From a virus, in the IMG/VR virus record IMGVR_UViG_3300009104_000048, positions 1 through 39,897 of that record: DNA of 39,897 nucleotides; one strand, given 5' to 3'. Shown here piece after piece: positions 1-39,897 of this stretch (positions are counted from its first letter, which is position 1; each line of letters begins with the position of its first letter). The translations under genes and the position numbers were made by a program. The notes beneath the pieces were generated by a model, which was not told the DNA's origin, did no database searches, and worked only from the letters and a program-made list of their open reading frames with translations.

Positions 1-1386
1 GGTAATGTAACAATAGATGGTTCTAATGGGTCTAATGGTATAGATTTATTAAGACCCACTGATAGTGCGATTATGCAAGCAATATCAGCACCAGATAGTA
101 GTACTTTAAAAATAGGTGGCGGCAATCAATCTTATGTTAAAATATATGCACATACTACAGAAGTTGTAGAATTTAATAATTCTGGTAATGCAACTTTTGT
201 AGGAAATATAGCAATAAGTGGTGGTAGTAAAAGCTTTAGTTTTACATCAGGTAGTGGTACTGTAAAAACCACTACAGGTAATAGTTTAATATTGCAAACT
301 AATAGTTCAGATGGTATTGTTATTGATGGGTCAACTCAAAATGTAACAATTGCAAATGATTTAGCTCTTACTGGTGGTGCTTTATCAATATCAGGTGATG
401 GTAGTAATGCTGTAACATTTACAGAAAGTAGTGCTGGAATTATGACTATAGCTACACCAGATGATTTTGTAGTTGATGCAGAAGGAGATATTGCTTTTGA
501 TGCAAATGGAGGAGATATAAGACTTAAAGATGGTGGAACACAATGGGGTTCATTATATACAGGAGGTGGTGGTACACATATGTATATAGAATCTGCAATA
601 TCAGATAAAGACATTATATTTAAAGGTAATGACGGTGGTTCAACAATTACAGCTCTTACTTTAGATATGTCTGTCGGTGGTTCAGCTTTCTTTAATCATG
701 ATATAGTAATGCCAGATAATGGTAAAGTTACGTTTGGTACAGGATCAGATCTTCAAATCTATCATGATGCTAGTAATAGTTATATAGTAGATACTGATGT
801 AGGTAGTTTAAAAATATGTGCTGCTAATTTCCATGTAATGAATGCTGGTGCTACTGAATACATGATGACTGGTACTCCAGATGAGGGTGTTATATTATAT
901 TATAATGGGTCAGTTAAATTTAAAACGACAGATGAGGGAATTCAAATTGCTGATTCAAATTTATATTTAAAAGATGGTTCTAATATAAGATTAGAGACTA
1001 CTATAACTACAAATAGCGACAGTTCAGGTACAATAATTAATTTTGGTGGTACTAGTGTAACAGCAGGATATTATTATGTTTTAAATAGTAGTAGTGGATG
1101 GGAAGATACTCAAGCTGACGCTGAAGAATTTTCTAAAGGATTAATAGCTGTCGCGCGTGCAACAGGTACTGCTAGTAGTGTAGGTATGTTGCTTGAAGGA
1201 ATATATAGAGATGCAAGTCATGGTTTTACAATTGGGGCGCCTTTGTTTTTAAGTGCAGATGATAATAATCTAGTAACTACTACTGCTCCATCAGGAAGCT
1301 CAGAAGTAGTTAGAGTAATGGGTTATGCTATAGATGCAAATCATATATATTTTAAACCAGATCCTACATGGGTAGTATTAGATTAA
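1..1386 (+). CDS. Phage tail-fibre-like surface protein, 5' end cut by the window
   Basis: The reading frame is open from base 1 (GNVTIDGSNG...) and the first in-frame ATG is only at 73, so the true start probably lies upstream; 461 codons are visible. The protein is rich in Gly, Ser, Thr, Asp and Asn with short beta-strand-like repeats. The segment LQIYHDASNSYIVD followed by GSLKIC is a motif often seen in fibre-like proteins of marine phages. The last ~110 residues (from FGGTSVTAGYYYVL to the end) read as a separate compact C-terminal domain. No catalytic motif is visible. A second surface-type gene follows after 10 bases. Likely role is host recognition or capsid/tail decoration; family assignment is by composition and recalled motifs only. 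Confidence 0.7.
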   Translation, partial: GNVTIDGSNGSNGIDLLRPTDSAIMQAISAPDSSTLKIGGGNQSYVKIYAHTTEVVEFNNSGNATFVGNIAISGGSKSFSFTSGSGTVKTTTGNSLILQTNSSDGIVIDGSTQNVTIANDLALTGGALSISGDGSNAVTFTESSAGIMTIATPDDFVVDAEGDIAFDANGGDIRLKDGGTQWGSLYTGGGGTHMYIESAISDKDIIFKGNDGGSTITALTLDMSVGGSAFFNHDIVMPDNGKVTFGTGSDLQIYHDASNSYIVDTDVGSLKICAANFHVMNAGATEYMMTGTPDEGVILYYNGSVKFKTTDEGIQIADSNLYLKDGSNIRLETTITTNSDSSGTIINFGGTSVTAGYYYVLNSSSGWEDTQADAEEFSKGLIAVARATGTASSVGMLLEGIYRDASHGFTIGAPLFLSADDNNLVTTTAPSGSSEVVRVMGYAIDANHIYFKPDPTWVVLD

Positions 1387-1405
1387 AAAATAAATTATGG
1401 CAACA
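1383..1405 (+). promoter_or_regulatory. Translation-initiation leader identical to one at 29570
   Basis: These 23 bases, running from two bases before the shared TAA stop region through ATGGCAACA, are identical to 29570-29592 in front of another virion gene. There is no Shine-Dalgarno sequence; the leader is A-rich with AAATT just before ATG, the usual initiation context in Bacteroidota. Confidence 0.5.
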
Positions 1406-2119
1406 GTAAATGCATCAAAATGGGGAATGGTAAAATATGAAGGTACATCTTCTTGGAGTGCAACTCGTAGTGCAGGAACTGGTAGTAGTGTTTATAATAA
1501 TCCTACTAGTAGTGATTATAAAAGTTTTTATCTAGAGTATACGTCAGGAGGTAAAGGAAGTGAATGGACTATTAGAAGATGGTTTATTGCTTTTAATGTT
1601 TCATCGTATGCTACAGGGTATACTATAACAAATTTAAAACTTTATTATAAACCTACAGCTAGTGGTAGTGCCACTCCTTCCGGGGCTACATCAAAAGTAG
1701 CAATAGTTAAATCAACTGCTCAAGGAAATGCAAGTTCAGATTTAACAACAGCAGATTTTGATAGTTATGATCAAAGCGTAGATTATGCAGATAATGATGG
1801 AACAGATGTATGGTTAGATGGAACTACATTAAGTTATTTTGATTTAAATTCAACTGCTATATCAGCATTTAGTGGTAGTTATTTAAAAGTATGTATATTA
1901 GAATATGTACATGATTACAGTAATTCTGCCCCTATTAACGGCACTCTTATAAGTGGTTATGGTAATTATGACTGGGAAGGAACTGGATATAAACCTTATT
2001 TAAGCTTTACTGCTACACCTACGGGCTATGGAAATGATGTAATAGGTGTTTCTAGTAGCAATATTGACTCCGTAAACGCTGTTGCAACAGCAGATATAAG
2101 TGAAATTATAGGAGTTTAA
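1397..2119 (+). CDS. Putative virion surface/fibre protein, 240 aa
   Basis: The ATG at 1397 is preceded by AAATT and lies 10 bases after the fibre gene stop. The protein has a Ser/Thr/Tyr-rich beta-type body containing RRWFIAFNVSSYATGYTI and TNLKLYYKP, reminiscent of a jelly-roll carbohydrate-binding or adhesion domain. A short tail, about residues 211-240, has the pattern VIGVSSSNIDSVNAVATADI then IIGV, a repeat-like V-x-x-V / I-x-x-V motif that I recall from C-termini of virion proteins in Bacteroidota and marine phages. It probably works with the preceding fibre gene at the virion surface. No enzyme motif is seen. The precise function is not known. Confidence 0.65.
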   Translation: MATVNASKWGMVKYEGTSSWSATRSAGTGSSVYNNPTSSDYKSFYLEYTSGGKGSEWTIRRWFIAFNVSSYATGYTITNLKLYYKPTASGSATPSGATSKVAIVKSTAQGNASSDLTTADFDSYDQSVDYADNDGTDVWLDGTTLSYFDLNSTAISAFSGSYLKVCILEYVHDYSNSAPINGTLISGYGNYDWEGTGYKPYLSFTATPTGYGNDVIGVSSSNIDSVNAVATADISEIIGV

Positions 2120-2155
2120 GTAAAAATGATTAAAAACAAGTAATAATATAAGATA

Positions 2156-2176
2156 TACCCGGCCCGGGAATGGGTA
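2156..2176 (+). other. GC-rich hairpin-like element in the gap before 2208
   Basis: TACCC (2156-2160) can pair with GGGTA (2172-2176) around an 11-base loop containing CCCGGG (2163-2168). It is one of few GC-rich patches in a very AT-rich genome. No T tract follows, so it is not a standard intrinsic terminator. It separates the fibre genes from the chaperonin block. Confidence 0.35.
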
Positions 2177-2207
2177 AAAACCAAATATTAATTTAAAACC
2201 AAAACCA

Positions 2208-2498
2208 ATGACGTTTTATTACCAGACTAGAACGTGGAATAGTCAACCACAAGTTTCAGAAGAAACTATTAACCTTTGGAAACATCTTTCAAATAAGAAA
2301 AATTGGAGGATAGTTCAATTACCAAACGGTTTCTATCAAACCGAGTACCAAAACCTTGAAAAAGAAGATACTTGGATCGACGTAACCCGAAGAGAAACTA
2401 TAGAAGGAGCAGAAGCTGCTATTGATGGATCAGTAGCTCATTATGCTAAAAAAGTAGATTTCTTAAAAGGCCCAAAAGTCGTTAAAACCTTTAAATAA
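2208..2498 (+). CDS. Small conserved phage protein, 96 aa
   Basis: The start is an ATG after an A/C-rich leader (AAAACCAAAACCAATG). The 96-aa protein has the segments WRIVQLPNGFYQTEYQ, DTWIDVTRRETIEGAEAAID and a basic C-terminus FLKGPKVVKTFK. I recall this arrangement from small proteins of marine phages, but no function is assigned to the family that I can name. There is no signal peptide or membrane segment. It lies 25 bases before groEL, so the two may be co-expressed. It could be a small nucleic-acid-associated or virion-associated protein; that is a guess. Confidence 0.7.
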   Translation: MTFYYQTRTWNSQPQVSEETINLWKHLSNKKNWRIVQLPNGFYQTEYQNLEKEDTWIDVTRRETIEGAEAAIDGSVAHYAKKVDFLKGPKVVKTFK

Positions 2499-2523
2499 TA
2501 ATTAAATCAAATTCAATTAAATT

Positions 2524-4077
2524 ATGTCAAATATGATAGTCAAAAATCTCAACTTTGGAGACAAAGCTAGAGATCAAGTATTTGAAGGAATTGAAAAACT
2601 CACTAAAGCTGTTAGCTCCACATTAGGAGCTAGCGGCAAATGTGTGATTTTAGAAGATTCTAATGGTAACCCTACTATAACAAAAGATGGTGTTACTGTA
2701 GCAGAAAATATAATATTAAGACACCCAGTAGAAAACATGGGATGTACTTTGTTAAAACATGCTGCTAAAAAAACCGTAGAAGAAGCTGGAGATGGAACAA
2801 CAACTGCAACCGTTTTAGCTCATGCTATTTTAACTGAAGCTTATAAAGTTCTTGATAAACATAATATAAGAAATATAAAAGAAGGTATTGATAGCGCGGT
2901 TAACAAAGTAATAAAATATTTAAATAAAATATCTATTCCTGTAAAAGATAAAATGTTAAATAATGTTGCTATTATATCTACTAATAATGATTTTAAATTA
3001 GGAAACCTAATAGCTGATTCTTTTAAATCTGTTGATACTACAGGAGTAGTAATGATGGAAATGTCTTTATCAGGAGAAACATTGGTAGAAGTAATAGATG
3101 GAGCTCAATATCCAAAAGGTTTAACTAGTCCTCATTTTATTACTAATAAAGAAAAGAAAACTGCTGAATTAGAAAATCCTTTAGTTTTATTATTAGATTC
3201 TGAAATAAATAGTATAAGACAAATACAAAGTATTTTAGAACATGTTATTAAAAAAAGAAAAGCTTTATTAATAATAGGAGATTTAAGTCAAGATGTTTTA
3301 GCTGCATTGGCTATGAATAAAACAAAAGGTAATATTAAAATAAATGTAATAGAAGCTCCTGTATTAGGTGTAAATAGAAAAGAAATATTTGATGATATAT
3401 CTTTATTAACTGGAGCAACTGTAATAAATGAAAACTTAGGAGATGACATGGATCTTATAAGTATAAATTATTTAGGAAGTTGTTTAAAAAGTGTAACTAA
3501 TAATACTGAAACTATTATACAAATAGGAGATACAAAAACAGAAACTCAAGTTATTATAGAAGATATTAAACAAGAATTAAAAACATGTAAAATTCCTGAT
3601 AAAATAATATCTTTAGAAAAAAGATTAGCTAGATTAGCAGCTAAAATTGCAGTAGTAAAAATTGGTGCTAATTCTGAAGTAGAATTAAAAGAAAAATTAG
3701 ATAGAGCAGAAGATGCTATTTGCGCAACCAAAGCCGCAGTTAAAGAAGGTATAGTTCCAGGGGGTGGAATAGCTTTATTAAATGCAGCTCTTAGTTTAAA
3801 AGAAGAAAATGAAGGAGAAAAAATATTAGCAAAAGCATTAATATCACCATATAAAACAATACTAGAAAATGCAGGTATTGATCCTATTTTACCTAAAAAA
3901 AATGGAATAGGAATAGATGTTACAAGTGGAAAACAAGTAGATATGGTTAAAAATGGTATTATCGATCCTTTATTAGTTACTAAAAGCGCTTTAAAAAACG
4001 CAGCATCAGTTGCTAAAACCATTTTATCTACAGATTGTGTAATTAATAATATAAGAGTTGATGAAAGCAATAGGTAG
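2524..4077 (+). CDS. groL: Phage-encoded GroEL-type chaperonin, 517 aa
   Basis: Clear group I chaperonin (Hsp60), an ATP-driven protein-folding cage. Equatorial nucleotide site: TITKDGVTVAENI (D55, matching E. coli D52) and GDGTTTATVLA (residues 89-99). Apical domain about 185-370. EDAICATKAAVKEG carries D397, matching catalytic D398, and is followed by GIVPGGGIALL. The C-terminal equatorial part includes DPLLVTKSALKNAASVA. Oddities: the near-invariant LGPKG loop is LGASG (34-38); the apical GYLSPYF is GLTSPHF; the Gly-Gly-Met tail is missing and the protein ends DESNR, making it about 30 aa shorter than E. coli GroEL. It overlaps groES and probably shares its transcript. The likely job is folding phage virion proteins. 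Catalytic aspartates are intact, so activity is expected. Confidence 0.97.
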   Translation: MSNMIVKNLNFGDKARDQVFEGIEKLTKAVSSTLGASGKCVILEDSNGNPTITKDGVTVAENIILRHPVENMGCTLLKHAAKKTVEEAGDGTTTATVLAHAILTEAYKVLDKHNIRNIKEGIDSAVNKVIKYLNKISIPVKDKMLNNVAIISTNNDFKLGNLIADSFKSVDTTGVVMMEMSLSGETLVEVIDGAQYPKGLTSPHFITNKEKKTAELENPLVLLLDSEINSIRQIQSILEHVIKKRKALLIIGDLSQDVLAALAMNKTKGNIKINVIEAPVLGVNRKEIFDDISLLTGATVINENLGDDMDLISINYLGSCLKSVTNNTETIIQIGDTKTETQVIIEDIKQELKTCKIPDKIISLEKRLARLAAKIAVVKIGANSEVELKEKLDRAEDAICATKAAVKEGIVPGGGIALLNAALSLKEENEGEKILAKALISPYKTILENAGIDPILPKKNGIGIDVTSGKQVDMVKNGIIDPLLVTKSALKNAASVAKTILSTDCVINNIRVDESNR

Positions 4078-4321
4078 AAATTTGATAATAGAAAAAATTA
4101 AACAAGGAACTACTAAAACTAAAGGTGGTTTATTGTTAGCAGAGAAACAAAAAGAAGATATAAGATATACAGAAGCTACTATTTTATCAGTAGGTGATGA
4201 AGTAAATGGTTTAAAGTCTAATGACACTATTTATTTTGATAGACATGCTGGGCATAAAATAGAAGTAAAAGATAAAACATATCATGTTATAAAATCACAA
4301 GATGTAGTCGTTGTTGTATGA
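4061..4321 (+). CDS. groS: Phage-encoded GroES-type co-chaperonin, 86 aa
   Basis: Lid partner of GroEL. I chose the ATG at 4061 (MKAIGRNLIIEK); an in-frame TTG at 4058 would add one residue but is less likely. The gene overlaps the end of groEL by 17 bases. The order of a GroES is visible: N-terminal strand GRNLIIEKI, mobile-loop region GTTKTKGGLLLAEK with GGLLL matching the GroEL-binding GGIVL, then ATILSVGDEV, NDTIYFDRHAGHKIEV and a C-terminal strand KSQDVVVVV. At 86 aa it is about ten residues shorter than E. coli GroES, mostly in the roof loop and the VGDxV region. Its last bases overlap the next start as ATGA. Expected to cap the phage GroEL and possibly the host one. Confidence 0.93.
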   Translation: MKAIGRNLIIEKIKQGTTKTKGGLLLAEKQKEDIRYTEATILSVGDEVNGLKSNDTIYFDRHAGHKIEVKDKTYHVIKSQDVVVVV

Positions 4322-4764
4322 AAAGGCTAGAAGCAAGAGACCTGAAAGAGATGAACTTGTTAAAACATTACCGTATAATACGAAAATGGGCTTGTAAGAA
4401 CAACGGCTTAAATAATGCAGATCTTGAATTATTAATTTATTTAGATTGTATTGATCTTTTTACTAAGAAAGACTTTGAAATGGGAGTATATTCTTATAGT
4501 TGGGACAATAGAAGATGGAATAGATTAATTAAAAATGATTGGGTAGTAGTATGGAGACATAGAAATAGAACTACTCAAAAATATAATATTTATAAAGTTT
4601 CTTTTAAAGCAAAACAACTTATAAATAGAATATATAAAATAATATTAGGGGAAGAAGATATTCCTACTAGTGAAAGAAGAAATTCAATTATGAAAGGTAA
4701 TTCATATATTGATAAAGTATTACAAACCTCTATATATAATGTAAATAGAGATAAAAACAGATAA
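4318..4764 (+). CDS. Predicted winged-helix-like small protein, 148 aa
   Basis: It starts at the ATGA overlap with groES. The N-terminal two thirds read like a MarR-type winged helix: helices ~ARDLKEMNLLKHYRIIRKWA and NNADLELLIYLDCIDLFT, then a recognition-like stretch YSWDNRRWNRLIKNDWVVVW followed by a basic hairpin RHRNRTTQKYNIYKVSFKAK. The C-terminal ~40 residues look disordered (SERRNSIMKGN). I recall similar small proteins next to structural genes in marine and flavobacterial phages. It could regulate late transcription or be a DNA-binding virion protein; the sequence does not decide. The fold call is by eye only. Confidence 0.6.
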   Translation: MKRLEARDLKEMNLLKHYRIIRKWACKNNGLNNADLELLIYLDCIDLFTKKDFEMGVYSYSWDNRRWNRLIKNDWVVVWRHRNRTTQKYNIYKVSFKAKQLINRIYKIILGEEDIPTSERRNSIMKGNSYIDKVLQTSIYNVNRDKNR

Positions 4765-4766
4765 TT

Positions 4767-5453
4767 ATGCCTACAACTAATCCAGATGATAATAAAGAAG
4801 CAAGAGTTGGTAATGTAACCTCTACTCATCCTTTTAGACAAAGAGATGTTGAAGCAGGAGAAACAATTTATGGTACTCATCCCGCTAGACAAGCATCAGT
4901 TGCAAGTAATGATGATTATAATGCTGCGCAAGAATATGAAAATGTACGAAATAAAGTTGATCCATATGGTATTTCAACTAGTTATCATAATAATTTAACT
5001 AAACCTATAGGTAATACAGTTGGTTTACCTGCAGTAAATGTTAATACTTTTAATTTAGGTAGTTATACGAATCCTCAAGAAACAACAGATTCAAGCGCTA
5101 ATGATAATAGCTCTAGTATAGATACCTATAGTTTTCTAGATGATGCGCAAAGAGTTGCTGATTGGAAAGAAAGAAATCCTCATAAAAATGTATTTGGTTT
5201 ATGGAAAAGAGATGAAAAATCTTTACAAGCTAGAATAGATGATGCTACAGCTAGAGGTAAAGATGCTAAAGTAGCTAGATTAAATAAAAAATTGAAAAAT
5301 TTCCAAGACAATCAAGCAAGAAGAGTAAATCCAAGTTCTGATACTTATCAAAAAGTAAATCCAGATTACGATCCTAATGTTGCAGGTAGTCAAAAAACTA
5401 TTAAGACAGATAAAGGAGGAAAATTTGTAAACTTTTTTAAATCAATATTTTAA
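4767..5453 (+). CDS. Hydrophilic hypothetical protein, 228 aa
   Basis: The ATG follows TAATT, two bases after the previous stop. The protein is polar and looks largely disordered (Asn, Asp, Ser, Thr-rich, for example TTDSSANDNSSSIDTYSF). It carries two similar blocks near the N-terminus, THPFRQRDVEAGETIY and THPARQASVAS. A basic helical segment lies around residues 140-180 (ADWKERNPHKNVFGLWKRD, ARIDDATARGKDAKVARLNK), and the C-terminus is amphipathic, KGGKFVNFFKSIF. No family recognised. Its place between chaperonin and holin genes suggests a minor virion or assembly protein. Confidence 0.6.
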   Translation: MPTTNPDDNKEARVGNVTSTHPFRQRDVEAGETIYGTHPARQASVASNDDYNAAQEYENVRNKVDPYGISTSYHNNLTKPIGNTVGLPAVNVNTFNLGSYTNPQETTDSSANDNSSSIDTYSFLDDAQRVADWKERNPHKNVFGLWKRDEKSLQARIDDATARGKDAKVARLNKKLKNFQDNQARRVNPSSDTYQKVNPDYDPNVAGSQKTIKTDKGGKFVNFFKSIF

Positions 5454-5454
5454 A

Positions 5455-5991
5455 ATGGCAAGAAGAAAAATATCACGTAAAATCCCACCATTGAGACAGG
5501 TAGTTCCTGGATCACAAGGTATAAATAATTGGTCACAAGCAAATATAGATCAAAACGAAGCTGCTGCATTTAATCAACAATTTAGAGTTGGAACTTGGAA
5601 TTCTGCAACACAGGGATCAGGAGGATCATTTGATCAAGGAGCTTTAAATGCTGCTGGAATGAATCAAAATTGGGGAGCTAACAACGCAAACACAGTTCAA
5701 GATAGAATAACTGGTGCAACTAGTACAATTGGTGGATACAATGCAACTACTATTCCAGGACAAAATCTTTCTACAATAGGACTAGATACTTTATCATTAC
5801 CAGCAGGAAAACAAAATCCAACAAAACCTATTAATACATTTTCTTCTGATATAGATCCTGCAGATAAAACAGAATTTCAAAATGAAGTTGTTAACAATAT
5901 ACTTAAAAGTGATCCTGTGGCAGATTTATCTAAACCAGTTGATCCTGTACAATCACAAAACAAATTTGAAGAATTATATAAACTAAGTTAA
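5455..5991 (+). CDS. Hypothetical protein with basic N-terminus, 178 aa
   Basis: The start is one base after the previous stop (TTTTAAAATGGCA). The N-terminus is strongly basic (ARRKISRKIPPLRQVVPGS). The rest is Asn/Gln/Gly/Thr-rich and low in hydrophobic residues. No membrane segment, Cys motif or enzyme signature is visible. The composition resembles minor virion proteins such as linkers or decoration factors more than enzymes. Unrecognised. Confidence 0.6.
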   Translation: MARRKISRKIPPLRQVVPGSQGINNWSQANIDQNEAAAFNQQFRVGTWNSATQGSGGSFDQGALNAAGMNQNWGANNANTVQDRITGATSTIGGYNATTIPGQNLSTIGLDTLSLPAGKQNPTKPINTFSSDIDPADKTEFQNEVVNNILKSDPVADLSKPVDPVQSQNKFEELYKLS

Positions 5992-6002
5992 AAACAAAAA
6001 TT

Positions 6003-6212
6003 ATGCATAATAAAAAAACTGATCCAGCGATGGAAAGATTAAAACCGGGTAAAGTTGGTATAGTTGGAGAATCTCATATATGGGATGGTCCTCTAGATCA
6101 AGATGGAAGACCCCATGGAGTAGGTTCTAGTTCTGGTATAAAAGGAATGGAAATATTAAAAGCTCCTTCTATGTACAAAGCTGGTCCAATTACTAAATTA
6201 GCTAAAGGATAA
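6003..6212 (+). CDS. Small hypothetical protein, 69 aa
   Basis: The ATG follows AAAAATT, 11 bases after the previous stop. The 69-aa protein has Gly/Pro-rich segments (LKPGKVGIVGESHIWDGPLD, GRPHGVGSSSGIKGMEILK) and a basic end. No known family. The tight spacing and the consistent A/T initiation context with its neighbours support it as a real gene. Confidence 0.55.
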   Translation: MHNKKTDPAMERLKPGKVGIVGESHIWDGPLDQDGRPHGVGSSSGIKGMEILKAPSMYKAGPITKLAKG

Positions 6213-6215
6213 ATT

Positions 6216-6365
6216 ATGAGTTTCGAAAGTTTAGTAGATAAATTCATGAGAGAAGGTAAGTCGAGAACTTCAGCAATGAAAATAGCTGGTTCTATAGCTA
6301 ACGCTAAATTAAAAGGCGCTGGTTCTGGCCCAACCGCTGCTCAAAGAGCTCGTATGAAAAAATAA
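6216..6365 (+). CDS. Small basic protein, 49 aa
   Basis: This ORF is short but well supported: the ATG at 6216 has AAATT immediately before it and lies three bases after the previous stop, and the frame reads MSFESLVDKFMREGKSRTSA... to RARMKK. It is strongly basic, with the tail LKGAGSGPTAAQRARMKK. I recall small phage proteins ending in GAGSGPTxxQxARxKK near structural genes, which supports it as conserved. It could bind DNA or a virion component. Function unknown. Confidence 0.7.
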   Translation: MSFESLVDKFMREGKSRTSAMKIAGSIANAKLKGAGSGPTAAQRARMKK

Positions 6366-6394
6366 CAGTAAGAGAACTGTATAAAACTCAAGTC

Positions 6395-6432
6395 AAAACA
6401 CAAACATAAACACAAACAAAAACACAAACAAA
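6395..6432 (+). promoter_or_regulatory. CA/A-rich, G-free leader made of three tandem units
   Basis: Just upstream of the ATG at 6433 there are three near-copies of a 12-13-base unit, AAACACAAACA(A/T)A, at about 6395-6407, 6408-6420 and 6421-6432. The stretch from 6395 contains no G and cannot fold, and there is no Shine-Dalgarno sequence. It looks like an unstructured translation leader for a highly made product. Confidence 0.45.
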
Positions 6433-6726
6433 ATGGCAAAATTTATTTCGATTAAATCTTCCGCTGCTGGATTAGATAGCGGAGATCTTCTATTTAATGT
6501 AGATCAAATAGTTCTTGTAGAAGCTGCTTCGGCAACTACGACTACAATGAATTTAACTAGCGCTGCTGCAGGTTTAGATGTTGTTACTGTAACACATACA
6601 AGTACAGGTACAACACCTTCAGTTAGAGATGCAATTAATAATGCATTAACTGCAAATCCAGGAGGAGTAAAAGCAAAAGTTAATTTACCTGCTGGTATCA
6701 CAGTAAGTGGTATTGCAGTAGCATAA
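6433..6726 (+). CDS. Probable small virion (decoration-like) protein, 97 aa
   Basis: The 97-aa protein is Ala/Thr/Val-rich and reads as alternating beta strands (MAKFISIKSS, NVDQIVLVEAAS, DVVTVTHTST, VNLPAGITVSGIAVA) with one helix, SVRDAINNALTANPGG. I recall proteins of this size and shape in flavobacterial and marine phages, without a proven role. It has its own unusual unstructured leader and is followed by a good hairpin terminator, so it may be made in large amounts, as expected for a decoration or accessory capsid protein. No signal peptide. Confidence 0.65.
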   Translation: MAKFISIKSSAAGLDSGDLLFNVDQIVLVEAASATTTTMNLTSAAAGLDVVTVTHTSTGTTPSVRDAINNALTANPGGVKAKVNLPAGITVSGIAVA

Positions 6727-6747
6727 CGTAAATTATTAATCATAATT

Positions 6748-6776
6748 CCCTGTTAGGTTTCTAGCAGGGTTTTATT
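6748..6776 (+). terminator. Intrinsic terminator after the 97-aa gene
   Basis: CCCTGTTAG (6748-6756) pairs with CTAGCAGGG (6761-6769) as nine pairs, one of them a G-U wobble, around the loop GTTT. The run TTTTATT follows at once. The spacing from the stop codon (about 21 bases) and the T tract fit a Rho-independent terminator on the + strand. Confidence 0.85.
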
Positions 6777-6788
6777 AAAACTAAAAAA

Positions 6789-7211
6789 ATGGGAAATTAC
6801 TCAGGAAATCATCCACGTTATTCAAAAAAAGGGGATGAAAAATATGATGCTCATGAAGCATATAATAAAGATCTGACCGCTTCCGCAAGGTTACATTATT
6901 TCGAAAATGAAAGACATGATAAAACACATCCAGGAAAACAAGTAGTAAGAACAGGAAATGACTTAAGTGAAAACGTTGAAGTAAGAGATATGGCTGTAGA
7001 TGCACCAGGTTCTTATGCTAGTCATCCTTATGACGAAGGTCATGAAGGTGGCACCACACCAATACGTGAATCCTCTAGAGATTGGGGACATGGAAAACAT
7101 GAATATTTAAGGCATAGAAATGCTGCAGGTGTTGAAACAAAGACTGGTGATGTAGGTGGCGGAAAGTATGGAAAAGGTGGACATTTTAAAGCTTGGGAAA
7201 AGAATAACTAA
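6789..7211 (+). CDS. Hydrophilic Gly/His-rich hypothetical protein, 140 aa
   Basis: The gene begins 12 bases beyond the terminator, after AAAACTAAAAAA. It encodes a very polar protein with many His, Gly, Lys and Asp residues (GNHPRYSKKGDEKYDAHEAY, GGGKYGKGGHFKAWEKNN). It lacks long hydrophobic stretches and looks disordered. I do not recognise a family. Its stop TAA at 7209-7211 lies just before the next ATG at 7213, so it heads a tight run of small genes. Confidence 0.6.
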   Translation: MGNYSGNHPRYSKKGDEKYDAHEAYNKDLTASARLHYFENERHDKTHPGKQVVRTGNDLSENVEVRDMAVDAPGSYASHPYDEGHEGGTTPIRESSRDWGHGKHEYLRHRNAAGVETKTGDVGGGKYGKGGHFKAWEKNN

Positions 7212-7212
7212 A

Positions 7213-7413
7213 ATGTTTTCAACAAAAGGCTATTTAAAAAATAGTCCAGATATTAATAAACCTCAAAACATTATTCCAGGAAATAAAATTACTATGAAAG
7301 GAGTTAATTTTAAAGTACTAGGAACTGACGATAGAGGATACACAAAGGTAATGTACCCCGGTCACGATTATACGTTTCCTGGGGCACGTTACATTGTAGA
7401 AAAACCTGTATAA
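7213..7413 (+). CDS. Small conserved phage protein, 66 aa
   Basis: The open frame begins upstream, but the start chosen is ATG at 7213 (CTAAAATG), directly after the previous stop; a start at 7156 would lie wholly inside the upstream gene. The protein MFSTKGYLKNSPDINKPQNI... carries IIPGNKITMKGVNFKVLGTD, MYPGHDYTFPG and ends VEKPV. I recall small phage proteins with the pattern KGYxxxSPDxxNxxxxIPSxxITMxxVxFPVxGxD...PGxxYxFPG from marine phages, so it is probably conserved. Role unknown, likely a virion or assembly part. Confidence 0.75.
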   Translation: MFSTKGYLKNSPDINKPQNIIPGNKITMKGVNFKVLGTDDRGYTKVMYPGHDYTFPGARYIVEKPV

Positions 7414-7414
7414 T

Positions 7415-7774
7415 ATGGCGTTTAAAATGAAAGGTGCATCTTATTGTAATCAAAAATTAAACACCCCAGTTTATCATATGCAAATGGATGATGATACTAG
7501 AGGAATGGCTACTAAAAATGGTAGTATTCTAATTAATGAAAAACTATCTCCAGTAGAAGAACAAGGAACAATAGATCATGAAACAACTCATTTTCAACAA
7601 GTTAAAAGATTTCATGAATCTGGAGGAAAAAAAGGATTAGACTATACAGATAATGAATTAATATTTGATGGTATAAGTTATCCTAGAAAAGATGGTAAAA
7701 TATTTTATGAAGGAAAATGGAGACTAGAAGGTTGGCCTAATTTTAAATGGGAAAAAGAAGCTTATGGGACTTAA
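7415..7774 (+). CDS. Small HExxH (zinc peptidase-like) protein, 119 aa
   Basis: Residues 54-60 read DHETTHF: a HExxH zinc-binding signature at H55, E56 and H59 in a helical context (EEQGTIDHETTHFQQVKRF). Before it lies GSILINEKLSPVEE; after it NELIFDGISYPRKDGK and a Trp-rich end, WPNFKWEKEAYGT. The size fits minimal zincin-like proteins that I recall near structural genes in flavobacterial and marine phages, usually unannotated. A third metal ligand is not obvious (E or D downstream is possible). It may process virion proteins or cell-wall-linked substrates. It overlaps the next gene by 11 bases. Confidence 0.7.
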   Translation: MAFKMKGASYCNQKLNTPVYHMQMDDDTRGMATKNGSILINEKLSPVEEQGTIDHETTHFQQVKRFHESGGKKGLDYTDNELIFDGISYPRKDGKIFYEGKWRLEGWPNFKWEKEAYGT

Positions 7775-9185
7775 AAAAAATTATTTCAAACATTTACAAC
7801 ACGGAATTAATTCTCCAACCAAACAAACAGATAGTAGAAATCCAATGAGTCAAGATTATAAAGATGCTATTGCTGCTGGTAGAAATGTTGATCCAAGATT
7901 AGTTGGTAGATTAGGTGATCCAAGAACAGAAGAGGAATATTATGGAAGCTTTGATATTAATCCTAATTTAGAATTAGAAAATCCTACTTGGTTAGATAAA
8001 GGAGTAAAGTTTTTATATGATAATCCTATTATTGGTAAAATTGCAAGTAAACTTCCATATGCAAATACTATATATAAAAAAGGAACTGAATACATGATGA
8101 ATAAATCTGGAGGAATGGGTGGTGGTTTTACTGCTAGAGAATTATATGATCCTGAATTTCAAGCTGAGATTAAAAAAGAAAAAGAATCTTTAAAAGAACA
8201 GTTAAATTCAGGAGTTATAACACAAAGTGAATATGATGAAAGCATGAGTTACCTTAAACCCGAATTATATACTGGTAGTGATCAAGTTGGATGGAAAGAT
8301 TATAAAGGTGATAGTAGCGATGAAAATATTGTTAGACATTATTTAGATGGATCGGGTAATTTAAAACCTCAAACTAGATATTCACCTACATCAGATGATT
8401 ATCATTGGCAAGATACATATACTCTTAAAGGTGATGCATTTGATAAAAATTTAGATAGAATAGATGACACTAGTGGTTATCAAGGATACACTCCAGATGG
8501 TGATAGCTTACCATTACAAACATATAGAGAGAATTTTCCAAACATGATTGAACACGTTATGGCAAATACAAAGGATGTTGGTGGTTTGTCACATCCAAGC
8601 GAGATAATTGATTCAGAAGGTGGTTATGCTGATGAATATAATAAAACTATGAATACCGCTTTTTCAGATTTATTTGGAGGAAAAACTTTTTTTGGAACAG
8701 GGGGTGAAAACGCGCAACTTAGTAGCGGTTATTTAGGAGCAGATTTAGGTGGTATGAGAGCTGGATTTGGTGCAGATGATAAACTACCATATATGAGTGT
8801 TTGGGATTCTTATGATTTTCAAGCACATGGAGACGCAGGTTGGAATAAAAAATGGGCACACTCATCTCTTGATGAAGATGTTTATGGTGATCCTGATTCT
8901 GGAAAAAGAGATTACATGCAAGCACAATTATTAAATAGAGCTTCTCGTGATTTAGGTGGTAAAGGTGGTTTTAAAATATATGATCGTTTTTATTTTACAC
9001 CAGATAAGTATAAAGACTATATTAAAGATAACGACGTCGAGTTTATGAAAGAATTTTATAATATTGCACATGCTGGCGATGATCAAAGCCAATGGACACA
9101 ACCAGTTGAAATAAATGTTTCTAAAGAAGAAGAAGAAAAAACTCCTGGAATTACTAAATTTCAAACATTAAAAGTTGGACAATAG
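7764..9185 (+). CDS. Conserved hypothetical phage protein, 473 aa
   Basis: The ATG lies inside the end of the HExxH gene (11-base overlap), suggesting coupled translation. The N-terminus is basic (GLKKNYFKHLQHGINSP). The middle is rich in Asp, Gly and Tyr. The C-terminal part has the striking segments LPYMSVWDSYDFQAHG and GGFKIYDRFYFTPDKYKDYI, which I recall from large proteins of flavobacterial and marine phages. No signal peptide or TM segment, and no catalytic motif that I can name. Its position just before the holin would fit either a virion protein or a lysis-related protein. Function unassigned. Confidence 0.65.
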   Translation: MGLKKNYFKHLQHGINSPTKQTDSRNPMSQDYKDAIAAGRNVDPRLVGRLGDPRTEEEYYGSFDINPNLELENPTWLDKGVKFLYDNPIIGKIASKLPYANTIYKKGTEYMMNKSGGMGGGFTARELYDPEFQAEIKKEKESLKEQLNSGVITQSEYDESMSYLKPELYTGSDQVGWKDYKGDSSDENIVRHYLDGSGNLKPQTRYSPTSDDYHWQDTYTLKGDAFDKNLDRIDDTSGYQGYTPDGDSLPLQTYRENFPNMIEHVMANTKDVGGLSHPSEIIDSEGGYADEYNKTMNTAFSDLFGGKTFFGTGGENAQLSSGYLGADLGGMRAGFGADDKLPYMSVWDSYDFQAHGDAGWNKKWAHSSLDEDVYGDPDSGKRDYMQAQLLNRASRDLGGKGGFKIYDRFYFTPDKYKDYIKDNDVEFMKEFYNIAHAGDDQSQWTQPVEINVSKEEEEKTPGITKFQTLKVGQ

Positions 9186-9222
9186 GGTGGTAAAAGTAAA
9201 AAAAATTAAGTGATTATATAAA

Positions 9223-9681
9223 ATGGCTAAAAAAAAATTTAAAGATACAACAGTAGGGCAACTATTATTTGGCGCAGCTTCTGTTATTAATCCTACTTTA
9301 GGAAACGTAATACAAGGACTTACATCACCTAAAGAAGCATTAGCAGCTATAACCAAGTCGGATGTAAGTGCAGAAGATAAAATTAAACTGCAACAAATAA
9401 TATATGATCAACAAAATAAAGAATTAGAAGCTATAACATCAAGATGGGAAGCAGATTCTATGTCTGATTCTTGGATGAGTAAAAATGTACGTCCACTAGT
9501 ATTAGTATGGTGTATATGTATATTTTCGTTAGCTGGAATTTTAGATAGTGTAGAAACAATACCATTTCATATAAATGAATTATGGAATGATACTTTTGAG
9601 AAGGTTATGATGTCAGTCGTTTTAGCCTATTTCGGCGGACGCACGACTGAAAAAGCTACAAGTATTTATAAACAAAATTAA
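9223..9681 (+). CDS. Holin, three-TM / GTA-holin type, 152 aa
   Basis: The ~40 C-terminal residues and the SRWEADSMSDSWMSKNVRP segment match the pattern of the 3TM holins described for gene-transfer-agent release: a charged helix ending in SRWxAD, then SDSWxSKNVRPLVL entering a membrane span (about residues 89-110), and a second span with VVLAYFGGRTTEKATS (about 127-147). A weakly hydrophobic N-terminal region (LLFGAASVINPTLGNVI, 14-30) may be a third span. Such proteins open the inner membrane at the end of infection. No endolysin is visible next to it in this window. The start has TATAAAATG. Confidence 0.8.
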   Translation: MAKKKFKDTTVGQLLFGAASVINPTLGNVIQGLTSPKEALAAITKSDVSAEDKIKLQQIIYDQQNKELEAITSRWEADSMSDSWMSKNVRPLVLVWCICIFSLAGILDSVETIPFHINELWNDTFEKVMMSVVLAYFGGRTTEKATSIYKQN

Positions 9682-9706
9682 TAATTAACAATAAAAACAA
9701 ATTAAA

Positions 9707-10267
9707 ATGGGATATTTTGGAAACGCTATAGTAATTACTAAATCCGATACTATCGATGGTCTTCCAGCGTGGGAATTTATGAATCAAACAGGAACATTAG
9801 GAAAATACTTAGCGGGTTCTGTGATATACGTAGGAGATAGCGATGGAACTAAAGATGTTAATGTAATTATAGCAGGAACAGTCGGTGCTCAAAATACTGT
9901 CACCGCTTTAACAGTAACTGCAGGTGGCTCAGGTTATACAGCCGCTAATAATGTAGCTACAACAACCACAGGAAGTGGTTCAGGTTTAACCGTTAACACA
10001 ACTGTAGTAGCTAACGCAGTAACAGCAGTTGCTATTGGTAATTCTGCTGGTTCAGGTTATAAACCAGGAGATACAGTAACAATTACTGGAGGAGGTGCAA
10101 ATGCCACTTTAACAGTAAATGTAGTAAAAAGTTTATTACCAGTTGTTGCTGATGGAGTATTATTTCAAAACGTAACTAAAGGCGACATGTTACCAGTAAA
10201 AGTAGATTATGTATTAAGTACAAGTACTACCGCTGGTGATTTTGTAGCTATGCGAAATGAAACGTAA
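9707..10267 (+). CDS. Probable virion surface protein with inserted Gly-rich repeats, 186 aa
   Basis: The outer parts (residues 1-60 and ~145-186, ending TTAGDFVAMRNET) look like one small beta-type domain. Between them are two copies of a Gly-rich module: AGGSGYTAANNVATTTTGSG and GSGYKPGDTVTITGGGAN, each followed by a TxxV strand (LTVNTTVV, LTVNVVKS). Modules with GSGYxxGDxVTITGGG are common in marine phage structural proteins. Likely a decoration or accessory capsid protein. Long A/T leader, no Shine-Dalgarno. Confidence 0.65.
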   Translation: MGYFGNAIVITKSDTIDGLPAWEFMNQTGTLGKYLAGSVIYVGDSDGTKDVNVIIAGTVGAQNTVTALTVTAGGSGYTAANNVATTTTGSGSGLTVNTTVVANAVTAVAIGNSAGSGYKPGDTVTITGGGANATLTVNVVKSLLPVVADGVLFQNVTKGDMLPVKVDYVLSTSTTAGDFVAMRNET

Positions 10268-10302
10268 ATTAAAAATAAATTAATTAAATTAAATTAAAAA
10301 TT

Positions 10303-10566
10303 ATGTCAAAAAAAGAAAAAGTAAACAAAATCGAAGAACAAGAATTAACTAGTGTTAAAGATCAACAAACTAAAATTCAACGAGTAGTAATGGACCTAGG
10401 TGCATTAGAAATAAAAAAAGCTGAAGTTTTAGGAGCATATAGTGAATTCGCTAAACAACTTGAAGTTACTAAAAAAGAACTTGAAGAAAAATATGGTCAA
10501 GTAAATATTAATTTACAAGATGGTTCTTATGAAGAAATAAAAGAAGAAGATCAGGTCAACACCTAA
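10303..10566 (+). CDS. Small coiled-coil protein, 87 aa
   Basis: Preceded by a 35-base leader made of repeated TTAA/AAATT. The protein is a single long charged helix (about residues 5-70, heptad-like, for example LGALEIKKAEVLGAYSEFAK) ending in YGQVNINLQDGSYEEIKEED. I recall small phage proteins with a coiled coil plus YGxxxINxxDGxYE end placed near packaging genes in marine phages. Role unknown; possibly an assembly or scaffolding helper. Confidence 0.7.
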   Translation: MSKKEKVNKIEEQELTSVKDQQTKIQRVVMDLGALEIKKAEVLGAYSEFAKQLEVTKKELEEKYGQVNINLQDGSYEEIKEEDQVNT

Positions 10567-10569
10567 GAC

Positions 10570-10797
10570 ATGACTTCTGTTATTAGAAAAATAAGTATAG
10601 GCGCGGACTATAAAAATGAAGCCATGCATTATGCTGTAGGACAACAAGTTTATGGAGGACATGAAATATCTTATATATTATTTGAAGAAAAAGATAATTC
10701 CTACAATATTTATATAAAAAAAAACAATGAAGTATTACCATGGAAAAAATTTAATTCTAACATGGCAATCTCTATTGAATATGATTTAGAATACTAA
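10570..10797 (+). CDS. Small conserved phage protein, 75 aa
   Basis: It begins three bases after the previous stop. The sequence TSVIRKISIGADYKNEAMHY then VGQQVYGGHEISYILFEE and a C-terminus WKKFNSNMAISIEYDLEY has the alternating pattern of a small beta-sheet protein. I recall relatives with IRKIxIGxDY...MHYxVGQ and SIEYxL in marine phages, always unannotated. Its stop overlaps the next ATG as TAATG, so it is translationally coupled with the GroES-like gene. Confidence 0.7.
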   Translation: MTSVIRKISIGADYKNEAMHYAVGQQVYGGHEISYILFEEKDNSYNIYIKKNNEVLPWKKFNSNMAISIEYDLEY

Positions 10798-11402
10798 TGA
10801 GAAGTTTATATGATTTTATCGTAGAACCTTTAGGTGAAACATATAATAATAAAATTAAAATAAAAAACAAGGATTTAATTTTAAATTCAAACATAGAAAA
10901 TTTTAAATTTGTTAATAGACACGCTTTAATTAAAGCTATTCCTTTAGCATATCACACAGGTATACAAGTAGATGATATAGTAATTATTCATCAAAATGTA
11001 TTTAGAACTTTTTATAATACTAAAGGAATACAAAAAAAAAGTAGATCTTGGTTTAAAGATAATTTATATTTTTGTCAACCTGATCAAGTTTATTTATATA
11101 AAAGAAATAATATATGGCATTCATTTAATGATAGATGTTTTATAAAACCTATAAAAAATACACAATCTCTAACAAACAATAAAGAGACTAGTTTGGTAGG
11201 AATATTAAAATATGGAAATAGTTCATTAGAGGATAAAGAAATATATCCTGGAGACCTCGTAGGATATACTCCGTATGGGGAATGGGAATTTATTATAGAT
11301 AATGAACGTTTATATTGTATGAAATCAAATGATATTGTAATTAAATATGAATACCAAAAAGACAAAAAAGAATATAATCCAAGCTGGGCAAAAAGCAGTT
11401 GA
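10797..11402 (+). CDS. Putative double GroES-like protein, 201 aa
   Basis: Two halves each resemble a GroES barrel. Half one (to ~106): NRHALIKAIP, IQVDDIVIIHQNVFR, FCQPDQVYLYK. Half two (~113-187): CFIKPI, VGILKYGN, IYPGDLVGYTPYGEWEFIID, ERLYCMKSNDIVIKYEY, which follows the GroES order G-x-V-x-x-V-G, V-G-D-x-V, E-x-x-I, Y-x-I-x-x-x-D-I. Neither half has an obvious GGIVL mobile loop. I recall this gene type in front of terminases in marine phages, mostly unnamed. It could be a co-chaperonin variant for the phage GroEL or a structural protein using the same fold. The family link is inference by eye. Confidence 0.6.
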   Translation: MRSLYDFIVEPLGETYNNKIKIKNKDLILNSNIENFKFVNRHALIKAIPLAYHTGIQVDDIVIIHQNVFRTFYNTKGIQKKSRSWFKDNLYFCQPDQVYLYKRNNIWHSFNDRCFIKPIKNTQSLTNNKETSLVGILKYGNSSLEDKEIYPGDLVGYTPYGEWEFIIDNERLYCMKSNDIVIKYEYQKDKKEYNPSWAKSS

Positions 11403-11622
11403 AGAATTAATTAAAGTAGCTAAAGAACCTATTGTAGATTCAGAAGATGATATATCAGCAGATAGATTAAAGAACGCTGCTGCTACTAAAAAATTAGCTA
11501 TATTTGATGCTTTTGAAATTTTAACTAGAATTGAAGAAGAAGAAAATTTATTAAATAATAAACCTGTTGAAAAGAAAGAAGAAAAAACTTTTAAAGGTTT
11601 TGCAGAAGGGAGGTCTAAATAA
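11347..11622 (+). CDS. Candidate small terminase subunit, 91 aa
   Basis: The ATG at 11347 lies 56 bases inside the preceding gene in another frame; the stop overlaps the TerL start (TAATG). The protein is helical and charged: basic N-terminus NTKKTKKNIIQAGQKAVEEL, central helix DISADRLKNAAATKKLAIFD AFEILTRIEEEE, and tail KTFKGFAEGRSK. The position directly before terL, the small size and the basic helical N-terminus are what a DNA-recognising small terminase would show, but no helix-turn-helix is certain. Coupling with TerL by overlap supports a shared function. Confidence 0.6.
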   Translation: MNTKKTKKNIIQAGQKAVEELIKVAKEPIVDSEDDISADRLKNAAATKKLAIFDAFEILTRIEEEENLLNNKPVEKKEEKTFKGFAEGRSK

Positions 11623-13832
11623 TGTATCAGCAAACTTTATATAAAATCTTAAAAGATTATATAAAACCCCATATTATTAAAAGAAATAATAAAAATAAAA
11701 AATGGGAGTATGGATATAATAAAGAACATGATATTATTGTTATATCAAAAACAGGACAAATAGGAGAAATTTATGAAATTCAAAATTTAAAAATTGCATT
11801 ACCAAAAATAGATAATGTTTTTAAATTTAAAAAAAACAAATGGACTAAATTTGATTATCCTAAACAATTACAAAGAATTAAAACTGTATTTGATTGGAAA
11901 GAATATCCAGTAGATTTTAAAGAAAAATGGTTTGAATATATTGATGAAGAGTTTAAGAGAAGAGAAGAAGGATTTTGGTTTTATAATAAAAATGTTTCTA
12001 CTTATCTTACTGGTACTCATTATATGTACTTGCAGTGGAGTAAGATTGATGTTGGGGCACCAGATTTTAGAGAAGCCAATAGATTATTCTTTATATTCTG
12101 GGAAGCTTGTAAAGCAGACAAAAGATGTTACGGAATGTGTTACCTTAAAAACCGTAGATCAGGATTCTCTTTTATGGCTTCAGGAGAAATTGTAAATCTT
12201 GCTACAATATCCAGTGATTCAAGATATGGAATATTATCTAAAACTGGACCAGATGCTAAAAAAATGTTTACTGATAAGGTTGTACCTATCTCAGTTAACT
12301 ATCCTTTCTTTTTTAAACCGATTCAAGATGGTATGGATCGACCTAAAACAGAATTAGCTTATAGAGTTCCAGCTTCTAAATTTACTAGAAGAAAAATAGA
12401 ATTAGGAACTGCAGAAGCAGATTTACAAGGATTAGATACAACTATTGATTGGAAAAATACAGGGGATAATAGTTATGATGGTGAAAAATTAAAACTATTA
12501 GCCCATGACGAAAGTGGTAAATGGGAAAAACCAAACAATATATTAAATAATTGGAGAGTAACAAAAACAACTTTAAGACTTGGAAGTAGAATTATTGGTA
12601 AATGTATGATGGGAAGTACTTCTAATGCTTTAGACAAAGGTGGTGATAATTTTAAAAAACTATATGATGATTCAGACGTCACTCAAAGAAACGCCAATGG
12701 ACAGACTCGTTCAGGACTCTATTCTTTGTTCATTCCTATGGAGTGGAACTACGAAGGATACATTGATTCTTATGGATTACCTGTCTTCGAGACACCATCA
12801 AACGCTGTCAAAGGTCCGCGAAATGAAGATATTGAATTAGGAGTTATTGCTTATTGGCAAAACGAAGTAGATGGTTTAAAACAAGATCAAAATGGTTTAA
12901 ATGAATTTTATCGTCAATTTCCAAGAACAACTCAACACGCTTTTAGAGATGAATCTAAGTCTTCTTTATTTAATTTGGTAAAAATCTATGAACAAATAGA
13001 TTATAATGAAGATTCACAAAATAATGCATTAATAACTCAAGGTTCCTTTCAATGGGAACATGGAATAAAAGACACTAGAGTATTATTTGTACCTAATAAT
13101 TCGGGAAGATTTAAAATATCTTGGGCTCCTCCTTATTCTTTACAAAACAATGTAATAATTAAAAATGGAATAAGATATCCTGGCAATGAACATTGTGGGT
13201 GTTTTGGATGTGATCCTTATGATATTTCAGGAACAGTAGATATAAGAGGATCTAATGGCTCACTTCACGGACTTACAAAGTTTAGTATGGAAGATGTTCC
13301 ACCTAATCATTTCTTTTTAGAATATATAGCAAGACCTCAAACAGCTGAAATATTTTTTGAAGATGTTTTAATGGCCTGTGTATTTTATGGAATGCCTATT
13401 TTAATAGAAAATAATAAACCTAGACTTTTATATCATTTTAAAAGAAGAGGATATAGAGGATTTAGTATGAATAGACCAGATAAATTATATAATAAATTAT
13501 CGGTGACGGAAAGAGAAATTGGTGGAATACCAAATTCTAGTGAGGACGTAAAACAAGCTCACGCAGCAGCAATTGAATCTTATATTGAAACCTACGTTGG
13601 TAATTTAGGAAGTAGATATGGAGACATGTATCTTCAAACAACGTTAGAAGATTGGGCTAGATTTGATATTAATAATAGAACCAAACATGATGCTTCTATT
13701 AGTTCAGGTTTAGCTATAATGGGATGTAATAAAAATCTTTATAAACCCATATTTAAAAGAGAATTAGACCCAAAACCTTTAGGTTTTAAAAAATATAATA
13801 ATAAAGGATATATTTCAAAAATAATAGATTAA
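11622..13832 (+). CDS. terL: Terminase large subunit, 736 aa
   Basis: Motor ATPase and nuclease that packages DNA into the capsid. ATPase half: a deviant P-loop YLKNRRSGFSFMASGE (K176 to F184), where the usual Walker A lysine position is occupied by F182; Walker B LLAHDESG with D296 and E297. Nuclease half (RuvC-like): CDPYDISGT with D531, ILIENN with E596 and KHDASISS with D690. The order and length fit TerL of large podoviruses of Bacteroidota. The gene overlaps the candidate small subunit by one base and is followed directly by the portal gene. A GGGAGG lies upstream but inside the previous coding end (encoding GRSK), so its use as a ribosome site is uncertain. Confidence 0.9.
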   Translation: MYQQTLYKILKDYIKPHIIKRNNKNKKWEYGYNKEHDIIVISKTGQIGEIYEIQNLKIALPKIDNVFKFKKNKWTKFDYPKQLQRIKTVFDWKEYPVDFKEKWFEYIDEEFKRREEGFWFYNKNVSTYLTGTHYMYLQWSKIDVGAPDFREANRLFFIFWEACKADKRCYGMCYLKNRRSGFSFMASGEIVNLATISSDSRYGILSKTGPDAKKMFTDKVVPISVNYPFFFKPIQDGMDRPKTELAYRVPASKFTRRKIELGTAEADLQGLDTTIDWKNTGDNSYDGEKLKLLAHDESGKWEKPNNILNNWRVTKTTLRLGSRIIGKCMMGSTSNALDKGGDNFKKLYDDSDVTQRNANGQTRSGLYSLFIPMEWNYEGYIDSYGLPVFETPSNAVKGPRNEDIELGVIAYWQNEVDGLKQDQNGLNEFYRQFPRTTQHAFRDESKSSLFNLVKIYEQIDYNEDSQNNALITQGSFQWEHGIKDTRVLFVPNNSGRFKISWAPPYSLQNNVIIKNGIRYPGNEHCGCFGCDPYDISGTVDIRGSNGSLHGLTKFSMEDVPPNHFFLEYIARPQTAEIFFEDVLMACVFYGMPILIENNKPRLLYHFKRRGYRGFSMNRPDKLYNKLSVTEREIGGIPNSSEDVKQAHAAAIESYIETYVGNLGSRYGDMYLQTTLEDWARFDINNRTKHDASISSGLAIMGCNKNLYKPIFKRELDPKPLGFKKYNNKGYISKIID

Positions 13833-16247
13833 ATGATAACATATAATTATGCGGGTTCATTTCCTAGTCAGGTGGTACCAGACGCGGAAAAGCAAACAAT
13901 GGAATATGGTTACGCTGTGGGACGTGCTATTGAAGGAGAATGGTTTTCTGGAGATAGAGGTGGTATGGGAAATAGATATCAAAATAGTTGGTTAAATTTC
14001 CATAGATTAAGACTATACTCAAGAGGTGAACAACCTGTTCAAAAATATAAAGATGAACTAGCTGTTAATGGTGATTTATCTTATTTAAATTTAGATTGGA
14101 AACCTGTTCCAATTATACCAAAATTTGTTGATATTATTGTTAATGGAATGTCTCAAAAAATATTTGATATTAAAGCTTTTGCTCAAGATCCTGAAGCTTT
14201 AAAACAAAGAACCAAATATGCTGATGCAATAATGAGAGATATGTATGCTAAAGAAATGATACAAGCTACTCAAGAAGCAACAGGTATGAATTTTTTTAAT
14301 TCAGCTGATCCTAATAATATTCCTGAAACTCAAGAAGATTTAGATCTTCACATGCAATTAAGTTACAAACAATCTATTGAAATAGCTGAAGAAGAAGCAA
14401 TAGAAAATGTATTAGCTTCTAATAAATATGAATTAGTAAAGAGAAGATTATTACAAGATTTAACAGTAATAGGAATTGGAGCCACAAAAACAACTTTTAA
14501 TTTAGCTAATGGAATCAATGTAGATTATGTTGATCCAGCTAATTTAGTATATTCTTACACGGAAGATCCAAATTTTGAAGATATATATTATGTTGGAGAA
14601 GTTAAATCCTTAAGTTTAGTAGAAGTTAAAAAACAATTTCCATGGTTAACAGATGAGCAATTAGAAAAAATACAAAAATATCCTGGAAATGCTAATTATA
14701 CTAGAAATTTTTATGCTCAACAAGATTCATATAATCAAGTACAAGTTTTATATTTTGAATATAAAACCTATACTAATCAAGTTTTTAAAATAAAACAAAC
14801 TGAACAAGGATTAGAAAAAGCTTTAGAAAAACCAGATACTTTTAATCCTCCAAACAGTGATAATTTTGAAAGAGTAGGAAGAGCTATAGAAGTATTATAT
14901 CAAGGAGCTAAAATATTAGGACATGAAATGATGTTAGAATGGAAATTAGCAGAAAACATGACTCGTCCTAATTCAAATATAAGTAGAGTAAATATGAATT
15001 ATTGTATTTGCGCTCCTAAAATGTATAAAGGAATGATTGAATCTACAGTAAGTCGTATTACTGGATTTGCGGATATGATTCAATTAACTCATTTAAAATT
15101 ACAACAAGTATTAGCTAGAATGGTTCCTGATGGAATTTTTATGGATGTAGATGGATTAACAGAAGTTGATCTTGGTAATGGAACTAATTATAACCCTGCT
15201 GAAGCATTAAACATGTATTTTCAAACAGGTTCTATAGTTGGTAGATCTATGACTCAAGAAGGAGATATAAATAGAGGTAAAGTTCCTATACAAGAACTTC
15301 AAACTTCTTCTGGAGGACAAAAAATTGCTAGTTTAATTCAAACTTATCAATATTATTTACAGTTAATAAGAGATGTAACCGGATTAAATGAAGCTACAGA
15401 TGCTAGTACGCCAGATGTTAAAGCATTAGTAGGATTACAAAAAATAGCCGCTGCTAATAGTAATACAGCTTTAAGACATGTAATGAAAGCTGGATTATAT
15501 GTGACATTAAGAATTTGTGAAAATATATCTTTAAGAATAGCAGATGCTTTACAATATCCTTTAACTAGAGCTGCTTTAATAGATTCTATTTCAGCATATA
15601 ATACTGGAACTTTAGAAGAATTACAAGAAAAAACCTTGCAGGATTTTGGTATATTTTTAGAATTAGAACCTGATGATATAGAAAGACAAATGTTAGAACA
15701 AAACGTTCAAGTAGCATTATCTTCAGGAGGTATAGATTTAGATGATGCAATAGATGTTAGACAAATTAAAAACCTTAAATTAGCTAATCAATTACTTAAA
15801 TTAAAAAGAAAAGAAAAATTAGAGAAAGACCAAGCTCAACAACAAGAAAATATTAAAATTCAAGCTCAAGCAAATGCGGATGCGGCAGAAAAAGCAACTT
15901 TAGCAGAAATGCAAAAACAACAAGCTTTAGCTGAAACAGAAGTACAAGTAGAGCAAGCTAAATCTCAATTTGAAATACAACGTATGCAAACCGAAGCTAG
16001 TATTAAAAAAGAATTAATGGCAGAGGAATTTGGATATAACATGCAATTAGCTAGAATGAAAGCAGAAGGAGAAACTACAAAAGAAAGAGAAATAGAAGAT
16101 AGAAAAGATAAAAGAATTAAAATGCAAGGAACTCAAGAATCAGAGTTAATACAACAAAGAAAAAATAATAGTTTACCTACTGATTTTGAATCTGCAGGAT
16201 TTGATTCATTAGGAGGTTTTGATTTAGAACAATTTGAGCCTAGATAA
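13833..16247 (+). CDS. Portal protein, 804 aa
   Basis: The gene starts right after the terL stop. The protein has the features of large portal proteins of Bacteroidota podoviruses: N-terminal clip/wing region (MEYGYAVGRAIEGEWFSGD, NSWLNFHRLRLYSRGEQPV), PIIPKFVDIIVNGM, VDYVDPANLVYSYTEDPNFE, and a helical core with RPNSNISRVN and VTGLNEATDAS. From about residue 640 to 775 there is a long Gln/Lys/Glu/Ala-rich coiled coil, likely the crown/barrel extending into the capsid. The length (804 aa) matches portals I associate with crAss-like phages. It forms the DNA gate and neck base; the next genes are scaffold and capsid. Confidence 0.88.
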   Translation: MITYNYAGSFPSQVVPDAEKQTMEYGYAVGRAIEGEWFSGDRGGMGNRYQNSWLNFHRLRLYSRGEQPVQKYKDELAVNGDLSYLNLDWKPVPIIPKFVDIIVNGMSQKIFDIKAFAQDPEALKQRTKYADAIMRDMYAKEMIQATQEATGMNFFNSADPNNIPETQEDLDLHMQLSYKQSIEIAEEEAIENVLASNKYELVKRRLLQDLTVIGIGATKTTFNLANGINVDYVDPANLVYSYTEDPNFEDIYYVGEVKSLSLVEVKKQFPWLTDEQLEKIQKYPGNANYTRNFYAQQDSYNQVQVLYFEYKTYTNQVFKIKQTEQGLEKALEKPDTFNPPNSDNFERVGRAIEVLYQGAKILGHEMMLEWKLAENMTRPNSNISRVNMNYCICAPKMYKGMIESTVSRITGFADMIQLTHLKLQQVLARMVPDGIFMDVDGLTEVDLGNGTNYNPAEALNMYFQTGSIVGRSMTQEGDINRGKVPIQELQTSSGGQKIASLIQTYQYYLQLIRDVTGLNEATDASTPDVKALVGLQKIAAANSNTALRHVMKAGLYVTLRICENISLRIADALQYPLTRAALIDSISAYNTGTLEELQEKTLQDFGIFLELEPDDIERQMLEQNVQVALSSGGIDLDDAIDVRQIKNLKLANQLLKLKRKEKLEKDQAQQQENIKIQAQANADAAEKATLAEMQKQQALAETEVQVEQAKSQFEIQRMQTEASIKKELMAEEFGYNMQLARMKAEGETTKEREIEDRKDKRIKMQGTQESELIQQRKNNSLPTDFESAGFDSLGGFDLEQFEPR

Positions 16248-16260
16248 AATTATTTATTAA

Positions 16261-16279
16261 TTAATTATATTATATTATG
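16261..16279 (+). promoter_or_regulatory. AT leader shared with 18993
   Basis: TTAATTATATTATATTATG, including the start codon of the scaffold-like gene, is identical to 18993-19011 in front of the 255-aa gene. There is no purine-rich ribosome site. It may set initiation strength for genes flanking the capsid gene or contain promoter bases; the sequence alone does not decide. Confidence 0.5.
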
Positions 16280-17485
16280 TCAGAAACAAAAACAACTTCT
16301 CAAAAAGAAGTAAAACAAGAAGGTGATTTTAAAGTTAAAAAACGTAAAATTCCTAAAAAACTTGCTGTACCAGAAGAAACAGTAAAAATTGATTTAGCAG
16401 CTGTAAAAAAAGCTGATGAACCAATTAAAGTTGATTTAACTAAAAAAGAAAATAAAGATGCCGTTCAAGAACAAGAAACAAAGGAGAGCGTGTTACGCGA
16501 AGAAGGATCCGAGGTGGGATTGCAAGAAATGGGACCGACACACGAAGGGACCACTGAAAATGTTATTGAGGAAATCCCAATAACTGAAGAAGAAAAGAAA
16601 GAAGAAGAAGAAATAAAACAAAAAGAAAAAGAAACTAAACCAGTAGAACAACCTATTAATAAATTACCAGATAATATTGAAAAACTGGTAGATTTTATGA
16701 AAGAAACTGGTGGAACGGTAGAAGATTACGTCAGATTAAATGCAGATTATTCTAATGTAGATAATGACGTATTATTAAGAGAATATTATAATAAAACACG
16801 ACCTCATTTAACTTATGAAGAAGTTAACTTTTTATTAGAAGATAACTTTAAGATAAATGAAGATGTGGATGAGGAGCGAGATATCCGCAAAAAGAAACTC
16901 GCAAAAAAAGAAGAGATTGGAAAAGCAAAAAGTTATTTAGATGATCTTAAAAATAAATATTACGAAGAAATCAAGTTGAAATCTAACGTAAATAAAGATC
17001 AGCAAAATGCTATAGACTTTTTTAATCGCTATAATGAAGATCAGAAAACATTATCTCAACAGAGAGAGGTTTTTCAACAAGTAACTAAAGATACTTTTAC
17101 TGATGAATTCAAAGGTTTTGATTTTAAGGTAGGTGATAAAAAATTTAGGTACGGAGTAAAAAATCCTAAAGAAATAGTGGACAATCAAACAGATATTACA
17201 AACTTTGTTAAGACGTTCTTAGACAAAGATGGTATGTTAAATGATCCACAGGGATATCATAAAGCCATGTATGCGGCTAGAAATTCTGATACTATTGCAA
17301 AACATTTTTACGAACAAGGAAAGGCAGATGCTACTAAAGATTTAGTTGCTAAAACTAAAAATTTAAGTACTGAACCTAGAAAAGAAAGTGGTGGAGATGT
17401 GTTTGTTGGTGGTATTAAAGTAAAAGCTATAAGTGGCTCTGATGCTTCAAAACTGAAAATTAAAACACGAAAATTTAACAATTAA
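16277..17485 (+). CDS. Scaffold-like structural protein, 402 aa
   Basis: Located between portal and capsid genes, the usual place of a scaffold. The N-terminal ~125 residues are disordered and extremely rich in Lys and Glu (KVKKRKIPKKLAVPEETVKI, EEEKKEEEEIKQKEKETK). The central region is helical (NIEKLVDFMKETGGTVEDYV, LTYEEVNFLLEDNF, EEIGKAKSYLDDLKNKYY). The C-terminal part (FKVGDKKFRYGVKNP, AARNSDTIAKHFYEQGKADA, then GGIKVKAISG) resembles scaffold-type proteins I recall in marine phages. A short stretch near 16485-16570 has clearly higher GC than the rest. Probably guides capsid assembly and is not kept in the mature head. Confidence 0.75.
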   Translation: MSETKTTSQKEVKQEGDFKVKKRKIPKKLAVPEETVKIDLAAVKKADEPIKVDLTKKENKDAVQEQETKESVLREEGSEVGLQEMGPTHEGTTENVIEEIPITEEEKKEEEEIKQKEKETKPVEQPINKLPDNIEKLVDFMKETGGTVEDYVRLNADYSNVDNDVLLREYYNKTRPHLTYEEVNFLLEDNFKINEDVDEERDIRKKKLAKKEEIGKAKSYLDDLKNKYYEEIKLKSNVNKDQQNAIDFFNRYNEDQKTLSQQREVFQQVTKDTFTDEFKGFDFKVGDKKFRYGVKNPKEIVDNQTDITNFVKTFLDKDGMLNDPQGYHKAMYAARNSDTIAKHFYEQGKADATKDLVAKTKNLSTEPRKESGGDVFVGGIKVKAISGSDASKLKIKTRKFNN

Positions 17486-17496
17486 AACAATTAAAA

Positions 17497-18939
17497 ATGA
17501 GTTTAACTCCACAATTTGGGTCAATAGTACCCTCACAAAAACAGGAGCTACTTAACAGTAATTATTTACAATGGACTGATTCCGCAGGAGATAATTTTGC
17601 AGATTTTGCACAACAATATCTTCCTGAAGTTTATGAACAAGAAGTAGAAAGATACGGTAATCGTACTCTATCTGGATTCTTGAGAATGGTTGGTGCAGAA
17701 ATGCCTATGACATCTGATCAAGTTATTTGGTCTGAACAAAATAGGTTACATGTTGCATATGATCCAGTCACTATTGGAAATGGTGCAGGTGTAAATACAG
17801 TTACAATTCCTGTAGCTGCTACTGTTAAAAATGTAGTTTCTCCTAAAAGCACTATAGTTCTTATGGACGCTAATGGTGTAGAAATGAAATGCTATGTATT
17901 AGCAAGTAACACTGCTACTGGTGTACTTAATGTATATCCTTATACAGCAGCAGATTTACAAAGCTTAGCGGCAACAGGTAAAATGTTTGTTTATGGTTCT
18001 GACGTTGAAAAAGGTCAGTCAGTAAGCAATGCTTCTGATACTGCAGGTGCTGTAACAGGTGATCAATATATAAGTGTTGATCCAGCTTTCCAACAATACT
18101 CTAACTCTCCAATTATAATTAGAAGCAAATATGTTGTTTCTGGTTCTGATACTGCTCAGATAGGATGGGTTGAAGTTGCTACTGAAGATGGAACTTCTGG
18201 ATACCTATGGTATCTAAAAGCTGAGTCTGAAACAAGACTTAGATTTGAAGACTATTTAGAAATGGCGATGGTTGAAGGCGAATTAAGTGAAAACGGTCCA
18301 GCTGCTTTAGTAGCATTGTCTAAAGGTACACAAGGTATGTTTGCTGCTATCTCTGATAGAGGTAATGTAAACGTTGGTTTTACCGCAGCTGCTGGCATTG
18401 ATTCATTTGATGCTATTCTTAAAAACTTAGATACTCAAGGTGCAATTGAAGAAAATATGCTTTTCTTACAAAGACAAACAGCATTAGACTTTGATGATAT
18501 GCTTTCGCAAATCTCAGGTGGTTATGCTGGTGGTACTGCATTCGGTTTATTTGAGAATTCAGAGGAAATGGCACTTAATTTAGGTTTTTCTGGCTTTAGA
18601 AGAGGTTCTTATGACTTCTATAAAACTGATTGGAAATATCTAAATGATGCGTCAACTAGAGGAGGTATGACAGGCATTAGTTCTATTGAAGGTGTATTAA
18701 TACCTGCTGGAACTTCTACTGTATATGATCAAATTCTAGGTACTAATATCAGGAGACCTTTCTTACATGTAAGATATAGAGCTTCTCAAGCTGATGATAG
18801 AAGAATGAAATCATGGCTAACAGGTTCTGTTGGTGGTGCTTACACTTCTACTCTTGATGCTATGGAAGTCAATTTCTTATCAGAAAGATGTCTTGTAACA
18901 CAAGGTGCTAACAACTTTGTAATATTCAAAGGTGTATAA
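17497..18939 (+). CDS. Major capsid protein, HK97-type, 480 aa
   Basis: Position after portal and scaffold, size of 480 aa, and balanced composition fit a HK97-fold capsid protein. N-terminal arm SQKQELLNSNYLQWTDSAGD; AEMPMTSDQVIWSEQNRLHV; inserted beta region about residues 90-180; long-helix part FEDYLEMAMVEGELSENGPA; C-terminal RRPFLHVRYRASQADDRRMK and SERCLVTQGANNFVIFKGV. Codon use is less extreme in AT than the neighbours, with more GGT and GCT, as expected for a highly made protein. A strong hairpin follows the stop. The family call rests on context and recalled similarity to capsid proteins of Bacteroidota podoviruses. Confidence 0.88.
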   Translation: MSLTPQFGSIVPSQKQELLNSNYLQWTDSAGDNFADFAQQYLPEVYEQEVERYGNRTLSGFLRMVGAEMPMTSDQVIWSEQNRLHVAYDPVTIGNGAGVNTVTIPVAATVKNVVSPKSTIVLMDANGVEMKCYVLASNTATGVLNVYPYTAADLQSLAATGKMFVYGSDVEKGQSVSNASDTAGAVTGDQYISVDPAFQQYSNSPIIIRSKYVVSGSDTAQIGWVEVATEDGTSGYLWYLKAESETRLRFEDYLEMAMVEGELSENGPAALVALSKGTQGMFAAISDRGNVNVGFTAAAGIDSFDAILKNLDTQGAIEENMLFLQRQTALDFDDMLSQISGGYAGGTAFGLFENSEEMALNLGFSGFRRGSYDFYKTDWKYLNDASTRGGMTGISSIEGVLIPAGTSTVYDQILGTNIRRPFLHVRYRASQADDRRMKSWLTGSVGGAYTSTLDAMEVNFLSERCLVTQGANNFVIFKGV

Positions 18940-18950
18940 GCATTATTTAT

Positions 18951-18985
18951 AAAGGTAAGGGCGCTTAGGCGCCCATATACCTTTT
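18951..18985 (+). terminator. GC-rich terminator hairpin after the capsid gene
   Basis: AAAGGTA (18951-18957) pairs with TACCTTT (18978-18984), and inside it GGGCGC (18959-18964) pairs with GCGCCC (18969-18974) around TTAG. The short run TTTT closes the stem. It lies 11 bases after the capsid stop and probably terminates part of the transcripts or protects the capsid mRNA end. Confidence 0.8.
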
Positions 18986-18992
18986 AACTTAT

Positions 18993-19011
18993 TTAATTAT
19001 ATTATATTATG
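18993..19011 (+). promoter_or_regulatory. AT leader shared with 16261
   Basis: Same 19 bases as 16261-16279, ending in the start codon of the 255-aa gene. It begins only eight bases after the capsid hairpin, so it may also serve to restart expression past the terminator. Confidence 0.5.
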
Positions 19012-19776
19012 GTAAAAAATAAAAAAACTACCCAATCTGAAGGTTGGGAAATGAAAGATAGAAGATATTATTTAAAAAATAATATAGAACCTTTAACTTA
19101 TACAATACCAAGTAAGCATACTAGAAAACATGCTTTATTGTATTTTGATGAAAAAAAGGGTTCTCAAAGAGAATTAAGATATGCTACTAATCAAGACTCT
19201 CCTTTTGTAGATGAACAAGAAGGAGAAGCTACATTAGGTCATATTATGTTTAAAGATGGTGCTTTAATCGTACCTAAAGAAAAGCAAAATTTGCAAAAAC
19301 TATTATCTTTATATCATCCGTTAAGAAATAAAGCTTACGCAGAATTTGATGCAGTAGAAGAAGCAACAGATGATTTAGCTTTATTAAACGTACAAGTAGA
19401 TGCACTTAATGCTGCAAGATCAATAGATATAGATAGAGCTGAAGCTATTTTAAGAGTAGAAATGGGATCTAAAGTAAACAAATTATCTTCAAGAGAAATA
19501 AAAAGAGATATTTTAGTATTTGCTAGACAAAATCCAGTTTTATTTATTGATTTAGTACAAGACGAAAATGTTCAATTAAGAAATGTAGCTATTAAAGCTG
19601 CAGAAATAGGAATTATTAAACTTGCTCAAGACCAAAGATCATTTAGTTGGGGAAGTAATAATAAAAAATTAATGAACGTTCCGTTTGATGAAAATCCTTA
19701 TTCAGCTATGGCAGCTTTCTTTAAAACAGATGAAGGTGTAGAAGTCTTTAAATCTATAGAAAAAAAGTTAAAATAG
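19009..19776 (+). CDS. Conserved virion-module protein, 255 aa
   Basis: First gene after the capsid terminator. It encodes a soluble mixed alpha/beta protein: N-terminal MKDRRYYLKNNIEPLTYTIP, FDEKKGSQRELRYATNQDSP, then a helical half with LYHPLRNKAYAEFDAVEEAT and DLALLNVQVDALNAARSIDI, and SSREIKRDILVFARQNPVLF. I recall this type just downstream of the capsid gene in marine phages; its role there is not established. It may be a head-completion or capsid-binding protein. No enzyme motif seen. Confidence 0.7.
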   Translation: MVKNKKTTQSEGWEMKDRRYYLKNNIEPLTYTIPSKHTRKHALLYFDEKKGSQRELRYATNQDSPFVDEQEGEATLGHIMFKDGALIVPKEKQNLQKLLSLYHPLRNKAYAEFDAVEEATDDLALLNVQVDALNAARSIDIDRAEAILRVEMGSKVNKLSSREIKRDILVFARQNPVLFIDLVQDENVQLRNVAIKAAEIGIIKLAQDQRSFSWGSNNKKLMNVPFDENPYSAMAAFFKTDEGVEVFKSIEKKLK

Positions 19777-19784
19777 ATTAATTC

Positions 19785-19828
19785 ATAATAACAAGTAGTC
19801 GTTTCGGCGACTACTTAGTTGTTATTAT
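19785..19828 (+). other. Long hairpin between the 255-aa and 307-aa genes
   Basis: ATAATAACA (19785-19793) pairs with TGTTATTAT (19820-19828), and AGTAGTCG (19794-19801) pairs with CGACTACT (19808-19815) around TTTCGG, with a four-base bulge on the right side. That gives 17 pairs in total. On the + strand an A run, not a T run, follows, so it is not a normal intrinsic terminator there; it may be an RNA-processing or stability element. Confidence 0.65.
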
Positions 19829-19840
19829 AAAAAAAATACA

Positions 19841-20764
19841 ATGGCGATAAACGTAGACAAAGTTTATAAAACAGTCTTGTTAGTAATAAATAAAGAACAA
19901 AGAGGTTATTTAACTCCGGATGAGTTTAATAAAATCGCAACTCAAGTGCAATTAGAAATATTTGAGACTTACTTTGAAACGTTAAACCAACAAATGCGTG
20001 TTCCTCAAAATGAAAGTGAATATGGTGATCGTTATAAAACAGTTCAAGAAAAACTAGATATCTTTAAAGTATTAGGTACAGGAACTTACACTGCTGTAGC
20101 TAGTGGAGAAGATTATTTTACAACTCCAACAACTTCAGGAGTTGCTAGCGGTACACAAACTTTTGCTACCGTTAATGGCCAAACGGCATATACCCTCACA
20201 ACAATTACACAAGCACAAGTAGAAACAAGTACAGTAGTAGTTAAATTAGATAATGTAGATTATGCTAATTATAATATTACTGGTGGAATATTTAATTTAA
20301 CTGCAGGGGCTATTGCAGCAGGTTCTACTTTGGTAATAACATTATATCCAGAGAATTTTTATAAATTAGGAACAGTATTATATAAAACAGATAAAGAAGT
20401 TCAACCTATTCAAAGAAATGAATTAGCTCAAATGAACATGTCTACTATAACTAAACCTTCTGAATATTTTCCAGTTTATTTATATGAAAATGGAAATGTA
20501 ATAATATATCCACAAACTATAATATCTAATATTAGTATGTCTTATTTAAGAAAACCTGATGATGTAATTTGGAATTTTTCTTCTGCTACAGGATATTATG
20601 TATACGATTCTACTACATCAGTGGATTTTGAATTAGATATCTCAGAACAAACTACGGTTATTTTAGAAATATTAAAATACGCAGGAGTAACAATAAAAGA
20701 TCCTATGATAGTTCAAGCAGCATCTCAAGAACTTGCTGCTAATGAAATAAATGAAAAACAATAA
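19841..20764 (+). CDS. Putative neck/ring (head-tail connector) protein, 307 aa
   Basis: The N-terminus INVDKVYKTVLLVINKEQRG and LTPDEFNKIATQVQLEIFE form a helical adaptor-like region. The C-terminal half has LGTVLYKTDKEVQPIQRNEL, EYFPVYLYENGNVIIYP and a final helix region with ILEILKYAGVTI. Between them (about residues 105-170) an extra beta module TFATVNGQTAYTL ... VKLDNVDYANYNITGG ... LTAGAIAAGSTLVITLY is inserted, of the kind found in fibre and virion proteins. Size and place after the capsid gene fit a ring protein below the portal. Assignment is by context and recalled family resemblance. Confidence 0.65.
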   Translation: MAINVDKVYKTVLLVINKEQRGYLTPDEFNKIATQVQLEIFETYFETLNQQMRVPQNESEYGDRYKTVQEKLDIFKVLGTGTYTAVASGEDYFTTPTTSGVASGTQTFATVNGQTAYTLTTITQAQVETSTVVVKLDNVDYANYNITGGIFNLTAGAIAAGSTLVITLYPENFYKLGTVLYKTDKEVQPIQRNELAQMNMSTITKPSEYFPVYLYENGNVIIYPQTIISNISMSYLRKPDDVIWNFSSATGYYVYDSTTSVDFELDISEQTTVILEILKYAGVTIKDPMIVQAASQELAANEINEKQ

Positions 20765-20770
20765 TAAATT

Positions 20771-22045
20771 ATGGCTAGTATAATACAACCACCAAACAAA
20801 GGATTAGTAACAGAAACAGCGCAGCAATATTATGCAGGTTCTCAAGAATTTAGAGGTGATGCTGAAAATACAGCTAATCAAGAGTTTACAACAACTTTTA
20901 ATACTGATTTGTATTTAGGTAGTTATGATCCAAATAATTCTAATTACGGTTTAAATAATTTTAAAATATATACTAGTACTTTAGGAACTCCAGGAACTTG
21001 GACAGAATATACTGCGGCTTATGAACTTAATAATAATATTATAAAAATTACTGGTAACCCAGGTGCTAATGTTTTTATTGTTGTTCAATTAAAAATATTA
21101 ACAGGAGGAAAATATGGTGATACTGATGCTGATAAAGCGTTTGGAGAAGCAGTAGAAAATAATTATGGAGGATATCAATATATAAAATTAAATGATGTTA
21201 TAAATAATTTTTTAGTAGGATATGTAGGAAAAGATAAATTAGTACCTAATGTTAAAAGAAGTGATGTTATTTTCTTTGCCAAAAGAGCTATGCAAGAATT
21301 TAGTTATGATACTTTGAAAAGTATAAAATCAGCTGAATTAAACATTCCCCCAAGTTTAACTTTGGTACTTCCTCAAGATTACGTTAATTATGTAAGATTA
21401 TCATGGATAGATGATTTAGGTGTTAAACATATAATTTATCCTACTGATAATATTACTATAAGTCCCTATTATACTCAACTTCAAGACGATGACGGTATAC
21501 CAACTCAAGATAATTTTGGTAACGATACAGAAGGTAATCCTATTACTCAAGAGCGTTGGCATGGAGCAAGGGATTATTTAATAAACAATAATTTAACAAA
21601 CAATGAAGTTAATCAAGGAGTAGATCCAGATTGGTATGGATATGGATATGGATGGGGATTAGGAACTGGATATGGTTGGGGGCAAAGATATGGATTAGAA
21701 CCATCTGCTTCTCAAATGAATGGATGGTTTAATATAAATGAGAGAGAAAATAAACTTTCTTTTTCTAGTAATTTATCAGGATTATTAGTTGTATTTGAAT
21801 ATGTTTCTGATGGCCTTGCGTATGATTTAGATAGTAGAGTACCAAAATTAGCAGAAGACGCAATGTATTCTTATATATTATATTCTATAATTGCAGGTAG
21901 AATAAATCAACCAGAATATATAGTACAACGATTAAAAAAAGAAAAAGCTGCTAAATTAAAAAATGCCAAAATAAGATTATCTAATATTAAATTAGATGAA
22001 ATTGTACAAGTAATGCGTAATAAATCTAAATGGATTAAACATTAA
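20771..22045 (+). CDS. Putative second neck/ring protein, 424 aa
   Basis: The N-terminal ~110 residues contain a beta module (TFNTDLYLGSYDPNNSNYGL, NNNIIKITGNPGANVFIVVQ) added ahead of the core. The core shows NDVINNFLVGYVGKDKLVPN, KRSDVIFFAKRAMQEFSYDT, LPQDYVNYVRLSWIDDLGVK and the C-terminal PKLAEDAMYSYILYSIIAGR with a Lys-rich end. A Gly/Tyr/Trp-rich stretch lies around residues 288-308 (YGYGYGWGLGTGYGWGQRYG). The core pattern is recalled from tail-tubular/ring-type proteins of marine phages. Probably stacks with the previous protein between portal and tail. Confidence 0.65.
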   Translation: MASIIQPPNKGLVTETAQQYYAGSQEFRGDAENTANQEFTTTFNTDLYLGSYDPNNSNYGLNNFKIYTSTLGTPGTWTEYTAAYELNNNIIKITGNPGANVFIVVQLKILTGGKYGDTDADKAFGEAVENNYGGYQYIKLNDVINNFLVGYVGKDKLVPNVKRSDVIFFAKRAMQEFSYDTLKSIKSAELNIPPSLTLVLPQDYVNYVRLSWIDDLGVKHIIYPTDNITISPYYTQLQDDDGIPTQDNFGNDTEGNPITQERWHGARDYLINNNLTNNEVNQGVDPDWYGYGYGWGLGTGYGWGQRYGLEPSASQMNGWFNINERENKLSFSSNLSGLLVVFEYVSDGLAYDLDSRVPKLAEDAMYSYILYSIIAGRINQPEYIVQRLKKEKAAKLKNAKIRLSNIKLDEIVQVMRNKSKWIKH

Positions 22046-22047
22046 TT

Positions 22048-22371
22048 ATGTCGAAAATTTTTCCTAAATTATTTAAAAAACGGCATGCTAGAAGATCAAG
22101 AGGAGGTCATACAACTTATGTAACTGGTACTCTTGGAAATTATCAATTTCATAGTATACCTCAATATGAAGGTCATAAACAATCTAGTCATTTAATGGCA
22201 GATGATAATATAAATCAAGCATGGCCTTCTATATATATAGATGAAAGTGGTAATTGGTCTAATCAAACTTATGATCAAGCTGTAGAAAGAAACGAAGTAT
22301 ATAAATTCCATGGAAAAAAAGCAAAAGATAGAATGATTAATTTTGCAAGAGGAGGTAATTGGAAACGATAA
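22048..22371 (+). CDS. Small basic virion-module protein, 107 aa
   Basis: The start follows TAATT, two bases after the previous stop. The N-terminus is strongly basic (KLFKKRHARRSRGGHTTYVT). It continues with WPSIYIDESGNWSNQTYDQA and the end KAKDRMINFARGGNWKR. I recall small phage proteins in this position with the pattern WPS(I/V)...SF..A...GE.., FA.G.WK. Role unknown; a minor neck or tail component is likely from the location. Confidence 0.65.
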   Translation: MSKIFPKLFKKRHARRSRGGHTTYVTGTLGNYQFHSIPQYEGHKQSSHLMADDNINQAWPSIYIDESGNWSNQTYDQAVERNEVYKFHGKKAKDRMINFARGGNWKR

Positions 22372-22384
22372 AACATTAAATTAA

Positions 22385-25300
22385 ATGCCAGAAAATAAAA
22401 ATAGTTTCATTAAGTCTAAAATGAATAAAGACTTAGATGATAGACTGATTCCAAATAATGAATACAGAGACGCAAATAATATTGCAGTTTCTAGATCAGA
22501 AAACCAAGATGTTGGCGCAGTAGAAGCTATTTTAGGTAATGAATTAGTTTTTAGTAGTAGTGGAACTTTAAAAACTATTGGTACTTATGTAGATCCTACA
22601 AATGGATATATTTATTATTTTATTACTGATCATACATCATCTACTCAAGCTCCTTCTTCAGCTACATGTCAAGTATGTAGATGGTCTCCAAGTTCTGGAA
22701 CTTCAACTCCTACAGTTTTAGTGGAAGGTTATTTTCTTAATTTTTCTACACAATCTCCAGTATATGGAATTAATTTATTAGAAAATTTATTATTTTGGAC
22801 AGATAATAGAAATCAACCTAGAGTTATTAATGTTCAAACAGCTAGTCCAAGTGGTGCGGGAGTTACTCATTATACTACTGAACAAAGTATTTCAGTATGT
22901 AAATATTCTCCTTATAATGCACCTCAATTAATAGATTTACGAAGTGTTAGTGCAACTAAACCAAGCACGATGAGTGATGCTGCAGATATTCCTACTATAA
23001 GAATAGATGCATTAGATTGGGCTACTGTAAATTTAGACGTAACAAGATATAGAAATGGTGATTTAATAGAACAAGCAGTTACTTATGCAGATTGGGTAGC
23101 CGCAGATAATGCTGGTACAGGAGCTTGGTGTTATTATGATAATAACTTTGGTAATGGAGTTACTTATGGTAAACTATATAATAGACACGCAGTAAAAGAT
23201 TCTAGAAATTTAGCACCTTATGGGTTTGATTTAGCTACTGAAGATGATTTTGATGCTTTAATAGCTTATATTGCACCCAGTTTAGGAGTAGCTAGTATAA
23301 AATCAACATCTGATTGGACTGCTACTTCTAATATTGCTAATAATAGAACAGGATTTAACGCTTTACCTTCAGGTGAAAGAATAGCTACAAGTGCGGTAGC
23401 AGATTTTCAAAACATAAATACTCATGCAGAGTTTTGGATATCTGATGAACAAAAATATTTTCAAATATTAGATTCTAATGCTGCTCCTACAGTTCAAGCA
23501 GCTGGAAGTGATAAATCTGGAAGAGCAGTTAGGGTTATAAAAAACAATGCTTTTAAAGGATGGCAGGGTGATCCAGAGTTAATGAAAGATAAATTTATAA
23601 GATTTAGTTATAGATTTAAATATGAAGATGGAGAATATTCATTAATTGCTCCATTTACACAAGAATGTTTTATACCTCAGCAAGATGGTAAGTTTGTTAA
23701 TGAAGATGAAGATGATACCATGAGATCTACAATAGTAGAGTTTATGCAAAATAATATTAACAATGTTATATTAAACATAGAACTTCCTTCATTAGACATT
23801 ATTAATGATTATAAAGTACAAGAAATAGATATTATATATAAAGAATCTGATGCTTTAGCTTATAAAGTATTACAAAATATTCCTGTAGATACAGTATTTA
23901 TAAATAATTTAAATAATACTAATATATATCAATATACTTATCAATCAACTATTCCTTATAAAGTATTACCTACTGACGAAACAACTAGAGTGTATGATAA
24001 AGTACCTGTACGAGCTTTAGCCCAAGAAATAGCAGGTAATAGAGTAATGTATGGTAACTTTATACAAGGTTATAATGCACCTTTAGGATTAGATTACGCA
24101 GTAGAATTAAGAGATAAAAATAATCAAGAATATGAAGAATATCCTCAACATTCAGTAAAAGAAAATAGAAATTATCAAGTAGGTGTTATTTTAGCAGATA
24201 AATGGGGAAGACAAACAGATGTAATACTATCTTCTAAAGATAATGTTTTAGTAGCAGGAGGAGAACCAACTGAAGGTTCTAATTATTTTACAAATTATAG
24301 ACCAGTAGAAAATGCTGGTACGTTGTCTGGATGGCAAGGAGAACAATTAGCATTAAGATTTGATAGTGCAGTTCCATCTTCCGGTTTATATGCTACACCT
24401 AATAATTATACAATAGAAAAACCTTATTCTAATCCTTTTTCATCGTTTTTAAATTGGAGCACACAAGAATTAACTACTGTAGCAGCTCAAGCCGCTTATA
24501 CGTTTACTAATTTATCTTATTCAGATACTACTGTATTTACTTTATATTTAAATCAAGGTACTGGATGGGTATTAATTGACGCAAGTACATATGGTACAAC
24601 AGATAGCGGAGATGATGAGGTTGTGGTAACATTTACATCTGGTACTCCAGCTACAGCAGGTTGGAAACTTTTAGGTAAAAATTTATATAACACTACTCAA
24701 TATAGATATGAAATAAATTATCCTGGATTTGATGCAGATTTTGCTAATAATGTAATTCCTGATACTAAAGAAGTATTTGATGTAGGAAAATTTTTAAGAG
24801 GTAAGTATATAGATTATATAGAAATTAAATCTTTTGCTCAACAAGGTGTTACGGATAGATATCTTATTTACACTGATAAAGAAATTTCTAGTACTTATAT
24901 GTTTCAAGGAGATGGCACTCCTGCTAATCCTACTACTAGAACTGAACCTCTTACAGATCAAGATGTGACTAATGCAAGTTATAATTTAGATAATCAATTA
25001 GGTTTTTACTCTTATCGAGTTGTAATAAAACAAAAAGAACAAGAGTTTTACAATGTTTATGTGCCTGGTATTATAGATGGTTATCCTATTCAAGCCAATA
25101 CAACTGAAATAGGTAGCACTGCTTTTATGGTATTAACCCATGATAATATAAATAAAGTTCCTAGACAATTAAAAGATGTAAGTAATCAAGATAAACAATT
25201 TAATAGTGATTTATTGTGTTTTGGAAGAGTTACTAATAATGAAACAACTCCGGGTAATACTCAATATTCACCTTCAATTAATCCAGATAGCGTAGAACTT

Positions 25301-27139
25301 ATTGGAGGAATAAGAGATATATTTCCGGATGTAGAATATGATGGATCAGCTGGAGTACCTGCTAATACTGGTAAAATAAATAATAATGCTATCTTTGATG
25401 TTACACAAAAACCTTTTATAGCTAAACTTAATACACAAAAAAGTATTGGATTAATTCAAACATCTTATAATACCACCGCAGTTGCTGGTAGACCAGATTA
25501 TCCGGCTTATATGAGATTAAGTGCTTATGAAACTGCTCCTATAGTTTCTCAATTAGATTTATTTTATGAAACATCTACTAGTGGTTTAATATCAGATTTA
25601 AATTACGAAATTAATTCTTCTGGTACACAAATTACAGGGGTAACGTCTTTTACATGGTTATTTAATGAAGGAAAATGTGGAGGTTCTCAAATAACAACTA
25701 CGTTTTGGCCTACAACTCCCGAAGGAAATGATACTACTTCACTTGCAGAAATAACTGAAACATTAGTTCATGACTCTAATGATCAACCTGTTCAACCTAG
25801 TTTATCTTTATTTGATATTGTATCAGGTGGTAGTGGAAGTTTTTATTTAAAATTAAAAACAGGAGCTGAAAGAGCTTGTTTAGTAAACTTTGGATATTTA
25901 GAAAAATACCAAATAACAATAAAATTTACTCAAGCAGATGGAAGTGTATCTTATCAAACCATTACACGCACGTTATTAAATAGTCAACCAATAGTTGAAC
26001 TTGCACTAGCTCCACAACCAGAAATTGCTGATAAAACTATTTTAGATTTTACTGGCTATACTCCGCCAGGAGGATTAGATCCTGGACCTGGTAATGGACC
26101 CGGGGTTTTAAAAGGATGGAACGGAAGTTGTAATAGTTGTGAAAAAACTCAAGCATTAGAATGGTCTATTGAATCATTTAGATACCAAGATACTTTAGGA
26201 GCATGGGGTGATTATATAACAGGTCAAAATCCTAGTGGCACTCCTACCTCTACAGATATAGATTATTATATGCAAATAACAGAACAGTCTGCTCAAAATC
26301 AAGCTACATGTTCTGGAGGAAGTCCTACTAATTTTTATGGAGTTAAGGTAAATAGAAATTTATCAACTTATAATTCTCAATATGAAGCAACTCTTCAAGA
26401 ATTAGTAATGAAATTAAGTGATACAAATGGGACAGGAGCAAGTGATACTATTACAGTACAATGGACTCCAGAAGCTGATAGATTAACGGGGGTAGTTGCT
26501 AATTATTATAATAATAATCCTGCACCAACTGCACAAGAATGGTTAGCTCCTCCAACAGGAAGTCCAGGAATGTATCCAGGATGTGAAACAGCATCTTCAA
26601 CCCCTGTATTACCTACATGGGTTGGTGGAATAGCAAATTGGACTGGCAATCAAGTTTATATATATGTTAAAATTGGTGATCTCCATGATACAGGAAATAC
26701 AGCTATTTCAAACCAAACAGTTGTATGGAGTGGAGAAAATACACAAAATTCTAATGCTCCTGCTATTGGAGATGGTACAGCTGCTTTTTCTGGTCCTATT
26801 ACAATGAATTATAGTGGATCAGATACTACATGGCAACTAATAGGATCTTTACCAGCATTTACTCCTTCTAATCAACAAATAACTGATGGAGTAGTGCCGG
26901 GAGATAAAGGAACAGATTCTGCATCTCAATATTATGATTTTAAAGGATGTGCATGGATTAATAATAAAATAGAATGGACAAGTTTGAATACTTGTGATGG
27001 CGGGGCTGGTATAGCTATATATTACGATCTTGTTGGTGGAGCAGCACCAGTAAGCCCACAATTAATACAACCAGCAAGTGGTTCACCACCTTTTGTCACA
27101 AACTATTGGTACAAAACAAGTGGTTGGCCTGGAGCATAG
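22385..27139 (+). CDS. Long tail protein (muzzle/tail-stabilisation type), 1584 aa
   Basis: The N-terminus (KSKMNKDLDDRLIPNNEYRD then NNIAVSRSENQDVGAVEAIL) is the opening pattern I associate with long tail-nozzle proteins of Bacteroidota podoviruses. The following part reads IGTYVDPTNGYIYYFITD and YGINLLENLLFWTDNRNQPR, a beta-propeller-like body. More beta domains follow to ~1220. Then comes a Pro/Gly linker (PPGGLDPGPGNGPG, about 1225-1238) and a C-terminal ~340-residue region with CNSC (near 1247-1250) and further Cys and Trp residues that looks like added surface domains. The gene is followed after 32 bases by a gene that looks like the missing C-terminal part of this protein family. No enzyme motif seen. 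Confidence 0.72.
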   Translation: MPENKNSFIKSKMNKDLDDRLIPNNEYRDANNIAVSRSENQDVGAVEAILGNELVFSSSGTLKTIGTYVDPTNGYIYYFITDHTSSTQAPSSATCQVCRWSPSSGTSTPTVLVEGYFLNFSTQSPVYGINLLENLLFWTDNRNQPRVINVQTASPSGAGVTHYTTEQSISVCKYSPYNAPQLIDLRSVSATKPSTMSDAADIPTIRIDALDWATVNLDVTRYRNGDLIEQAVTYADWVAADNAGTGAWCYYDNNFGNGVTYGKLYNRHAVKDSRNLAPYGFDLATEDDFDALIAYIAPSLGVASIKSTSDWTATSNIANNRTGFNALPSGERIATSAVADFQNINTHAEFWISDEQKYFQILDSNAAPTVQAAGSDKSGRAVRVIKNNAFKGWQGDPELMKDKFIRFSYRFKYEDGEYSLIAPFTQECFIPQQDGKFVNEDEDDTMRSTIVEFMQNNINNVILNIELPSLDIINDYKVQEIDIIYKESDALAYKVLQNIPVDTVFINNLNNTNIYQYTYQSTIPYKVLPTDETTRVYDKVPVRALAQEIAGNRVMYGNFIQGYNAPLGLDYAVELRDKNNQEYEEYPQHSVKENRNYQVGVILADKWGRQTDVILSSKDNVLVAGGEPTEGSNYFTNYRPVENAGTLSGWQGEQLALRFDSAVPSSGLYATPNNYTIEKPYSNPFSSFLNWSTQELTTVAAQAAYTFTNLSYSDTTVFTLYLNQGTGWVLIDASTYGTTDSGDDEVVVTFTSGTPATAGWKLLGKNLYNTTQYRYEINYPGFDADFANNVIPDTKEVFDVGKFLRGKYIDYIEIKSFAQQGVTDRYLIYTDKEISSTYMFQGDGTPANPTTRTEPLTDQDVTNASYNLDNQLGFYSYRVVIKQKEQEFYNVYVPGIIDGYPIQANTTEIGSTAFMVLTHDNINKVPRQLKDVSNQDKQFNSDLLCFGRVTNNETTPGNTQYSPSINPDSVELIGGIRDIFPDVEYDGSAGVPANTGKINNNAIFDVTQKPFIAKLNTQKSIGLIQTSYNTTAVAGRPDYPAYMRLSAYETAPIVSQLDLFYETSTSGLISDLNYEINSSGTQITGVTSFTWLFNEGKCGGSQITTTFWPTTPEGNDTTSLAEITETLVHDSNDQPVQPSLSLFDIVSGGSGSFYLKLKTGAERACLVNFGYLEKYQITIKFTQADGSVSYQTITRTLLNSQPIVELALAPQPEIADKTILDFTGYTPPGGLDPGPGNGPGVLKGWNGSCNSCEKTQALEWSIESFRYQDTLGAWGDYITGQNPSGTPTSTDIDYYMQITEQSAQNQATCSGGSPTNFYGVKVNRNLSTYNSQYEATLQELVMKLSDTNGTGASDTITVQWTPEADRLTGVVANYYNNNPAPTAQEWLAPPTGSPGMYPGCETASSTPVLPTWVGGIANWTGNQVYIYVKIGDLHDTGNTAISNQTVVWSGENTQNSNAPAIGDGTAAFSGPITMNYSGSDTTWQLIGSLPAFTPSNQQITDGVVPGDKGTDSASQYYDFKGCAWINNKIEWTSLNTCDGGAGIAIYYDLVGGAAPVSPQLIQPASGSPPFVTNYWYKTSGWPGA

Positions 27140-27171
27140 TAAACCTTTGGATAAACAAGTGATTATAACTT

Positions 27172-28470
27172 ATGGCTACAACATTAAATATAAAATACTA
27201 TAACACCTATATACTTAAGAAAATTAATGCTGATACAGCTCAATCTCAATATGATTGGTTTGTAGAAGAATCTAGGATAAAAGGAGACTATAATGGTAAA
27301 TTTTCTGGAATTGCTCCTAGAGCGTTTCTAGCTACTGATAATAAATATCAAGAAGCTTTTAATAATAGTATTATATATTCTGGAATTTTTAATTCTAGAA
27401 CTGATATAAATGAAACTAATCAATTTTCTGTAGCTAATGATATTACTAGAACAGTAGATCCTTCTAAAGGTTCTATACAAAAACTATATGCTGAAAATAC
27501 TAATTTAACTATATTCCAAGAATATAAAGTTAATAGAGCTTTAATAGATAAAGATGCTATTTATTCCGCTGAGGGTCAACCTATAACTACAAGTACTAAT
27601 TTAGTTATAGGACAAATTCAACCTTATGCTGGAGAGTTCGGAATTGCTACACATCCAGAATCTTTTGCAGTATATGGATATAGAAAATATTTTGCTGATA
27701 CCAATAAAGGATCTATTATGAGATTGTCTCAAGATGGATTAACAGAAATATCAAACTATGGTATGTACGATTTCTTCCGAGATCAATTAAATAATAATAG
27801 TTTAGGAGTATTAGGAAGAGTTGTAGGAGCATGGGATATACATAATAAATGTTATACAGTATCTATACAACCAACACAAAATAAAGACACAGGAGCAAAT
27901 GCTCTTACATTATCTTTTGATGAAACAGTTAAAGGATGGACTAGTTTTTATAGTTATGTTCCTTCTTATATGTTTAGTTTGTATAATAGATTTTATACTT
28001 TTGACTTAGATGGAGATTTATGGCAACATTATTCAGAAAGTTCTAATAGAGCTTCTTTTTATGGAAGTAATAATAGTTCTACTGTTACATCTGTTTTTAA
28101 TCTTCAACCTTCTTTAAGCAAAACATTTAAAACTGTTAATTATGAAGGAGATAATAATTGGGCTTTAGATACATTTACCACTACTGAAGATACTGCAAAC
28201 GCAATTGGTGTGTATGTAGTACCTACTACACTAGCTACTATGGAAACAGCTTTATTAAAAAATGAATTTAAAGCTAAAGAAAATAAATATTTTGCTAATC
28301 TTATTAACACAAGTACGGTTAATCAAGGAGAAGTTATATATGGAAAAGATATATCTGGCGTAAAAGGATTTTATGGCATTGCAACATTTAGCGCTACTAA
28401 TACACAAGGTGCAGCTAAAACAAATGAATTATTTGCTGTATCTACAGAGTTTGTAGAATCTTCGTATTAA
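27172..28470 (+). CDS. Tail protein resembling the C-terminal part of the long tail protein, 432 aa
   Basis: The ATG at 27172 follows ATAACTT. The protein contains QKLYAENTNLTIFQEYKVNR, GQIQPYAGEFGIATHPESFA, VYGYRKYFADTNKGSIMRLS and LTEISNYGMYDFFRDQLNNN, then LSFDETVKGWTSFYSYVPSY. In related phages, as I recall them, these segments form the end of the same chain that begins with the MNKDLD... domain. Here the two are separate genes 32 bases apart with a proper stop and new start. Probably a partner subunit of the preceding tail protein. Stand-alone function is inferred. Confidence 0.68.
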   Translation: MATTLNIKYYNTYILKKINADTAQSQYDWFVEESRIKGDYNGKFSGIAPRAFLATDNKYQEAFNNSIIYSGIFNSRTDINETNQFSVANDITRTVDPSKGSIQKLYAENTNLTIFQEYKVNRALIDKDAIYSAEGQPITTSTNLVIGQIQPYAGEFGIATHPESFAVYGYRKYFADTNKGSIMRLSQDGLTEISNYGMYDFFRDQLNNNSLGVLGRVVGAWDIHNKCYTVSIQPTQNKDTGANALTLSFDETVKGWTSFYSYVPSYMFSLYNRFYTFDLDGDLWQHYSESSNRASFYGSNNSSTVTSVFNLQPSLSKTFKTVNYEGDNNWALDTFTTTEDTANAIGVYVVPTTLATMETALLKNEFKAKENKYFANLINTSTVNQGEVIYGKDISGVKGFYGIATFSATNTQGAAKTNELFAVSTEFVESSY

Positions 28471-28480
28471 ATTAAATTAA

Positions 28481-28900
28481 ATGAAAAATAAAGTATCGCT
28501 TAGGATGATTAATCCTGAGCGCGATGCATCTACTATTGATGAATGGTGGGAAACCTACCATAAGATAAAAATAGATAAAAAATTATTACCTAATAATGGT
28601 AAAAATGGATTAGTTGCTGAAATTAATGGAAAATTAATAGCCGCGGTATTTATATATCAAACTAATTCACCAGTTTGGTATTGTGATTATTTAGTTGCAG
28701 ATCCAAACTATAAAGAAAAAAATAGAGAAACAATATTAATTTTATTAATAGATAAAGCAGTTAATACCTGTTGGGAATTAGGAGCAGAAGCAGTTTGGTG
28801 TACTACTCCTTATGATTCTGTTTTAGAAAAATTAAAATTACTTGATTACACTATTGGATCAAAAAAACACAGTATAATATATAAAAATAAACCAAAATAA
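28481..28900 (+). CDS. GNAT-family acetyltransferase-like protein, 139 aa
   Basis: Fold order of a Gcn5-related N-acetyltransferase: N-terminal RMINPERDASTIDEWWETYH, central strands LVAEINGKLIAAVFIYQT and VWYCDYLVADPNYKEKNRET with the acetyl-CoA-proximal turn, helix ILLIDKAVNTCWELGAEAVW, then LKLLDYTIGSKKHSIIYK. The usual Q/RxxGxG/A loop is degenerate (PNYKEKNRE), which is common in small phage members. The gene is embedded in the tail/ejection cluster, so its target may be a virion or host protein modified early or during assembly. Substrate unknown. Confidence 0.75.
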   Translation: MKNKVSLRMINPERDASTIDEWWETYHKIKIDKKLLPNNGKNGLVAEINGKLIAAVFIYQTNSPVWYCDYLVADPNYKEKNRETILILLIDKAVNTCWELGAEAVWCTTPYDSVLEKLKLLDYTIGSKKHSIIYKNKPK

Positions 28901-28901
28901 T

Positions 28902-29573
28902 ATGGGAGCAGCTTCAGGTGTAGCCTCAGGAATAGTAGGGGTTATAGGCGCAGGCGCCGCACAAAAAAGAGCCAGAGCAGATAGACGAAATGCTCAGATT
29001 GAAAAAGATAGATTACAAAGTGAGTTAACTTCGTTAGAAGATAGTAGACAACCTATTATTAATCCATATTCTAATATTACTGATACTAGTGGTAATTTAT
29101 CTAATACATATGCTAATTTAGGAGTTGCTACAGAAGCAGCTAAATTTCAAGCAGAACAAGCAGATATTTCTCTTGCTAATACTTTAGATACATTGAGAGC
29201 AACAGGAGCTTCTGCAGGTGGAGCAACAGCTTTAGCTCAAGCTGCATTACAAAGTAAAAAACAAGTTTCAGCTAGTATTCAGTTACAAGAAGCTCAAAAC
29301 CAAAAATTATACGCACAGGGGGAAGAAAGATTAAATCAAGCTAAAATGCAAGAAGAACAAAGATTACAATCAGCTGATGTTATGGGTCAACAATTTATGT
29401 TTGGTACTCAAGAACAAAGAGAAGTAGCTGAACTTAATAGAGCAGCTGGAATGTTAGACAATGCTCAACAAGATTTAAGAGATATGAGAGCATCTGAAGC
29501 TGCCGCTGAAGCTCAAATGTATAACTCTATAGGACAAGTAGTTGGTGGTATAGGAGGTTTAATAGGAAGTTAA
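28902..29573 (+). CDS. Ala/Gln-rich internal virion (ejection-type) protein, 223 aa
   Basis: The N-terminus is Gly/Ala-rich and mildly hydrophobic (GAASGVASGIVGVIGAGAAQ), followed by a long helical, Gln/Ala/Glu-rich middle (ADRRNAQIEKDRLQSELTSL, QAALQSKKQVSASIQLQEAQ) and another Gly-rich hydrophobic end (IGQVVGGIGGLIGS). This layout matches small internal virion proteins of podoviruses that help to build the transfer channel, such as T7 gp14. It precedes two larger ejection-type genes. Assignment is by architecture. Confidence 0.68.
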   Translation: MGAASGVASGIVGVIGAGAAQKRARADRRNAQIEKDRLQSELTSLEDSRQPIINPYSNITDTSGNLSNTYANLGVATEAAKFQAEQADISLANTLDTLRATGASAGGATALAQAALQSKKQVSASIQLQEAQNQKLYAQGEERLNQAKMQEEQRLQSADVMGQQFMFGTQEQREVAELNRAAGMLDNAQQDLRDMRASEAAAEAQMYNSIGQVVGGIGGLIGS

Positions 29574-29592
29574 AAAATAAATTATGGCAACA
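29570..29592 (+). promoter_or_regulatory. Initiation leader identical to 1383
   Basis: The 23 bases from the upstream stop region through ATGGCAACA are identical to 1383-1405. They carry the stop codon of the preceding gene, an A run and AAATT before ATG. This looks like a re-used translation start module. Confidence 0.5.
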
Positions 29593-31425
29593 AAATCACA
29601 ATCATCAAGTTACCCTTTACCAGGAGTTACATTACCTAATGTGAATTATGGATCTTATTCTTCTCCTCAAAGAGGAAAATCAATTACCCCTGGCGCTGCC
29701 ATGGTAGGTGTATTACAACAAGGTGATATATTAAGACAAAAACAAGAAGCTGCAAAAAAAGAAGAAGAACGTAGAGAAAAAATAGAACGACAAAGGATTA
29801 TTGAAAATATGCAGACAATTCAAACAAATGCAGATTTGTGGAATTTAGATCAAATGAGTAATCTACATAGTTTACCTAGATCTACAGCGATTGAAGATCA
29901 ATTAAGAGCTACGTTAGAAAAAAGATTAAACATAGCTACTCAAGCTAATGTGTATTTAAAAACACAGTTTGGCGATAAAGAAAAAAGAGCTAGTGCTCAA
30001 AAAGCTATTTCAGATTATTATGATTTATTAACTTTAACTAAAGAAACTATTACTAATTTTGGAGCTTTAGGAACTTATTGGAAAGAAAAAGCACCCACTA
30101 TTGGATCTCAAATTACAATAATTGGTAATGATGAAAATGAAATTGCTAATAATCAATATTTAGTTAATGCTTTAGGAGGAGTATATGATGATGCTAAGTT
30201 TGAAATGGTTTTTGATGAAAAGAATAATGATATAATGATAAAAGTATCAGGTAACGAACACATGTTAGATGATAACGGTAATATGGTTTTAGGAGCTCCT
30301 AGAGAAAAAATTATTAGTGCAAGAGCTTGGAATGCAAAAGTAGCTGCTGGAGATCAAGATTTTCAATTTGTCTCCAGTGTTCCACAAATAGTCAATGAAA
30401 CTCTTGACATGTTAAAAACAAAAGAACAAAGTCCAAATCAAGATGGTATAGGGGTATTAAATGACAAAAATAATATTGCTAAAAGATATTGGGAAGAAGA
30501 TATTGTAATGCAAGGAACTATTCCAACTTCAGCTGGAGGAACAATGAGAACTACTAGTATAAAAAGAAAATTAAATTTAGAATTATTAAAAAATGATATG
30601 TTAGGGGTTTTAAGACAAAAAGTTAATGGAGTTGTAGGAACAGGACCTCAACAAACCGCAAATTTTTGGAATATAGATTTACAAAAATTAAATGAAGGTT
30701 TTGAAAATTCTTATCAAAAACTTTCACCTGATAAAGAATTAATGGTAGATGAATTATTTGATAAAGTAGTAGAAAGTTTAACTAGTTTTGATGGAATAAC
30801 AACTGATGCTGATGGAAATATATATCATCAAACAGACGACAATATAAGTGCTTGGCCTAAAGATACTACAGAAAGACCATTAGATTACAGAGTAGAATAC
30901 ATTTCAGATATAGTTGATCCAAAGAATAGAAACATAACAAACATGCAATCTGTTGACCAAACCTTAGAGAAGTTAGGTAGTAAAGTAAATATAATGGATA
31001 GAGAAGGTGCATATGATGTTTGGTTGAATAACCTTCATCCAGATTGGGATACAGGAAGTATCAAAAAGACTAATAAAGAAGTTTATGAAGAGAAAAAAGA
31101 GGATACAAGAACTATATTTAACGAAGAAAACCCAGGTGATGCTGATACACTTTACAAAGTTGAAAGTGGTACTATAGAACCTTTAAAAGGTTATAATATA
31201 GATAGTGCAGTAGAAAGATTAAATTTTATTTTAGATAATATAACTGCAAGTGAAAGAAAGAAAATGGAGAATTTAACTAACTTAAGAGCATTAGCTTGGG
31301 CTTCTGATTGGTATACTAATAACAAGCAAATAAAAGGTGTTGATCCAGAAACACAAGAAGAATGGAAAAAAAGAATGAAAGCAGCTTATAAAAAAGCACA
31401 TAAGAAAAATTTCCCAGCAAAGTAG
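29584..31425 (+). CDS. Putative internal/cargo virion protein, 613 aa
   Basis: The N-terminal ~45 residues are Ser/Pro/Gly-rich. A strongly charged coiled coil follows (KQEAAKKEEERREKIERQRI, about 55-75). The rest is soluble and helical, with RASAQKAISDYYDLLTLTKE, VYDDAKFEMVFDEKNNDIMI, and a Lys-rich end EWKKRMKAAYKKAHKKNFPA. No signal peptide or enzyme motif is visible. Its place between the small ejection-type protein and the giant protein suggests that it is also carried in the capsid or tail and delivered with the DNA. Family not recognised further. Confidence 0.65.
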   Translation: MATKSQSSSYPLPGVTLPNVNYGSYSSPQRGKSITPGAAMVGVLQQGDILRQKQEAAKKEEERREKIERQRIIENMQTIQTNADLWNLDQMSNLHSLPRSTAIEDQLRATLEKRLNIATQANVYLKTQFGDKEKRASAQKAISDYYDLLTLTKETITNFGALGTYWKEKAPTIGSQITIIGNDENEIANNQYLVNALGGVYDDAKFEMVFDEKNNDIMIKVSGNEHMLDDNGNMVLGAPREKIISARAWNAKVAAGDQDFQFVSSVPQIVNETLDMLKTKEQSPNQDGIGVLNDKNNIAKRYWEEDIVMQGTIPTSAGGTMRTTSIKRKLNLELLKNDMLGVLRQKVNGVVGTGPQQTANFWNIDLQKLNEGFENSYQKLSPDKELMVDELFDKVVESLTSFDGITTDADGNIYHQTDDNISAWPKDTTERPLDYRVEYISDIVDPKNRNITNMQSVDQTLEKLGSKVNIMDREGAYDVWLNNLHPDWDTGSIKKTNKEVYEEKKEDTRTIFNEENPGDADTLYKVESGTIEPLKGYNIDSAVERLNFILDNITASERKKMENLTNLRALAWASDWYTNNKQIKGVDPETQEEWKKRMKAAYKKAHKKNFPAK

Positions 31426-31435
31426 ATTAAATTTT

Positions 31436-34400
31436 ATGGAAGAAGAATTGTTTATATATCAATTACCTACGGGTGATAGAGTTAATCTTACCAATACTAC
31501 AGATGTATCGAGAATGCTTTGGTTATCTTTTAATAGTGATGCTAAAAGAGTAGAACCAAATGAAGAAGAAATTACTTTAGATACTAGTATATTTGGTATA
31601 CCTGGAGGGATAAAACCTACTCCTGCTCCAGATCATTATCCTGGTATTGGTCCTCAACCATATGATCAATTTGATTTAAATACCATGCTAGAACAACTTA
31701 CTTCTAGTAAAATCAAACAATATGATCAAGAAACTCCAGCTGATATAACCATGGTAGATGCTATTTTTGGAGCGTCTCCACAAGATACAGAATTTGCTAA
31801 AATAACAAGCATCACTGATGATCTTAATAATAAAGAATTAAGATCAGCTATTATTAATGCTGCTTTAAATCCTAAAGTGATTAAAGAAGATTATACCCAA
31901 ACAGGGGTTGAAGATGAAATAATATATGAAGGATTAGGATTGGATCATAAAGATGAGATGTATTCTCAACAAGACGTTGCAGGTTTTATGCGACAACCTA
32001 GTATAAAAAAAGCATTAGATGCAGGACTAATAACAGAAAAAGATTTAGCACTTGGCATGTATCCAGGTTATACAGCTTGGTTAGAAACAATGGGTAATCA
32101 AGTAAGCAATGAACCTTCTGGAATAAAATTACCTGATGGAAGAGAACTTACTACCAGAGAAGTATTTAAAATTATGTGGCAAAATGATATGCCATTTAAC
32201 ACAGACGTTGAAAGAGTAAAAAGAGAAGGAAGAAGAAAAGTAGATAGATTTGTTTTAAAAACACCAAAACAAATAGAATCAGTTATAGATGCAGAAAAAT
32301 TAAATCAACCTTATATATTTGAAGAATTTGCGGTAGATGATGAGTTTGTTGATAATATGTTTAATATAGAAGCTTTAAGTAGAGATAAAGATTTTAATAT
32401 AAAAGATTTTAATGGATTTTTAAACCAAAGAGGACATATAGAAGATATTCAAAACGCTATTACTAAATTAGAAGGTTATAATCCTCTAAAAAAACAAAAA
32501 GGATTTGAATTATTAAAACTTCATTATTTAAATCTTTATTTAAACGAACAATTTACTAGAGATTTAAAACAACAAAAACTACAATGGGAAATTAATAACC
32601 CTACGAAAGATGCTGATACTGAAGGAATACAATTTTATTTATCTGAAGGAAATATAAATCCTACAATGATTAAAGATTGGATGAGAACTGAAACTCCTTA
32701 TGTATATGATCAATTAGAAAAAAATCAATTAAAATTAGAAACTGAATATCAAAAACTTTTAAGCACTAAAGGTAATGTTGCTACAGGAGAATTTTTAGCT
32801 AAAAATGCTGGAAATTTTTGGATAGGATTTTGGAATGATGCTGTAATTCCTTTTGCTACTTTTACTATGGATGTATTACCTGGAGAAGGATCAGATAATG
32901 TAGCAGAAAAATGGAGAACAAATGATTTAATTAGAGGATTAGAAAGAGGAGATCAAATAAGATACGGATATAAAAGAGGTAAAATCTTACAATTTCCAGA
33001 ATATGGAAATGTAGAATATTTAGTCACTGACGATAATAGAATCTTTGATATTACAAATAAAATAGAAGCTTCAGGTTTCTTAAATGAAAAACAACAAAAA
33101 CATATTATTGAAAAAACTAAAAAAGAAGGAAAAGATGGAGGATCAAGTTCTTCTACTGGTTTAGCTTTTGAATTTTCTAGAGTATTTGGAGATTTATTTT
33201 TTCAAGTTGCATTAACTAGAGGAATAGGTAAACTTAAATCTACAGTAGGAGGATATACTAAAGGAATGGGAATTTTAGGAAAAACTAATAAGTTTTTAAA
33301 ATCATTACCTGTTAAAAGTATAGTTGCAGATGCTATTATTGCTCAATCTACTATAGGTTTTGTAAGAGGATATGAAGACACTTTGTTAGCTGCTAGAGAA
33401 GCAGGAATAAATGAACAAGATGCTAGAGAATTAGCATCTAATGCATCTTTTCAAACTGGTGCATGGTATGCTTTAACTGCCCCAATAAGCCCTCAAACTA
33501 AAGCTACTAATTTATTATTTGGTAAAAGTACAAAACAAACTCTTGACACAGCTGTTGATATATTTAGAAAAAAAGGTTGGCAAGGATGGAATCAATTTTT
33601 TATAAATCAAGGAACAAAATTTACAACTAAAGCAGGTTTAAGAGAAACTGGAAAAGGAATTGTAAGAACAGCAGATTTAATGTTAAGAGAAGGTGGAAAA
33701 GAACTTTTTCAAGAAAACATACAACAATGGGGAGAAACAGAATCAATAGGGGTTTCAACTAATATTAGAGCTGGAGAACAAATCGTTAGAGAAGATTATA
33801 ATTTAGAAGATTTTATTCAAACATCTAAATTATCATTTTTAGCTGGTATGGCTATGCCTGGTGCTGGAATGGCTTTAAATTCTACTAGAAACAGATATAG
33901 ACAGTTTATGGGATTAGATAATGTAGATCGTTTTAATGCATTAGCTTATATGGCTTATAATCAAGATGCGTTAAAAACTTTATTAGCTAAACAAGTAGAA
34001 GATAATGTATATGAACAAGAAGAAGTAGATAATTTATTACAAGAAGTAGAACTTTATAAAAACGTTATTAATCATGTTCCTACTAGTATGTCGGCTAAAG
34101 GAGCTAAAACTATTTTAGAGGATATAAGCGAATTAAATGATTTAGAAAATCAAAAGAAAAATGCTCCTAAAGGTTTTGCTGGTTTTGATCAAAGAATTCA
34201 AGAATTAAAAGATAGAATAAATAATACATATTATGATGAAATAACATCAGCTCAAAGATCAGGTATTATAGCGGCTGCAAAAGCTGGAGTAGCAGGAAAT
34301 ACTGTATTTGAAGCTTTTGAAAACGAACAAGATGCTTTAGATTATCTTAAAAAAGTAGTTCCTAGAAATAGAAGAACTAAAAAAATGAACGATGAGCAAT

Positions 34401-37400
34401 TTAATAAATATTTAAAGAAAAGATTTATTGAAAATAAAACTGGAGCCATGTTTCAACAGGGAGACACTAAGTTTGCATTTGAATTTAAATGGCAAGCCGC
34501 TAAACCAGGTTTAAGTGGTAAAAGATTAACCCAAACCGCTCAACATGAATTTAAACACGCGTTATGGTTTGAAACTATAAAGAATGATCCTCAAGCTCAA
34601 GCACTTTTAGGTAAAGCATTATTTAATGAAATAAGTAAAATGGATCTAGCATTAGATGATGATTTAGATACAAGTATATTACCTAAAGATTTTGTAACTA
34701 GATTTAGAAGATATTATAATAGATTTTTAAATATAGATGATAAATTAAAAATAGATCTTAAAAACAAAGCTATTGATAAATCTGAATATGAGAGAATAAA
34801 AAATAAACTGTATGGAGATACATGGGAAGAAGCATTAACCTTATATTCTGAGGCTATTGGAGAAAAATTAGTTAAATATAATGAAGATGTAGCTACTAAA
34901 TTACAAAATACATGGAGAAGAGCAATGCAATTTATTGGTGCTAAAGATCTTGAATTTCAAAGTGGTAAAGATGTCTTCAATATGATAAGAGATTACAATG
35001 CCGCTGTAAGTAGTGGAATGCTTAAATGGAATGTAGCTTTTAAGAAAATGGGTACTAAAGGAGCTAAGGTAGATAAAGAAAAATTAAAAAAAGAAAAGAA
35101 AGAATTAGAAACTACTACTTCAGAAAAATTAGCAGAAAAAGAAAAAAGAAAAGAAAAAAAGCTTAAGGAAGAAGTAACTGCTTTAAGAGAAGGGATAGAC
35201 AAAAGAAGAAAAGCTAGAGCTAAAACTAAACAAATAAAACCAGGAAGTGGTGATAAAAGTAAAGATTTTGATACAAAATTCTCTTTAATTCCAGATGGAA
35301 CATTTGATTCAGACGCTTTTAAAAACAAAATAGATACTTATTATGATGCAGATTTATTTTCTACTCAAACCGGAATAGATACAGTTGTATATGATATAGT
35401 ACTTGATTATGAAAATATTATAGAAAACAAAGTAGAATCTCTTTATTCTAATTTACCTAACGTTTTAATAGATGACATAGTAGCAGGAACACAGGAAGAA
35501 TTAATAAAACATATTAGAAATTTTAACAAAGAATTTTTAAAATTAAGAGATAAATATAAAGAAAGTTTATATAAAAAAGGTTTAACTAAAGAAGAAGTTA
35601 ATAAAAAATTAACTATTCAAGATAAACAAGGTTATAAAATTACTACTGGAAAAAGAAAAGGGGAAATTGTTACAGAAAATACCAGTTTAAATGGGTGGAT
35701 AAATTCTCAATTAGTTAATAAAATAAAACAAGCGTTAAAAAGACCCGGTATAACAACTAAAAAATTCACTGGTGAATATGATCCTAGAACAATGGGTACT
35801 ATTGATGAAGATGATATATTAGAACAACAACAAGGATTTGAAAAAGATCAAAACAAATTAGTTAGTTTTCTTAGAGATCCATTATTTGGTTTTGTAAATG
35901 AAGATGGAAATGAAATAATAATAAACACAATTCCATTAGGAGGAATGATTATAGCAGATATAAATGATCCTACACTTGCTGTTAACAAAAGATTAGCTGT
36001 TGAAGGTGATCCTAAAATTATAAATGATTTAGAAAGACAAAAAAGAAATCTTGAAAGAGGATTAGAATTACAAAATAAACCTAATTTAACTAATGATGAG
36101 GTAAAAGAATTAGAAGGATTAAGAAGTTTTGTGGCTTATGACATAGGCGCAGGTAAAACTATAAAGACATTTGAGGCTTTTATAGTACCTGAAAATCCAA
36201 CTAAATTGATCATTAGAGAAGTAGAAGATCAAATATTAAGAGCTGCTAATATTGCTACATTACAGTTTAGAGTTTTTAAAAATAAATTTGAAAGTTTTAT
36301 ATTTCCTTTAGCTAGATATATGACATTTAAAAATAGAGGAGATTTAGATTTCTTTATGTATGATAATTGGAATTTAATATATGATGTTATAAATAATCCT
36401 TATGATCCAGTAACAGGTGAATCTACATATGCAGCTAAAAAAATTCCATCTGTTTTAAGAACTCTTGATGAAGAAGGTAAACCAACAAAGAATAAAAAAA
36501 TAACTAGAGCTTTATTTTTACAAGCATATTATGGCAAAAATAAAGCAGAAGAAATTATAAGAAAATATAATAAAAATCCAGAAAGTGAAATAAAACAATT
36601 AAGATCTTATCCTATAGAATTAACTACAAAAAAGGATGAAACAGTTAGTGAAATAGGTTTAACGGGATTATTTGATAGAAGAACAGCTTTAATGGAATTA
36701 TTTGGTGATGTAGTAGTTTTACAACAAGCAAGAGAATCTTTAAGAAGTGAAAGATTTTTAAACAAAATAGCAGAAAAAAATCCTACACTATATGGAGAAT
36801 TAAAACAAGATAATGTTATAGCAGAAGTTATAAGTAATATGGCTACAGGAAAATCTGATAGTGTTAAATTTAGTATTAATAATAGTTTGTCTCCATGGTT
36901 TAAAGGAAGAACTATAGATCAACAAATAGCTATTGCAAACGCTATACAACAAGCCGCTATAAATACAGTTGTTAAAGCTAAAGATCAAGAAATTAAAAAC
37001 TCTATTAAATTTAATATTCCTAATTTAGGAAATCTTAATGATCAAGCAATAGCTTTGTATTTAGTAAATAAAATATCTCAAGGTTATAATAATTTTGAAT
37101 TTAGAAATATAAAAAATTCAAAAGGAAAAATAACACAACAAATACTAAATGATGGAGATGTTAAGTTTAGTATGAAAGATTATAATTTTGAAGAATATAG
37201 TAAAATTTTAGAAGATGGATTAAATCAAATATTAGCTGAAAATTCTAATATAGATCCTAAAAAAGAAATTGAAACTGCAGAGGTAGTTGGACCACGTGGA
37301 TTAGGTGCTGACAAAGGACAATGGTGGAGATCAGGAGGATTATTCAGTGCTATGGATGAAGATTTTAAAGGTTTACTAGATATGATAGCTAGTGCTTCCG

Positions 37401-39337
37401 GGAAAAAAGGAGAACAACAAAGAGAATGGTTATATAAAAATTTATATATGCCTTATATGGAAGCTCAATTAGTAATTCGAACAGAAAGAACTGTAAATAG
37501 ACAAGACTGGGAAAAAGTATGGAAAGGTTTTCCTGGAATGAGAGCAATATTAACCAAGCCTATAGAAGGAATGGAAGGATTTGTTTATGGAGATGCAGTA
37601 AGAGTTTATTTGTGGAATAAAGGATGGGCAAAAGGATCTAAAACTCTTCCCGGATTAAGTAATAATAAAAAATATAGATTAAGAGCATTAGTAAGAAATG
37701 ATAAAAAATTAAGAGAATTTGCTGATAAATTAGCACATTTATCTAAACAACCAAATGGATGGATTGAACCATATGATAATTGGACTGCTAATACTATTAC
37801 AAACGAGATTAAACAAAATCTTCTTAATGCCTCAAGAAAAAAACATTTAGCTAAATGGGTGCAAAATGTTAAATTAATATTTACAGAAAAGAATTTAAAT
37901 AAACTCCAAGCTATTCATGGTAATCCTTTTAGAAAAGCATTAGAAAATATATTATATAGAATGCAGTATGGAGTACAAACTAAATTACAACGTTCAGACC
38001 CTAATGCACCTACAGGAGCTGTGATGAATTATTTAAATAAGACTATTGGAGTTACAATGTTTTATAATATGCGTTCTGCAGCTTTACAAACTATTTCTTG
38101 GATGAATTTTTTAAATACTAGTGATAACAATCCTTTAGCAGCGGGTAAAGCATTACTTAATGTTAGTCAATCAATAAAGGATTTTTATATATTATGGAAT
38201 ACTCCATATTTAAGAGATAGAAGAGAAGGAATGTTAACTAATCTTCAAGAACAAGAAATTGTAGATTTAGCTAATAAATACAAGTATAGTGATACTTCAG
38301 ATTTTATGAAGGCAATTTTATCTTATTTATTAAAAATAGGATTTGGACCTACTAGAGTAATGGATAGTTTTGCTATTGCTTTTGGAGGTGTTACCTTTTA
38401 TAGAAACAGAATAAATACTTATAAAAAAGATGGGTTTAGTGAAAAAGAAGCTGAAGAAAAAGCTTATTTTGATTGGTATGTTTTAGCTGAAGAAAATCAA
38501 CAATCTGGAGATCCATCTAAAATATCTTTTAATCAAGCAGATAATATAGGAAGGATGGTACAAGCTTTTCAAAACACACCTTTACAGTATGGTAGAATAA
38601 TGAAAAGAAAAGCAAGAGATATAGCTAAGGGAAGAGGTAATTTATTAAATAACTTAGGAACTATAGGATATTATGGAGGATTACAATATGCAATATTTGC
38701 ATTTCTTCAAAATGCTTTAATGGCTACATTTTGGGACGAAGATGAAAAAGATTTTCCTACAGGAAAATATGATAAAAATTGGAATAGATTTGCAAATGGT
38801 TGGATAGATGCACAATTAAAAGGTACGGGACTACCAGGAGCGTTTTTAGCTTATTTAAAAAACTTAATATTTGATACCAAAGCTGTTTTAGAAGATGAAA
38901 AAGGTATTTATAAAGAAGGAGAAGTTCTTCTTATAGCTACTGAAATAGTCGTACCAGCAAATATAATGCTGAGAAAATGGGTGGCAGGATATAGAACTTT
39001 ACTATGGAATTGGAATGATGAAATTAGATGGGCTAAAGAAGTTAAAGGAAGTTATTTAAAAAGCCCTAATATTATAAAAGCAATATTATATGGTATAGAA
39101 GGTGGTTTTCAAATACCAGTTGCTAGGATAATGAATAAAGCTGAAAACTTACAAAACGCATTTGATGCTGATTTTGAATTATGGCAAAGAATAATGTTCT
39201 TTATGGGCTTTACTACATGGAATTTAGGATTAGAAATAGATAATGGAAAAGCAGGTAGAAGTAATTCTTTAGATTTTGGTCCTAATTTAAAATTTAAAGG
39301 ATTAGAATTTAAACCAAGACTTAATTTTAAAAATTAA
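31436..39337 (+). CDS. Giant ejection-type virion protein with HExxH zincin site, 2633 aa
   Basis: Largest gene in the window. The N-terminal third is helical and polar. Residues 1032-1045 read QTAQHEFKHALWFE, a HExxH zinc site (H1037, E1038, H1041), with a candidate third ligand in EEALTLYSEAIGE (about 1131-1143). A very charged Lys/Glu hinge (about 1210-1265) follows. Then come domains joined by KFS motifs at 1281, 1811 and 1910 (plus KFN at 1858). The C-terminal third contains NTPLQYGRIMKRKARDIAKG and a hydrophobic stretch IGYYGGLQYAIFAFLQNALM (about 2411-2430), features I recall from giant virion proteins of marine phages. No DxDxD RNA-polymerase motif was seen. Likely packaged and ejected, possibly with peptidase activity on the cell wall or on itself. 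Confidence 0.75.
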   Translation: MEEELFIYQLPTGDRVNLTNTTDVSRMLWLSFNSDAKRVEPNEEEITLDTSIFGIPGGIKPTPAPDHYPGIGPQPYDQFDLNTMLEQLTSSKIKQYDQETPADITMVDAIFGASPQDTEFAKITSITDDLNNKELRSAIINAALNPKVIKEDYTQTGVEDEIIYEGLGLDHKDEMYSQQDVAGFMRQPSIKKALDAGLITEKDLALGMYPGYTAWLETMGNQVSNEPSGIKLPDGRELTTREVFKIMWQNDMPFNTDVERVKREGRRKVDRFVLKTPKQIESVIDAEKLNQPYIFEEFAVDDEFVDNMFNIEALSRDKDFNIKDFNGFLNQRGHIEDIQNAITKLEGYNPLKKQKGFELLKLHYLNLYLNEQFTRDLKQQKLQWEINNPTKDADTEGIQFYLSEGNINPTMIKDWMRTETPYVYDQLEKNQLKLETEYQKLLSTKGNVATGEFLAKNAGNFWIGFWNDAVIPFATFTMDVLPGEGSDNVAEKWRTNDLIRGLERGDQIRYGYKRGKILQFPEYGNVEYLVTDDNRIFDITNKIEASGFLNEKQQKHIIEKTKKEGKDGGSSSSTGLAFEFSRVFGDLFFQVALTRGIGKLKSTVGGYTKGMGILGKTNKFLKSLPVKSIVADAIIAQSTIGFVRGYEDTLLAAREAGINEQDARELASNASFQTGAWYALTAPISPQTKATNLLFGKSTKQTLDTAVDIFRKKGWQGWNQFFINQGTKFTTKAGLRETGKGIVRTADLMLREGGKELFQENIQQWGETESIGVSTNIRAGEQIVREDYNLEDFIQTSKLSFLAGMAMPGAGMALNSTRNRYRQFMGLDNVDRFNALAYMAYNQDALKTLLAKQVEDNVYEQEEVDNLLQEVELYKNVINHVPTSMSAKGAKTILEDISELNDLENQKKNAPKGFAGFDQRIQELKDRINNTYYDEITSAQRSGIIAAAKAGVAGNTVFEAFENEQDALDYLKKVVPRNRRTKKMNDEQFNKYLKKRFIENKTGAMFQQGDTKFAFEFKWQAAKPGLSGKRLTQTAQHEFKHALWFETIKNDPQAQALLGKALFNEISKMDLALDDDLDTSILPKDFVTRFRRYYNRFLNIDDKLKIDLKNKAIDKSEYERIKNKLYGDTWEEALTLYSEAIGEKLVKYNEDVATKLQNTWRRAMQFIGAKDLEFQSGKDVFNMIRDYNAAVSSGMLKWNVAFKKMGTKGAKVDKEKLKKEKKELETTTSEKLAEKEKRKEKKLKEEVTALREGIDKRRKARAKTKQIKPGSGDKSKDFDTKFSLIPDGTFDSDAFKNKIDTYYDADLFSTQTGIDTVVYDIVLDYENIIENKVESLYSNLPNVLIDDIVAGTQEELIKHIRNFNKEFLKLRDKYKESLYKKGLTKEEVNKKLTIQDKQGYKITTGKRKGEIVTENTSLNGWINSQLVNKIKQALKRPGITTKKFTGEYDPRTMGTIDEDDILEQQQGFEKDQNKLVSFLRDPLFGFVNEDGNEIIINTIPLGGMIIADINDPTLAVNKRLAVEGDPKIINDLERQKRNLERGLELQNKPNLTNDEVKELEGLRSFVAYDIGAGKTIKTFEAFIVPENPTKLIIREVEDQILRAANIATLQFRVFKNKFESFIFPLARYMTFKNRGDLDFFMYDNWNLIYDVINNPYDPVTGESTYAAKKIPSVLRTLDEEGKPTKNKKITRALFLQAYYGKNKAEEIIRKYNKNPESEIKQLRSYPIELTTKKDETVSEIGLTGLFDRRTALMELFGDVVVLQQARESLRSERFLNKIAEKNPTLYGELKQDNVIAEVISNMATGKSDSVKFSINNSLSPWFKGRTIDQQIAIANAIQQAAINTVVKAKDQEIKNSIKFNIPNLGNLNDQAIALYLVNKISQGYNNFEFRNIKNSKGKITQQILNDGDVKFSMKDYNFEEYSKILEDGLNQILAENSNIDPKKEIETAEVVGPRGLGADKGQWWRSGGLFSAMDEDFKGLLDMIASASGKKGEQQREWLYKNLYMPYMEAQLVIRTERTVNRQDWEKVWKGFPGMRAILTKPIEGMEGFVYGDAVRVYLWNKGWAKGSKTLPGLSNNKKYRLRALVRNDKKLREFADKLAHLSKQPNGWIEPYDNWTANTITNEIKQNLLNASRKKHLAKWVQNVKLIFTEKNLNKLQAIHGNPFRKALENILYRMQYGVQTKLQRSDPNAPTGAVMNYLNKTIGVTMFYNMRSAALQTISWMNFLNTSDNNPLAAGKALLNVSQSIKDFYILWNTPYLRDRREGMLTNLQEQEIVDLANKYKYSDTSDFMKAILSYLLKIGFGPTRVMDSFAIAFGGVTFYRNRINTYKKDGFSEKEAEEKAYFDWYVLAEENQQSGDPSKISFNQADNIGRMVQAFQNTPLQYGRIMKRKARDIAKGRGNLLNNLGTIGYYGGLQYAIFAFLQNALMATFWDEDEKDFPTGKYDKNWNRFANGWIDAQLKGTGLPGAFLAYLKNLIFDTKAVLEDEKGIYKEGEVLLIATEIVVPANIMLRKWVAGYRTLLWNWNDEIRWAKEVKGSYLKSPNIIKAILYGIEGGFQIPVARIMNKAENLQNAFDADFELWQRIMFFMGFTTWNLGLEIDNGKAGRSNSLDFGPNLKFKGLEFKPRLNFKN

Positions 39338-39347
39338 AAAAACAATT

Positions 39348-39437
39348 ATGATAGAAAAAATTAAAAAATGTATTGATAAAATACAAGAAGCATGGAACAA
39401 ATTAATGTATAAATTAATGTTTAAAAAATACAAATAA
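39348..39437 (+). CDS. Tiny Lys-rich ORF, 29 aa
   Basis: ATG at 39348 after AACAATT, reading MIEKIKKCIDKIQEAWNKLM to KKYK, with its TAA overlapping the next ATG (TAATG). It is basic and would form one amphipathic helix. The good initiation context and coupling to the next gene support translation, but it may be only a leader peptide. Confidence 0.45.
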   Translation: MIEKIKKCIDKIQEAWNKLMYKLMFKKYK

Positions 39438-39897
39438 TGAAACAAATTTTATTAGCTTTATGCGTGCTTATTACATTTAATATAGGTGCACAAGAAAAAG
39501 AAAAAGGTAAATTCTTTAAAAATGTTTATAAAGAATTATTTAAGTATAGTACTATCTATGTGGCTGGTGATATGCAAAATCCAAAAGAAAATGTACCAGA
39601 TTATTTCGTAAGAACTAATCCTAGTGGTGGATTATACGATATTCCAGTTGTAGAAGATGGAACTGTTTATCATGAGTTTGATTATAGATATGGTATAGGT
39701 ATACGTAAATTAGCTAGATACGATTATGAAGTAAAAGGTGCGCAATATTATAATGGTACTGAAAACAATGTAGGTTTGTCTGCTACAAATTCACCTGTTA
39801 AAGGATTAGAATATGTATTCCATTGGGAAAAAGAAAGAGAAAGAGATGAACTATATGATAATCATAGATACTTTTTAAAGCATAGTGGTAAATACCA
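39437..39897 (+). CDS. Secreted/outer-envelope phage protein, 3' end cut by the window
   Basis: The gene runs off the window end; 153 codons are visible. The N-terminus MKQILLALCVLITFNIGAQE is a signal peptide (basic start, hydrophobic core, cleavage likely near GAQ-E), typical of Bacteroidota. The mature part has STIYVAGDMQNPKENVP, DYRYGIGIRKLARYDYEVKG, QYYNGTENNVGLSA and VKGLEYVFHWEKERERDE. I recall phage proteins with a signal peptide and GIRKxARxxYE...FYDGxE...KGLEYxF in marine phages. It may end up in the host envelope, for example as an exclusion factor or a beta-barrel-like protein. This role is a guess. Confidence 0.7.
   Translation, partial: MKQILLALCVLITFNIGAQEKEKGKFFKNVYKELFKYSTIYVAGDMQNPKENVPDYFVRTNPSGGLYDIPVVEDGTVYHEFDYRYGIGIRKLARYDYEVKGAQYYNGTENNVGLSATNSPVKGLEYVFHWEKERERDELYDNHRYFLKHSGKY

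Follow-up and report, generated by a model that had tools for sequence, protein, structure and literature searches.

The window, by which we mean the whole 39,897-nucleotide stretch analysed here (positions 1 to 39,897 of IMG/VR virus record IMGVR_UViG_3300009104_000048), carries a gene for a chaperonin, an overlapping gene for a single-domain co-chaperonin and, beside the terminase gene, a gene for a predicted two-domain co-chaperonin. The features are as follows.

2524-4077, plus strand: groEL, encoding a group I chaperonin of 517 aa (Pfam, PHROG, alignment to E. coli GroEL, AlphaFold2, Foldseek)
2623-2637, plus strand: LGASG nucleotide loop of GroEL, aa 34-38, equivalent to E. coli LGPKG 31-35 (alignment)
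3118-3138, plus strand: GLTSPHF apical segment of GroEL, aa 199-205, equivalent to E. coli GYLSPYF 198-204 (alignment)
3871-3912, plus strand: shortened inter-ring contact loop of GroEL, aa 450-463, with the equivalents of S463 and V464 deleted (alignment)
4061-4321, plus strand: cpn10 (groES), encoding a single-domain co-chaperonin of 86 aa, start ATG at 4061 (Pfam Cpn10, E = 5e-14)
4100-4156, plus strand: GroEL-binding mobile loop of the small Cpn10, with GGLLL (alignment)
10797-11402, plus strand: gene for the putative tandem co-chaperonin of 201 aa, phrog_13932 (PHROG, AlphaFold2, Foldseek, profiles)
10797-11114, plus strand: tandem protein domain 1, aa 1-106, taken as Cpn10-like from the model and not from sequence profiles (AlphaFold2, Foldseek, loop)
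10830-10922, plus strand: predicted mobile-loop region of domain 1, aa 12-42, with LIL at aa 27-29, bases 10875-10883 (model, alignment)
11115-11366, plus strand: domain 2 of the tandem protein, aa 107-190, Cpn10 with no mobile loop (profile, probability 96%)
11622-13832, plus strand: terminase large subunit, constantly next downstream of the tandem gene (PHROG, loci)

The groEL ORF is translated without an internal stop. It matched Pfam Cpn60 over positions 1-488 of the 490 in the profile (201 bits, E = 3e-59; curated cut-off, 34.3 bits) and phrog_5725, chaperonin groEL, with E = 8.5e-136. Structure modelling, which had been suggested as a check in a preliminary description of this DNA, yielded an AlphaFold2 model (mean pLDDT 81) resembling GroEL structures over its full length (Foldseek, E = 1e-47). 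The product is a full-length group I chaperonin. When the protein was aligned with E. coli GroEL, the residues that had been read from the sequence were borne out: D55 and D397 (E. coli D52 and D398) and GDGTTTATVLA are intact, LGPKG is replaced by LGASG (P33A, K34S) and GYLSPYF by GLTSPHF (Y199L, Y203H), and the GGM tail is absent. The gene had been placed inside the virion gene block, which is only roughly right: groEL and the terminase-portal-capsid block downstream of it are about 7.5 kb apart, and the neighbours of groEL are a tail-fibre-like ORF and small genes without known function. The middle part of the first ORF in the window (73-1386) matched families of tail fibre and virion proteins, and the record starts inside this ORF or just before it. 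At the other end, a 2,633-aa ORF (31436-39337) and the 613-aa ORF that precedes it, both within 29584-39337, had no PHROG match.

The small cpn10 gene overlaps the 3' end of groEL by 17 bases, and its product is a Cpn10 domain with a loop containing GG and a hydrophobic tripeptide. A GroES-type loop was found in 102 of 104 phage small Cpn10s. The order groEL then cpn10, which was seen at 136 of 136 loci with an overlap in most, is in the window the reverse of the bacterial groES-groEL operon, and cpn10 is probably translationally coupled to groEL. The ORF directly upstream of groEL (2208-2498) was considered as a GroES and rejected; it has no family match, and the true Cpn10 is downstream. The small Cpn10 also matched phrog_931, 'head morphogenesis', weakly (E = 0.0019), a hint toward capsid folding.

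The ORF at 10797-11402 matched phrog_13932, 'co-chaperonin GroES' (E = 5e-19). Its AlphaFold2 model (pLDDT 92.8, pTM 0.85) has an identical strand order in both halves. In a Foldseek search, the best PDB match of this model was 7ekq_R (207 columns, E = 1.9e-5), followed by GroES chains; the relative placement of the two domains agrees only loosely with 7ekq_R (TM 0.53, rmsd 7.0). We take 7EKQ to be the Chlamydomonas chloroplast ClpP complex. In that complex, CPN11, CPN20 and CPN23 form a heterotetramer (PMC8889267); judging from that report and its length (194 aa), chain R would be a two-domain member. AlphaFold2 and Foldseek thus read the 201-aa protein as two Cpn10 domains in tandem.

Profile comparison of domain 1 with Cpn10 gave a probability of 22%, and profiles of cellular Cpn10, phage Cpn10 and domain 2 yielded no significant match to domain 1; its assignment therefore rests on the predicted fold, the strand order and the loop motif. 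Solved structures searched by sequence with the tandem profile likewise gave nothing significant. Across 156 non-redundant sequences, the domain-1 loop has the consensus GG-x-E-LIL-NTS, which resembles that of GroES, and its tripeptide is hydrophobic in 99, 97 and 77% at the three positions. No mobile loop was present in domain 2 in the alignment, and only domain 1 keeps the GroEL-binding loop. Hydrophobic GroEL-binding loops thus appear intact in the small lid and, as modelled, in domain 1 of the tandem protein. Domain 1 also contains a near-invariant HHNxFR...G (aa 65-77), in a stretch that is longer than in GroES.

Phage GroEL had been described as rare, a view that the databases contradict. 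Scanning IMG/VR with the window GroEL returned at least 141 related stretches (63-94% identity in the best 80 of the 141), and GroEL matches occur in 287 phage records, a count that includes a few mislabelled bacterial contigs. The best phage-database match, Acinetobacter phage MD-2021a (CAKLQH020000021.1), was discarded as a bacterial contig and not a phage: its neighbours are chromosomal (dgkA, glpQ, groSL), and its GroEL groups among those of Acinetobacter in a tree. This record inflates counts of phage GroELs.

In a tree of 55 rows, the window GroEL belongs to a clade of 17 rows (support 100/100), which together with the clade of elemo and ctfjg026 forms one all-phage side of 26 rows (100/100). 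The flavobacterial host GroELs nest inside Bacteroidota. Grouping of the window clade with flavobacterial GroELs, the outcome against which a comparison of host and phage GroELs had been proposed, was rejected (p-AU = 0.00026). Bacterial GroELs are about 41-43% identical to the window GroEL, the closest among the matches listed at about 43%. Terminase relatives are found in phages that infect Flavobacterium, Cellulophaga, Tenacibaculum and Maribacter; the host of the window phage is therefore probably a flavobacterium.

To place the residue changes, we counted them in 70 rows of the wider phage group, 12 other phage GroELs and 83 cellular GroELs. In the phage group, A replaces P33 in 51 rows and S replaces K34 in 48; L replaces Y199 in 41 and H replaces Y203 in 37. 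The GGM tail is present in 77 of the 83 cellular GroELs, and in none of the phage group or of the 12 other phage GroELs. LGASG, GLTSPHF and the loss of GGM are traits of a large phage clade and not peculiar to the window GroEL. D52, D87, T89, D398 and D495 are present in all 70 rows, with T90 and T91 altered in three rows altogether. The retained ATPase residues and the all-phage clade support the earlier proposal that this GroEL is catalytically intact and phage-specific. For groEL, small cpn10 and the tandem gene, dN/dS is about 0.1-0.2; all three are under purifying selection. A host gene that had decayed or was passively carried could account for the divergence from bacterial GroELs and the lost tail, but we give this explanation almost no weight in view of the low dN/dS, the catalytic residues universal in the group, the all-phage clade and the conserved operon.

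Other changes, overlooked in the preliminary description, are more telling than LGASG and GLTSPHF. Q or E replaces E. coli L234 in 68 of the 70 phage-group rows, A replaces V263 in 54 and M replaces V264 in 51; all three positions lie in the groove to which clients and the loop of the lid bind. At the inter-ring contacts, the window GroEL lacks counterparts of E. coli E434, S463 and V464 and carries A109D, R452K and E461D; 54 of the 70 phage-group rows have lost E434, and 50 have lost V464. The classical single-ring GroEL mutant SR1 carries changes at R452, E461, S463 and V464. Because inter-ring contacts are altered, at positions that include those changed in SR1, we can fairly infer, with less certainty, that this chaperonin assembles as a single ring or a weak double ring.

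The three genes recur together. All 30 of the longest relatives, which had been picked for having groEL, carry the small Cpn10 as well as the tandem gene. When records were picked solely for the tandem gene (n = 26), 21 had GroEL and the identical 21 had the small Cpn10; the remaining five, which are linear and may be fragments, had neither. All three genes are found in Flavobacterium phage elemo, Maribacter phage Panino, Cellulophaga phages phi40:1/Calle and the complete genome ctfjg026, and the set is therefore present in four independent named phage lineages. The Panino small Cpn10, annotated as hypothetical, was recognised by profile, and gp089 of Cellulophaga phage phi40:1 (KC821612.1, positions 343-927 of the piece of that record analysed), also annotated as hypothetical, is homologous to the tandem co-chaperonin. 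Relatives of the tandem protein are already labelled GroES in public annotation, as is the phi38:1 homologue in RefSeq. Pairwise distances calculated for GroEL, the two lids and terminase are correlated with one another (r = 0.79-0.89), showing that GroEL and the two lids have been inherited together with terminase. A phage GroEL by itself is ordinary; in the literature searched, which comprised open-licence papers only, we found no description of a phage tandem Cpn10 or of a two-lid set.

Taken together, the findings are best explained by a self-contained chaperonin of the phage that serves virion proteins and has two types of lid, and we put the probability of this reading at roughly 70%. 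The phage would encode a complete group I system that replaces or supplements that of the host. The GroEL barrel, with its pocket intact by alignment, would hydrolyse ATP and capture phage proteins in an apical groove rebuilt by L234Q, V263A, V264M, Y199L and Y203H. One lid would be the single-domain Cpn10 from the overlapping gene, and the other the two-domain protein whose gene lies beside terminase; both would cap the phage GroEL, instead of or alongside the host lid. The chaperonin may fold abundant virion proteins such as capsid or tail proteins, and specialisation of this GroEL for phage clients, as proposed earlier, is plausible. A 480-aa virion protein (17497-18939, phrog_13704) and the 1,584-aa virion protein (22385-27139) are candidate clients only. 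The latter matched Fib_succ_major (PF09603, E = 2.8e-25), which is unexpected in a phage structural protein.

The role of the tandem protein admits other readings. Terminase is present at 292 of 292 tandem-gene loci, usually about 200 bases downstream. This constant neighbour, the extra near-invariant motif in domain 1 and the loopless domain 2 would all suit a packaging or virion protein made of Cpn10-like barrels, kept with terminase and serving as no lid. We consider this quite improbable, given that it is hard to see what a conserved hydrophobic tripeptide in a GroES-like loop would be for, apart from binding GroEL, and that PHROGs and RefSeq both class the protein as a co-chaperonin.

If the tandem protein is a lid, as we favour, the two lids might serve at different times. 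Phage T4 gp31 replaces GroES, and in a similar manner the small Cpn10 could act early and the tandem protein late, fitting the cage with another dome for its work on capsid or tail proteins. At all loci tested, terminase follows the tandem gene, which belongs to the late packaging block, whereas groEL-cpn10 adjoins DNA-replication genes in phi40:1 and Calle_3, and in elemo groEL-cpn10 and the tandem gene are on opposite strands. In the window, however, the two units share a strand and are separated by about 6.5 kb. Such a switch is a possibility that we hold tentatively.

Alternatively, three tandem subunits and one single-domain subunit might assemble into one seven-domain lid, in the style of chloroplast Cpn20/Cpn23 with Cpn11, which would reconcile two-domain subunits with a ring of seven-fold symmetry. 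The two co-chaperonins of the phage are a pair of exactly the chloroplast type, the small Cpn10 and tandem genes co-occur, and the best structural match is the two-domain-length chain of 7EKQ. The Chlamydomonas heterotetramer of CPN11, CPN20 and CPN23 (PMC8889267) and the functional hetero-oligomers of green-algal Cpn10 and Cpn20, with seven GroES-like domains (PMC5780408), are precedents. Nevertheless, domain 2 lacks a mobile loop, which would leave such a lid with four of a possible seven loops; the two genes belong to separate modules, and in elemo to opposite strands, which is awkward for a fixed stoichiometry; and the modelled domains fit 7ekq_R only loosely. We regard a mixed lid as less likely than not. 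An unlikely extension is that flavobacterial phages independently evolved a chloroplast-style mixed lid of seven domains, some loop-bearing and some loopless, on a single-ring-capable GroEL with weak contacts.

Relatives of the window phage run to about 60-75 kb. That a compact phage has kept a barrel and two structurally different lids across deep divergence suggests a separate job for each lid, and the pairing of an ordinary with a tandem lid is otherwise best known from plant chloroplasts. Cultured hosts exist for Cellulophaga phages phi38:1 and phi40:1, Flavobacterium phage elemo and Maribacter phage Panino, making the system directly testable: whether and why a two-domain lid fits a seven-fold barrel, a symmetry question already debated for chloroplast Cpn20, and which virion protein requires such a lid.

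Among known systems, the closest in composition are elemo (Elemovirus), Panino and Cellulophaga phages phi38:1/phi40:1, which like the window phage have GroEL, a single-domain Cpn10 and a co-chaperonin of 180-200 aa encoded next to terminase. Their GroELs are only about 36-38% identical to the window GroEL, and in phi40:1 cpn10 precedes groEL, unlike in the window. Marine and colleagues reportedly described virioplankton chaperonins, including phage GroELs from plankton, in 2017 (ISME J 11:2479). A phage-chaperonin review that cites their work states that some phages encode both GroEL and GroES.

Jumbo phages EL, OBP and AR9 likewise encode group I-like chaperonins, some of them single-ring, and these have been described as working without a co-chaperonin; the EL chaperonin reportedly did not interact with E. 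coli GroES. The window GroEL is about 27% identical to that of EL over part of its length. The likeness to such lidless chaperonins that had been drawn earlier fails, as the window phage encodes two co-chaperonins with hydrophobic loop tripeptides. T4 gp31, like the proposed lids of the window phage, is a phage lid of Cpn10 fold, and the tandem model matched it weakly (1g31_A, E = 0.24); unlike the tandem protein, gp31 is single-domain and has host GroEL as its partner.

Chloroplast and apicoplast Cpn20 and Cpn23 resemble the modelled tandem protein in having two Cpn10 domains head to tail, and chloroplasts, like the window phage, have a single-domain Cpn10 alongside the tandem one. Compared with PDB sequences, the tandem protein gave no significant match to chloroplast or apicoplast Cpn20/Cpn23. 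Chloroplast Cpn20 has loops in both domains, whereas the tandem protein has one in domain 1 only. It thus misses the Cpn20 feature of a loop per domain and, as modelled, would be a tandem lid in outline.
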